In this document: one piece after another, positions 1 to 48,628 of the stretch
Numbering within the stretch: the stretch's first letter is position 1
How the letters are laid out: every line of letters begins with the position of its first letter
Origin: Synergistaceae bacterium
Lineage (GTDB): Bacteria; Synergistota; Synergistia; Synergistales; Synergistaceae
Length of the DNA stretch: 48,628 nt
Direction of reading: 5' to 3'
NCBI GenBank assembly: GCA_031268885.1
Contig: JAIRWR010000033.1
Span: forward strand, 1-48,628
Made by a program: the position numbers and the translations under genes
The notes under the pieces: generated by a model
Database searches by the model: none
What the model was told of the DNA's origin: nothing
Seen by the model: only the letters and a program-made list of their open reading frames with translations

Positions 1-767
1 ATCGTAATGCGTTCAGGCAGGAAATTGACATCAAACGCAGAGTAAAAAATGATCAATATTACTATAACGATACTTGTCGCAAGTAAACGTTTTTTATCCC
101 TGCATATCCATATTACCAAACCTGTCAAAAGCGCTACCAGAACCGCTCGTGATAGCGTCAAGAATATAAATATAGATGAAATTATGCAAAATAAAATGTG
201 ATAAGCCTTCAAAAACCGTCTCACATAGTAACATGACAAAAAATTCAAATAAAAACATAACATCATCATGTAAGCCATAATGTTAGGGTGACGTACCATA
301 TCCCCTCGAAAAGAAAATGCCAAACGTCCAACTATTCCATTGCTAAAACTCGGCAAGAAACAAATCAACACGACTAAAAATGCATTCATTCCTCCCGCAA
401 AATCTTGAAAAAAACGTCCATCGGGATTTCCTTCCCGGAAACATCTGAATAACACATATATAAAAGACCCGCGTAAAATAATCCCTAGAATGTCGGTTAT
501 TCCCGTTGTCCGATATATGCGATGAAAAGGCATATAGCCTAAACGTGATATTTCAAAAAGGTTTGTCAGTGATAAATGAGTTAAAAAAAATAAAGAAATC
601 ACTGCCAATAGCAATAAACGGCGATCTATTTGAAATGGAGGATGATATAGCATATATACCATTAAAAATATGCCTATACAAGAATACGCTATTTGATCCG
701 GCAAAAACCAAACAAAACCTAACCCCCATCCCAGAATAGAATAAAGATAAGCTTTTTTACTTGTCAT
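1..767 (-). CDS. O-antigen polymerase/ligase-like membrane protein (3' end outside window)
   Basis: The minus strand is open from an ATG at 767 to the left edge, giving 255 codons without a stop, so the C-terminus is missing. The product is very hydrophobic, with many predicted membrane segments from the first residues (SILGWGLGFVWFLP) onward. A basic/polar loop contains RHPNIMAYMMM and is followed by LTLSRAVLVALL. The combination of a multi-spanning protein with an Asn/Arg-containing loop and an 'SRA' segment resembles Wzy polymerases and WaaL ligases, which polymerise or attach O-antigen at the periplasmic face of the inner membrane. The start codon overlaps the end of the upstream glycosyltransferase by 11 bp, implying translational coupling in one polysaccharide operon. 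The sequence is AT-rich. Wzy and WaaL cannot be told apart from this fragment. Confidence 0.7.
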   Translation of the reverse strand, partial: MTSKKAYLYSILGWGLGFVWFLPDQIAYSCIGIFLMVYMLYHPPFQIDRRLLLLAVISLFFLTHLSLTNLFEISRLGYMPFHRIYRTTGITDILGIILRGSFIYVLFRCFREGNPDGRFFQDFAGGMNAFLVVLICFLPSFSNGIVGRLAFSFRGDMVRHPNIMAYMMMLCFYLNFLSCYYVRRFLKAYHILFCIISSIFIFLTLSRAVLVALLTGLVIWICRDKKRLLATSIVIVILIIFYSAFDVNFLPERIT

Positions 768-1893
768 TACTGGTTTTTTTGTTGGTAAAAAGATCATAAT
801 ACATATCGAATGCGCGATCAACTGAAAAGAAATCACCACGTTTTTTTAATTCTTCGGAAAGCATTGGATGCAGCAAAGCGTCTTTCATCGCTTCAGCCAT
901 TCTCTGGATGTCATCCACTGGAACAAGGCGGCCCCATTTACCATTTTCCAATATTTCGCTCGGCCCCCAATGGCAATCTGTGGCAACGACATTGACACCG
1001 CACGCCAATGCTTCCACTAAAACGTTTCCTAGTCCCTCATACCTGGAAGAAAGCACAAATAGATTTGCTTTGGAGAGATAAGCATACGGGTTCTCAACAA
1101 AACCGGCAAGGTCTACTTCTTTTTCTAAAGATAATTCTCCTATCAATTTTTCTAATGACGTCCTTTCCGGCCCTTCTCCCAGCATGATTAAAAATACGTC
1201 TATCGATAAATTTTTTCTTAAATAAGCGAATGCCTTTATTAAACTGTCGTAGCCTTTTGCGTAAGCTAGTCTTCCCAGGCTGACAATAACTGGTTTTCTA
1301 CAAGATCTTACCCATAAATGTTCTACCGGAGCATTCATCTTCGAGTCCAGGTCTCGCGGTATAATCGGGTTGTAAATAACTTTTATTTTAGACATAGGGC
1401 GTATCTTCCCTTTGACTAGATCGTTGGCCAAACCTTGAGAGACACATACGCAATACTCCGCTTGTGAAAAAGCGAAAGGAGTAAAAACGGGTTTTACTAG
1501 ACGTTTTAGCCAGTTGTCATCTGCGCGTATCATGACGTTATGTCGAGAAATTATCAAACGAAACCGCAATTTATACCAAAATTTAATCCAAGCGCATAGA
1601 TCGGATATTCCTTCACCCAAAGAATGCACGACATCACATCCGCCAGTTTTCAAGTACTTCACCAGAGGACTCGACGGGATCCAAACAACAGGCGAAAACC
1701 AACTTGGGGTATATGAAAATCCCAAATCTACAATATTGACGCTAGAAGAAATATTTTCCTTAAAAATTCCATGTGCTCTAAAGACCACTAAATCAATATC
1801 TATTCCTCTATCAGAAAGAGCGTTGGCCATTTCCGCAAACAGCCGGCCTAAGCCTCCATATTGAAAATTGTAGTATATCAAAGCCAATTTCAT
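757..1893 (-). CDS. Glycosyltransferase family 4 (GT-B fold)
   Basis: This 378-residue protein is of normal GT4 length. The N-terminal domain opens with a glycine-rich loop (QYGGLGRLFAEMANALS, about 11-27). The C-terminal nucleotide-sugar domain has SLGRLAYAKG (205-214) and the E-x7-E type signature in RYEGLGNVLVEALACG (284-299). The family transfers a sugar from an NDP-sugar with retention of configuration, usually at the cytoplasmic membrane during surface-glycan assembly. Donor and acceptor cannot be predicted. The ATG at 1893 has a GGAGG ribosome site 9 bases upstream, which lies inside a decayed transposase fragment. It sits between a radical SAM fusion gene and a Wzy/WaaL-like gene, all on the same strand, which supports a role in O-antigen or capsule synthesis. 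Confidence 0.9.
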   Translation of the reverse strand: MKLALIYYNFQYGGLGRLFAEMANALSDRGIDIDLVVFRAHGIFKENISSSVNIVDLGFSYTPSWFSPVVWIPSSPLVKYLKTGGCDVVHSLGEGISDLCAWIKFWYKLRFRLIISRHNVMIRADDNWLKRLVKPVFTPFAFSQAEYCVCVSQGLANDLVKGKIRPMSKIKVIYNPIIPRDLDSKMNAPVEHLWVRSCRKPVIVSLGRLAYAKGYDSLIKAFAYLRKNLSIDVFLIMLGEGPERTSLEKLIGELSLEKEVDLAGFVENPYAYLSKANLFVLSSRYEGLGNVLVEALACGVNVVATDCHWGPSEILENGKWGRLVPVDDIQRMAEAMKDALLHPMLSEELKKRGDFFSVDRAFDMYYDLFTNKKTSNDK

Positions 1894-1899
1894 AAATCT

Positions 1900-2037
1900 T
1901 TACCTCCGCCTCTGCGACGATCTGGGTATCAGTTGACTAACCAATCTACTAGAAATTGTGATCAAATTTTTGTGTTTGGTCCCACGTTCGCGCTTACCAT
2001 CGTATTCTTCTCCGCCGATATAGGTCTCGTCGACCAT
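1900..2037 (-). pseudogene. Remnant of IS1595-family (ISXO2-like) transposase
   Basis: Read leftward from 2037, this 45-codon fragment begins MVDETYIGGEEYDGKRERG and continues TKHKNLITIS. The VDETYIGG plus basic-tract pattern is the opening of the DDE domain in IS1595-family transposases. A stop lies two codons upstream (2041-2043) and the frame ends at 1900-1902, so only about 30 residues of recognisable transposase survive. No terminal repeats are visible. It fills the gap between the radical SAM fusion and the glycosyltransferase, and its last codons now carry the ribosome site of that glycosyltransferase. The family call rests on a short motif. Confidence 0.55.
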
Positions 2038-2046
2038 GCGTTATAA

Positions 2047-3732
2047 TCAAGTACGACAGCTAGTACATGGCCATTCTTTCTGCCCAGCTTTTAATGAATT
2101 CTTGGTAAATTTAGACATAAATTCATTTGTGTGCAAATAAAAGATAGATTCTTCCAAAACATTGCCTATACGATAATTTTCATGCGCCATAAATCCATGA
2201 TAAAAATCACAACACGGGTAAACCGATCCATCGTAGGAGACGTAAAAATCAGTAAGAGGTCTGGTACACGATTGTTCCCTAATATATTTACCAATAGAAA
2301 CAGTATTCACGCTCGATGCCCTCGTTGTGCCTATCTGTAAATAATCGAGGCTGAAAAATTTTATAGACAATTTTTTGTATTTAAGCATAGCTTGAAAAAA
2401 ATAACGTTTAGTAGTCAATATTATTCTTTTCTCTTCCAAACCTAATCTCTTTAAAAATACATCAAAATATCTTTTTGTTTCTGTTACATCCCATTTTTGC
2501 GGTTCATTTAAATGCAATGAAATAATTAAGTAACTTAATCCTTTTGCCTCTAACCTTTCAAGTAAATCACTAGTAAGAAAATCACCATTTGTTGAAAGAT
2601 AAAGTTTTGACTCAGGCAATCGTTCTTTTATAGTGACGATCATCGATAAAAGGTGTGCACTATCTTCTAATGGCTCGTTTATCCAATTCAAGCAAACTCT
2701 TCTCTTAAATCGAATTGAGCACAATTGGTCGAGTACTATATTCAACACATTATTGGACATATTAAGTTTTGGGCGTTGCATTACTGACTGCGGACAATAT
2801 ACGCATCGCCTATTGCAACTTGCGGATGACTCCAAATAAACAGTGTTAATAAAAAAACGAAATCTTTGTTTATTGGACAGAAGATGTAAAGAAATAAGAT
2901 ATAACGAGCCAAGTGCCTTACATTTCAATAAATGATAAGGTTTTTTCAATTTTAACTTTAGTGTACCCCACAATTTATCTTTTATCCGTTTCATTGCTCT
3001 TAAAAGAGCAGATCCTAAAGCGAGAAAAAGACGACGCAATCTGAAACATATGGTTTGCACGCTTCCCAAATACAGGTAACATTCAGGATGCACTACATCG
3101 AAAATATGAGACCTGCCTTGCTGTATTTGTTCTTTCAAAAGTGGATGTGAATCGATCACTGTTTCTTTAATATAGAACATGATATTTTGTTTGTATATAA
3201 AAGAAACATCTTTTAAATTCCAAATTGACCAACGTATGCAATCAATGGGGACGTAACCCACACGTCTAAAGCGCTCAATCCAATATGAAGGCCATTGTTC
3301 GTTTACATGATGATCTCCTCCTTGAGTGGGTATCGCGGCGGAAAATAATATAACGTCGCTGAAATTAGTGATATTATCTATGTAAATTTCCACACAGGAA
3401 GGATCGATATGTTCAGCTACTTCTAATGAAATAGCCAAATCAAATTTTTGTTGGATATCGGTAATAGGTTGAGAAATATCTTTGGGCATAAAATGTTCAC
3501 GTGGAATAACTAATTGTGCTGGATTTAGATAAGCGCCATCTATACCCAATATATTATCAATGCCTTTTTCATAATATACCTTCAGCCACTCGCCGACTCC
3601 GCACCCAATATCGACTACACTATTGACTGTAACAAAATTATTCACTATATTTAAAACTAAAACCGCGCTTTTTGCGGAAGTTTCCTGTTCTCCCTGAAAA
3701 AATTTTTCTCCATAAACCGGGTGCTTTTTCAT
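2047..3732 (-). CDS. Fusion: SAM-dependent methyltransferase + radical SAM/SPASM-like protein
   Basis: This 561-residue protein has two enzyme halves. Residues about 35-215 are a class I methyltransferase, with VVDIGCGVGEW (39-49) as the SAM-binding loop and SLEVAEHID (102-110) as the acidic/His motif seen in methyltransferase domains 11/23 that act on sugars or lipids. After a basic linker (about 230-290), a radical SAM domain starts with a CxxxCxxC cluster at C306, C310 and C313. A cysteine-rich C-terminal segment (SCTRPL, YPCCDF, PCTSC) resembles a SPASM/twitch auxiliary-cluster domain, with the typical 'GNVLEES' stretch. Radical SAM/SPASM proteins modify peptides or small molecules; in polysaccharide loci their substrates are usually unknown. 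A GAGGAG ribosome site precedes the ATG at 3732. The C-terminus looks complete despite the adjacent transposase relic. Confidence 0.85.
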   Translation of the reverse strand: MKKHPVYGEKFFQGEQETSAKSAVLVLNIVNNFVTVNSVVDIGCGVGEWLKVYYEKGIDNILGIDGAYLNPAQLVIPREHFMPKDISQPITDIQQKFDLAISLEVAEHIDPSCVEIYIDNITNFSDVILFSAAIPTQGGDHHVNEQWPSYWIERFRRVGYVPIDCIRWSIWNLKDVSFIYKQNIMFYIKETVIDSHPLLKEQIQQGRSHIFDVVHPECYLYLGSVQTICFRLRRLFLALGSALLRAMKRIKDKLWGTLKLKLKKPYHLLKCKALGSLYLISLHLLSNKQRFRFFINTVYLESSASCNRRCVYCPQSVMQRPKLNMSNNVLNIVLDQLCSIRFKRRVCLNWINEPLEDSAHLLSMIVTIKERLPESKLYLSTNGDFLTSDLLERLEAKGLSYLIISLHLNEPQKWDVTETKRYFDVFLKRLGLEEKRIILTTKRYFFQAMLKYKKLSIKFFSLDYLQIGTTRASSVNTVSIGKYIREQSCTRPLTDFYVSYDGSVYPCCDFYHGFMAHENYRIGNVLEESIFYLHTNEFMSKFTKNSLKAGQKEWPCTSCRT

Positions 3733-3789
3733 TATATCTTCTTTTTCTCCTCTTCTTCGTCTGGAAAATTATTTCTCGCGTTCCATCAC

Positions 3790-4761
3790 TCAACGCCACT
3801 TCCAATCCCAGAGTAAATATAGATTCCACATCGATTTATACACCGGCATCCCCAAACCGAGCAGTAAAACAGCCAATCGATGTTTTTTATTAAAACAAGC
3901 GTCCGACAAGATCACCCTCCTATGCTTCAAGATTTCTTGTTTTAGAACATCTATTTTTATTTTGAATTGATTAGAGAATATCGCCTTATTTAAAACTGTA
4001 AAATACTGATCGATATAATACCTCAGAGCGATTTTTTCTAAATCAGGATAATTAAGGGAGATAAAGTCAAATAATTTTTTAACTCTATCTAAGACAAGGA
4101 AATGTTTCTCTTGAAGTGTAAAACGAAGACTGCCTTCCTTTCTTTGAAAATAATAATAGCCTTTTTCTTCTCCAAAGACAATGACATCAGCGCTTTCGAT
4201 CAACTCGTGGCTAATTGCCATATCTTCGGCTAATTCGCCGATAGGGTAGCGTATTTTCTCGAATAAGTTCCTTTTATAAAGGCAGGCCCAAGCTCCTACA
4301 TTTATTAAACGTAGCAGAAAATGTCTATATATCTCTTGTTTAGAGTAAATACCTTCTTTTAGGCCAGGGTCTATATTCCTTATCCTGCCGTTCTCATAAA
4401 TAATTATAGATCGTGTGATCACTAAGTCAGCATTATATTTTTTTGCCAAACACAATAAATGATGCATAAAATCTTGTCGTGTAAAATCATCGGCATCGAC
4501 AAACATAATATATTTGCCTTTTGCCTGTTCGATCCCGTCGTTTCGCGCTCCAGACAGATCTCCTTTTGGCCTGTGCAATACTTTGATTCTTTTGTCTTTA
4601 GCCGCGTATTCGTCACAAATCTCACTGGAACGGTCTGGTCCTTCATCCGCAACTAGGATTAATTCAAAATTCTCATAGGTCTGGGTCAAAATACTTTCAA
4701 TGCATTTAGGCAAATATTTCTCCACGTTATAAACTGGAACGATGACGCTAATCGTACACAT
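3790..4761 (-). CDS. Glycosyltransferase family 2
   Basis: This is a 323-residue protein. The N-terminus ISVIVPVYNVEKYL (4-17) is the classic nucleotide-binding start of GT2 enzymes, followed by GARNDGIEQAKGKY (71-84) and the metal-binding DxD as VDADD (88-92). The rest is a variable acceptor-binding region with a hydrophobic, basic C-terminus that probably associates with the membrane. GT2 enzymes are inverting transferases that add sugars to lipid-linked glycans on the cytoplasmic side. The ATG at 4761 has a strong AAGGAG ribosome site. Its neighbours are wecC upstream and the radical SAM fusion downstream, all leftward. A plausible acceptor is an undecaprenyl-linked O-unit, but the sugar specificity cannot be read from the sequence. 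Confidence 0.92.
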   Translation of the reverse strand: MCTISVIVPVYNVEKYLPKCIESILTQTYENFELILVADEGPDRSSEICDEYAAKDKRIKVLHRPKGDLSGARNDGIEQAKGKYIMFVDADDFTRQDFMHHLLCLAKKYNADLVITRSIIIYENGRIRNIDPGLKEGIYSKQEIYRHFLLRLINVGAWACLYKRNLFEKIRYPIGELAEDMAISHELIESADVIVFGEEKGYYYFQRKEGSLRFTLQEKHFLVLDRVKKLFDFISLNYPDLEKIALRYYIDQYFTVLNKAIFSNQFKIKIDVLKQEILKHRRVILSDACFNKKHRLAVLLLGLGMPVYKSMWNLYLLWDWKWR

Positions 4762-4783
4762 GGCCCTTCTCCTTCAGCTTATT

Positions 4784-6004
4784 TTAAAGAGAATAATGTC
4801 TTAAAGCAGACGCTATGTTGTGTGTATCGAGCAAAATTTTGTTTTCCAGTTTAAACAGGTTTTCAATAACCTCTTTGTGTCCAACCATAATCACTACCAT
4901 ATCCACATCTCCAAGAAATACATCCAAGTTGTGATACTGGTTCTTCACCATATCTTGTTTTATCAAAGGATCATATACTTTTACCCCATGCGCTAAGTGC
5001 CGTTCCATACATTCAAGTAACTGCAGAGTCGGACTCTCGCGAACATCATCGACATCAGCTTTGTACGTTAAGCCATACAACCCAACGCGAGAAATATCTT
5101 CCATCTTTTCGGCTTTCATGATTGTCGCAATGCGTTCCAACACATACTCCGGCATTGAATCGTTAACTTTGCGGGCGGCGAATACAAGATTTGCCAGTTT
5201 GAAATAATCCCCCACAAGAAACCAGGGATCGACAGCAATACAATGCCCTCCAACGCCCGGGCCGGGAAAAAGAATATTGACGCGCGGGTGCTTGTTCGCG
5301 ATGCTGATGACATCGTACACATTTATATTGTCGTTGCGGCATATTTTTGCCAATTCGTTCGCGAACGCGATGTTAACGTCGCGAAATGTGTTCTCTGCCA
5401 CCTTTGTCATTTCAGCGGTACGTATATTCGTCAACGTGATTTCGCTTTCACAGAAAGAACGGTACAAATCAGCGACGGACTTCGCGATTGCTGGGTTATC
5501 CGCCCCGATTGTGCGAGGATTATGCTTGAGTTCTTGGATCATATTGCCTGGAATGACGCGCTCCGGGGCATGCGCCAAGTGAATATCCTCTCCAACGGTG
5601 AAACCTTTCATATCAAGTATTGAGCGGGCTAATTTTTCAATGGAACCCGGCGATACCGTCGATTCGATAATGAGAATAGCTCCTTTGGGACAAAAAGCCG
5701 ATATATATTCGATAGCCGCGGCGATAATAGACAGATTGATCTTTTTGCTCTTGGAATCGCACGGTGTGGGAACAGCGATGATGTACGTATTCGCGCGGAC
5801 ATATTCCGATGTAAATTGAATCCCCTTAGAGACGGCACTTGTAAACAGCTCCTTCAACCCTGGTTCATTGAAAAAAATACGCCCAGCGTTGAGTTCGGAA
5901 ATTCGATTGACATCGCAGTCTGTCCCAACCACTTCCACTCCATGCGCTGCCAACATAAGCGCGGTAGGAAGACCGATGTATCCCAACCCGATAACATTAA
6001 CCAT
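4784..6004 (-). CDS. wecC: UDP-N-acetyl-D-mannosamine dehydrogenase
   Basis: The 406-residue product belongs to the UDP-glucose/GDP-mannose dehydrogenase family and is of normal length. It shows the Rossmann start VNVIGLGYIGLP (2-13), the ESTVSPG loop (114-120), EMTKVAENTFRD (198-209) with the catalytic lysine, and the catalytic cysteine in GPGVGGHCIAVDP (C255). The NVIGLGYIGLP start and GHCIAVDP box fit the WecC branch, which oxidises UDP-ManNAc to UDP-ManNAcA with two NAD+ in the cytoplasm, better than the Ugd branch. A WecB epimerase would be expected upstream in the pathway but is not in this window. The ATG at 6004 is preceded by AGGAGG. It probably supplies an acidic sugar to the local glycosyltransferases. 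Substrate assignment within the family is tentative. Confidence 0.88.
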   Translation of the reverse strand: MVNVIGLGYIGLPTALMLAAHGVEVVGTDCDVNRISELNAGRIFFNEPGLKELFTSAVSKGIQFTSEYVRANTYIIAVPTPCDSKSKKINLSIIAAAIEYISAFCPKGAILIIESTVSPGSIEKLARSILDMKGFTVGEDIHLAHAPERVIPGNMIQELKHNPRTIGADNPAIAKSVADLYRSFCESEITLTNIRTAEMTKVAENTFRDVNIAFANELAKICRNDNINVYDVISIANKHPRVNILFPGPGVGGHCIAVDPWFLVGDYFKLANLVFAARKVNDSMPEYVLERIATIMKAEKMEDISRVGLYGLTYKADVDDVRESPTLQLLECMERHLAHGVKVYDPLIKQDMVKNQYHNLDVFLGDVDMVVIMVGHKEVIENLFKLENKILLDTHNIASALRHYSL

Positions 6005-6136
6005 TTTAGCAGCCTCCTAAAATCCTTTGCGCGCACCGTTATTAAACAACGTCGAACATATTTCCCCTAAACGTTCAAACCTCAGGGACCAGAGGGAAGT
6101 TGAACTGTCACCATTGTCACAACCCGATCTTACGCA

Positions 6137-7378
6137 TCACCGGCTCACATCAGTCCCAACACAAATTTTTATTTCCCGTAAATAATCTTCCGCCCGTTCT
6201 TTGCGAGAGTAGTATTTCAATGCCGCTTTGCGTCCGTTACGCCCCATGTTCCATAATTTATCGTGCCAGTCGGATTGGGAGAAAAAAACACGCAGATCTT
6301 TCAGGTCTTCCTCCACGCTTTTCGTAAGGACAATGCCAGCTCCGCACCTCCGAAGAATCTCCGCGGCTTCCCCTTCGGGGCCAATGTAGAGCACCGCTAT
6401 CCCGCGCCCCATCGTTTGGAACAATTTAGATGGGATCGTACAGCTAAACTCCTTCGCTTTTCGCAAAACAACCACGGACAGAAACGTATCGGAGTAATAA
6501 GTCTCCAGCTCTTCCTGCTCCATTCCATGCAGAATTTCGACAAAAACCTTTTCAGCGCACACTCGCCGCACGTCAATCGCTTGAGCGCCATCTCCAATAA
6601 TCAGGTATTTGAAATCGAGAACGTATTGGCGGATGACCTCGGCGTATTGCAGTGTGCCCGCAACGTTTTGAGATATTCCAAGCGTGCCGAAATAAGACAG
6701 AACCAAGCGCGAGGCGTTGATTTCCCGAATTCCGCGATCTTCAACGTCCACACCGTTAACGATGACTCTTATCCTGTCGGAGGCTACGCCGCATTCTCGC
6801 GTCAATATCTCTTTAAAACCTTGAGTCACACAAACGATCATCTTCGCCCTGCCGCACAGAAAAATTTCCAGCCGCTTCATCAGGCGAACACCCAAACTAT
6901 TCTCGCGTTTTCCCACGGCGACAAGTTGCAGGTAGGTGATGTCGCGTAATTCCATGATAAAGGGAATATGACGCCTGCACGCGAAGAGATAGCCCAAGAG
7001 CGCGGCGAAAATTGGCCCGCTCGTGCCCAAGACTACATCGAATCCTCTGCCGATTTCGCGTCCTTTCACATAGATATTCCAGCAACCGTACATAAAAAAG
7101 CTAAGCATGTTCAATATTCGCCCGAAGAAGCTGGTGTTGGGTTTGGCCATTATTTTATTGCGAAGTACGCGAACATCACCCATCCTCTCTTCCTCAAAGA
7201 GCTTGGCGTTATATCCATCAAAAATTTTCCCCAACGGATAATTGGGGTATCCCGTAAAAACTGTGACTTCAATGCCCTCCTGTATCCAGGCTTTTGCGTT
7301 TTCATAACACCGAAAAGCCGCTGCCGTGCGTTCGGGAGGAAAATGCTGGCTAAAATAAATTAACTTTATGCAAAACAC
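6137..7378 (-). CDS. Glycosyltransferase family 4, WbuB-like
   Basis: This is a 413-residue GT-B enzyme. The N-terminus KLIYFSQHFPPERTAAAFR (5-23), with GYPNYPLGK soon after, is typical of the WbuB/L-fucosamine-type group of GT4 enzymes. The C-terminal domain contains LSYFGTLGISQN and a PSKLFQTMGRG segment that corresponds to the usual donor-binding helix. The start is GTG at 7378 with only a weak purine-rich ribosome site (AAAGAAAGAG); no better start is visible. It lies between hddC and wecC on the leftward strand. The hairpin-like sequence in the 132-base gap after it (arms GTTCAA at 6073 and TTGAAC at 6100) has no T-run and is not called a terminator. It likely adds an N-acetylated amino sugar to a surface glycan. 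Confidence 0.88.
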   Translation of the reverse strand: MFCIKLIYFSQHFPPERTAAAFRCYENAKAWIQEGIEVTVFTGYPNYPLGKIFDGYNAKLFEEERMGDVRVLRNKIMAKPNTSFFGRILNMLSFFMYGCWNIYVKGREIGRGFDVVLGTSGPIFAALLGYLFACRRHIPFIMELRDITYLQLVAVGKRENSLGVRLMKRLEIFLCGRAKMIVCVTQGFKEILTRECGVASDRIRVIVNGVDVEDRGIREINASRLVLSYFGTLGISQNVAGTLQYAEVIRQYVLDFKYLIIGDGAQAIDVRRVCAEKVFVEILHGMEQEELETYYSDTFLSVVVLRKAKEFSCTIPSKLFQTMGRGIAVLYIGPEGEAAEILRRCGAGIVLTKSVEEDLKDLRVFFSQSDWHDKLWNMGRNGRKAALKYYSRKERAEDYLREIKICVGTDVSR

Positions 7379-7403
7379 TCTCTTTCTTTAAAAAATTTAT
7401 GAT

Positions 7404-8120
7404 TTATCGCTCCAGAAATGATGTCAAAGTTCTAATTCCTTCGAATGATCCCACCTCGTAAAAACGTTCTCCAACCTCAAATGCCGCTAAACATCTTTTT
7501 GCCGCAAGTTCGGAATAAAGATCCGCTAAATCGAACGCGTCTTCCTTTTTAGCAAATAAACTAGCCGAAAGACAACTCAGTCCATAATCGATATAACGCA
7601 TCCGAGGGGTGCGCTCCTTTTTGCTGTAACATTCGATAATCCCATACGCGCTGGATTTTTCCCCTGGAACAAACACGACATTGCTTGCGCCTCCATGATT
7701 TTCGTTCCGGTAAACCGTCATCAAGGCTGTTTTTCCAGAATCCTTATACGCCCGTTCCACCGACTCATAATCAATAGGAAGGTAGCTGTCTCCATACAAC
7801 ACAAAGAACTCTTCGCCTAAAAAAGGCAACGCCGCCTTCACCGCTCCGCCAGTTCCAGCGGGAATCTCGCCGTCGTAAGAATATCGGACATTCAGCCCCC
7901 ACCTCTTTCCGTCGCCTACATACGCTTCGATTCGCTCACCCAGAAAACCGACGCAGAGTACAACGTCTTCAATGCCTTTTGTACGCAAAAGACAGAGTTG
8001 CCAATCGATAAAAGGACGGCCCCCGATGTCAACCAACGACTTCGGAATCTTCTCTGTCAAAGGGCGGAGACGCGTCGCCAACCCTCCAGCCAAAACAGCA
8101 ACAGGCAACGTCAATGTCAC
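7404..8120 (-). CDS. hddC: D-glycero-alpha-D-manno-heptose-1-phosphate guanylyltransferase-type nucleotidyltransferase
   Basis: The 238-residue protein is a sugar-1-phosphate nucleotidyltransferase. It has the signature LAGGLATRLRPLTEKIPKSL (10-29), then GRPFIDWQL and the metal-binding YGDSYLP loop. The length and the context (hddA immediately upstream, gmhA and gmhB in the same operon) match HddC, which makes GDP-D-glycero-alpha-D-manno-heptose from GTP and heptose-1-phosphate. The start is GTG at 8120, overlapping the stop of hddA in a GTGA arrangement, so translation is coupled. A UTP- or ADP-forming homologue is possible, since the base specificity cannot be read directly, but the kinase partner is of the GDP branch. 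It acts in the cytoplasm. Confidence 0.87.
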   Translation of the reverse strand: MTLTLPVAVLAGGLATRLRPLTEKIPKSLVDIGGRPFIDWQLCLLRTKGIEDVVLCVGFLGERIEAYVGDGKRWGLNVRYSYDGEIPAGTGGAVKAALPFLGEEFFVLYGDSYLPIDYESVERAYKDSGKTALMTVYRNENHGGASNVVFVPGEKSSAYGIIECYSKKERTPRMRYIDYGLSCLSASLFAKKEDAFDLADLYSELAAKRCLAAFEVGERFYEVGSFEGIRTLTSFLER

Positions 8121-9097
8121 GAAAACACGACCTTCGTTCCTTCGAAATCAAAACGAAAACGCACTTCCTCCAACCCGGCGCTCTTCATCGTTCGCCGTAA
8201 GCGAGAACTATCCTCCGCCAGAAACATTAGAAAACCACCGCCGCCTGCTCCCACGAGCTTCCCTCCCACAGCGCCGCTGCGCGTCGCGAGCTCGTACCAC
8301 GCGTCGATCTGTGGATTGCTCATCCCTTGCGACCGTACCTTTTTATGTTCCCAGTGCTCATGCATCAACTCCCCAAAACATTGCAAATTCCCCTGTTCGA
8401 GGGCTTCCTTGCTGCGATAACCCAAATTCTTGACATAGTGCAGGTTATTCAACATCTCAGTCTCATTATTTTGTGAACGTTCGTGTTGGTCTTTCAGAAT
8501 CTTCCCAGCGCTATGGATAAATCCTGTAAAGAACAAAAGTAATCTGTCCTCGAGATCGAAAATAGTTTCGATCTTAATCTTCAAAGGCTCCGCCGTCACC
8601 GTGTCGTCTCGATGGAATGTAAATACGGTGAGACCGCCGTAAGCCGCTATATATTGATCTTGTTTTCCTATAGGCTCGCCGAGGCGGTCAAGTTCGATAT
8701 GACAAGCCATCTCGGCTAATTCTTGAGCGAGCATATGTTTTCTCCTGTGCGCGAAAAGAGCTCGCAAGAGTCCTGTGGCAAAAGCTCCAGAGGAACCCAA
8801 CCCTGTGCCCGCTGGAATATCCGCCACCGTCGTAATCTCGATTTGAGGAGTCTTCAACTCTTGCATCGATAAGGCTTCCCGTATAATGGGATGCTGAATA
8901 TCCTCTACTTTCTGGAGCTTTTCTATCTGAGCATACTTGAGATAGATTCCCTCCGCAAAAGGACGCGTAACAGAGACGTACACATACTTATCGATGGCTC
9001 CAGCCAGAAGAAACCCCTCGTATTTCCGATAGTACGAAGGAAGATCCGTCCCACCTCCGCCCAAAGATATCCGTAACGGAGATCGCGTCAGAATCAT
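8117..9097 (-). CDS. hddA: D-glycero-alpha-D-manno-heptose 7-phosphate kinase (GHMP family)
   Basis: The product is 326 residues from an ATG at 9097. A longer frame exists, but this start overlaps the upstream stop as ATGA and has a GGAGAG ribosome site, and it gives the standard N-terminus MILTRSPLRISLGGGGTDLP. The GHMP ATP-binding motif is PAGTGLGSSGAF (95-106), and the C-terminal GGKLVGAGGGGFLMF motif is present. HddA phosphorylates the anomeric carbon of D-glycero-D-manno-heptose 7-phosphate to give the 1,7-bisphosphate, the committed step of the GDP-heptose branch. Gene order gmhA-gmhB-tal-SDR-hddA-hddC strongly supports the call. Other sugar kinases of this family look similar, so context carries part of the weight. 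Confidence 0.9.
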   Translation of the reverse strand: MILTRSPLRISLGGGGTDLPSYYRKYEGFLLAGAIDKYVYVSVTRPFAEGIYLKYAQIEKLQKVEDIQHPIIREALSMQELKTPQIEITTVADIPAGTGLGSSGAFATGLLRALFAHRRKHMLAQELAEMACHIELDRLGEPIGKQDQYIAAYGGLTVFTFHRDDTVTAEPLKIKIETIFDLEDRLLLFFTGFIHSAGKILKDQHERSQNNETEMLNNLHYVKNLGYRSKEALEQGNLQCFGELMHEHWEHKKVRSQGMSNPQIDAWYELATRSGAVGGKLVGAGGGGFLMFLAEDSSRLRRTMKSAGLEEVRFRFDFEGTKVVFS

Positions 9098-10050
9098 CGC
9101 CGACTCTCCGCTTCTCTCTTCATATCCAACATTGAGGAACGCAGCGCTTCTCTGGAATTCATGCGAGGTCTCCAACCTGCCGCGTAGATTTTCGAAAGAT
9201 CGAACCGAACCACCGGCACATCGCCTCTCCAGCCTCTGTCTCCTCCGGAGTAGTCGTATATCACGCCATCTCCGGGGAGTCCCATAAGTTCAACCGCCAG
9301 ATCGGCGATTTCCGTCACAGTGATATAGTCTCCCGTCGCCACGTTATAGACGTCAAAGGATTGCGCGGCACAGAACGCCGTGCAAAATATCGCGTCCAGG
9401 ACGTCTTCTACATGAATATACGATTTGCTCTGCGTTCCATCCCCCAGAATCTTTAATCTGGAGGAGTCTTGCGTCAATCGGCGAATAAAATCAAATCCCA
9501 CTCCATGAGTCTGCTTCGGCCCAACGACATTCGCGAAACGATAAGCTCTGGCACGAAGCTCAAACATATGGCAGTAAGCGCAAATCAGCGCTTCGCCAGC
9601 CAACTTCGACGCGCCATAAGTCGAAATCGGACGCATCGGCGAATAGGTCTCGGCTGTCTCCACTAAACCGGTATCGCCATAAACACCGCTGCCCGACGCG
9701 TAAATTAATTCCTTGGCTCCCACTCGCCGCATAGCTTCGACAACATTGTTGGTCAAGTATGTGCCTTCCCAAAAATCGACGTTGGGTTCACTCATCGCTC
9801 TGGCTATATCTGGGTTCGAAGCGAAATGCCATACTTGATCCACTGATTTCAAGGTCTCCGTCAGTAAATCAAGTTTCTTAACGTCCCCTCGAACGACGGA
9901 AAACCTTGAATCCCGGATTCCTTCTAAATGGGACTCCCTCCCTGAAGAAAAGTTATCATAGACCATTACGGAAGCCACATCTCTCTCCAACAATCTCCGT
10001 ACCGCGTGACTGCCGATAAAACCGGCTCCGCCAATTACGGCTGCGCGCAT
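9094..10050 (-). CDS. NAD-dependent sugar-nucleotide epimerase/dehydratase (extended SDR)
   Basis: This is a 318-residue extended short-chain dehydrogenase. The Rossmann motif is VIGGAGFIGSH (5-15), and the catalytic region contains YASGSGVYGD followed by YGASK with the Tyr-x3-Lys pair. The C-terminal half carries the substrate-binding FANVVGPKQTHGV and YIHVEDVLDAI stretches common in UDP-glucose 4-epimerase-like enzymes. In this operon it may epimerise or otherwise remodel the GDP-heptose made by its neighbours, or act on an independent sugar nucleotide; the sequence does not decide. It begins at an ATG at 10050, 34 bases after the transaldolase stop, and ends in an ATGA overlap with hddA. 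Confidence 0.88.
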   Translation of the reverse strand: MRAAVIGGAGFIGSHAVRRLLERDVASVMVYDNFSSGRESHLEGIRDSRFSVVRGDVKKLDLLTETLKSVDQVWHFASNPDIARAMSEPNVDFWEGTYLTNNVVEAMRRVGAKELIYASGSGVYGDTGLVETAETYSPMRPISTYGASKLAGEALICAYCHMFELRARAYRFANVVGPKQTHGVGFDFIRRLTQDSSRLKILGDGTQSKSYIHVEDVLDAIFCTAFCAAQSFDVYNVATGDYITVTEIADLAVELMGLPGDGVIYDYSGGDRGWRGDVPVVRFDLSKIYAAGWRPRMNSREALRSSMLDMKREAESRR

Positions 10051-10084
10051 GGTTTCAAACTCTCTAACAACACAAAATCTTCTT

Positions 10085-10804
10085 TCATAATTTCAAACCG
10101 GCCGCGCAAGCGTCTCGATAAAACATTTGTACTGTTTCCAAAGAATATTCCTCCAGGTTTTTATCCACCAGATTCAGCTTGGCAATCAGATCGGGAGTGA
10201 TGGTGATGATATGGCATCCCGCGTCGTCTGCCTGAAAAATATTCAACAATTCACGCGGACTAGCCCACAAAAGTTCCGCCTGAGGTTTTGCTTTCAAAAG
10301 AGCGACGCACTCGCGCATCAGCGGCATAGGGTCTCGTCCTGTATCCGCGACGCGGCCGGCAAAGACGGAGATAATTGCCGGGGTCGCGGAACAGAGAGCA
10401 AGAACCGTTTCTTCAACCTGCTTTGGAGACAGAATCGCGGTGACGTTGATTTTGATGGCATCAGCCGCCAGTCTTTCGATCAATGGACAGGAACTTATGC
10501 CTTGTGTATTGGTGATAGGAATCTTCACAAAAGCATTGGGCCCCCATGAAGCGATAACGCGGGCCTCGCGTTCCATCTCCTCGAAATCGTCCGAAAAAAC
10601 TTCGAAAGAAATAGGTAAATCTCCCGCAATGACGAGAGCCTCCCGGGCAAAAGCGTAATAATCGGCAACTCCCGATTTACGCATCAATGAAGGATTCGTT
10701 GTAAAACCCTTCACAAACGGATGACGCGCGGCAATCTCTCTCATCGACGCTACGTCCGCGCCGTCCATAAAGAGTTTAATTTTGAGTTCGTTGAGATGAG
10801 ACAT
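10085..10804 (-). CDS. tal: Transaldolase (small, FSA/TalC-like)
   Basis: The product is 239 residues from the ATG at 10804, chosen because TAAGGAGG lies directly upstream. A longer reading frame would overlap gmhB. It shows the family landmarks KLFMDGADVASM (10-21), GFTTNPSLMRKSG (33-45), the Schiff-base lysine in FVKIPITNTQG (K94) and ISVFAGRVADTGRDP. Transaldolases move a three-carbon dihydroxyacetone unit between fructose 6-phosphate and aldose phosphates, with sedoheptulose 7-phosphate as a product or substrate. Its place between gmhB and the epimerase suggests it feeds sedoheptulose 7-phosphate, the first substrate of the heptose pathway, locally. A fructose-6-phosphate aldolase activity cannot be ruled out. 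Confidence 0.88.
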   Translation of the reverse strand: MSHLNELKIKLFMDGADVASMREIAARHPFVKGFTTNPSLMRKSGVADYYAFAREALVIAGDLPISFEVFSDDFEEMEREARVIASWGPNAFVKIPITNTQGISSCPLIERLAADAIKINVTAILSPKQVEETVLALCSATPAIISVFAGRVADTGRDPMPLMRECVALLKAKPQAELLWASPRELLNIFQADDAGCHIITITPDLIAKLNLVDKNLEEYSLETVQMFYRDACAAGLKL

Positions 10805-10817
10805 GACGATTTCCTCC

Positions 10818-11399
10818 TTATGAAACAAAATTCACAAGCATTTCCACCGCATCAAACAGAGTTTGCGCTTCTAAATCAGGAGTGACCGAAGCCGCCTCCG
10901 CATGAGGACTAAAAATTCGCAATGTTCGGCATCCGGCCGCCCGCCCACAAAGAATATCCGTGTCCCTGTCTCCGACCATCCATGAATTGGACAAATCCAC
11001 CCCATGCGATGCGGCCGCGAGGCGCGGAAAGTAAGGACTGGGTTTACGCTCAAGCGAGATTCCCGAAAAATCCGAGACAACGCCTTGAGGGTGGGAATAT
11101 GAATAATAAGATTCAGTAATCTCGACTCCCGCGCCGGCGAGTAAAGCTTCAACATGTTTTGCCGTCGCGACTAAAGACTCCAGCGCGATTTTTCCCTTCG
11201 CGTAAGCACCCTGATTAGATACGATAAAAAGAAGATAACCTTTCCGCTGAAAACGCAGTAAAGCTTCCGCCGCATTAGGCAACAACTCAACGTCCCCGGG
11301 GGACATTGGAGCTTCCCATTCTTTCCAACGTTCGTAATACACATTTGCGGTAATGACTCCATCGCGATCCAGGAAAATAGCTCTCCTATGAGAAGTCAT
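10818..11399 (-). CDS. gmhB: D-glycero-D-manno-heptose-1,7-bisphosphate 7-phosphatase (HAD)
   Basis: The product is 193 residues. The ATG at 11399 is preferred over an upstream GTG at 11414 because it forms an ATGA overlap with the gmhA stop. The HAD motif I is FLDRDGV (catalytic Asp pair D11 and D13), motif II is IVSNQGAYAKG, and the late acidic motif is MVGDRDTDILCG. Family members of this size are GmhB or the HisB phosphatase domain; the adjacent gmhA and hddA decide for GmhB. It removes the 7-phosphate from heptose 1,7-bisphosphate to leave heptose 1-phosphate for HddC. The usual zinc-site cysteines of GmhB are poorly preserved (a single CG at the end of motif IV), suggesting a divergent subgroup. 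Confidence 0.85.
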   Translation of the reverse strand: MTSHRRAIFLDRDGVITANVYYERWKEWEAPMSPGDVELLPNAAEALLRFQRKGYLLFIVSNQGAYAKGKIALESLVATAKHVEALLAGAGVEITESYYSYSHPQGVVSDFSGISLERKPSPYFPRLAAASHGVDLSNSWMVGDRDTDILCGRAAGCRTLRIFSPHAEAASVTPDLEAQTLFDAVEMLVNFVS

Positions 11400-11992
11400 T
11401 TCATGGTTTCCCACTTCATATCATTGATCTTGAGCTTGGGATGGGTGGCCAGAAGATGCCAGACCACGCCTTGAAAAGCCTCGGTATGCGGCGTAACAGT
11501 CTCCGCGTCAACCGTGGGAATGACAATGCACGCATCCGCCACCCGAGCGGTATAGCCCCCATCTCTGCCCACGGCTCCCAGAACAAATGCCCCCACTTCT
11601 TTCGCGTAAACAAGCGCCTCGACGATATTGGCGCTGACCTGTTTCTCTTTATTGCCTCCTCCCACCGAAAAGACAAAAACAGCATCGCCCTTGCGGAGCC
11701 GAGAACCTTTAAGCCATTTTGAAAAAATAGATTCCCATCCATCATCATTGACGCGTGCCGTAAGTTCAGAGACGTTATCCGTTGGGGCATAAGCCTCAAA
11801 GCCGCAAATTTTACGAAAATCGTTCACCGCGTGGGTCGCGTTTCCCGCTCCGCCGCCAACTCCCAAAAAAAATAAACGCCCTTCCATCTGACGCACGAGC
11901 AAAAGAACATCTACTATCTTTTCGAACGAGAATTCGTCAAGAGATTCTATAATCTGCCCTGCCTGTTGTAAGTATTGCTTCGTGTATGACAA
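11396..11992 (-). CDS. gmhA: Sedoheptulose 7-phosphate isomerase (SIS domain)
   Basis: The product is 198 residues. The start is TTG at 11992: an in-frame stop lies directly upstream, and GGAGAGG sits 8 bases before the TTG. The SIS domain includes FLGVGGGAGNATHAVNDF and VFSVGGGNKEK, which bind the sugar phosphate, and TPHTEAFQGVVWHLL near the end. GmhA converts sedoheptulose 7-phosphate to D-glycero-D-manno-heptose 7-phosphate in the cytoplasm. It is the first gene of the leftward heptose operon and lies 74 bases from a long repeat that contains a possible promoter. The GVGGGAGN loop differs from the GNGGSA of textbook GmhA, so it belongs to a divergent branch; context supports the function. 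Confidence 0.87.
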   Translation of the reverse strand: MSYTKQYLQQAGQIIESLDEFSFEKIVDVLLLVRQMEGRLFFLGVGGGAGNATHAVNDFRKICGFEAYAPTDNVSELTARVNDDGWESIFSKWLKGSRLRKGDAVFVFSVGGGNKEKQVSANIVEALVYAKEVGAFVLGAVGRDGGYTARVADACIVIPTVDAETVTPHTEAFQGVVWHLLATHPKLKINDMKWETMK

Positions 11993-12130
11993 TCATTTCA
12001 CCTCTCCTTACTTCGGCGAATTGTGATGGGATAACAACTTGATATATGCACAGTATTTAATTAAAATTGGAGATTTAGCCTTAATTAATTAAGTTAACAG
12101 CCGTGTAGATCAGATAATCCATCCCCTCTT

Positions 12131-12173
12131 CGAGGAACGCGCAGGCACGCAAAATGCGCCCACGCATTCCACG
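12131..12173. repeat. Imperfect inverted repeat inside copy A
   Basis: Arms around GAGGAACGCG and CACGCATTCC flank a loop GCACGCAAAATGCGCC. The loop reads as the reverse complement of the corresponding loop in copy B, whereas flanking DNA is in the same orientation in both copies. This suggests the hairpin segment was inverted in one of them. Confidence 0.7.
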
Positions 12174-12284
12174 AAGGACAAAGTTTATTTTTTATTCGTT
12201 TGGTCTTGAAAAATTTGGTATATTCGAATGGACTCCGACGCGAAACCCCACCGGAGGGAAGTAAAAAATTATTTAGAGAAAGTG

Positions 12285-12312
12285 CCTGCCTGCCTGCCTG
12301 CCTGCCTGCCTG
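12285..12312. repeat. Tetranucleotide tandem repeat (CCTG)7
   Basis: Seven perfect CCTG units lie within repeat copy A. The same tract in copy B has twelve units. The leftward reading is (CAGG)n, immediately downstream of a -10-like hexamer and about 290 bases upstream of gmhA. Length variation of such tracts by slipped-strand mispairing is well known to switch surface genes. Here it is non-coding, so any effect would be on transcription or mRNA structure. Confidence 0.95.
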
Positions 12313-12643
12313 AATTGTATACTATTTGAGTGCTTATGGAATCAGTAAAAACCACTAGAAATCACTCTCTTATTTAGCGTATTTTTTATTAGTTGATTTT
12401 ATAATACCTGAGTTTGAAAGTCAATAATCCTCCAAATCCCTCCCCTGAAACCACAGGTTCATATAGCGGGGTTTGAATCGTCGTTGGGTTCATGCTGCGA
12501 TCTGATCTTGCCGGCATCAGCAGTATTATCCGAACTCTGGGCTTGGCGCCCCGTGGTTATGAGACTCTTATCCATAATAACACAATGGATACGCACGATC
12601 AGAGATTCCGCTACTCTGTTCATGATCGCAGACTAACGTTATT

Positions 12644-14509
12644 TTACCTCCGGCAAGCAAGCTGAGCTAAAGACTGGCTGATAAATCGAGATGGTCTTTG
12701 TTGTTTGTCGTCCCCCCAAGGCATGCGTTTTCCTTTCGGATATGATAAAAAACAAAGTCGTTTTGCGCGTGTAACGGCAACGTACATATTGTTCTTCTCT
12801 TGTGCCAGTGCTTCACCGCCACTATTTACAGCGCGGTAATCAGGGAATGTTCCCTCAGCCAATCCGATGATAAATACAACTTCAAATTCTAATCCCTTTG
12901 ACATATGAGCGGTCAACAGGACAACGCCAGATTCCCCATCTATTTCTTGCGTTTTGCCGAGTGAAATCGCATTACGAAACGATACCAACGATCGATTTTC
13001 ACTCGAAATATGGCTCTTGAATTTAGTCCAGTGTTTGTGCCATTCATTGATGTCTTCTTCAAGTAAATACCTATCATCATCAGATGAAGTAGACGGCATA
13101 TTTTCTTTTAGGGAACCAAGCGCTTTATCAAAGTTCAATACGCCGTCGATGGAAAGATAAGGCAATGCGGATTTCAACCACGCAAACTTGTTTTGTGATG
13201 TCAAAAGAACCTCTATTAGCTGTTTTATGTCACTAGAAATAGTATCCATAGGAAATTTTGAAGGTATCAACTTAAACAATAGCTGTCTATGAAATAAATC
13301 TAAAGGGTTCATAATTAGGCGCAATATTAAATCAAATGCTTTCATATAATCTGTTTCAAAAGAAATACCTGATCGTGTTTTCTTGTAATAAAAAGGAATT
13401 TTTCTCTCCGTGAATACACGCTCAATTTGCGAAAAGACATATTTATTTCGAGCTATAATCGCGAAATCTTCATATTTCAGATGGTTTTCAATATCCTTAT
13501 GCCCGTTAGCAAGAAGGGTTTCAAGCATTACTCGTACATTCTGGGCTTCTTCAGCTTCATTTGCGCAAGCGGAAATTGCAACTTTGCCGTCATAGAAATA
13601 CTTTGATATATCCTCTTGGCTTCCAACAAGGTTATTCGCAAATTGGATTATCTGCTTGGCAGAGCGGAAATTTTCGTCCAGCGTATACACAGTAGGGTTG
13701 AAATCCCTCACAAACGATTGTGACATATAACTACTACTTGAACCATTAAACGCATATATAGACTGATTAGCATCGCCTACCATCATAATATTACGAAAAT
13801 TTGTGCCACATAAGGCTTGAATTACTCGATACTGAGCGTTGTTCAAGTCTTGAGATTCATCTATGCAAATGTAGCGATAAACAGAGTTATACAGTCTTAC
13901 AACATCAAGGTTTTCTGCTAAAATTCGATAAGCGAAAAACAAAATGTCATCGAAGTCCATTGCATTTTGGGTTCTCAAAACATCGTTGTATTTCTGATAA
14001 ATCTCAGGGAACGAGTCTTCCACTTCACACAACTCTGGCGAAATCAAATTTCGTTTTTGTTCCGATATTATCGAAAGGCATGTAGACAAGAATGTATCCG
14101 GTTTTTGTTTCCCGCTCAATATCACCTGTAATTGGGATTCATCAGTGAAAATGCTACGCAGAATGGCAACTCTGTCGGTTTCGTTTTCAAATAATGAAAC
14201 ATCAGGACGTAGCCCAATAAGATAGCCTCTAGACTGAATGACATCAAGGCAGAAGGAATGGATTGTACCAATAGTGACACGCTCAATAGCTTCACCAACT
14301 TCGCGGTCGGTATCAAGTCGTGAACGCATTTCTTCTGCCGCCATATTGCTAAAAGTCAGCGCTAACACTTTTACGCGTTTTTTTACGGATAGCAAATGCT
14401 TAACACGCTCTGTTAGGACACGTGTCTTACCACTTCCTGGCCCTGCATTGACGAGTATTGCTCCGTCAATATGTTCAACGATTGTTTTTTGTTTGGGAGA
14501 GAGTTTCAT
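12644..14509 (-). CDS. gajB: Gabija-type antiphage helicase GajB (UvrD/Rep-like)
   Basis: This is a 621-residue superfamily 1A helicase. Motif I is AGPGSGKT (22-29), motif II is DESQDLNNAQYRVI, motif III is VGDANQSIYAFNG, motif IV is DENFRS, and LTAHMSKGLEFEVVF and YVAVTRAKR form motifs V and VI. The start at 14509 overlaps the stop of the OLD-family nuclease gene and has GGAGGAAA upstream, so the two are co-translated. An OLD/TOPRIM nuclease followed by a UvrD-like helicase is the defining arrangement of Gabija defence, in which GajB is thought to act with GajA against phage DNA. The AT-rich composition differs from the GC-rich genes to the right, as expected for a transferred defence module. 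It is longer than the roughly 500-residue GajB I remember. Confidence 0.8.
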   Translation of the reverse strand: MKLSPKQKTIVEHIDGAILVNAGPGSGKTRVLTERVKHLLSVKKRVKVLALTFSNMAAEEMRSRLDTDREVGEAIERVTIGTIHSFCLDVIQSRGYLIGLRPDVSLFENETDRVAILRSIFTDESQLQVILSGKQKPDTFLSTCLSIISEQKRNLISPELCEVEDSFPEIYQKYNDVLRTQNAMDFDDILFFAYRILAENLDVVRLYNSVYRYICIDESQDLNNAQYRVIQALCGTNFRNIMMVGDANQSIYAFNGSSSSYMSQSFVRDFNPTVYTLDENFRSAKQIIQFANNLVGSQEDISKYFYDGKVAISACANEAEEAQNVRVMLETLLANGHKDIENHLKYEDFAIIARNKYVFSQIERVFTERKIPFYYKKTRSGISFETDYMKAFDLILRLIMNPLDLFHRQLLFKLIPSKFPMDTISSDIKQLIEVLLTSQNKFAWLKSALPYLSIDGVLNFDKALGSLKENMPSTSSDDDRYLLEEDINEWHKHWTKFKSHISSENRSLVSFRNAISLGKTQEIDGESGVVLLTAHMSKGLEFEVVFIIGLAEGTFPDYRAVNSGGEALAQEKNNMYVAVTRAKRLCFLSYPKGKRMPWGDDKQQRPSRFISQSLAQLACRR

Positions 14510-16341
14510 TGCATTTCCTCCTCAGTCGCAGCTCTATTGTACCCAAGCCGATTCGCCAATACATCGAACACTTGTTTAATTTTAGGAGGTATCCGTTTAT
14601 CAACATCAGTTTCTTCCACAATTTTCCTCGCTATAGGCAATGCGAAATCCGTCTTATGTTCATGACATATATCAATCAATGCTTCTGTTTGCCCATTTTC
14701 ATGCTTATAATCACGGACGATGTCCTTCTTTCGTCTCTGACCGTCCATTTTTTGAATGTAGTTTTCAAAGAACTTATCATCTTCTTCATAGTCGCAGATG
14801 GCACTAATCATTACATCGGAATACCCTGCGTGAATGAGATACTTTTCATAGTCGTCACCATTTTCCAGAACAAACACAGTTCCCAAGGCAGCATAGTCAT
14901 CCACATTAAATATTGCTTTTACTGCCGAACTTACAGCCTTAATTGCGTCAGGTTCTCCGTCGCTAAAAATAAACCAAGGTATATCAAAATCTCTAATTAG
15001 CGAGAGGAAAGGTTGATACTTGTCTTTTCCGCCAGTATTGATAATGTTCACTCCAAGCGCAAATGGCGCGCATCCGAAATAACTTTGAAAATAAACTGGT
15101 AACGCCAATTCCTCTGTTATACCCTCACATAGAATAACAGCGGAAGCAAATAAGATATCGGCTCTTGTGTTAATAACCTCGCGAAATATCATCAAGTCAA
15201 CATTATCTTTGTTGTTACAGGCTTTGTATCGAACGGCAGAGGTTTTTCCATCACGCTTGCTGAAATAAATCGCATCAGCTAAGATTGAATGGGCAACAAT
15301 ACTGGGTGAATGGGTGCTAACTATTTTTTGCCCTGTAAAATTTGATATTTGCTCGAATAATTGTCGTTGGGCTTGAGGATGTAGATGTGCCTCCGGCTCT
15401 TCCATTGTAAGCATAATGTACTGTTCGGCTTCTTCGTCATCAACACGCAATTTTTCGTTTTGATTCTCTGTAAATGCCGCTAATGTTAAAAACGAAATCC
15501 AGCTCCGCGTCCCATATCCTTGTTGTGATATTGGAAAAGCGGCAGCAAAACCGTCTTTCATGACAATATCCATACCTTTGTTCAGATCAGAGAGTTTCCT
15601 TGCTAACGGTTCTATCTCAACTGTGCTTGACGAGGAACCAATTGTTTCACCTATTGCTGAAATCCGTTCTTTTGTTTGACTGAGAGAAGGTATACTCTCA
15701 ATAATCATTGCGTTCATAGTGCTTAGCTGTTCTTCAATATCTCTTATTTTTTCATCGGACAGATCGTAGTTGGACGTGACTCGACCGAAATACGATTTGC
15801 GATTTCGCAAATCTTGAACAATATCTCGGTTTGCATCCATATAAAAGGACTGCAATGATGTTCGTATATCATCGTTGAACGTTGTCTTTTTGGTTTCAAT
15901 CATTGCCGTGTCTATACTTTCTCCCCATTGTCTGATACAATGACGACTTAAGACATAACTATCTTTGAATGGGTCGAGCTTGATTTCTGTGCGAATCCCA
16001 ACAAAGTTTCCTTCATTGCTTGTCGTAATCCAGACATCTGTAAAAACACTTGTCCAAAAATCGGAAAACGCATTGCAAATTTTGCCTTCACAATCAATAG
16101 GTTGAAAGAGAATATCGATTACAGCTACTTTCGTTTTGTTCAGCCTCTCATTTTGAGTAACGAAAATATCATTCTCTGATATGTCTGAAGCCCCTGATAT
16201 TGCAATGTTAAGCGCCCGCAAAAAATTAGTTTTACCTGTATTATTTTGACCAATCAATAAATTCGACATCCCCAAATCTAATGACATTGATTCAATCGAG
16301 CGGTAATTACTTATACGAACTTTTGATAATAGGATTCTCAT
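14506..16341 (-). CDS. gajA: Gabija-type antiphage nuclease GajA (OLD family, ABC-ATPase + TOPRIM)
   Basis: This 611-residue protein carries an OLD-type ATPase: N-terminal RISNYRSIESMSLDLG, Walker A as GQNNTGKT (31-38), a signature/Walker B region LTMEEPEAHLHPQAQ (311-325) and the H-loop STHSPSIVAHS. A TOPRIM nuclease domain follows, with the glutamate in ILCEGITEELALPVY (403-417) and an acidic motif FSDGEPDA (near 460). A long insert with a predicted coiled coil (about 160-260) interrupts the ATPase, as is usual in GajA. Known GajA is a sequence-specific DNA nickase restrained by nucleotides and activated when phage replication depletes them. The gene opens the leftward gajA-gajB pair, with a hairpin terminator of the preceding toxin gene upstream. 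Confidence 0.82.
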   Translation of the reverse strand: MRILLSKVRISNYRSIESMSLDLGMSNLLIGQNNTGKTNFLRALNIAISGASDISENDIFVTQNERLNKTKVAVIDILFQPIDCEGKICNAFSDFWTSVFTDVWITTSNEGNFVGIRTEIKLDPFKDSYVLSRHCIRQWGESIDTAMIETKKTTFNDDIRTSLQSFYMDANRDIVQDLRNRKSYFGRVTSNYDLSDEKIRDIEEQLSTMNAMIIESIPSLSQTKERISAIGETIGSSSSTVEIEPLARKLSDLNKGMDIVMKDGFAAAFPISQQGYGTRSWISFLTLAAFTENQNEKLRVDDEEAEQYIMLTMEEPEAHLHPQAQRQLFEQISNFTGQKIVSTHSPSIVAHSILADAIYFSKRDGKTSAVRYKACNNKDNVDLMIFREVINTRADILFASAVILCEGITEELALPVYFQSYFGCAPFALGVNIINTGGKDKYQPFLSLIRDFDIPWFIFSDGEPDAIKAVSSAVKAIFNVDDYAALGTVFVLENGDDYEKYLIHAGYSDVMISAICDYEEDDKFFENYIQKMDGQRRKKDIVRDYKHENGQTEALIDICHEHKTDFALPIARKIVEETDVDKRIPPKIKQVFDVLANRLGYNRAATEEEMQ

Positions 16342-16445
16342 AACCCTATATCCTCCTTGGAACTCAAATCGATGTATACCGGCAACTTATTACTTTCAAA
16401 AGTTTAGTCAGCGTTTTCTTAACATTGATTTTACCTTATGCGGGA

Positions 16446-16475
16446 ATGATTTTGCGGGCGTCCCGCTCAAATCAT
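16446..16475. terminator. Strong hairpin between toxin gene and gajA
   Basis: The arms ATGATTTTGCGGG and CCCGCTCAAATCAT pair with a two-base CG centre and one mismatch region. It lies 25 bases beyond the PIN toxin stop and about 105 bases before gajA. There is no long T-run, so this is a moderate-confidence terminator or mRNA 3' structure that would separate the toxin-antitoxin transcript from gajA. Confidence 0.45.
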
Positions 16476-16499
16476 CAATTACCCTTGAACTCTCCAGTT

Positions 16500-16907
16500 T
16501 CAGAATAGGAGCGCCAAAATATCCCCAGGAAGAATCGGTTTGACTGAGGAACCCTCGAAATCTTTCATGTTGCGAGTGACAATATAATCTGCCCCTATCC
16601 GACTCGCGCACATTACCTGCGCCGCATCCTCAAAATCTCTTATGCCGCATGAAAAAGCCCCTCTTATATCCGTTTTTGTGATATCGGCGACTTCGACAAT
16701 GGATATCAGCGTCAACAGAGCCTCGCGCACATCGCCGGGCTCTATGTGCTTCCGCAAGATATACATGACGTCCGTTACCGTGACCGCAGAGACATAACCC
16801 TCAGCCTTTTTTATCTCACAGCGTTTCAGGACATTCAGAGAGTCCGCGTAACCTTCGCGCTTCGACAAAATATCAACAATGATATTTGTATCGAGGAGCA
16901 GTCTCAT
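16500..16907 (-). CDS. PIN-domain toxin (VapC-like)
   Basis: This 135-residue PIN-domain ribonuclease begins RLLLDTNIIVDILSKREGY with the first catalytic aspartate. A conserved acidic centre follows in IRDFEDAAQVMCA (DFED), and the last aspartate occurs in YIVTRNMKDFEGS. These acidic residues coordinate the metal in RNA-cleaving toxins. The ATG at 16907 overlaps the stop of the antitoxin gene as ATGA, the standard toxin-antitoxin layout. The pair would stabilise the surrounding island or limit phage growth by cutting RNA. The target RNA cannot be predicted. Confidence 0.88.
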   Translation of the reverse strand: MRLLLDTNIIVDILSKREGYADSLNVLKRCEIKKAEGYVSAVTVTDVMYILRKHIEPGDVREALLTLISIVEVADITKTDIRGAFSCGIRDFEDAAQVMCASRIGADYIVTRNMKDFEGSSVKPILPGDILALLF

Positions 16908-17119
16908 TGCCGCAGCAAACGTTCGGTCTTCAAGGCGTCTTCGTCCGCGTTTTCAGGTATAATGCCAACCAGGCGATCAGACAAGAAAGAGACAGTTTTA
17001 TCTGTCCCCAGCAACCTTGCCACGGCCTGACCGTTTTTAGTTATCACTATCTCCTGCTGAGACGCAAGCTCCAGGTATTTCCCGAAATTATTCTGCACTT
17101 CCGTTGAATTTACTATCAT
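16904..17119 (-). CDS. Phd/YefM-type antitoxin
   Basis: The product is 71 residues. The N-terminal half (IVNSTEVQNNFGKYLELASQ, then EIVITKNGQAVARLL) is the Phd/YefM DNA-binding fold. The C-terminal tail is acidic and would bind and block the PIN toxin encoded immediately downstream. Phd-PIN pairs usually repress their own promoter. The ATG at 17119 is preceded by GAGGTGATCGGGA, an acceptable ribosome site. The module is next to the Gabija pair, inside the segment bracketed by two long direct repeats. Confidence 0.88.
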   Translation of the reverse strand: MIVNSTEVQNNFGKYLELASQQEIVITKNGQAVARLLGTDKTVSFLSDRLVGIIPENADEDALKTERLLRQ

Positions 17120-17251
17120 TCCCGATCACCTCACATTACCGAAAGCATAACACGTCATAGCTAATATCATCAAGGCCAAAATAGCTATATTACGCTTATA
17201 CGTCCGCGTATGCCGTTTTCGAATTGCAAGGCGCACCCGAGCTTTGATTTA

Positions 17252-18190
17252 CTATGTTGCATTTGGTAGAGACGCATATAACTTCCTTCGCTTTTGTACA
17301 ATATTGTAGTTGGGATTAGCGTCTTTGATAAGATTAGCTAAGACTTCAGGATCGTCTGGCAGATGATATGTACAAATTGCTAATTTTGGCGCGAATCTCT
17401 TTAACGTTTCTTTTGCACCTTCAAGCATGTAGCGTTCATATCCTTCAATATCAGCTTTTATAAAGTCAACTCGCGTCAAGTTGTTCTCTTCTACAAAAGC
17501 GTCTATGGTGGTTATCTCGATAACATTCTCTTCCTCCCCACCTGTAATCTTTCCAGGAATAATAGCATCTCCAATAGAATTATTTATGTCGTTTGAAAAA
17601 GCTACTATATCTTTTGTGGCGCCAAGCCCTTTTTTTATAGGATATATATTTTTGTTAAGCTCTGCGGTTTGCAGAAGATAATCAAAAACGGTATCAGAGG
17701 GTTCAAAAGCATAAGTTATGGCTCCTTTAGCCGAAGCATAAGCGGCAAAGTCTCCAATCCAGCTCCCCACATCCAAAACCACATCATCTGATCCTACTGT
17801 AACGTTAACAAAATTATTGCGCAAACCGTAACTTTCCTCCATCACAGGATTACAATAGGAGGACATTTCTATCTCATCATAACAGTCATTATGTTCTAAG
17901 TAGACTTCGAAAATTTCTTGAAAAACACTTCCCCAAAAAAGAATACTCGTCACTGGATCTAACAGAGGTAAATGCACCTCTTTTAAAGTATAGTAATTAC
18001 CTGTCCGATATTTCCTTTCATTACGATTCAGCATAGGTTTACAACGAAAATTGAAATCCTTACGGGTAACAGCTTTTATCGAGTTATCAACACAATAAAG
18101 TAAAATATAAAGCAAAATTTCTAAAGGTGTATTTTTCCCTCCATACAACCGGCGAATTCTATGCAGTATCTTTCCCCAAAATTTTTTCAT
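17252..18190 (-). CDS. FkbM-family methyltransferase
   Basis: The product is 312 residues from the ATG at 18190, chosen over a TTG at 18214 because GGAG lies 9 bases upstream. The SAM-binding core is DVVLDVGSWIGDFAAYASAKG, followed by YAFEPSDTVFDYL, and VDFIKADIEGYERYMLEGA is the FkbM signature. FkbM enzymes methylate hydroxyl groups of sugars, glycolipids or polyketides, and in such loci often cap or decorate surface glycans. It stands alone, leftward, 154 bases from repeat copy B in the same relation as the heptose operon to copy A. It is AT-rich like the glycan genes at the left end and may be a displaced part of that locus. Confidence 0.88.
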   Translation of the reverse strand: MKKFWGKILHRIRRLYGGKNTPLEILLYILLYCVDNSIKAVTRKDFNFRCKPMLNRNERKYRTGNYYTLKEVHLPLLDPVTSILFWGSVFQEIFEVYLEHNDCYDEIEMSSYCNPVMEESYGLRNNFVNVTVGSDDVVLDVGSWIGDFAAYASAKGAITYAFEPSDTVFDYLLQTAELNKNIYPIKKGLGATKDIVAFSNDINNSIGDAIIPGKITGGEEENVIEITTIDAFVEENNLTRVDFIKADIEGYERYMLEGAKETLKRFAPKLAICTYHLPDDPEVLANLIKDANPNYNIVQKRRKLYASLPNAT

Positions 18191-18405
18191 ACTTAAAATC
18201 TCCGCTCCGATCAATCAAAATATGCTCTACATGCAGTAATAATGGGCATCTACTGGAATTCGTAAATTCACCAGCTTACCGCGATACCTGAATCGCATTA
18301 ATCCAGTTACAGCCTTGGGTTCTTAACATCCATCTTTAACCGGATTGGAGATTTAGGCTCAATCCCTTAAGTTAACAACCGTGTAGATCAGATGATTCGT
18401 CCTCT

Positions 18406-18454
18406 CTTTGCGGAACGCGTGGGCGCATTTTGCGTGTCCACGCGTTCCGCAAAG
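18406..18454. repeat. Perfect 17-bp inverted repeat inside copy B
   Basis: The arms CTTTGCGGAACGCGTGG (18406-18422) and its exact complement (18438-18454) flank a 15-base loop. The loop is inverted relative to copy A. There is no T-run on either side, so it is unlikely to be a simple terminator; a recombination or protein-binding site is more plausible. Confidence 0.85.
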
Positions 18455-18556
18455 GCAAAGTTATTTTTTATTCGTTTGGTCTTGAAAAATTTGGTGTATT
18501 CGAATGGACTCCGACGCAAAACTCCACTGGAGAAAAGTGAAAAAATATTTAGAGAG

Positions 18557-18604
<48 letters not shown>

Positions 18605-18882
18605 AATTATATACTATTTGAGTGTCTACTGAATCAGTAAAAACCACTAGAAATCACTCTCTTATTTGGCATATTTTTTATTACTCAATTTTATAATACC
18701 TCAGATTGAAAGTCAATAATCCTCCAAATTACCTTGAGACGCCGCGGCAAGTCCGAACTGTACACCCCTGGGACGAGATAATCCGTCACTCTAGCGCCCT
18801 TGAGGCCCTTTTTATATGCATATCAATAATCCGGCTCCTTGCGTATCTCTTGTGGTATGCTCTTAAGAGAGGAGTGATCAAC

Positions 18883-19512
18883 ATGACAAAAAAGTGGAGA
18901 GTTATCGGCGCGTTATTTTTGATCGTCGTTCTTCTGGCAATATGGTTGATTTGGAGCGCGTTCACGGTTCCTTCTCAGAGAGCGGCGAGAATGTTTCCAA
19001 GTCCGGCTCCAAAGCACGATCTGGGTAAAGTGTTGGTCGTCTATTATTCCGCGGGCGGAAACACCGCTGAAGTGGCACAGAGGATCGGCGCCATGACAGG
19101 CGGAACGCTTCTGGAACTCACGACGCGGGAACCTTACCCCAACACGCCCATGCTGTACTTGAGGGCAAAGCTCGACTTGGGCAACAACAAGTATCCCGAG
19201 TTGGAAACAACCGCGCTCGATTTCAGCATGTACGATGTGATCTTTGTAGGTTCTCCCGTCTGGTGGTACACGGTTTCGCTTCCGATGCTCTCTTTTCTTT
19301 CCGGGAGTGATTTTAACGGTAAGATAGTGGTTCCCTTCTGCACCCAGGGAGGAAGGTCCGGAGATTTTTTCCAGCGTTTCGCTCACGAAGCCAGAAACGC
19401 AAAACTTGTCAGCGGAATGGAATTTTCTCGCGTATCGAGTATAGATCCTCCCAGTCTTGACCAAACAATATCTTCGTGGCTAAGCGCGGTGGATAAAGAA
19501 ATCGTGAGGTAA
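18883..19512 (+). CDS. Membrane-anchored flavodoxin-like protein
   Basis: The product is 209 residues from the ATG at 18883, which has AGAGGAG upstream; a longer open frame exists but lacks such a site. One N-terminal membrane segment (about 7-27, IGALFLIVVLLAIWLIW) anchors a flavodoxin domain. The FMN phosphate loop is VVYYSAGGNTAEVA (52-65), where the usual S/T-x-T/S-G-N-T appears as SAGGNT. GSPVWWYTVSLPM and VVPFCTQGGRSGDFF contact the flavin in this group (flavodoxin-4 type). It would carry electrons at the outer or inner face of the membrane depending on topology; the short basic N-terminus suggests the domain is external. It is the first rightward gene, lying between repeat copy B and the gene-free origin-like region. 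Confidence 0.85.
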   Translation: MTKKWRVIGALFLIVVLLAIWLIWSAFTVPSQRAARMFPSPAPKHDLGKVLVVYYSAGGNTAEVAQRIGAMTGGTLLELTTREPYPNTPMLYLRAKLDLGNNKYPELETTALDFSMYDVIFVGSPVWWYTVSLPMLSFLSGSDFNGKIVVPFCTQGGRSGDFFQRFAHEARNAKLVSGMEFSRVSSIDPPSLDQTISSWLSAVDKEIVR

Positions 19513-19520
19513 TCTTAATG

Positions 19521-19610
19521 GGTAGTGGATCCAATATGTGTTGATAGCCAATTTTCAGCCCTTGATATCAGTGCCTTCATAAAAGTACGTCAACACATTG
19601 GACCACTACC
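19521..19610. repeat. 90-bp element with 21-bp terminal inverted repeats (MITE-like)
   Basis: The left arm at 19521-19544 begins GGTAGTGG and ends GTGTTGA. The right arm at 19590-19610 is its complement, with three extra bases in the left arm. The 45-base centre has no coding capacity. No target duplication is evident. It could be a miniature transposon or simply the end structure of the flavodoxin transcript; it lacks a T-run. Confidence 0.5.
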
Positions 19611-20004
19611 GACTTGCGTCTGTTTCCATTGCTCGTTGTGATCAACGATCATACGCGTTAGGTTTAAGAAAGGCTGATTTGATGCGGATAGGAAGCCAGA
19701 GTTTTAAAGTCTAGTCATACAAAAACCACGTCTATTTTATGAGTTTAGCAACACAATACAAGAATGAATTGTCCGCGGTATGCCCAGATTTGCTAAACCA
19801 AGGCATGAGGTTCTATTCATGACACAAAAGAAACCGCGATAACGCATCTAATATTTTCACGTGGTTTTTGTATGACTATATTTTGGAACCACCTCATGTA
19901 ACCCAGTATTAGCAATGGTTTGTGAGAGTAAACCGCAGTCCAATCACAGAACTGGCCAGTATCTCCTTATATGAAGTCTCATGAATGCGGCATCGAATCG
20001 AAAT

Positions 20005-20047
20005 TGTGGAAAAGATTGTGGAAAAAAATGTGGAAAACTTTTCCACA
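20005..20047. promoter_or_regulatory. Cluster of four DnaA-box-like 9-mers
   Basis: TGTGGAAAA occurs at 20005, 20017 and 20029 with an exact 12-base period, followed by its complement TTTTCCACA at 20039-20047. Each differs by one base from the consensus TTATCCACA or its complement. Two more sites lie nearby, TTATCAACA at 20182-20190 and TTTTCCACA at 20600-20608. DnaA binding is inferred from similarity only. Confidence 0.5.
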
Positions 20048-20059
20048 TGACTTGCAAGA

Positions 20060-20122
20060 CGGGGTTTTTGTATGACTATCGCGGGGTTTTTGTATGACTA
20101 TCACGGGGTTTTTGTATGACTA
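20060..20122 (+). repeat. Iteron array I (three units, 22-bp period)
   Basis: Three direct copies of CGGGGTTTTTGTATGACTA start at 20060, 20082 and 20104, exactly 22 bases apart, about two helical turns. They begin 13 bases after the DnaA-like cluster. Units abut with only a two- to three-base linker, so this is not a CRISPR array. Confidence 0.95.
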
Positions 20123-20219
20123 GTGAAAATATGGGATGCCACAAACAGTCTCTATCACAGCGTTTATTGAAAAATACAGAGTTATCAACAAAAATATCAT
20201 GAAAATAAAAAAGAGATGA

Positions 20220-20326
20220 CGGGGTTTTTGTATGACTATCACGGGGTTTTTGTATGACTATCACGGGGTTTTTGTATGACTATCACGGGGTTTTTGTATG
20301 ACTATCACGGGGTTTTTGTATGACTA
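20220..20326 (+). repeat. Iteron array II (five units, 22-bp period)
   Basis: Five copies of the same motif start at 20220, 20242, 20264, 20286 and 20308. They are essentially identical to array I. The two arrays flank an AT-rich block (20123-20219) that contains TTATCAACA and could be the unwinding region of an origin. Confidence 0.95.
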
Positions 20327-20412
20327 AAACCCATAAACCATTGCTATCAGAGGGTTTGCGGCGTGGTGAAATAGAAGTAGAACTTATGAAATAAAGAAAG
20401 AGAAGAAAGGGC

Positions 20413-20440
20413 AAAAAAAGTCAAAAAAAGGGCAAAAAAA
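20413..20440. other. Three phased A7 tracts (predicted bent DNA)
   Basis: Runs of seven A occur at 20413-20419, 20423-20429 and 20434-20440. Their start-to-start distances of 10 and 11 bases match one helical turn, so they should bend the DNA in one direction. Such curvature is common at origins and strong promoters. Confidence 0.7.
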
Positions 20441-20446
20441 GGACAA

Positions 20447-20517
20447 GGGGGGATATAGCTCCCCCCTCGGACGCTTCGCGTCCTCACCCCCGCTAGCTGG
20501 CTCCCTTCGGTCGCCAG
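20447..20517. other. Three consecutive GC-rich hairpins
   Basis: Hairpin 1 is at 20447-20466 (G6 run against C6 run). Hairpin 2 is at 20469-20483 (GGACGC, loop TTC, GCGTCC). Hairpin 3 is at 20497-20517 (CTGGC to GCCAG with a CTTCGG apex). A-runs flank both sides, so either strand would end in a U-rich or A-rich tail. It may be a two-way transcription stop shielding the iteron region, or a structured RNA; no gene ends directly next to it. Confidence 0.5.
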
Positions 20518-20841
20518 ACAAAAAAACAATTTTCTCCCCATATCTTCAGATATATTCTTAATTCCGCACACGTGAACCAAACCAAGAATTCTCCAAAAAT
20601 TTTCCACATCGACAAATCCTTCAAGGGAGAGACACTACGTGTTTTTTGTATGACTAATTTATATTCGGGAAAAAACTTGCGGCAATATATATTCATCTTT
20701 ATAATCGAATAATTCAAAATTTTTATATAAGCAACATGGAGAGTTATCTGCCACATATGCTGTCGGCTTCCACACATTGATAATACGTATTGCAATATAG
20801 GCTAAAATAGCATAGACAAGCTGTCTAAAACGTTGATAATA

Positions 20842-21174
20842 AATTATACGAATATTAGCGATAGTCGTTATGAATTAATCCAAAAAATTTACATTGATTC
20901 AAATATCGTTCAGCAACAGGGCGTACCGGGAGAAGGCGATTATAACTTGCATCAATCCGATTTCAGACGGTTGGTCAATGGCAGAGATGAGAGTATGGAA
21001 ACAGACTCCTCAACACAAACCTCGAACAGAGGTTTTATTACGTTATCTTTAGAATCCGTTGACGATGACATCCATGCCTGCTGGCTTTGGAACGTCTCCG
21101 CCAGATTCGATATGTTGCAATCGTGCCACTTCAAGGCGCGTGATCCACATAGATCAGGGGATTAACATTTCCCT
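20842..21174. other. Stretch without a recognisable gene
   Basis: A 110-codon open frame (20833-21165, TTG start) crosses this stretch. It has no ribosome site, no recognised domain and no conserved motif that I can see. It may be a decayed gene. Nothing else was found here. Confidence 0.4.
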
Positions 21175-21222
21175 GGAGCGAAGGAGCTCGCGGTTCTCAC
21201 TAAGACTGCGAGCCTTTGCTCC
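21175..21222. promoter_or_regulatory. Long stem-loop ahead of the ACP operon
   Basis: GGAGCGAAGGAGCTCGCGGT pairs with the complementary stretch ending in CTTTGCTCC around a ten-base loop, with one or two mismatches. It is about 150 bases upstream of the ACP start. No T-run follows, so it may be a leader RNA structure or an operator rather than a terminator. Confidence 0.45.
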
Positions 21223-21374
21223 TTGATAATCCATGTTCCCTCTCCTCTGGCTCATCCAAAATCCGCTAGCGTAGTGATAGACAAATTAGTGTCTGATATA
21301 TTGAGCGTTTCATTTGACCGCAGGAGAGATTGATCTTATCATAAGCGCACAATATATGCTTGAGGTGGTTGTTT

Positions 21375-21614
21375 GTGACAAATATCGAGAAATATACCGA
21401 GTGTTTCGTCAATGCGTTCGAGCTACAGGACGAGGCTGGCGTACAGTCGCTGGAGTACCAATCCATAGAACAGTGGGATTCGGCGGGGCACATGGTGTTG
21501 ATAGCGATGCTCGAAGATTGTTTTGAAATCATGCTCGAAACAGATGACATAATAGACTTCTCCTCGTTTGAAAAAGGCAGGGAGATTATAAAAAAGTACG
21601 AAGTGGACCTGTAG
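21375..21614 (+). CDS. Acyl carrier protein
   Basis: The product is 79 residues from a GTG at 21375, which has GAGGTGG six bases upstream; an earlier TTG at 21360 lacks such a site. The sequence around residue 36, IEQWDSAGHMVLIAMLEDCF, is the ACP signature, with S36 as the phosphopantetheine attachment serine. The helix pattern and acidic character (EDCFEIMLETDDIIDF) also fit. It would carry an acyl or aminoacyl thioester in the cytoplasm and is the first gene of an eight-gene operon. The divergence from fatty-acid-synthesis ACP (WDSAGHM instead of DSLD) points to a dedicated carrier in a secondary pathway. Confidence 0.88.
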   Translation: MTNIEKYTECFVNAFELQDEAGVQSLEYQSIEQWDSAGHMVLIAMLEDCFEIMLETDDIIDFSSFEKGREIIKKYEVDL

Positions 21615-21625
21615 GTTTTAAGGAG

Positions 21626-22369
21626 ATGTTACTTAGGGGTAAAACCGCCGTCATCACTGGGTCTTTGCAGGGCATCGGCAAGGCGGCGCTTGAAATTTTC
21701 GCAAGGAACGGCGCGGACATATTTGCTTGCTGTCAGCGCGAGGATGAACAGTTTGCGGAGTATATCTCGGACTTATCCGGTAACTGCGGGGTATCCATAA
21801 CGCCGGTGTGTTTCGACCTTCTCGACGAAGATGCTGTGAGGGAAGGGGCCAAATTTATCCAGAAATCCAAAAGATCGATCGATATCCTGATCAATATCGC
21901 CGGGGCTAACTTCGACGCTCTCTTTCACATGGTGACGATGGAGCAGTTGAAACGTACATTTGCCATAAATTTCTTCTCGCAGATACTCTTTACCCAGTAT
22001 ATCACCAGGCTAATGCTCAAACAGGGCAGCGGTAGCGTTGTAAATATTTCAAGCATCACCGCGCTGGACGGCAATCCAGGACAGTTGTCCTACGCTTCAT
22101 CAAAGGCCGCGCTGATAGCCGCGACAAAAACCATGTCTGAAGAGCTGGCGCCAAAAGGAATTAGGGTCAACGCCCTGGCTCCGGGAGTGATTAAGACCGC
22201 GATGACTGACGCCATGCCGGAGGATATCAGGTCTCGCATGATCGCGAGAAGCGAGCTGAAGCGCGTTGGACTTCCGGACGAGGTTGCGGGAGCAATACTC
22301 TATCTGGCGTCGGATCTGTCGAAGTACGTCACCGGTCAAGTGATCCGGGTTGACGGCGGCATTGGATAG
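21626..22369 (+). CDS. FabG-like short-chain reductase 1
   Basis: This is a 247-residue classical SDR. The NAD(P) motif is TGSLQGIG (11-18), followed by LINIAG, the catalytic serine in VVNISSITALDGN, the Tyr-x3-Lys in YASSK, and a C-terminal YVTGQVIRVDGG. It is most like 3-oxoacyl-ACP reductases, which reduce a beta-keto thioester to a hydroxy group with NADPH. The ATG at 21626 directly abuts AAGGAG with no spacer, an unusual arrangement that may lower translation; the N-terminus fits the family, so the start is kept. It lies 11 bases after the ACP gene and is followed by a paralogous reductase, so two distinct keto groups or two stereochemistries may be handled. Confidence 0.88.
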   Translation: MLLRGKTAVITGSLQGIGKAALEIFARNGADIFACCQREDEQFAEYISDLSGNCGVSITPVCFDLLDEDAVREGAKFIQKSKRSIDILINIAGANFDALFHMVTMEQLKRTFAINFFSQILFTQYITRLMLKQGSGSVVNISSITALDGNPGQLSYASSKAALIAATKTMSEELAPKGIRVNALAPGVIKTAMTDAMPEDIRSRMIARSELKRVGLPDEVAGAILYLASDLSKYVTGQVIRVDGGIG

Positions 22370-22385
22370 ACGAGGGGGCGCGGAT

Positions 22386-23129
22386 ATGCTGTTGAAGGGT
22401 AAGAATGCGATTATAACCGGCACAAGGAGGGGTATTGGCCGGGCTATGATCAATACGTTCGCCGCCAATGGGGCAAACATATACGCTCACGCTCGGAGCG
22501 ACTCGCCTGAATTTATCGAGGAGACGCGTTTGATTGCCGACAGATATGGAGTTGAGATATGGCCAGTATTCTTCGACATGAGGGACGGCGCCGCAATGAA
22601 GGCGTTCGCGAAGAGGATAATGTCAGAAAGACGTTCGGTCGATGTTTTGGTTAACAACGCCGGAATCACTCACAACGCTCTCTTTCATATGACGCCGGAG
22701 GTTATACTAAGAGAGCAGTTTGAGGTTAATTTTTTTTCGATGTTTTTCCTGACCCAATATATATCAAAGTTTATGTCGAAGCGGAAATCCGGCAGCATCA
22801 TAAACATAGCTTCAACCGCCGGAGAGAATGGCAACCCCGGAAAGTCCGCGTACGGCGCGTCTAAAGCCGCCGTCATCGCGATGACGAAGTCAATCGCCGC
22901 CGAGCTTGGAGAGTACGGTGTGCGCGCTAACTGCATAGCGCCAGGCGTGACGGAGACGGATATGCTGTCAACCCTTCCCTCGGCTGTTCTTGAAGAGACG
23001 AAAAACGGCACGGATCTGAGGCGCGTTGGTTTGCCGTCGGAAATTGCCGACACGGCTCTGTTTCTCGCCTCAGACCTGTCGAGCTACATAACGGGACAGG
23101 TTATCCGAGTGGATGGCGGACTAAAATGA
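22386..23129 (+). CDS. FabG-like short-chain reductase 2
   Basis: The product is 247 residues from the ATG at 22386, preceded by GAGGGGG. A longer frame would overlap the previous gene. The motifs are TGTRRGIGRA, LVNNAGITHNALF, IINIASTAGENGNPG, YGASK and YITGQVIRVDGG. It is a clear paralogue of the preceding reductase (shared NALF/DALFHM, NPG and YITGQVIRVDGG stretches), so the pair arose by tandem duplication. The RRGIG loop suggests NADPH preference. It would reduce a keto group on an ACP-bound or free intermediate. Its stop overlaps the start of the transketolase N-subunit as ATGA. Confidence 0.88.
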   Translation: MLLKGKNAIITGTRRGIGRAMINTFAANGANIYAHARSDSPEFIEETRLIADRYGVEIWPVFFDMRDGAAMKAFAKRIMSERRSVDVLVNNAGITHNALFHMTPEVILREQFEVNFFSMFFLTQYISKFMSKRKSGSIINIASTAGENGNPGKSAYGASKAAVIAMTKSIAAELGEYGVRANCIAPGVTETDMLSTLPSAVLEETKNGTDLRRVGLPSEIADTALFLASDLSSYITGQVIRVDGGLK

Positions 23130-23956
23130 GAGACGGCGATTTTAACAGAGCTCGCATCGAAAGTATGGCCGGAGCAATGAGACGCAGCATCCTAGATATG
23201 TCCTACAAGTGCGGTAGCGGGGTACATCTTGGCGGAGGGCTTTCCGTGGTGGAGATATTGGCCGTCCTTTACGGCGCTGTCATGAATTTTGATCCAAGCG
23301 CCCCGGCCGATCCGAACAGGGATCGTTTCATCATGAGCAAGGGACACGGGGTGTTAGGGCTTTACGCGGCTCTGGCCCAAGTTGGATTTTTTTCTCCGGA
23401 TCTGCTTGAAACATTTCAGCAAAACGGAACGGATCTCGCCTCACTGACGGTTATGAATATAAATCTTGGCATCGAGTCCTCAAATGGCAGTTTGGGACAA
23501 GGACTGTCCATGGCAGTCGGTATCGCGCTTCACGCCAGATTACGCGGGAAAACTTTCAATACTTACGTTCTGCTCGGAAACGGGGAGTGCAACGAGGGCG
23601 AGGTGTGGGAAGCTGTCATGTCCGCCTCGCAGTTCAAGCTCGATAACCTGATTGCGATTGTAGACGACAACTCGATGCAGTCTGACGGCGAGAGCAGAGG
23701 AATAATGGACATGTCCTCCCTGTCTCGAAAATTTGACGCGTTTGGCTGGGATACTATGTTGGTAGACGGGCACGATGTCTCCAGCCTGTATCGCGGCATC
23801 GCGCAAAGAACGGCTGATGGACGCCCAAAAGCCGTCATTGCCAGAACAGTAAAGGGCAAAGGGGTGTCTTTTGTAGAGAACAGCAGGGACTGGCATCATA
23901 ACAGATTGACGAAATCCATGTACGAACAAGCCCTTGCCGAGATTGGGGTGTCGTAA
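23126..23956 (+). CDS. Transketolase, N-terminal subunit
   Basis: This 276-residue protein corresponds to the thiamine-diphosphate-binding half of transketolase. It shows GGGLSVVEILAVLYG (30-44), DRFIMSKGHGVLGLYAAL with the conserved histidine, GSLGQGLSMAVGIA, and the ThDP/metal motif GNGECNEGEVWEA, with NGE in place of the usual DGE. The split form is common in bacteria and archaea. The enzyme moves a two-carbon ketol unit from a ketose phosphate to an aldehyde acceptor. Genes for aldehyde formation (LuxE- and LuxC-like) lie in the same operon, which suggests a non-sugar acceptor here. It starts in an ATGA overlap with the reductase. Confidence 0.9.
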   Translation: MRDGDFNRARIESMAGAMRRSILDMSYKCGSGVHLGGGLSVVEILAVLYGAVMNFDPSAPADPNRDRFIMSKGHGVLGLYAALAQVGFFSPDLLETFQQNGTDLASLTVMNINLGIESSNGSLGQGLSMAVGIALHARLRGKTFNTYVLLGNGECNEGEVWEAVMSASQFKLDNLIAIVDDNSMQSDGESRGIMDMSSLSRKFDAFGWDTMLVDGHDVSSLYRGIAQRTADGRPKAVIARTVKGKGVSFVENSRDWHHNRLTKSMYEQALAEIGVS

Positions 23957-23959
23957 TAT

Positions 23960-24931
23960 ATGGCTGACATAACGCCGGCAAACAGTAGGATCTGGTCTAA
24001 AATGGGTTCTCGCGCTGTTTTTGGGGCGGCATTGCTTGAGCTCGCGTCGCGGAGGGATGATATATACGTCTTATCGGCCGACCTCATTATATCGTCTGGA
24101 CTGGACCGTTTTAGCAAGGCATATCCGGACAGATGTTTCAACGTAGGGATAGCCGAACAGAATTTAATAGGGGTAGCCGCGGGAATGGCGCATGACGGCG
24201 CAACCGTTTTCGCGACATCATTCGCGCCGTTTATCTCCATGCGAGCGGGAGAACAGATACGCGTGAATCTAGGATGCATGGGGCTGAACGTAAAGGCTGT
24301 TGGCATAAGCAGCGGACTCTCGATAGGGCATTTCGGCAATTCACATTATGGCATCGAGGACATGAGCGTGACGCGCTCCATACCGAATATCACTCTTCTC
24401 TGTCCTGCCGACGGGGCGGAGATATTCAAGGTGGTATTCGCGGCGGCGGATCTGAAAGGTCCCGTATACATCAGGCTTACGGGCGGAGTCAACAACCCTG
24501 TCGTTTACGGCTGCGATTACGAATTTGTGATTGGTAAATCCATAAGACTCCGTGAAGGTGATGATCTTACCGTCATAACAAATGGCACAATGGTTTATCA
24601 GAGCGTTAAAGCCGCCGAAATTCTGCAGGGCAACGGCATATCGGCATCTGTTGTCAATATGCACACGGTAAAACCCCTCGATACAGCCGCGGTTGACGAG
24701 GCCGCATCAAGAGGGCCGGTCGTTACTGTCGAGGAACACAGCGTTATCGGCGGTCTGGGGAGCGCTGTCGCCGAACGCAAGTCTACGTTGAAGAATACTT
24801 TTCCTCAATTATTCATCGGGCTTCCGGATAGCTACGGCAAGCCAGGGGATTATGCGTATCTGCTGGAGAAATATGGCCTGACGGGAGAGCTTATCGCGAA
24901 AAGGATCGAAAAATTTTATCGGGGTGTTTAA
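23960..24931 (+). CDS. Transketolase, C-terminal subunit
   Basis: The product is 323 residues, covering the pyrimidine-binding and C-terminal domains. The catalytic glutamate lies in FNVGIAEQNLIGVAAGMAHDG. FATSFAPFISMRAGEQIRV and HFGNSHYGIEDMSVTRSIP follow, and the C-terminal domain has VVTVEEHSVIGGLGSAVAE. It would pair with the N-subunit encoded just upstream. Together they form a complete but split transketolase of normal total size. A housekeeping role in the pentose phosphate pathway is possible, but the tight placement among acyl-activating genes argues for a dedicated biosynthetic use. Confidence 0.9.
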   Translation: MADITPANSRIWSKMGSRAVFGAALLELASRRDDIYVLSADLIISSGLDRFSKAYPDRCFNVGIAEQNLIGVAAGMAHDGATVFATSFAPFISMRAGEQIRVNLGCMGLNVKAVGISSGLSIGHFGNSHYGIEDMSVTRSIPNITLLCPADGAEIFKVVFAAADLKGPVYIRLTGGVNNPVVYGCDYEFVIGKSIRLREGDDLTVITNGTMVYQSVKAAEILQGNGISASVVNMHTVKPLDTAAVDEAASRGPVVTVEEHSVIGGLGSAVAERKSTLKNTFPQLFIGLPDSYGKPGDYAYLLEKYGLTGELIAKRIEKFYRGV

Positions 24932-24981
24932 ATGTGTCGTTGGTTATTGTTTCTGTATTTTTTGAACAAGGATAAGCTCCG

Positions 24982-26403
24982 ATGGGCGAAGTGTTTTTCC
25001 ATTCGTTAGACCGGTTTGGAGGCAGGATGGCCCTCATAACTGAGTCCGGGGACACGTTTACATACTCCGAACTGTTGAGCGGCGCGAACAATCTGTCGTC
25101 AGCGATCGAGTCTCGCAGCGTAATTTTTCAAGTGTGCCGCAACGACGCGGAGTCCATAGCGGCTTATGTGGGTTTTCTGCGGCGCGGCGCTGTGCCGCTT
25201 CTCATAAACGATTCCATAAATGACGAGGCGTATCTCAATCTCAAGGACCTGTATCATCCGTCGTATGTCTTTCTGCCTGATGATTCCTCACTGGAAGTCG
25301 ACTCGTCCGCGCATGGGCTTGGCGGTTATCGTCTCGTCAAGACCGAATTTGAGCGCGATTACGACATTAACCCGGAACTGGCCCTGTTGCTGACAACATC
25401 CGGCAGCACGGGGAGCCCTAAACTTGTTCGGCAGTCCTATAGGAATATATCGAGCAACACCAGTTCCATTGTGGAGTATCTGAATATATTGAGCGGCGAC
25501 AGGGCGATAACGACCCTTCCGATGAGCTACACGTTTGGACTTTCCATAATCAACACACACCTTTATGCTGGAGCGGCATTGATCTTGACGAACAGGACGC
25601 TGATGGAGAGGGAGTTTTGGAATTCGCTCAGGAGCGGCAAGGCTACAACGTTCGGCGGGGTCCCGTATACCTACGAGATGCTGAAAAAACTGCGCTTCTG
25701 GCGCATGGAGACGCCGTCGTTGAGGTATCTGACTCAGGCGGGGGGCAAGCTGGTCCCTGAGATGTGCGCCGAGTTCATTGACATCTGCCGCGACAGAGGT
25801 ATGAGGTTCATAGTAATGTACGGCCAGACGGAGGCAACGGCTCGCATGAGCTATCTGCCGTGGGAGAGCGCTCGGTCGAAGCCCGGCAGCATCGGGGTGG
25901 CGATACCTGGCGGCGAGTTTTCACTGAAAGGCGATGACGGGAGTATCATAGATGAACCAGGCGTGACTGGCGAGCTGATCTACAAAGGTGACAATGTGAC
26001 GCTTGGCTACGCGGAGAACCGCTTTGACCTCGCGCGCGGGGACGAGCGGGGCGGGACGCTTGAGACCGGGGACATGGCTTATTCTGACGAGGACGGATTT
26101 TACTATGTGGTTGGGAGGAAGAGGCGCTTCCTCAAGGTGTTCGGCAACCGCGTCAACCTTGACGATATCGAGCGGCTGCTCAAAAAAACAGGCGCCGACT
26201 GCGCGTGCGGCGGAGTCGATGACGCGCTGAAGATATACGCCGTTTCGGACGATATCGCAGCCTTGAAGCGGTACGTCGCGCGGCGTACCGGCATAAGCCC
26301 AGCCGGTTTTTCCGTCGTGAAAGCGAATGAGATCCCGCGGAGTTCGTCCGGAAAGGTGCTTTACTCTGAACTAGAGGGTGGGCGGATAAATGTTTCAGTT
26401 TGA
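24982..26403 (+). CDS. AMP-forming acyl/aryl ligase (adenylation domain)
   Basis: The 473-residue protein is an ANL-superfamily ligase. Its motifs are the ATP loop LLTTSGSTGSPKLVRQSY (137-154), MYGQTEATARMSYLP, TGELIYKGDNVTLGY, LETGDMAYSDEDGFYYVVGRKRRFLKVFGNRV and the C-terminal catalytic lysine in PRSSSGKVLYSEL. It activates a carboxylic acid as acyl-AMP and could load it onto the ACP encoded by the operon, or onto CoA. It is short for a CoA ligase and close to free-standing adenylation enzymes. AAGGA lies 9 bases before the ATG. It ends overlapping the LuxE-like gene by 14 bases. The acid cannot be named; no carrier domain is fused. Confidence 0.88.
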   Translation: MGEVFFHSLDRFGGRMALITESGDTFTYSELLSGANNLSSAIESRSVIFQVCRNDAESIAAYVGFLRRGAVPLLINDSINDEAYLNLKDLYHPSYVFLPDDSSLEVDSSAHGLGGYRLVKTEFERDYDINPELALLLTTSGSTGSPKLVRQSYRNISSNTSSIVEYLNILSGDRAITTLPMSYTFGLSIINTHLYAGAALILTNRTLMEREFWNSLRSGKATTFGGVPYTYEMLKKLRFWRMETPSLRYLTQAGGKLVPEMCAEFIDICRDRGMRFIVMYGQTEATARMSYLPWESARSKPGSIGVAIPGGEFSLKGDDGSIIDEPGVTGELIYKGDNVTLGYAENRFDLARGDERGGTLETGDMAYSDEDGFYYVVGRKRRFLKVFGNRVNLDDIERLLKKTGADCACGGVDDALKIYAVSDDIAALKRYVARRTGISPAGFSVVKANEIPRSSSGKVLYSELEGGRINVSV

Positions 26404-27469
26404 TGAAATAGCGTCGCTGCCCCCATTCTCGCTGGGGGAGAGGGACAAGAATTCGCTCTTTGAGAGAGCCATGGCGGATATGACACTGTTTCACTTCGAG
26501 CGTTGCGAGGACTATAGAAAGATCGTTCGAGGGCTTGGATTTGACACGAAATCGCTACGCGGTGTTTCTGACTTTCCGTTTTTGCCGGTAAGGTTGTTTA
26601 AATCCCACGAGTTGCTGAGCGTTGACAGGCGTGAAGTTGTGAAGACCATGACCTCGTCCGGGACCACCGGGCAGAGCGTGTCGAAGATATTCCTCGATCG
26701 CGAGACGTCGTCGCGTCAGACCAAGGCGCTTGCCAGGATAACGTCCGATTTCATTGGAGGGCATCGTCTACCGATGCTCGTCGTCGATTCGAGCGAACTG
26801 CTGAAGGACCGCAAAATGTTCTCCGCGCGCGGCGCTGGGATATTGGGCTTTTCGATGCTGGGGCGAGACGTCACATATGCCCTGGATGGGGAGATGAGGC
26901 TGAATCTGGATGCCATAGAGGCGTTCCTGGACCGCCACAAAGGCGGGAACGTACTGCTGTTCGGCTTCACGTTCATGATATGGGAGTACTTTTACAAGGC
27001 TCTGGCCGAGTCCGGCAGGCGATTACCCATAGATGGCGGCGTCCTCATACATGGCGGCGGATGGAAGAAGTTACAGGCTTCGGCTGTGGATCCCGCCAGC
27101 TTTGCGGAGGCGCTGCGTTCGGTCTGCGGAGTCTCGCGAGTCCACAACTACTACGGCATGGTCGAGCAGACCGGCTCCATATTCATGGAGTGCGAGGAGG
27201 GACGGCTGCACTGTTCCATATTCTCCGACGTCATAGTGAGGCGTCACATGGATTTTTTGCCCTGCCCGACCGGGGATGAGGGGCTGATACAGACGATATC
27301 CCTATTGCCCTGGAGTTATCCCGGCCACAGCATCCTGACTGAGGATATAGGCCGCGTAACTGGCGTCGATGACTGTCCATGCGGCAGGCTCGGGCGTACC
27401 TTTGCGGTAAAGGGCCGTATCGCGCGGGCCGAGGCCAGAGGGTGCGGCGATACCTATGAAAAAAGATAG
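26390..27469 (+). CDS. LuxE-like acyl-protein synthetase
   Basis: This 359-residue protein belongs to the LuxE acyl-protein synthetase/PaaK-related group. The ATP-binding motif is MTSSGTTGQSVSKI (87-100), and the family landmarks FHFERCEDYRKI, FLPVRLFKSHEL and HNYYGMVEQTGSIF are visible. In luminous bacteria LuxE activates a fatty acid with ATP and holds it on a cysteine near its C-terminus before handing it to LuxC; here C352 of 359 is a possible equivalent. Its coding region overlaps the ligase upstream (14 bp) and the LuxC-like gene downstream (14 bp), so the three proteins are probably made together. No luciferase genes are present, so the aldehyde must serve another end. Confidence 0.88.
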   Translation: MFQFDEIASLPPFSLGERDKNSLFERAMADMTLFHFERCEDYRKIVRGLGFDTKSLRGVSDFPFLPVRLFKSHELLSVDRREVVKTMTSSGTTGQSVSKIFLDRETSSRQTKALARITSDFIGGHRLPMLVVDSSELLKDRKMFSARGAGILGFSMLGRDVTYALDGEMRLNLDAIEAFLDRHKGGNVLLFGFTFMIWEYFYKALAESGRRLPIDGGVLIHGGGWKKLQASAVDPASFAEALRSVCGVSRVHNYYGMVEQTGSIFMECEEGRLHCSIFSDVIVRRHMDFLPCPTGDEGLIQTISLLPWSYPGHSILTEDIGRVTGVDDCPCGRLGRTFAVKGRIARAEARGCGDTYEKR

Positions 27470-28634
27470 CGTGATCTATCTGACGGGCAGCGGTATTCCC
27501 GACGCAAGGCCGCTCAAGCCGTATTCCGACGAGGCTTGTTCGTTCTTGGCCGCGCTGTCGGATCTCTTGTCGCGGCACAGGAATCCGCCCGACGTCGCGA
27601 CGTTAGCGTTTTTCTGCCGCAGGGCGAACATTGCGCGGCTGAAGTCGGACTTTAGTTCGCCGGACGTCAGGCTAGGCAGGGGGACGGTGTTCCACATCGC
27701 GCCGTCCAATATTCCAATCAACTTCGCGTTCTCCCTAGTATTTGGCCTGTTGTCCGGCAACTCCAACGTAGTCCGCGTCCCCTCCAAAGCATGGCCGCAG
27801 GTTGATATAGTGTGCGGCGCGATAAATTCGCTGCTGGAGAGGCCGGAATTCTCGGAGTTCGCTCATCGTATAGCGATGGTCCGCTATGAGCGTGACGACG
27901 ATGTGACTCGGTTTTTCTCCGAGCGCTGTGACGCCCGTATCGTATGGGGTGGTGACGAGACGGTTCGAAGGATAAGGAGTATACCGATTCCGCCGAGGGC
28001 CGTCGAGGTATCGTTCGCGGACCGTTACTCCTTCTGCGTCATCAGCGAGGAGTCCGTAATGAAGCTTGATAACGTCGCGGTGGCGCGTCTGGCGAATAAT
28101 TTTTACAACGACACATATCTGGTGGATCAGAACGCGTGTTCGTCGCCGAGCCTGATCATGTGGCTGACGGGCCCGCGTAGAGCGCCGGGGGCCAGGGAGA
28201 GATTCTGGAGTGCCGTCTGGCTCCGCGCGTGCGAATACGACCTGGCGCCGATCCACGCGGTGGACAAATACACTGAGCTCTGTTGCTGTCTCTCGCGCGT
28301 CGATGACGTCGAATCGGTCGTGCGGCACGGAAATTTGATTTACAGGCTGAAGCTTGCGTCGTTGAACGGAGTCGAGGGTCTTTGCGGAAAGTTCGGATTT
28401 TTCTTTGAATACGAGTCCGACAACATCGACGTAATCGCGTCGCATGTCACGAGCAAGTGGCAGACGTTGACTTATTTCGGTGTTGAAAAGCCTGAAATAT
28501 CGAGATTTGTGGCTGATAATTTTCTGAGGGGCATCGACAGAATCGTCCCGGTGGGTTCCGCTCTGGATATAAGCGTTATGTGGGATGGGTTTGACATCGT
28601 GAGGACGCTGTCGAGAATAGTTGAGATCAAGTGA
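27456..28634 (+). CDS. LuxC-like acyl-CoA/acyl-protein reductase
   Basis: This 392-residue LuxC-family reductase is related to aldehyde dehydrogenases. It carries GRGTVFHIAPSNIPINFAF (75-93), the SGNSNVVRVPSK coenzyme region (100-111) and the catalytic cysteine in YLVDQNACSSPSL (C228). LuxC reduces a fatty acyl thioester to the aldehyde with NADPH after transfer from LuxE. Genes luxE-luxC always work as a pair in the lux system. The aldehyde could be the acceptor for the transketolase in this operon. The gene ends the operon; after it a 144-base gap holds a promoter for the glycerate kinase gene. It is of normal length and shows no missing key residue. Confidence 0.9.
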   Translation: MKKDSVIYLTGSGIPDARPLKPYSDEACSFLAALSDLLSRHRNPPDVATLAFFCRRANIARLKSDFSSPDVRLGRGTVFHIAPSNIPINFAFSLVFGLLSGNSNVVRVPSKAWPQVDIVCGAINSLLERPEFSEFAHRIAMVRYERDDDVTRFFSERCDARIVWGGDETVRRIRSIPIPPRAVEVSFADRYSFCVISEESVMKLDNVAVARLANNFYNDTYLVDQNACSSPSLIMWLTGPRRAPGARERFWSAVWLRACEYDLAPIHAVDKYTELCCCLSRVDDVESVVRHGNLIYRLKLASLNGVEGLCGKFGFFFEYESDNIDVIASHVTSKWQTLTYFGVEKPEISRFVADNFLRGIDRIVPVGSALDISVMWDGFDIVRTLSRIVEIK

Positions 28635-28699
28635 GTGATCGGAATAAGCGATACTGATCTCCTTAAGACGAAAAATGAGTAGATGTGGATTGATCAAAT

Positions 28700-28726
28700 T
28701 TGACTTTTATAGCGGTCTGATATAAT
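28700..28726 (+). promoter_or_regulatory. Sigma70-type promoter for glycerate kinase
   Basis: TTGACT at 28700-28705 and TATAAT at 28721-28726 are separated by 15 bases (16 if TTTGAC is the -35). It lies about 50 bases upstream of the glycerate kinase start, just after the LuxC gene, and probably separates the two transcripts. Confidence 0.55.
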
Positions 28727-28778
28727 TGCGTAAGTTTACACTTTGCTCTGATTCGTGTCATTCTAGGGGAGGGGTTCT

Positions 28779-29924
28779 TTGAAGATCGTAGTGGCAATTG
28801 ATTCATTCAAAGGATGTATGTCGAGCGTCGAAGCCGCCGAGCGTGTAGAGGCCGGTATCAAGAGTGTGACGCCCGATGCCGAGGTGATAAAGACCCCAAT
28901 CGCCGATGGCGGCGAAGGAACAGTAGAAGCGCTCGTCGCCGGCGCGGGCGGCGCTGTTCACACCAGGATCGTGACAGGCCCTCTTGGGATTCCGGTGGAA
29001 TCCATCTTTGGCGTGCTCGACAGCGGCGTCGCGGTGATAGAGATGGCCGCGGCCGCCGGACTTTCGCTTGTGCCGGAGGACAAGCGCGACCCGAGCCTTA
29101 CGACTACTCGCGGTGTAGGAGAACTCATCGTGGCGGCGCTAGACCTCGGTTGCGGGAAGATAGTTCTCGGCATCGGCGGCAGCGCAACCAACGACGGCGG
29201 AGTCGGAATGGCTCAGGCGCTTGGCATGTCCTTTCGAGACCGAGAGGGGATCGAGCTTCGCGGCGGAGGCGGATCCCTGTCCGCTCTGGCGTCGATTGAT
29301 CCCTCTGGATTGGACCCGCGCATCAGGAGCTGCGATGTCGTCATCGCCTCAGACGTGAACAATACTCTCTGCGGTGAGCGCGGCGCCTCGGCTGTCTATG
29401 GCCCGCAGAAGGGAGCGGCTCCCGAGATGATCAAAAAGCTCGACAAAAATCTCGCTCACCTTGCTGTGATCACGAAAAACCAGCTTGGGAGGGATATGGC
29501 TGACGTTCCTGGCGCTGGCGCGGCCGGCGGCCTTGGATACGGACTTATGGCTTATTGCGGCGCGAGGATTGGGTCGGGCATCGACACCGTGCTGGACATT
29601 GTTGACTTTGACGGGCAGATGGCGGGTTGCTCTCTTGTGATCACCGGAGAGGGAAGGATCGACGCGCAGTCGGCGTATGGAAAGGCTCCGGTCGGGGTCG
29701 CTCGCAGGGCAAAAAAATACGGAGTGCCGGTCGTGGCTATAGCCGGCAGCATCGGCGACGGGGCTGAAAGCGTCTACAACGAGGGGATAGACGTCATCAC
29801 CAGCACGGTAGACGGCGTGATGACGCTGGAGGACGCGATGAAAAACTGTGGCTTCCTGCTTGAAGAAGCCGCGGGGCGAGTTATGCGGATGATAAGCATT
29901 GGCATGTCTTTGGAGGAATTATGA
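28779..29924 (+). CDS. Glycerate kinase (glycerate 2-kinase family)
   Basis: The 381-residue product matches the GarK/GlxK family in length. It begins MKIVVAIDSFKGCMSSVEAAE, continues with IADGGEGTVEAL and GGSATNDGGVGMAQALG, and contains GAAGGLGYGLMAY and CSLVITGEGRIDAQSAYGKAP, all typical of the class. It phosphorylates D-glycerate to 2-phosphoglycerate with ATP in the cytoplasm, joining glyoxylate or sugar-acid breakdown to glycolysis. The start is TTG at 28779, behind a strong GGGGAGGGG site. Its stop overlaps the next gene as ATGA. It is not obviously part of the acyl-activating operon, since a separate promoter lies in between. Confidence 0.92.
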   Translation: MKIVVAIDSFKGCMSSVEAAERVEAGIKSVTPDAEVIKTPIADGGEGTVEALVAGAGGAVHTRIVTGPLGIPVESIFGVLDSGVAVIEMAAAAGLSLVPEDKRDPSLTTTRGVGELIVAALDLGCGKIVLGIGGSATNDGGVGMAQALGMSFRDREGIELRGGGGSLSALASIDPSGLDPRIRSCDVVIASDVNNTLCGERGASAVYGPQKGAAPEMIKKLDKNLAHLAVITKNQLGRDMADVPGAGAAGGLGYGLMAYCGARIGSGIDTVLDIVDFDGQMAGCSLVITGEGRIDAQSAYGKAPVGVARRAKKYGVPVVAIAGSIGDGAESVYNEGIDVITSTVDGVMTLEDAMKNCGFLLEEAAGRVMRMISIGMSLEEL

Positions 29925-30619
29925 AGAGGATATGCGCCGCGTTTTTTCTGTCCGTGACAGCCACTCTGTTCATGTCGATTTTCACGGGCGTCAGGGCGGC
30001 CGATTCCGCTGACGTTCAAACGGAGCGGCCAGGGAGATATCGGGCAGCCTTTACAGTGAAAGACTTCAAGGAGAACAGGGACGCGATAAAGAGCGAGATT
30101 CCGGGGGATGGCGCTTATAGGATAGTTGCCAGGATCGCGAATGCCGATATCAAGACGCCTTTTCTCATTCCGGATGACGCGCGGGGGTACGCGGAGTGGG
30201 TTGTAACCGCGAGTCTCAGGGATTCGAAGGGGCCGGCGGCCGGACTCGGCATAACTACCGAAGCCGGCGAGTACGTTGCTTACGTGTATCCCGACGGCCA
30301 GGGTATGTTCGGATACTCCGACGGAAAGAATGCGGAGTGGGTTTCGGATTTCAAGATAAAAAATTTCAAGTTCCCCGCCGTCATGTCGTTGTGGAGGGAT
30401 GTCAACGGCAGTGTTATCCTGAGGGTCAATGGCGCGGTCACAGCAGTCAGGCTGAAACCGGTCGATCTAAAAATTTCGGAGACAGATCCCGTTAAGTCCG
30501 TCTTCTTTGCCACCCGCTCGAAGGATTCCTCCGGGGCGCCAGCGATCTACGAGGCGATCTCAGTAGAGGGTTGGGGGACAAAGAAGCTATCGGGAACCGA
30601 TGATTCCTTGTTGAACTGA
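29921..30619 (+). CDS. Secreted protein of unknown function
   Basis: The product is 232 residues. A clear signal peptide is visible (basic MKRIC, hydrophobic AAFFLSVTATLFMSIF, cleavage after VRA at about residue 26). The mature part has short beta-strand-rich stretches such as YAEWVVTASLRDSKGP, AGLGITTEAGEYVAYVYPDG and VILRVNGAVTAVRL. The pattern resembles a jelly-roll (LamG/concanavalin-like) fold, but I do not recognise a family. It overlaps the glycerate kinase gene by four bases, so the two are co-translated, although an extracytoplasmic protein and a cytoplasmic kinase share no obvious task. No cysteine motif or lipobox is present. Confidence 0.75.
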   Translation: MKRICAAFFLSVTATLFMSIFTGVRAADSADVQTERPGRYRAAFTVKDFKENRDAIKSEIPGDGAYRIVARIANADIKTPFLIPDDARGYAEWVVTASLRDSKGPAAGLGITTEAGEYVAYVYPDGQGMFGYSDGKNAEWVSDFKIKNFKFPAVMSLWRDVNGSVILRVNGAVTAVRLKPVDLKISETDPVKSVFFATRSKDSSGAPAIYEAISVEGWGTKKLSGTDDSLLN

Positions 30620-30780
30620 GACAGGTTCTACAGCTCGTCACCGGAGATCGCGGCATCTATGTAATAAAATCAGTCTCCCCTCTCTGCTAATGCCGGTTCG
30701 AAACCAAGGGCCCTAAGTTAAAAGAGTTGAAACAAGCGTTTATGGAGGCGCGGCATAGGCATTTAACTCCAGTTGTGAAG

Positions 30781-30809
30781 CGGATTATGCTTATAGTATA
30801 GCATAACCG
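30781..30809. promoter_or_regulatory. Inverted repeat upstream of ilvD
   Basis: CGG-a-TTATGCT and AGCATAA-CCG are separated by eight bases (TATAGTAT). It is 37 bases before the ilvD start and includes a TATAGT that could be a -10 element. It could be an operator for a dimeric repressor. No T-box or leader peptide with branched-chain codons was seen. Confidence 0.45.
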
Positions 30810-30845
30810 GTGATCTCTTAAATCTCTGGAAAGTGGTGATCCGAT

Positions 30846-32570
30846 ATGAACAGTGACAGTGTAAAACGCGGAGTGGACCGCGCGCCTCATAGATCGCTCT
30901 TGTACGCGAATGGATACACGGACTGGGAGATAGAGCGTCCATGGGTTGGGGTCGTGAACTCGCGGAACGATGTAATACCGGGACACAACCACCTTGGGAA
31001 GCTTGTTGAGGCCGTAAAGTCGGGAGTATACGCCGCGGGAGGACTGCCGATTGAGTTTCCGACCATCGGCGTCTGCGACGGGATAGCCATGAATCACGTC
31101 GGAATGAAGTACTCGCTGCCGAGTCGCGAACTTGTGAAGGACACGATAGAGACGATGACTAAGGCGCACGGTTTTGACGCCCTGGTCATGGTGACTAACT
31201 GTGACAAGATCGTCCCGGGGATGGCCATGTCCGCGCTGGAGCTCAACATTCCATCGGTGATACTGAGCGGCGGTCCGATGCTGCCAGGACGATACCGTGG
31301 CAAGAGAGCCGATCTTTCCACGATATTCGAGGGTGTCGGCAGACGTCTGGCCGGCGAGATCAGCGATGACGACCTGTCCGAGATGGAGCGGTCGATCTGT
31401 CCGACGTGCGGATCGTGCGCCGGAATGTTTACAGCGAATACGATGAATTGTGTCCTCGAAGCTCTAGGACTCGCGCTGCCGGGTAATGGAACCATCCCGG
31501 CGGTCTACTCCGAGCGCCTGCGTCTCGCGAAGAATGCCGGGCTGGCTGTGATGAATCTTATCAAGAATAATATCAAGCCCAAGGATATCGTCACCGCGAA
31601 GGCGGTGGACAATGCCCTGGCTGTGGACGTGGCCCTGGGCGGATCGACGAACACATGCCTGCATATACCGGCCATCGCCCACAGCGCTGGATTCGAGGTC
31701 CCTCTCTCGCGCATCGACGAGATCAGCCGGAGAACCCCCCATATATGCGGCATGAGCCCAGGAGGAAAGTATTTCATGGCGGATCTCCATAACGCGGGCG
31801 GCATACCGGCCGTGATGTCGCGGCTGATCGAGGGAGGCCTCGTCTCCGCTGAACCGATGACCGTCACTGGAGAGACGGTCGGTTCGAACCTGAAGCGCGC
31901 TGCCATAAAGGATGAGGAAGTGATACGCCCCTTGAGCGACCCCGTTCACAGAGAGGGCGGGCTAGCGATACTCACCGGCAACATCGCTCCACTTGGTTCG
32001 GTCGTCAAGCAGAGCGCCGTTCTCCCAGAGATGATGAGACATGAAGGCCCGGCCAGGGTCTTCGACGGGGAGGAGGCCGCGTACAAGGCCATAACGGGCG
32101 GCGAAATCAGAGAGGGAGACGTAGTCGTGATCATCAACGAAGGACCGAAGGGGGGGCCGGGCATGAGGGAGATGCTTCAGCCGACGGCATCTCTCGCGGG
32201 ACTCGGGCTGGACTCGTCCGTGGCTCTCCTGACCGACGGAAGGTTCTCTGGGGCATCCAGAGGCGCGGCCATAGGTCACATATCGCCTGAAGCGGCCAGG
32301 GGGGGGGCGATCGGACTGGTCAGGGATGGGGATATAATAAGAATCGATATACCGGCAAGGAGCATCGAGCTCGCCGTATCGCGCGAAGAGCTCCAGGAGC
32401 GCGCGGCGACGCGCGTCGCCGGCCTTCGTCCTGCGGGGAGCCAGTTCCTGGAGCGTTACCGCGAGTCTGTCACATCAGGCGCGGAGGGCGCTGTTTTTAA
32501 GGAGGTCAGAGGCGCGGCTAATGAAAAAGAAAGTTTTAATGAAGGAAAAAGTTTTGCGGGTTCAGAGTGA
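30846..32570 (+). CDS. ilvD: Dihydroxy-acid dehydratase
   Basis: This is a 574-residue protein (family usually 550-570). The iron-sulfur cluster cysteines are visible: VCDGIAMNH (C77), NCDKIVPGMAMSA (C119), and CPTCGSCAGMFTANTMN. GSTNTCLHIPAIA and LLTDGRFSGASRGAAIGH are also diagnostic. It dehydrates 2,3-dihydroxyisovalerate and its isoleucine analogue to the 2-keto acids for valine, isoleucine and leucine. The ATG at 30846 is preceded by AAGTGGTGATCC, a weak ribosome site. The C-terminus is extended by about 17 residues (NEKESFNEG), which overlaps the next gene by 50 bases. It is alone, without ilvB, ilvC or leu genes nearby. Confidence 0.95.
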   Translation: MNSDSVKRGVDRAPHRSLLYANGYTDWEIERPWVGVVNSRNDVIPGHNHLGKLVEAVKSGVYAAGGLPIEFPTIGVCDGIAMNHVGMKYSLPSRELVKDTIETMTKAHGFDALVMVTNCDKIVPGMAMSALELNIPSVILSGGPMLPGRYRGKRADLSTIFEGVGRRLAGEISDDDLSEMERSICPTCGSCAGMFTANTMNCVLEALGLALPGNGTIPAVYSERLRLAKNAGLAVMNLIKNNIKPKDIVTAKAVDNALAVDVALGGSTNTCLHIPAIAHSAGFEVPLSRIDEISRRTPHICGMSPGGKYFMADLHNAGGIPAVMSRLIEGGLVSAEPMTVTGETVGSNLKRAAIKDEEVIRPLSDPVHREGGLAILTGNIAPLGSVVKQSAVLPEMMRHEGPARVFDGEEAAYKAITGGEIREGDVVVIINEGPKGGPGMREMLQPTASLAGLGLDSSVALLTDGRFSGASRGAAIGHISPEAARGGAIGLVRDGDIIRIDIPARSIELAVSREELQERAATRVAGLRPAGSQFLERYRESVTSGAEGAVFKEVRGAANEKESFNEGKSFAGSE

Positions 32571-33651
32571 GATCAAGGAAGACGAGAGTCGTCCCCTCCC
32601 CGTAAAGAAGAGAGAGAGGCCGCACAGCGTGGTGGAACCCTGCGTGGTGGTCGTAACGGTTCTGGCTGTGGGGTTTGTACTGAGCTACGCGGCACAGATA
32701 GCTATACCCTTTATGCTGGCTATCATCCTGACGATGCTGTTTACGCCGGTGATAAAGCTGGGGGAGCCGTACAGGCTGCCGGTGCCGGCGATGGTCATCG
32801 TCGTTCTCGCTTGTCTTTTGATCATCATGCTGCCGCTGGGAATATTCCTGAACTCGACTATGCAGGGCGCGGCGCAGGCCCTTCCGCAATACTACAACAA
32901 ACTTGTGGATATCGGCCGGTCCGTTCTCGATCAATACGATTTCCCGAGGGAATTCTGGGTGACGATCAACTGGGTCAACACGGTCGGCAGATATGTGTCG
33001 GGGATGACTGGATTTCTGCTCCACTGGCTGGCATCGCTGACCATGGTCATGGTCTTTCTGGTGTTCATGCTGATGGAGTCTCCGTATCTTGAACATCGCA
33101 TCAGGAGAGCGTTTGAAGGGGAGAGCGGGGAACGTATATCGAGTATCGCCGACAAGGTGGTCGGTCAGATATCGAGATACTTGAGGACGCTCGCTATAAT
33201 CAGCCTCGCTACAGGTATATGCGTCTTCCTGGCGCTGTCTCTGCTTAGGATAGACTTTGCTCTTACATGGGGAGTGCTCGCGTTCTTTTTTAACTTCGTG
33301 CCGACTGTCGGCTCAATAGTGGCGTCGATTCCCCCCATTCTGGTGGCTCTCGTGCAGTACTATCCGAGCTGGGTCCCGGCAATAGTCACGTTTTTCGCGC
33401 TGCTCACCATACAGTTCACAATAGGCAACCTGATGACGCCTAAGATCATGGGAGACACGCTGGATCTCAGTCCTGTGGTCATCCTCATATCACTCATGTT
33501 CTGGGGCGGCATCTGGGGCATCTCGGGAGCGCTCCTCTCGGTGCCCATCGCGGTCATGATAAAGATCATATGCGAAAATGTGCCTCAGCTTCACTTCGTA
33601 GCCATGTTGATGTGCTCCGCGAGAAAGGGACATCATCAAGAGAGTCAATAA
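32521..33651 (+). CDS. AI-2E family transporter (PerM/UPF0118)
   Basis: This is a 376-residue integral membrane protein. About eight membrane segments are visible, starting with VVVTVLAVGFVLSYAAQIAIPFMLAII and ending in VVILISLMFWGGIWGISGALLSVP. The C-terminal motif, with FNFVPTVGSIVASIPPILVAL and IGNLMTPKIMGDTLDLSP, is the hallmark of the family. Members export small molecules or sodium, and some carry autoinducer-2. A basic cytoplasmic tail of about 40 residues precedes the first segment. The first ATG (32521) lies 15 bases after AAGGAGG; a second ATG at 32539 has no better site, so the exact start is uncertain. The overlap with ilvD suggests one transcript. Confidence 0.9.
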   Translation: MKKKVLMKEKVLRVQSEIKEDESRPLPVKKRERPHSVVEPCVVVVTVLAVGFVLSYAAQIAIPFMLAIILTMLFTPVIKLGEPYRLPVPAMVIVVLACLLIIMLPLGIFLNSTMQGAAQALPQYYNKLVDIGRSVLDQYDFPREFWVTINWVNTVGRYVSGMTGFLLHWLASLTMVMVFLVFMLMESPYLEHRIRRAFEGESGERISSIADKVVGQISRYLRTLAIISLATGICVFLALSLLRIDFALTWGVLAFFFNFVPTVGSIVASIPPILVALVQYYPSWVPAIVTFFALLTIQFTIGNLMTPKIMGDTLDLSPVVILISLMFWGGIWGISGALLSVPIAVMIKIICENVPQLHFVAMLMCSARKGHHQESQ

Positions 33652-33791
33652 TCGCGCCAGTCTGTGGAAGCAGCTTGTCTCTGTTTCCACTGCTTGTTGT
33701 GAGCGGTGATCATTGGCAAGTCATCACCAAACGGAACGAAACTCAGCGATCTTGAGCTTATTTTCATAATAGTGCTGGAGGTGTTTTGACG

Positions 33792-34928
33792 ATGGAAGCG
33801 GGGTTGATTCCGTCGTTCGATCTGAAGCGGAATTACGCGAGGATCGAGGGGGAGATAATGGATGCGGTCGAGAGGGTTCTCTCGTCGCAGTGTTTTATAA
33901 TGGGACCGGAGGTCTCGGAATTCGAGCGCGAGGCTGCCCTCTATCTGGAGACGCCTCGGACTGTCGCGTGCGCTTCTGGCACGGACGCGCTGTCGCTTGC
34001 GCTGATGGCCCTTGATCTTGGTCCCGGCGACGAGGTTGTCACGACGCCATTCTCTTTTTTCGCTACGGCAGGCTGCATAGCTCGACTGGGAGCGAGGCCC
34101 GTCTTCGCGGATGTCGAACCTGGCACGTACAACGTGTCGATGGAGCGAGTGCTTGACGTGCTGACCCCTCGTACAAAAGCCGTCATCCCAGTTCACCTCT
34201 TCGGCCAGCTCTGCGGGCTGGAGGAGATTACTCCGGAGCTTACGCGGAGGGGCATCCCGATCATAGAGGACTGTGCTCAGTCATTTGGAGCGCATAGGAT
34301 GCACGAGGGCAGGATAATGAGATCGGGCTCATGGGGCCGGTTCGGCTGTTTCTCCTTTTTCCCGACCAAGAACCTTGGCGCGTATGGGGACGCTGGCATG
34401 ATCTGCTGCAAAGAGCTTGGGGATTCGGAGAGGATCTCGCGCTTACGGGTTCATGGCGCGGCGGAGACTTATATCCATGGAGAATTGGGGATCAACAGCA
34501 GACTGGATGCCATTCAGGCCGCCATTCTGAGGGTTCGCCTGAGGCACGTGGAGACGTGGATCGAGGAGAGGCGTGAGGCCGCGCGCCGCTATGACCTCAT
34601 GTTCGCCGAGCGTGGGATCCAGGATGTTGTGACGCCGCCTGTCGAGGATGCCGGCAACAGGCACACCTATCACCAGTATGTCATTCGGGCGAAGGATAGA
34701 GACGCCCTCCAGAGTTCTCTCTCCAACCGGGGTATTGTGACGCGCGTCTATTATCCAATGGCTCTTCACGTTCAGCCCTGCATGAAATTTGCCGGCTATA
34801 AGATGGGAGACATGCCCGTGACGGAGCGGCTGACGGAGGAGGTACTGGCGCTCCCGATGTTTCCAGAGATTCTCCCGGAGGAGCAGGAGCGGGTCGTATC
34901 CGCTATTTCGGATTTTTACAGAGGGTAG
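33792..34928 (+). CDS. DegT/DnrJ/EryC1/StrS aminotransferase
   Basis: The product is 378 residues from the ATG at 33792, with GGAGG about 10 bases upstream; an in-frame TTG two codons earlier is nearer to that site. PLP-fold marks include ACASGTDALSLALMALDLG, TTPFSFFATAGCI, PVHLFGQLCGLEEI, IIEDCAQSFGA and the Schiff-base lysine in FFPTKNLGAYGDAGMI. The family transaminates keto-sugar nucleotides, using glutamate, for amino sugars in surface glycans and antibiotics. No sugar-nucleotide dehydratase is adjacent; the nearest glycan genes are over 20 kb away, so it probably serves that locus from a distance or another modified sugar. The call at family level is firm and the substrate is unknown. 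Confidence 0.93.
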   Translation: MEAGLIPSFDLKRNYARIEGEIMDAVERVLSSQCFIMGPEVSEFEREAALYLETPRTVACASGTDALSLALMALDLGPGDEVVTTPFSFFATAGCIARLGARPVFADVEPGTYNVSMERVLDVLTPRTKAVIPVHLFGQLCGLEEITPELTRRGIPIIEDCAQSFGAHRMHEGRIMRSGSWGRFGCFSFFPTKNLGAYGDAGMICCKELGDSERISRLRVHGAAETYIHGELGINSRLDAIQAAILRVRLRHVETWIEERREAARRYDLMFAERGIQDVVTPPVEDAGNRHTYHQYVIRAKDRDALQSSLSNRGIVTRVYYPMALHVQPCMKFAGYKMGDMPVTERLTEEVLALPMFPEILPEEQERVVSAISDFYRG

Positions 34929-34943
34929 GCCTTTGACTAATAT

Positions 34944-34972
34944 TGTCCTTCATGCCTTTTCCTGCTATAATT
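34944..34972 (+). promoter_or_regulatory. Sigma70-type promoter for the zinc protease gene
   Basis: TTGTCC at 34944-34949, a 17-base spacer and a perfect TATAAT at 34967-34972 lie 23 bases before the ATG. AAAGGAGGA follows as the ribosome site. The spacing and consensus are good. Confidence 0.65.
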
Positions 34973-34995
34973 GTGCATAAAGGAGGAATGTCACA

Positions 34996-35685
34996 ATGTA
35001 TCCAATGTTTGCTGACTGGACGTTTGTGCTTCTGATACCGGCGTTCTTGCTGACGTTTTATGCTCAGTTCCGCGTAAAGAGCACCTTTGCGAGATATAGT
35101 GGCGTTTACGCGTCGCGTAGAGTGAGTGCTGAGTCGGTCGCGAGGATGCTGCTCGATCAGTTTCGCCTGAATAATGTAAGGATTGAGCGTGTGCACGGTG
35201 AACTCACGGATCACTATGACCCGAGGAGCAAGGTGCTGCGGCTGTCCGACTCGGTGGGAGGCAGCTCCAGCATTGCCGCCATCGGAGTGGCGGCCCACGA
35301 AGTCGGGCACGCGATTCAGGACGGAGAGGGCTACTCTCCGCTTCGCGTAAGGAACATGCTTGTGCCAGTCGCGAGCCTGGGGTCAAACGGAGCGATAATT
35401 CTCTTCATGATCGGGCTCTTTATGGGAATGGGTCCTCTCGTAAATCTTGGGATCGTCTTCTTTGCCGGGGCCGTTCTATTTCATATCATAACGCTCCCGG
35501 TGGAGTTCGACGCGTCGTCGCGGGCCTTAAAGCTTCTCTCCGCCACCGGTGTGCTCAGCGCCAGAGAGACGGATGGAGCGAGAAGCGTGCTCAACGCGGC
35601 CGCGCTGACATACGTGGCGGCGGTGCTAATGGCGATTGCACAGTTGGTCCGGTTAGTTCTCATGGCGAGAAACAGGAGAGATTAG
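34996..35685 (+). CDS. Membrane zinc metallopeptidase (YugP/DUF2202-like)
   Basis: This 229-residue protein has a membrane segment at 9-25, the zinc motif HEVGH (H101 and H105) in GVAAHEVGHAIQDGEGYSP, two further membrane segments (LGSNGAIILFMIGLFMGM and LGIVFFAGAVLFHII), and PVEFDASSRALKLL, whose glutamate is the likely third ligand. This pattern is that of the YugP-type neutral zinc peptidases found in Firmicutes and Synergistota. The active site faces either side of the membrane; substrates are not known. It stands alone behind its own promoter and ends before a terminator-like hairpin, so it appears monocistronic. A clear AAAGGAGGA site precedes the ATG. Confidence 0.92.
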   Translation: MYPMFADWTFVLLIPAFLLTFYAQFRVKSTFARYSGVYASRRVSAESVARMLLDQFRLNNVRIERVHGELTDHYDPRSKVLRLSDSVGGSSSIAAIGVAAHEVGHAIQDGEGYSPLRVRNMLVPVASLGSNGAIILFMIGLFMGMGPLVNLGIVFFAGAVLFHIITLPVEFDASSRALKLLSATGVLSARETDGARSVLNAAALTYVAAVLMAIAQLVRLVLMARNRRD

Positions 35686-35716
35686 TATCCGCGGATTGTC
35701 TCAGGAAGCGCTGATT

Positions 35717-35747
35717 AAAATCGCCGTGACGGGATTTCGGCGTTTTT
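35717..35747 (+). terminator. Intrinsic terminator after the zinc protease gene
   Basis: AAAA-T-CGCCG and CGGCG-TTTTT flank an eleven-base loop, 32 bases past the stop. The A-run before and T-run after the stem make it potentially active on both strands. Confidence 0.6.
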
Positions 35748-35817
35748 GACGTGAGCTCGATCGGGTTGTATTCCCGCCCTTCGCGCTTCTGACACAAGTC
35801 AGCTTCTTGGCGATATC

Positions 35818-37197
35818 ATGCGTGGATTTGAGGGTGGCGTTGCCGCCCTGGTTTTTTCGGAGGTAGACCGCGATTCGATGAGAGGCATAGAGGCTGTTCT
35901 CGTTGTTCTGGGCGAAGTTGAACGTGGAGCGTTTGCGGCAGAGGCCCTTAGACGTCTGTGGCCTGAAATTTCCAGCAACGACAGGAAGCTCACCGCAACG
36001 CTGGTTTATTCTGTTCTGAGGCGTCTGGGGCTGTGGAGGCACATTCTTTCGAGGTATTGCAGGCGTCCCGTCGCATCCCTGGAGCCAGGAACGGCTAGCG
36101 TGCTGCTGACGGGTATAGCTGGCGTCCTAGAGCTTGAGCACTTCAAGCCTGGGGTGCTTGTCAACGCGTTGGTTCAGCTTGTAAAGGAGAGGTCCAGCCG
36201 AGGAACGAACTCGAAGGAACCGGCGCTTGTAAACGCTGTGCTGCACTCGGTGATGGAGGAAGCCCCTGCCTACATCGAGCGGCTGCGATCGTCGAACGTG
36301 ATGAGGGACCTTGCTCTGGTCTCAGGGGTGCCCGGTTGGATCGCCGCGGAGTGGAACAGGGATTGGGGGATGAAGGATGCCCGCCGCCTGCTTCATCTGA
36401 CCACCGCTCATACATATATGACTGTGCGCCTCTCCTCCAGTGTGAATCGAGCCGGCTGGATGGAGGCTTATGGCGTATCCTCACCGTCGAATATATCCCA
36501 GTCGGCTGTATTGCTGGAATCTAACCCATACCCGCCTGATCTTCCGGGCTATGCGGATGGCACGGCTACGCCGCAGGGCGAGTCCTCGATATGGGCCGTC
36601 GAATGCCTGCTCTCACACTGGCATGGCGGCGGCCTGCTTGATATGTGTATGGGCAGAGGGGTGAAAGCGGGGCATATTCTCACCTCTTGCGCGGATGCCG
36701 AGATAGAGGGGTGGGATCTGTCCCGTCCGAGACTAAAAGCGGCTGAGACGGAGTTTCGCCGGCTTGGCGTCAGCGGACGGGTCAGACCGCTCCGCGGTGA
36801 TGCCGTAACAATGATTCCAGAGATCTCTCCGGCCGCAATCTTGCTCGACGTTCCCTGCTCCGGCAGCGGAACGTGGGGGCGCAGGCCGGAAGGTAAGTGG
36901 CGGATGACGCCAGAGAAGCTCAAAGCCGCTTCGCTGCTGCAGGAGAGGCTCTTCGCCCGGGCCGCCGATCTGTTGTTGCCTGGGGGTGTGTTGATGTACA
37001 GCACTTGCAGTATTTTTAGAGAGGAGAACGAGAAGGTCGTTGGCTCGGTTATGTCGGCCAGGACCGACCTAGTCGAACTGCCGGTTCGTCCCAGGAGTCC
37101 GGCGCAGAGGAAGGGACGCCCGTACGGAGCGCTCATGTTTCCTGAATCCCCATGGCTGGATGGTTTCTACATCGCCATATTCAAGAAAAAAAGATAA
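35818..37197 (+). CDS. rsmB: 16S rRNA m5C methyltransferase RsmB-like (NusB-like N-terminus)
   Basis: This is a 459-residue protein. Residues about 22-160 are NusB-like helices (AVLVVLGEVERGAFAAEALRR and ATLVYSVLRR). The C-terminal half is a class I methyltransferase, with LDMCMGRGVKAGHI (274-287), LLDVPCSGSGTWGRRPEGKW (342-361) and the catalytic cysteine motif YSTCSIFREEN (395-405). RsmB methylates cytosine 967 of 16S rRNA. LDMCMGRGVKA is an unusual version of the normal LDACAAPGGKT loop, suggesting divergence. The start is uncertain: ATG 35818 has little ribosome site, whereas ATG 35878 gives a more family-like N-terminus behind a GGAGG 15 bases away. A terminator precedes the gene. Confidence 0.85.
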   Translation: MRGFEGGVAALVFSEVDRDSMRGIEAVLVVLGEVERGAFAAEALRRLWPEISSNDRKLTATLVYSVLRRLGLWRHILSRYCRRPVASLEPGTASVLLTGIAGVLELEHFKPGVLVNALVQLVKERSSRGTNSKEPALVNAVLHSVMEEAPAYIERLRSSNVMRDLALVSGVPGWIAAEWNRDWGMKDARRLLHLTTAHTYMTVRLSSSVNRAGWMEAYGVSSPSNISQSAVLLESNPYPPDLPGYADGTATPQGESSIWAVECLLSHWHGGGLLDMCMGRGVKAGHILTSCADAEIEGWDLSRPRLKAAETEFRRLGVSGRVRPLRGDAVTMIPEISPAAILLDVPCSGSGTWGRRPEGKWRMTPEKLKAASLLQERLFARAADLLLPGGVLMYSTCSIFREENEKVVGSVMSARTDLVELPVRPRSPAQRKGRPYGALMFPESPWLDGFYIAIFKKKR

Positions 37198-37298
37198 AAT
37201 ATGTTATGAGGGGCGGCGCGGATTTCAAGTCTGGAAATTCAAGCTTGACGGATGTGCCGCTGCGGGTTTGATGTTGATCACCTTGGGAGGAGTTGTAC

Positions 37299-38480
37299 GT
37301 GGGCAGGATTTTTAGGTTGGGCATAGCGGTCGCGCTCTTCGTTCTGTTAGTATCTAGTTTTATGGCGGCGCGCATAATTTTTGTCGATGAAAAGGAGGCC
37401 GATGTTCCGGCTTTGATTGGCGTCAGCGCCGTAGACGCGACCAATATGCTGAGGGAGGCAGGGCTTTTGGCGAGGATAGATCCGATTGATTCAGATCAGA
37501 AGGAGGGCACTGTCATATCGCAAGCCCCGTCGGCGGGGGATAAGGTTGGAAGAGGAAAGATCGTGACGATACGAATCAGCAGGGGAGGCTCGCGGTCAAG
37601 GATGCCGGATGTGCGCGGGCTTGAGTTCTCGGTTGCCGTAAAAACACTGGACGAGGCCGGATTCAAGATCGGAACCGTAATCAGGGTTTCTGACTCCCTC
37701 AAATCATCCGGCACGGTCATGGCGCAGAATCCGGCGTCGCCGGCCATGGTCATGAACGATAGGATGGTGGAGCTTCTCGTTAGCGAGGGACAGACTGGCA
37801 AAGACGAGATGGTTTTAGTTCCGGATCTGAATGGGCAGACTGAGGCGCTCGCCAGACAGATCCTCAAAAAGAGTGATCTAACGGTAGCGAGGGTTATGAC
37901 GGTGGAATCCAATCAGGCGCCCGTTGGAACGGTTGTGCAGACACAGCCAAGGGCTGGTTTGCGGGTTCCGTTCGGTAATGCCGTAACGCTGTATATCGTC
38001 AAGGAGCCGGTTGTCCCGCTGGCCCTTATCGAAGAGGATCAGAGGAATAATCAATCCCCGACGCCGATAATCATCACCACGCGAGAGGAGCCGTCGCCGA
38101 TGGTCAATAAAGATCCTGAGGTGGAGCCCGTTTCTCAGCGGAATTCAGCGCAATTGGCGAATTCCATTCCCGAGTGGAACCCTCGGTCGACGCCGGCGCC
38201 GCAACAGCAACAGCAACAGCAACAACAACCAGTAAGAGAGGAGCCGTCTCGTCCTCTTGTCGTACAGGGGAAGACAGCTCGTATCCGATACCAGGTACCA
38301 CCTCTCTCCAGGTCGCTTCCGCTGAGGATAGAGATCACCGATCAGTCTGGCACCAGGATCCTCATAAATCAAACGGCGAACGGCGGAGAGTATATCACTA
38401 TGAATGAGCTATACTCCGGATCCGCGACCGTTACCGTGCGTCTCGGCGGGGAGATGCTCTGGCAGGAGAGATACGAGTGA
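37299..38480 (+). CDS. Membrane-anchored PASTA-domain protein
   Basis: The product is 393 residues from a GTG at 37299, chosen because GGGAGGAG is at the right distance. After one membrane segment (about 4-26), three PASTA repeats follow: ADVPALIGVSAVDATNML to GKIVTIRISRG, RMPDVRGLEFSVAVKTL to MVELLVSEG, and VLVPDLNGQTEALARQIL to AVTLYIVKEP. A proline- and glutamine-rich linker contains ten glutamines encoded by CAG/CAA repeats (about 38202-38231), and a small beta-rich C-terminal domain follows. PASTA repeats bind peptidoglycan stem fragments. No kinase domain is attached, unlike PknB, so it is probably a cell-wall-binding partner. It overlaps rpe by four bases. Confidence 0.87.
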   Translation: MGRIFRLGIAVALFVLLVSSFMAARIIFVDEKEADVPALIGVSAVDATNMLREAGLLARIDPIDSDQKEGTVISQAPSAGDKVGRGKIVTIRISRGGSRSRMPDVRGLEFSVAVKTLDEAGFKIGTVIRVSDSLKSSGTVMAQNPASPAMVMNDRMVELLVSEGQTGKDEMVLVPDLNGQTEALARQILKKSDLTVARVMTVESNQAPVGTVVQTQPRAGLRVPFGNAVTLYIVKEPVVPLALIEEDQRNNQSPTPIIITTREEPSPMVNKDPEVEPVSQRNSAQLANSIPEWNPRSTPAPQQQQQQQQQPVREEPSRPLVVQGKTARIRYQVPPLSRSLPLRIEITDQSGTRILINQTANGGEYITMNELYSGSATVTVRLGGEMLWQERYE

Positions 38481-39169
38481 GCCAGGGTGGGTTTGACATG
38501 AAGAAGGGGAAAAAATTTCTGCTCGCGCCATCGATTCTGAGCGCGGATCCACTCGCCATCGCCGATTCGATCGAGAGAACCGGAGGGGAGTTCGACTGGA
38601 TTCACGTTGACGTGATGGACGGGCACTTTGTTCCCAACCTGTCCTTCGGTCCGCCAGTCGTCTCCGCTCTGCGCGCGAGATATCCTGACGCTTTTATCGA
38701 CGTGCACATAATGGTCGAGCCGGCCGAGGACTTCATAGATATGTTCGCCGTGACCCGCCCGGATCTGATCACCCTGCACGCGGAAGCGACCAACCATGTC
38801 AGTATGGCCCTCTCGCGCGTAAGATCGTTGGGCATACATCCGGGCGTATCGATAAATCCTGGTACTTCAGTGTGCCTTATCGAGCCCGTGCTGTCGTCCA
38901 TCAGCTTGGTTTTGGTCATGGCGGTCAATCCCGGATTTGGGGGGCAGAAGTTCATGCCGGAGGTCCTGTTGAAAGTACGGGATCTCGTAAGATTCAGGGC
39001 CGTACACGACCTCGAATTTTTAATCGAAGTGGATGGCGGGGTGGGGATGGACAACGCGGCCGATCTTGTTTCATCCGGCTGTGATGTGTTAGTGGCTGGC
39101 AGCGCGATATTCGGCGATCACAATTCAGCGGAGGCAGCGAGGAGAATTAGAAGACAGGCAGGATTGTAG
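38477..39169 (+). CDS. rpe: Ribulose-phosphate 3-epimerase
   Basis: This 230-residue TIM-barrel protein has the hallmark motifs LLAPSILSADP, WIHVDVMDGHFVPNLSFGP with the metal-binding Asp/His, DVHIMVEPAEDFI, VLVMAVNPGFGGQKFMPEVL and EVDGGVGMDNA. It interconverts D-ribulose 5-phosphate and D-xylulose 5-phosphate, supplying transketolase and so, indirectly, the sedoheptulose 7-phosphate used by the heptose operon. The GTG at 38477 overlaps the previous stop as GTGA and has GGAGAG upstream; an ATG at 38498 is a possible alternative start. The gene is in a co-oriented run with PASTA and HTH proteins, with no pentose-pathway partner next to it. Confidence 0.95.
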   Translation: MSQGGFDMKKGKKFLLAPSILSADPLAIADSIERTGGEFDWIHVDVMDGHFVPNLSFGPPVVSALRARYPDAFIDVHIMVEPAEDFIDMFAVTRPDLITLHAEATNHVSMALSRVRSLGIHPGVSINPGTSVCLIEPVLSSISLVLVMAVNPGFGGQKFMPEVLLKVRDLVRFRAVHDLEFLIEVDGGVGMDNAADLVSSGCDVLVAGSAIFGDHNSAEAARRIRRQAGL

Positions 39170-39237
39170 TCCGCTCTGCCGCTGTCGCGCTTGGACTGCT
39201 GCCTGTGTGATATCCAGACAGATGAGGCGGAGGCGCT

Positions 39238-40296
39238 ATGAGGATGAGAGATAACCTTTCAGAAAAACAGACCAGCGTGACCGACGATCTGTCAGAACTC
39301 GGTGTTCACCTCAGATCCCTGAGGGAGGCACAGGGCCTCTCGTACGATGATGTGGCCAAGTTCACTCATGTCCGCCCGCATATCCTGATAGCGATAGAAG
39401 AAGGGCGCATCTACAGCGAAGCGCCTATGGTATACATGAGAGGTTTTATAAAAACATATTGCGAGTTTTTGATGGCAATGGACTTGTGGCAGAAGTACGG
39501 CACAAACATTTCATCGAGCGAGAGCGATGTGTTAGCCGGAGAAAAATCGATTGGAGCGCACATCGACCTGAAACATCAGACCGCTATCTTCAGGAGATCC
39601 TCGATAATTTGGGTATACATACTCCTGGTTACTGCCGTGCTCTGCGCCGCGTATCTTCTGTGGAGCCAGCAAGGTGTTTACGGGACGAAGATCGAAGGGT
39701 TCTTTTACAGGAATCGGGGAGAGACTGACGAAGGCATGAGGACTCTGCCAGCATCCTTGGATCTGGGGAGTATTGCCATTTCCGCCGACATACCCTCCGC
39801 GGAGGAGTTTGGCATATTCTCGTACGATGTTTCCTCTGCGATTGTGTCGACAGCTCTGCCGGGCGGACCCTCCGTACCAGCTTCCAGATCCGGTGACCTG
39901 TCGTGGATGAACATCAGTGGCGGCCTGCCAAGCATCGACTCCGCGATGCCTCCGGCAACTCAGACCGAATCGGTTCGAGCAAGGGACAGGAGGCTGAAGA
40001 TTGTGATAACCGGGGGAGAGAATAACCTCATAGTTGAACAGAACGGCAAGGTGGTCACCCGCAGGAGGCTTGCGAAGGGAGGAACCCGCGAATACGATGT
40101 GAAGGGGGACACGTCTGTGAGTCTGAGCGTGGGCAACAGAGCCGAGATCACATGGTTCGGTAAAAAATATGACCAGGCCGGACCTAACGCGAGTCCGCTG
40201 TCGCTTGTCTTTCACCCGGACGGTTCGGTGAGCGTGAAGAGTGGAGTGACCGAACATTTCGGAAACAATACGGTGTCGGCTAATGGAAACAGATAA
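39238..40296 (+). CDS. HTH/RodZ-like membrane protein
   Basis: This is a 352-residue protein. The N-terminus has a RodZ-type helix-turn-helix (LGVHLRSLREAQGLSYDDVAKFTHVRPHILIAIEEG, about 21-56), extended by YMRGFIKTYCEFL. One membrane segment lies at about 120-142 (IIWVYILLVTAVLCAAYLLW). A long outer domain ends in a DUF4115-like fold (RRLKIVITGGENNLIVEQNGKVV, then AEITWFGKKYDQAG, LVFHPDGSV). RodZ links MreB to the membrane and controls rod shape; the HTH is used for protein contact, not DNA. The linker of about 100 residues is low in complexity. CGGAGG stands right before the ATG. It overlaps rimO by 14 bases. Confidence 0.85.
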   Translation: MRMRDNLSEKQTSVTDDLSELGVHLRSLREAQGLSYDDVAKFTHVRPHILIAIEEGRIYSEAPMVYMRGFIKTYCEFLMAMDLWQKYGTNISSSESDVLAGEKSIGAHIDLKHQTAIFRRSSIIWVYILLVTAVLCAAYLLWSQQGVYGTKIEGFFYRNRGETDEGMRTLPASLDLGSIAISADIPSAEEFGIFSYDVSSAIVSTALPGGPSVPASRSGDLSWMNISGGLPSIDSAMPPATQTESVRARDRRLKIVITGGENNLIVEQNGKVVTRRRLAKGGTREYDVKGDTSVSLSVGNRAEITWFGKKYDQAGPNASPLSLVFHPDGSVSVKSGVTEHFGNNTVSANGNR

Positions 40297-41632
40297 CGCC
40301 GCGCCTGAGTTCATTCGCGGGACCGCATGGGTCCTGAGCATGGGGTGTTCCAAGAATACGGTCGACAGCGAAAGGTTTGCCGGTGTTCTGCGGAACGCTG
40401 GTTTTGAGATAGTCCAGCAAGCGGAGGGAGCGGAGGTCTGTCTCGTCAATACCTGTGGTTTTTTGAAGGATGCGGTGGAGGAGAATATCGTGGCGATACT
40501 GGACCTGGCGGATTTGAAGTCCAAAGGCGCCATACGAAGCATAGCGGTTGTTGGTTGTCTTGTGAACAGGTATGGCCGGGATCTCAGCGCGGAAATTCCG
40601 GAGGTGGATTTTTGGGGAGGGTGCGAGGACTACTCCGCTCTGCTCAAATCGCTGACTTCGAACGCCAAGCGCGGCGTCTTCCGCCCTGAGAGGCACATCC
40701 TGCCGGGCGCGCGGTCTCACGTGAGATACATCAAGATCTCCGAAGGTTGTGGCGGCGGATGTTCATTCTGTTCGATCCCGTCGATACGCGGGAGGCTCCA
40801 TAGCCTGCCTGTTGCCTCAATAGTGAGAGAGGCTGAATCCCTGGCGTCGAACGGAGCGGGAGAGATATGCCTGGTGGCGCAGGATCTGACGGCTTATGGA
40901 CGCGACCTCGGACAGAGCGGAGGGCTTCTCGGTCTTCTCGATGCCCTGGAGTCATCGCTGCCAGAGGATCTGTGGATCAGGCTGCTGTATCTGCAGCCGT
41001 CAGGAGTCGACGCCCGACTGATCGAACGTATGGCGCGCGCTAAACTGATCCTACCGTACTTTGACATACCCATACAGCACTCAAGCTCTGGAGTGCTCGA
41101 GTCGATGCGCAGGATGCCCGGCAGGGATGGGTTGACGTCGCTCTTCGCGACGATCCGGGAGATTATGCCGGATTGCGCGCTCCGTACGACGTGCATGGTC
41201 GGCTTTCCCGGCGAAACGAGGAGCGATTTTGCGGATCTCCTGCGTTTTTTGGATGAAGTCTGTTTCGACAGGGTCGGAGCGTTTGCCTTTTCACCCGAGG
41301 AGGGGACGGAGGCGGCCTCGATGCCGAGACAGGTGCTAACGAGGACTAAGAAGTCGCGGCTCGAACGTCTGATGTCGCATCAGGCGGGGATTTCGTTCTC
41401 CAGAGGGATGCTCTTCTTTCACAAGACGATTCCGGTTATCATTGACACGATGACGGGCAGGGGGATGGCTGAAGGAAGGTCGTTTAGGGAAGCGCCCGAC
41501 ATCGACGGCGTTATCGAGGTCGAGGGGATACCGCGCGGCGCCGGCCCTGGCGATAAGATATGGGCTACCATCACCGAAGTGTCCGAACACGATATGTTCG
41601 CGAAGTACGCGGAGCCGATTAAAACGGAATGA
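40283..41632 (+). CDS. rimO: Ribosomal protein S12 methylthiotransferase
   Basis: The product is 449 residues, normal for RimO. The N-terminal UPF0004 domain carries the three auxiliary-cluster cysteines C22 (MGCSKNTVDSE), C58 (VNTCGFL) and C92 (VVGCLVNRY). The radical SAM cluster is C156, C160 and C163 (SEGCGGGCSFCSIP), and LPYFDIPIQHSSSGVLESMRR follows. A TRAM domain closes the protein. RimO adds a methylthio group to an aspartate of ribosomal protein S12. The GCSKN start distinguishes it from the tRNA enzyme MiaB (GCQMN). It overlaps the HTH gene at its start and the pgpA-like gene at its stop (ATGA). Confidence 0.95.
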   Translation: METDNAAPEFIRGTAWVLSMGCSKNTVDSERFAGVLRNAGFEIVQQAEGAEVCLVNTCGFLKDAVEENIVAILDLADLKSKGAIRSIAVVGCLVNRYGRDLSAEIPEVDFWGGCEDYSALLKSLTSNAKRGVFRPERHILPGARSHVRYIKISEGCGGGCSFCSIPSIRGRLHSLPVASIVREAESLASNGAGEICLVAQDLTAYGRDLGQSGGLLGLLDALESSLPEDLWIRLLYLQPSGVDARLIERMARAKLILPYFDIPIQHSSSGVLESMRRMPGRDGLTSLFATIREIMPDCALRTTCMVGFPGETRSDFADLLRFLDEVCFDRVGAFAFSPEEGTEAASMPRQVLTRTKKSRLERLMSHQAGISFSRGMLFFHKTIPVIIDTMTGRGMAEGRSFREAPDIDGVIEVEGIPRGAGPGDKIWATITEVSEHDMFAKYAEPIKTE

Positions 41633-42138
41633 ACTGGCCCAAACGAGGAACGCCGGCTTTTTATACATGGTACGGCATTGTTTCGACTCTGTGTGGGCTT
41701 GGATGTCTCGGTGGATTTGCAGGAGCGGCGGCTACGCTTATTTCGTGTCTGTCGCTCTTTGTTATTGGAAGCATAGGCGGCGCGGCGCTCTGCGTGACGG
41801 CCGTCGTCGGAGCGGTCGCTTCCGACAGGTACGTGAAGCGCGTTGATGCCAGCGATCGCCCCCAGGAGATAGTGATAGACAGAGTGGCCGGTTACTGGGC
41901 GTCTATGCTGTGGCTGGACTCATCTTACGCGATTGTTGCCTTTCTTCTATTTCGGATTGTCGATGTCTTAAAGCCGTTTCCCGCCAGCATTGCGGGACGT
42001 ATGCCAGGAGGAGTTGGAATAATGGCCGGAGGAATTCTCGGCGGCTCGATGGTAAACGTCATGATGAGGATTATATCTTGGATGTTCTTTTCCGGTGGGA
42101 TTGATCTCATATATCGCTATCTTGGAGTTGGGGAGTGA
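41629..42138 (+). CDS. pgpA: Phosphatidylglycerophosphatase A-like protein lacking the acidic motif
   Basis: The 169-residue membrane protein resembles PgpA in length, in its order of membrane segments and in QEIVIDRVAGYWASML (79-94), LLFRIVDVLKPFP (107-119) and PGGVGIM (126-132). In E. coli PgpA the corresponding stretches read IVWDEFIGMW and GGMGIMIDDIVAG. Here the Glu is Arg (R85) and the Asp-Asp pair is Gly-Gly (AGGILGG, 133-139). Loss of these acidic residues would be expected to harm metal binding, so the protein may be inactive or do something else. It is tied by an ATGA overlap to rimO and lies 7 bases before pncC. In the normal enzyme the product is phosphatidylglycerol. Confidence 0.8.
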   Translation: MNWPKRGTPAFYTWYGIVSTLCGLGCLGGFAGAAATLISCLSLFVIGSIGGAALCVTAVVGAVASDRYVKRVDASDRPQEIVIDRVAGYWASMLWLDSSYAIVAFLLFRIVDVLKPFPASIAGRMPGGVGIMAGGILGGSMVNVMMRIISWMFFSGGIDLIYRYLGVGE

Positions 42139-42145
42139 CACATCG

Positions 42146-42682
42146 ATGACTTGCGAGAAAAAAATTACGTATGAGATAAACAGAACGGCGGAGCGAATAG
42201 TCGGCATGTCTGCTGATCCTTGCCTTAGCGCCGGGTATGAGAGAAGGCTCTTTACGTTCGCCGAGTCCTGCACTGGAGGGCTTGCCGCCCACTTGATCTC
42301 CGAAGTGCCGGGGGCGTCTGAGGTCTTTCCAGGCAGCGTCGTGACATATAGCGATAGGGCGAAGATCGAGATGCTGAACGTTACGCCGGAGACCATAGGG
42401 AGACATGGGGCGGTAAGCGGCGAATGCGCCGCTGAGATGGCGTGGGGGGTTCTAAAGTTATTTGACGCGATGTTTGCGGTCAGCGTTACGGGAATTGCCG
42501 GTCCATCAGGAGAGAGCGAATCGAAACCGGCGGGTCTGGTCTGGCTGGCGTTGGCCGGCGCGGATGGAGGAATGCGCCTGCGACGCTGTCACTACAGCGG
42601 CGGACGCCGTACCGTACAGATGAAGGCCGCCCGAGCGGCGTTAAAGATGCTGCTTGGCGGATTGCTGGGAGCTGTCGGATAG
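42146..42682 (+). CDS. pncC: Nicotinamide-nucleotide amidohydrolase (CinA C-terminal domain)
   Basis: The product is 178 residues from the ATG at 42146, with GGGGAG upstream; a longer frame would run back into the pgpA-like gene. The CinA-C motifs are FTFAESCTGGLAAHLIS, VFPGSVVTYSDRAKIEML, and VSVTGIAGPSGESESKPAGLVW. The serine and lysine/aspartate residues fit PncC, which deamidates nicotinamide mononucleotide to nicotinate mononucleotide in NAD recycling. The stand-alone form without the N-terminal CinA domain is common in bacteria. It precedes recA, the same pgpA-cinA-recA order as in many bacteria. The C-terminal tail overlaps a recA upstream extension that is not used. Confidence 0.92.
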   Translation: MTCEKKITYEINRTAERIVGMSADPCLSAGYERRLFTFAESCTGGLAAHLISEVPGASEVFPGSVVTYSDRAKIEMLNVTPETIGRHGAVSGECAAEMAWGVLKLFDAMFAVSVTGIAGPSGESESKPAGLVWLALAGADGGMRLRRCHYSGGRRTVQMKAARAALKMLLGGLLGAVG

Positions 42683-42731
42683 CGTTCGTCTTCCGGCGTT
42701 ATTTTTCGAAATATTTCAGGAGGTGAAGTTC

Positions 42732-43886
42732 TTGGCGAAGAAGAGAGACGTTTCAACAAAAGAGGAGATCTTGGACAGGGCCATAACGGATATCAAACAG
42801 AAGTTCGGGGATGGAGCAATAATGAAGATGGGCGAGAGGACGAATATGAACATCGAGGTGATTCCGACGGGCGTCCTGCCTCTCGATGTCGCTCTGGGCA
42901 TAGGGGGAGTGCCGAGGGGACGCATTGTCGAGCTCTACGGTCCCGAGGGGGGCGGCAAGACGACTATCGCGCTGCACATCATAGCGGAGGCACAGAGAAG
43001 CGGAGGAATCACAGCGTTTATAGACGCCGAGCACGCGCTCGACCCTGGACTTGCGGCCGCTATAGGCGTCAACACCGGAGAGATGTATATTTCACAGCCG
43101 GACAGCGGAGAACAGGCCTTTTACATAATGGATACGCTCGTTCGAAGCGGCGCGGTGGAACTGATAGTGGTGGACTCCGTGGCCGCGCTGACCCCGCAGG
43201 GCGAGATCGACGGAAGGATAGAGGATGGCCCGAACAAGAGCGTCGGCCTGCACGCGCGATTGATGTCGTATGCTCTGCGCAGGCTTACGGCCGCGATTTC
43301 CAAGAGCAAGACGACTGTCATATTCATAAACCAGCTACGGGCGGTCATAAGCACCGGTTATGGCAGCGGTCCGTCGGAGACTACCACCGGTGGCAGGGCG
43401 CTCAAGTTCTACAGCTCGGTTCGCATCGAGGTGAGGAGGGGAGCCGCCATCAGCCAGGGCGATATTCCGATAGGCCATGAACTCAAGATAAAGGTTACGA
43501 AGAATAAACAGGCGCCTCCGTTCCGAGTGGCGCACACGACGCTGATCTATGGGCACGGCGTGCCCAAATCTATGGCGGTTTTAGACATGGCCCTCGACAT
43601 GAACGTCGTCAAAAGAAAGGGTTCATGGATAGCTTACAAGGGCGAAACGCTCGCCCAGGGCAAAGAGGCGACGGCTGAGCACATCAGTGAACACCCGGAA
43701 CTCATGGAGGAGATAAAACGCGAGGTCATGGCGAAGGTTACCGAGGCAAATGGGCTCGTCGCGGGAGGAGCTCAGCCCGAGGAAGACGCCGACGCGTTCC
43801 AGGCCGATTCTCTGGAGCAGAGCCTGCGTGAACTTGAGGATGGCGCTATAGCCATGAATCTCGACATCCCACTGCCGGAGGAGTGA
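42732..43886 (+). CDS. recA: Recombinase A
   Basis: The product is 384 residues from a TTG at 42732. A longer frame exists, but AGGAGG lies seven bases before this codon and it yields the standard N-terminus AKKRDVSTKEEILDRAITDI. Walker A is GPEGGGKTT (70-78; the common form is GPESSGKTT), and PSGVEIDGR-like LTPQGEIDGRIEDG, VIFINQLRAVI and KVTKNKQAPPFR are present. RecA forms filaments on single-stranded DNA for strand exchange and SOS induction. The C-terminus is acidic (EEDADAFQ, LEDGAIAMNLDIPLPEE). It follows pncC closely. A GC-rich run and a weak TTGACA follow the gene; no clear terminator is visible. No LexA-type operator was recognised upstream. Confidence 0.97.
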   Translation: MAKKRDVSTKEEILDRAITDIKQKFGDGAIMKMGERTNMNIEVIPTGVLPLDVALGIGGVPRGRIVELYGPEGGGKTTIALHIIAEAQRSGGITAFIDAEHALDPGLAAAIGVNTGEMYISQPDSGEQAFYIMDTLVRSGAVELIVVDSVAALTPQGEIDGRIEDGPNKSVGLHARLMSYALRRLTAAISKSKTTVIFINQLRAVISTGYGSGPSETTTGGRALKFYSSVRIEVRRGAAISQGDIPIGHELKIKVTKNKQAPPFRVAHTTLIYGHGVPKSMAVLDMALDMNVVKRKGSWIAYKGETLAQGKEATAEHISEHPELMEEIKREVMAKVTEANGLVAGGAQPEEDADAFQADSLEQSLRELEDGAIAMNLDIPLPEE

Positions 43887-44033
43887 TCCCCCGGCGGCGG
43901 TTGGTAGTGAGCCCAGTAATCTTTTGACATTGCCCCCCTCTTTTTTTCTCTCCATACAAACTGCACATTGATGGCATAGTATCTGTGTGTTGGAAGAAGA
44001 CGGACCAAAGATTTAACGTGGGGGGTGTTCTAT

Positions 44034-45500
44034 ATGTCACAGGACAATTTGAGGAAGACGATGATTGGCATAGATGGAATGACGTGCGAATCATGCGGGA
44101 AGAGGATAGAAAAACGCCTGAAAAGCGTTGATGGGGTGCGTGAAGCCGAGGTCAGCTACGCGCGCGGAGACGCGAGCGTTGCCTTTGATGACGAGAGAGT
44201 TGATCTGAAGCGGATCGAAAGCGCGATCGAGGAGCTTGGCTACAGGGTGTCGCGCTCCGGCGAAAAAAAACTGGAGAGGGCTGGCTCCGGCAATTTTATC
44301 GGAGTAGCGCTTCTCATCATCGCGGCGTTTATGTTCTTGAACCATGGCGGCGGCTCAGGGGCTCTCGCGAGTGTCTTCAACTTCTTTCCTCAAGCGGAAA
44401 ATGGCATGAGCTACGGGATGCTGTTCGCCGTCGGTCTGCTCACCTCAGTTCACTGCGTGGCGATGTGCGGCGGCATCAACCTCTCGCAGTGTCTCTCGAA
44501 CTGTCCCGGCTCCGCTTTGAGGCCGGCCATACTCTACAACGCTGGCAGGGTCGCGTCGTACACGATTGTGGGCGGCATAGTCGGAGCGCTCGGTTCAGTG
44601 GTCAGCTTCTCTGGAGCGGCCAGAGGCGTTGTTCAGATGGCCGCCGGAATCTTCATGCTGATACTCGGCATAAACATGCTCGGCATCTTCTCCTTTCTTC
44701 GCTCTCTGACCCCGCGCCTTCCGAAATCCTTGTCCGACAGAATAGAACGCGGCAAAAACGGCAGAGGTCCGTTGTACGTCGGACTCTTGAACGGGCTCAT
44801 GCCCTGCGGCCCGCTGCAGGCGATGCAACTGTTCGCGCTCTACGCCGGAAGCCCGGTCCGGGGGGCGCTCTCGATGCTGGTGTTTAGCCTTGGGACTGTG
44901 CCGCTCATGTTCGGGCTTGGCGCTTTCAGTTCCCTCATTAGCGGAAAATTTGCCGGAAGGATTATGAGAGCCGGAGCAGTGATTGTAATCCTTATGGGCG
45001 TTGTCATGTTCAACAACGGCATATCCCTGTCGGGTTTTGGAGACGCGCCGTTCAGCGCGGCGGCTGGCGCGGCGGACTCTCAGCCCGCCACTCTCTCTGG
45101 TCTTGGGGGAGTTCAAGAGGTGGCGACGAGCCTTACGAAATACGGCCGCTACTCTCCTATAACGGTGAAAGCGGGCGTTCCCGTGAAGTGGACAATTCAC
45201 GCGGACAGAGGAACCGTCAACGGTTGCAATAACGAGATCATCATCCCCGCCTTCGGCATTCAGCGGAAGCTCAGTGTCGGAGACACGCTTGTCGAGTTCA
45301 CCCCCACAAAACCAGGTAAATATACATACAGTTGCTGGATGGGAATGATAAGAAGCACTATCACTGTTGTCGAGGGAGATATCCCAGACAGCGGCAGAGC
45401 CGCTTCTCAGCCTGGCTCAGCCGAGGCCGCGGAGCCTTATGAAGAGGAGGGCGGCGCGTCGTCTGCCGGAGCGGGCTGCGCTTGTTGCGGAGGATTTTAG
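44034..45500 (+). CDS. Copper-handling fusion: HMA domain + TauE/SafE-like membrane domain + cupredoxin
   Basis: The product is 488 residues from the ATG at 44034, behind GGGGGTG. Residues about 8-75 are an HMA metal-binding domain (GMTCESCGKRIEKRL, CxxC). A six- to seven-segment TauE/SafE/UreH-like membrane domain follows, with SVHCVAMCGGINLSQ and LNGLMPCGPLQAMQL, each holding a Cys-x-Gly motif. The C-terminal part (from about 380) is a cupredoxin-like domain with VNGCNNEIIIPAF and YSCWMGMIRSTI, the Cys and Met being copper-ligand candidates. The tail ends in GAGCACCGGF, which may also bind metal. Fusions of this kind accompany CopA-type pumps. The next gene is such a pump, so it probably passes copper across or delivers it to periplasmic enzymes. 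Confidence 0.87.
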   Translation: MSQDNLRKTMIGIDGMTCESCGKRIEKRLKSVDGVREAEVSYARGDASVAFDDERVDLKRIESAIEELGYRVSRSGEKKLERAGSGNFIGVALLIIAAFMFLNHGGGSGALASVFNFFPQAENGMSYGMLFAVGLLTSVHCVAMCGGINLSQCLSNCPGSALRPAILYNAGRVASYTIVGGIVGALGSVVSFSGAARGVVQMAAGIFMLILGINMLGIFSFLRSLTPRLPKSLSDRIERGKNGRGPLYVGLLNGLMPCGPLQAMQLFALYAGSPVRGALSMLVFSLGTVPLMFGLGAFSSLISGKFAGRIMRAGAVIVILMGVVMFNNGISLSGFGDAPFSAAAGAADSQPATLSGLGGVQEVATSLTKYGRYSPITVKAGVPVKWTIHADRGTVNGCNNEIIIPAFGIQRKLSVGDTLVEFTPTKPGKYTYSCWMGMIRSTITVVEGDIPDSGRAASQPGSAEAAEPYEEEGGASSAGAGCACCGGF

Positions 45501-45664
45501 CCGCCCGAACGCTCCGAGGAAGATAGATCGGACCGATCCGAAGCCGGGCCTGGGGGCGAAGCGGGTATTTAAGTCCATCAGTATAGGCATTGATTCCCGT
45601 TTAAACGCGGGTTGGCATCATATCTTCATTAAAGAATCTGAGTCAGCGTGAAAGGATGGAGACA

Positions 45665-48184
45665 ATGAGCAGGGAGACTCTGACGATAAGCGGCATGACG
45701 TGCGCGGCGTGTGCGAAGAGAATCGAGAAGGTCATAGGCAGACTAGGAGGCGTGGTGAAGGCGTCGGTCAATTTTGCCACTGAAAAATTGACCGTGGAGT
45801 TTGACGAAGGATCGCTCTCTGTCGCATCCATCAGCGACGCGATCTCTAAAATCGGTTATGGGGTGGTCGAGGAGAAAAAAAACAGCGAGGTCAGCATTCC
45901 CATAGCGGGCATGACGTGCGCGGCGTGCGCGAAACGCATAGAAAAGATCGTTGGGAAAAAAGCCGGCGTGGCGAGCGTATTCGTCAACTTCGCCACTGAA
46001 AGAGCCGTCGTCGTATACGACCCGAGAATCATAAAGCTGGCTCAGATAAGAGAAGCCATCGCCTCTGCCGGTTATCAGCCCCTCGAAACAGAGAGAAAGG
46101 GCGCGGTGGACGAGGACCGCGTTCGCAAGGAGCGTGAGATCAAGACGCTGCGAGGAAGGTTTATCGTCTCGGCTATATTCGGGCTGCCGCTGCTCTATGT
46201 CGCCATGGTTCCCATGTATCCGCTGAACCAGTGGCTGTGGTGGCTCCCCTTCCCCTGGTCTGTGCTTGCGCCGATGCAGTATCCGCTCCACTACGCCGCT
46301 GTCGAGATAGCGCTCGTGCTCCCGATACTCTTTGTCGGGCGCAGATTCTACTCGGTGGGCTTCAAGGCGTTCCTGCAGAGAAGCCCGAACATGGACTCGC
46401 TGATAGCGATAGGGACGTCGGCGGCCGTGATATACAGCTTTTATTCCAGCTACCTGATAGTGACTGGGGATTTCGGGGCGGTCGACAGGCTGTACTTCGA
46501 GTCGGCAGGCGTCATCATCACGCTGATACTGCTGGGCAAATACCTCGAAGCAGTGTCGAAGGGGAAGACATCCGAGGCCATAAAGAAGCTGATGGGCCTC
46601 GCTCCCAAGACCGCCATCGTCGTGCAAGATGGGAAGGAGACCGAGATACCCATAGACGAGGTCGAGATAGGCCACGTCATTCTGGTCAAGCCGGGAGGAA
46701 AGATTCCGGTGGACGGGACGGTTACGGATGGATACTCGGCTGTGGACGAGTCCATGCTCACGGGGGAGAGCATCCCCATCGACAAAAAACCCGGCGACAA
46801 GGTATTCGCGGCGACCATCAACAAAAATGGAATTCTCCGCTTCGAGGCCACCAAGGTCGGCAGCGACACCGCTCTGGCTCAGATCATCAAGATGGTCGAG
46901 GACGCGCAGGGCTCGAAAGCGCCTATAGCGGCAATGGCGGATATCGTCGCCGGTTATTTTGTCCCTGTCGTGTGCGCGGTGGCGGTCGTTTCCGCGCTGG
47001 CGTGGTACTTCCTGGGGACGCCCCCGCCCTATGAGACATCATCCCAATTCGCGCTGACGATCTTCATAGCGATACTTATAATAGCCTGCCCGTGCGCCCT
47101 GGGGCTCGCTACTCCGACCGCGATCATGGTCGGCACCGGCAGGGGCGCGGAGTACGGCATCCTGTACAAGGGGGGGGAGGCGCTCGAAACCACGCATAAA
47201 CTGAACACCATAGTATTCGACAAGACAGGGACCATAACCGAGGGCAAGCCGGAGATTACGGATATTATTGTCGCCAAGGATTCCGGAATATCGAACGAGG
47301 AACATCTCCTCCGGATAACCGCGTCCGCGGAAAAAGGGTCCGAGCATCCCTTGGCCTCCGCCATTGTGCGGGCAGCCGAGGCCAGGAATCTCGAACTCCT
47401 CCGGGTTGATAAATTCCAAGCGCTCACAGGCATGGGGGTCGAGGCCGTTATAGGGGAAGACAGTTTTTTTGTTGGCAACCGAAAGCTGATGACAGAGCGC
47501 GGCATATCGCTCGGAGAGCTGGAGGGCGAGTCCGACCGTCTGGCGGAGGAGGGCAAGACGCCGATGTACGTCCTCTTCGGCGGCAAACTCGCCGGGATTA
47601 TAGCCGTAGCCGACGTGGTAAAGCCGAGCAGCTCGAAGGCCATAAAGGTCTTGCGCGAAATGGGGATACGGGTGGCGATGATAACCGGCGACAACAAAAA
47701 AACGGCAGACGCGATAGCCCGGCAGGTGGGCATCGACATAGTGCTGGCCGAGGTCATGCCGCAGGATAAGTCCAACGAGGTCAAGAAGCTCCAGGCGGAG
47801 GGGCGCCTGGTGGGAATGGTGGGAGACGGAATCAACGACGCTCCCGCCCTTGTTCAGGCGAACATCGGAATAGCCATAGGCTCCGGGACGGACATAGCGA
47901 TGGAGTCGGCGGACATAGTGCTCATGAAGAGTGATCTCATGGATGTGCCCACGGCAATATCCCTGAGCCGAAGCACCATACGCAATATCAGGCAGAACCT
48001 GTTCTGGGCCTTCGCGTACAACACCGCAGGGATTCCGGTCGCGGCAGGCGTCCTGTATCTCTTCGGCGGGCCGCTCCTCAACCCTGTCTTTGCGGCCGCG
48101 GCCATGTCGCTGAGCTCAGTTTCGGTTCTGACCAACGCTCTCAGACTCAGAAAGTTCAAGCCCAGCCGAGTTGACGGCATATAA
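45665..48184 (+). CDS. copA: Copper-exporting P1B-type ATPase with two HMA domains
   Basis: The product is 839 residues from the ATG at 45665; an in-frame ATG at 45656 is an alternative. Two N-terminal HMA domains each carry GMTCAACAKRIEK. The pump core shows the phosphatase TGES, the copper-selective CPC in IIACPCALGLATPTA, the phosphorylated aspartate in DKTGTITEG, the nucleotide-binding SEHPLASAIV, and MVGDGINDAPAL. Eight membrane segments are visible. It expels Cu(I), or silver, using ATP. In the 164-base gap upstream, the palindrome CGTTTAAACG (45598-45607), inside a G/C-flanked dyad, could be a metal-regulator site, but no CueR or CsoR gene is in view. It sits in one block with the HMA-TauE fusion. 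Confidence 0.95.
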   Translation: MSRETLTISGMTCAACAKRIEKVIGRLGGVVKASVNFATEKLTVEFDEGSLSVASISDAISKIGYGVVEEKKNSEVSIPIAGMTCAACAKRIEKIVGKKAGVASVFVNFATERAVVVYDPRIIKLAQIREAIASAGYQPLETERKGAVDEDRVRKEREIKTLRGRFIVSAIFGLPLLYVAMVPMYPLNQWLWWLPFPWSVLAPMQYPLHYAAVEIALVLPILFVGRRFYSVGFKAFLQRSPNMDSLIAIGTSAAVIYSFYSSYLIVTGDFGAVDRLYFESAGVIITLILLGKYLEAVSKGKTSEAIKKLMGLAPKTAIVVQDGKETEIPIDEVEIGHVILVKPGGKIPVDGTVTDGYSAVDESMLTGESIPIDKKPGDKVFAATINKNGILRFEATKVGSDTALAQIIKMVEDAQGSKAPIAAMADIVAGYFVPVVCAVAVVSALAWYFLGTPPPYETSSQFALTIFIAILIIACPCALGLATPTAIMVGTGRGAEYGILYKGGEALETTHKLNTIVFDKTGTITEGKPEITDIIVAKDSGISNEEHLLRITASAEKGSEHPLASAIVRAAEARNLELLRVDKFQALTGMGVEAVIGEDSFFVGNRKLMTERGISLGELEGESDRLAEEGKTPMYVLFGGKLAGIIAVADVVKPSSSKAIKVLREMGIRVAMITGDNKKTADAIARQVGIDIVLAEVMPQDKSNEVKKLQAEGRLVGMVGDGINDAPALVQANIGIAIGSGTDIAMESADIVLMKSDLMDVPTAISLSRSTIRNIRQNLFWAFAYNTAGIPVAAGVLYLFGGPLLNPVFAAAAMSLSSVSVLTNALRLRKFKPSRVDGI

Positions 48185-48214
48185 GATATCGGATACGCAA
48201 GGAGGAATCTCTAT

Positions 48215-48628
48215 ATGGTGAAGAAAACAGTATGCAAGTTTGTAACGGCCGCGATTTTCGCGGGAATTCTGACGGTTTCCAATTTCAAAAGCGCCGAGGC
48301 GGCTTTCAACACCGACGTCGTCGGGCAAGCGGCGGTAACGTCGTTCTCGGAGATGCTAGGCGCCCTCGAATTTCCACCGGCGGCCGACGACGAGATGGGC
48401 GTTTGGGTTCTGACGGCCCCGGACGGAGGCGCGGCCTTCTGGTGGAGAAAGTCCTCTAACGATACGCGCTCTTACGACGCGTTTCTCTGCTTTGACGCGG
48501 AGCCCTTTATAAACGCCGGTCTGGACGTCGAAAGACTCCCCGCGGAGATGAAGGAGATGCTCGGCGACAGGGGCAAGCTCATGGTTGGGAAGAGACTCTC
48601 GCGGGAAGAGCTCAAGTATGACGGGGAG
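48215..48628 (+). CDS. Secreted protein, unknown (3' end outside window)
   Basis: It opens with ATG at 48215 behind AAGGAGG, and the frame is open for 138 codons to the right edge. The N-terminus is a signal peptide (VKKTVCKFVTAAIFAGILTV, cleavage near SAEA-AF at about residue 30). The visible mature part, with VGQAAVTSFSEMLGALEFPPAADD, GVWVLTAPDGGAAFWWRK and RSYDAFLCFDAEPFINAGLD, does not match a family I know. It follows copA by 30 bases in the same direction. It may work in the envelope with the copper proteins, but nothing in the sequence proves this. Confidence 0.8.
   Translation, partial: MVKKTVCKFVTAAIFAGILTVSNFKSAEAAFNTDVVGQAAVTSFSEMLGALEFPPAADDEMGVWVLTAPDGGAAFWWRKSSNDTRSYDAFLCFDAEPFINAGLDVERLPAEMKEMLGDRGKLMVGKRLSREELKYDGE

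Follow-up and report, generated by a model that had tools for sequence, protein, structure and literature searches.

What would a bacterium make with an operon that joins a transketolase split into two chains, an acyl carrier protein (ACP) of its own and acyl reduction of the LuxE/LuxC type? The question is raised by eight genes on contig JAIRWR010000033.1 of a gut-type Synergistaceae bacterium, whose assembly comprises 2.44 Mb in 136 contigs; the stretch that we analyzed, hereafter the window, is 48,628 nucleotides long. A preliminary description of this locus, made from the letters alone, proposed that an acid is activated, reduced to an aldehyde and extended by ketol transfer, the product being a lipid, a glycan substituent or a diffusible compound.

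Layout and protein families of the operon

An ORF survey of the window bears out the description of a compact eight-gene operon, given that the genes are co-directional and are separated by at most 50 bp or overlap slightly (Table 1). The proposed family assignments are also supported, seven of the eight by Pfam. The ACP has no match in Pfam or NCBIfam; its assignment comes from an Asp-Ser phosphopantetheine motif that is invariant in all 90 aligned operon ACPs, and it is 48-83% identical to the ACPs of related loci. The GTG start at 21375, adopted for the ACP in the preliminary description, is a sensible choice. The next gene after LuxC, a glycerate kinase at 28779, was rejected as an operon member, since relatives have no conserved glycerate kinase beside the operon, which therefore ends at LuxC.

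Table 1. Features of the operon (positions 21375-28634 of the window, + strand) and the putative promoter 5' of it
Feature	Position	Strand	Evidence
Promoter-like site, TTGACC-17-TATCAT	21314..21342	+	Consensus scan 10/12, weak evidence; 33 bp 5' of ACP start
Acyl carrier protein (ACP)	21375..21614	+	Asp-Ser phosphopantetheine site in QWDSAGHM
FabG-like short-chain dehydrogenase (SDR) 1	21626..22369	+	adh_short_C2, PF13561, E 1.6e-56
FabG-like short-chain dehydrogenase (SDR) 2	22383..23129	+	adh_short_C2, PF13561, E 1e-59
TktN, N-terminal half of split transketolase, ThDP-binding	23126..23956	+	Transketolase_N, PF00456, E 3.7e-40
TktC, C-terminal half of split transketolase	23960..24931	+	PF02779 Transket_pyr and PF02780 Transketolase_C
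ANL-superfamily acid ligase	24982..26403	+	AMP-binding, PF00501, E 1.6e-44
LuxE-like acyl-protein synthetase	26390..27469	+	PF04443, E 1.4e-48; C-terminal Cys352
LuxC-like acyl-thioester reductase	27456..28634	+	PF05893, E 1.8e-24; Cys228 in DQNACSSP

The ANL motifs, whose invariant residues in our conservation analysis include Arg288, and the C-terminal Lys458 are conserved across 89 aligned ANL sequences; the acid substrate cannot be read from this conservation. Comparison with the PDB pairs LuxE and LuxC with the corresponding chains of the Lux fatty acid reductase (7xc6), in register at the expected cysteines, and most relatives keep the motifs around them (RGC-D[TS] of LuxE in 91/96, DQxACx[AS]P of LuxC in 89/93). 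The operon shares with the Lux reductase family membership and the positions of the catalytic cysteines of both proteins but differs in its low similarity, in a distantly related LuxC of 392 rather than 477 aa and in having, by ORFs and Pfam, neither a LuxD thioesterase nor a luxAB luciferase.

Conservation of the core and its thiamine-dependent partners

A LuxE profile search of a species-genome collection gave at least 592 encoding stretches, the best 80 of which were kept; together with Synergistota genomes and plasmid matches, these form a set of 101 loci from about 10 phyla, three of them second copies (L051, L052, and L119 repeat L027, L032, and L035). LuxE matches on Priestia and Streptomyces plasmids (~26%, distant) were excluded, and weak LuxC matches in other Synergistota families were left out because these frames of 870-1281 aa, with ~30% identity over ~160 residues, resemble other large dehydrogenases. 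As LuxE was the search bait, its presence is no evidence; the evidence lies in its neighbors.

Among the 61 well-covered loci, defined by flanks of 6 kb or more on either side, ANL is present in 61, LuxC in 56, ACP in 56, and SDR in 45. The earlier suggestion of a dedicated pathway that uses an ACP is supported. In 31 of these loci, TktN and TktC are found no more than 9 kb from LuxE, versus about 1% expected by chance, by our own estimate from the size of the genomes. The gene grouping is not due to chance. Conserved co-occurrence of the eight families had been named as the check on the operon, and the exact eight-gene order recurs in L027/L051, L036, and L078 (Kosakonia oryzendophytica); the nearest named relative, a Synergistaceae MAG (L051), carries the same operon at 75-86% identity. 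Two Bacteroidota loci, L097 and L116, have a form with one SDR, as does L100, which carries additional genes. Six loci encode LuxE and LuxC as a fusion. The ketosynthase that type II fatty acid or polyketide synthesis would require is not among the eight operon proteins by Pfam; KASIII occurs in 13 of the 61, all other loci than that of the window. Across the 101 loci, ACP, ANL, LuxE, and LuxC form a constant core to which the transketolase is an optional partner; given that many loci with the module lack a transketolase, the function of the core does not need one.

Neighbor clustering with Pfam and NCBIfam reveals a second recurrent block, composed of a FabZ-like protein, an acetolactate synthase (ALS)-like ThDP enzyme, a NeuB-like protein and a protein of the metallo-beta-lactamase fold. 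The partner is a transketolase in 31 of the 61 loci, an ALS-like enzyme in 13, neither in 17 and both in none; under independence the chance of zero overlap is 2e-5, a figure made too small by the relatedness of loci. In a quick LuxE tree, many inner branches of which are weak, partner type is unclustered (33 changes vs a shuffled mean of 34), and well-supported branches force at least 12 changes for the transketolase and at least 10 for the ALS-like enzyme. We take this pattern to mean that the core is stable and that its partner is often exchanged. The linked transketolase, ALS-like and NeuB-like partners all belong to families that form C-C bonds, which is consistent with use of an aldehyde.

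In an alternative reading, the core would make and load an acyl group and the transketolase would work separately, for example toward a ketose or branched sugar of the same glycan, the genes being adjacent since both activities feed one glycan. ALS-like enzymes of the YerE type make branched sugars in other pathways, a precedent from general knowledge, and the 17 loci without any thiamine partner suggest that the core can work alone. However, TktN and TktC are often embedded in the operon, flanked by SDR/ACP and ANL, and the series TktN-TktC-ANL-LuxE-LuxC is uninterrupted in 10 loci; in addition, Pfam identifies no nucleotide-sugar gene among the eight operon proteins. We consider separate action of the transketolase unlikely.

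Substrate site of the split transketolase

The closest solved structure for both halves is the split transketolase of Carboxydothermus hydrogenoformans, with which the operon enzyme shares the two-chain design (TktN, N chain 6yak, E 9e-59; TktC, 6yaj, E 6e-70). The active site of the transketolase lies between two chains, and the GxGE...N region of TktN is conserved. In human transketolase numbering, the catalytic Glu366 is kept in all 47 core-associated TktC sequences, which include three repeat copies, and a histidine is found at position 428 in 46. The operon enzyme therefore shares the ThDP site and catalytic glutamate of the pentose phosphate transketolase but does not match its substrate anchors: human H416 and D424 are both replaced in 47/47, and the R474 position, which adjoins a gap and is aligned with less certainty, is kept in 1/47. 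We take these residues to be equivalent to H461, D469, and R520 of the E. coli transketolase, which contact the substrate phosphate and the C2 hydroxyl of the acceptor. The C. hydrogenoformans enzyme, unlike that of the operon, retains the histidine and aspartate. As controls, both residues are kept in 13 of 18 same-phylum split TktC sequences whose short flanks lack core genes, and all 11 same-phylum sequences with adjoining core or SDR genes are without both.

The same genome encodes a separate canonical transketolase of 664 aa that keeps all of these residues, as well as DXS and another split transketolase form. Given the canonical enzyme elsewhere in the genome and the altered TktC site, the operon transketolase appears to be spare and specialized, which at the level of sequence supports the earlier proposal that it acts on an unusual substrate. 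We regard the LuxC aldehyde as that substrate with nearly balanced confidence, leaning slightly against. Alternatively, the altered residues could accommodate an atypical donor and not an atypical acceptor, or the transketolase might use a separate pathway intermediate in place of the LuxC aldehyde.

A different role for the thiamine chemistry would be production of a glycolyl unit for the ACP, the hydroxyacetyl starter then being elaborated by the SDRs and LuxE/LuxC. Pathways of the NapB/NapD type pass such a unit to an ACP, and a ThDP enzyme and an ACP are indeed found in one operon here; nevertheless, neither a lipoyl/E2 component nor a ketosynthase is identified by Pfam among the eight proteins, and we give this role very little weight.

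Glycan context and proposed pathway

The operon stands alone in the window, with a polysaccharide cluster about 9 kb away, and by ORFs and Pfam neither a flagellar gene nor an acyltransferase adjoins it there. Four strong flagellin matches lie on other contigs of the genome, as do two PglD-like genes, one of them in a nonulosonate-type locus. Location at a flagellar locus is not needed for the operon chemistry. In Kosakonia the operon is found 3' of FliA/FliZ-type genes and a PglD-like acyltransferase (PglD-ACP-SDR-SDR-TktN-TktC-ANL-LuxE-LuxC) and is followed by a DegT aminotransferase, large glycosyltransferases and a methyltransferase. The core is accompanied by EpsG-family and glycosyltransferase genes in Deinococcus and by a transketolase, an acyltransferase, a glycosyltransferase and DegT in Rhizobium. 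DegT is present in 26 of the 61 well-covered loci and PglD/NeuD-like hexapeptide transferases in 15. Among the products first considered, these PglD-like and DegT neighbors in relatives favor the glycan substituent, and we think it probable that the operon makes an acyl group that is carried by the ACP and becomes a glycan substituent.

The same neighborhoods weigh on the other two products. In a lipid or fatty-aldehyde pathway, LuxE and LuxC would reduce long-chain fatty acids, the product would enter a membrane lipid or wax, and the transketolase would add a polar head; both families use long-chain acids in bioluminescence, and published annotations of these genes refer to fatty acid (or sugar) biosynthesis. 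The distant and shorter LuxC and the glycan genes adjoining the operon in relatives argue against such a pathway, which we judge improbable. A diffusible secondary metabolite with no link to glycans would fit the isolation of the operon in the window and in L027, where no glycan genes directly adjoin it; however, no gene for export, regulation or resistance was seen next to the operon, and named relatives carry the set or its core in flagellar or polysaccharide loci, so that this product seems most unlikely.

The window operon belongs to a documented and conserved cluster type, and the earlier statement that no pathway with this set could be named needs correcting: the set is known in the flagellar locus of Dickeya zeae and its core in flagellin glycosylation islands. 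The gene set and order, in the fliA-fliC interval, were published between 2015 and 2020 for D. zeae strains EC1, EC2, ZJU1202, DZ2Q, MS1, and others, and the Dickeya papers report homologs in Pantoea. By gene content, the D. zeae locus matches the window operon in all eight families and in their relative order; its copy is associated with maa and vioA and lies within a flagellar locus that also has genes for acetyltransferase, aminotransferase and glycosyltransferase, whereas the window copy is alone and in another phylum. The authors of the 2015 study considered a role in flagellar biogenesis unlikely, and flagellin glycosylation and a lipid-sugar were proposed in 2020. Flagellin glycosylation islands of Aeromonas group II and of enterobacteria, for which a lipid-sugar component has been suggested, share the ACP, 3-oxoacyl-ACP reductase, AMP-dependent synthetase, LuxE, and LuxC, and no transketolase is mentioned for them (PMC7874193, PMC4875605). 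Our literature searches found no biochemistry or product structure for any transketolase-bearing locus.

The best-understood analogues are the tetronate of Vibrio cholerae O1 and an acyl group of Flavobacterium psychrophilum. The product of the tetronate pathway is a 2,4-dihydroxybutanoyl group, and its genes encode an ACP, an ANL ligase and a LuxE/LuxC-type reductase whose acyl product is placed on an amino sugar, with an alcohol dehydrogenase of the RfbM type instead of SDRs; the pathway is not known to include a transketolase. Likened by description, the operon matches the ACP, ANL and LuxE/LuxC components but contains SDRs only, not the RfbM-type enzyme. Tetronate acylates perosamine, its genes are VC0248-VC0252 (rfbKLMN), and WbeL is an ANL ligase of 471 aa (PMC3441752). 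For the R-group of the F. psychrophilum O-antigen, the prediction is that a PglD homolog transfers an ACP-bound acyl group to a 4-amino sugar; as we propose here, a dedicated ACP and a reductase make a hydroxyacyl group, although with ketoacyl synthases rather than a transketolase or LuxE/LuxC (PMC6519341).

We favor a reading of the operon pathway as an elaborated version of tetronate synthesis. With evenly balanced confidence, we posit that the operon serves as a cassette in which an unusual short-chain acyl group, probably with several hydroxyls, is assembled on the dedicated ACP and then used to N- or O-acylate an amino sugar of a glycan on the surface or on flagellin. The presence of two acid-activating enzymes, LuxE and ANL, suggests that carboxyls are activated twice, once for reduction to the aldehyde and once for ACP loading. 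The starting compound would be a small acid, by analogy a dicarboxylate (malate or succinate, for example); LuxE would activate one of its carboxyls and LuxC would reduce this to an aldehyde, to which the divergent split transketolase would add a C2 ketol unit. One or both SDRs would then reduce the resulting ketone, the ANL ligase would adenylate the remaining carboxyl and load the finished acid onto the ACP, and a PglD/NeuD-type hexapeptide acyltransferase encoded elsewhere would transfer the acyl group to the sugar. As in tetronate synthesis, the simple core alone would yield an omega-hydroxy acid; where the transketolase takes part, the acid would gain two carbons and hydroxyls. Substrate, step order, product and final acceptor are given here as we infer them.

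More tentatively, and inclining toward doubt, we speculate that this scheme extends across phyla, with the LuxE/LuxC aldehyde extended by interchangeable thiamine-dependent carboligases (transketolase or ALS-like), loaded onto the ACP and used to decorate surface sugars, in which case the transketolase would represent a new class acting on non-phosphorylated acceptors. Neither the cross-phylum logic of core and partner nor the altered transketolase site was seen in the literature searched. If true, the scheme would provide a testable function for a gene set that many phyla carry in flagellar and polysaccharide loci and whose annotation has so far been limited to fatty acid or sugar biosynthesis, and it would define a transketolase class dedicated to glycan decoration, a possible biocatalyst for aldehydes; the decorations concerned would be those on surface antigens and flagella, which are recognized by phages and hosts.

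Sugar and defense genes in the window

The low-GC surface polysaccharide cluster of the window includes a heptose-type set composed of SIS, HAD, GHMP kinase, nucleotidyltransferase, epimerase, and transaldolase genes. The DegT-like frame lies 5 kb downstream of the operon and is surrounded by housekeeping genes; no close match to it adjoins the operon in the relatives examined. PADLOC identified a complete Gabija defense pair (12644–16341, minus strand).

Features in the window and in compared loci
Feature	Location	Strand	Remarks
Surface polysaccharide cluster	window 757–11992	−	glycosyltransferases, UDP-glucose dehydrogenase, radical SAM protein, heptose-type set
GajB-like UvrD helicase	window 12644–14509	−	best PADLOC match E 2e-218
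GajA-like OLD-family nuclease	window 14506–16341	−	best PADLOC match E 7e-191
DegT/DnrJ/EryC1/StrS-like sugar aminotransferase frame	window 33786–34928	+	assigned from its translation
GmrSD-type restriction endonuclease	L142 943–2595	−	close to flagellin locus
Flagellin frame and sugar genes	L142 (G000:C27) 4039–15429
FabZ/ALS-like/NeuB/metallo-β-lactamase-fold block	L071 4578–8612

Flagellin and ALS-like loci

On another contig of the same genome (L142), a very long flagellin frame (1265 aa) is followed by a legionaminic-acid-type set: a dehydratase, NeuC-type epimerase, Gfo/Idh/MocA protein, CMP-transferase, SDR, NeuB, PglD, and CBS-nucleotidyltransferase. This arrangement suggests that the flagellin is glycosylated. 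The FabZ/ALS-like block recurrently adjoins the ACP–ANL–LuxE–LuxC core (loci L071, L099, L107, L110, and L118), with hosts that include Rhizobium relatives, Symbiopectobacterium, and Gastranaerophilales, among others.

Further divergent transketolases

Three loci (L062, L063, and L093) each encode two tandem TktN/TktC pairs whose active-site residues are unlike, with, for example, C and F/Y in one pair versus R and S in the other at the positions of human residues 318 and 345. These residue differences suggest that the pairs would be two transketolases with different substrates. Among the Synergistota split transketolases used as controls, L168, L169, L171, L173, and L175, with core genes absent from their short flanks, lack the canonical His and/or Asp. 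Specialized transketolases may exist beyond those associated with the core.
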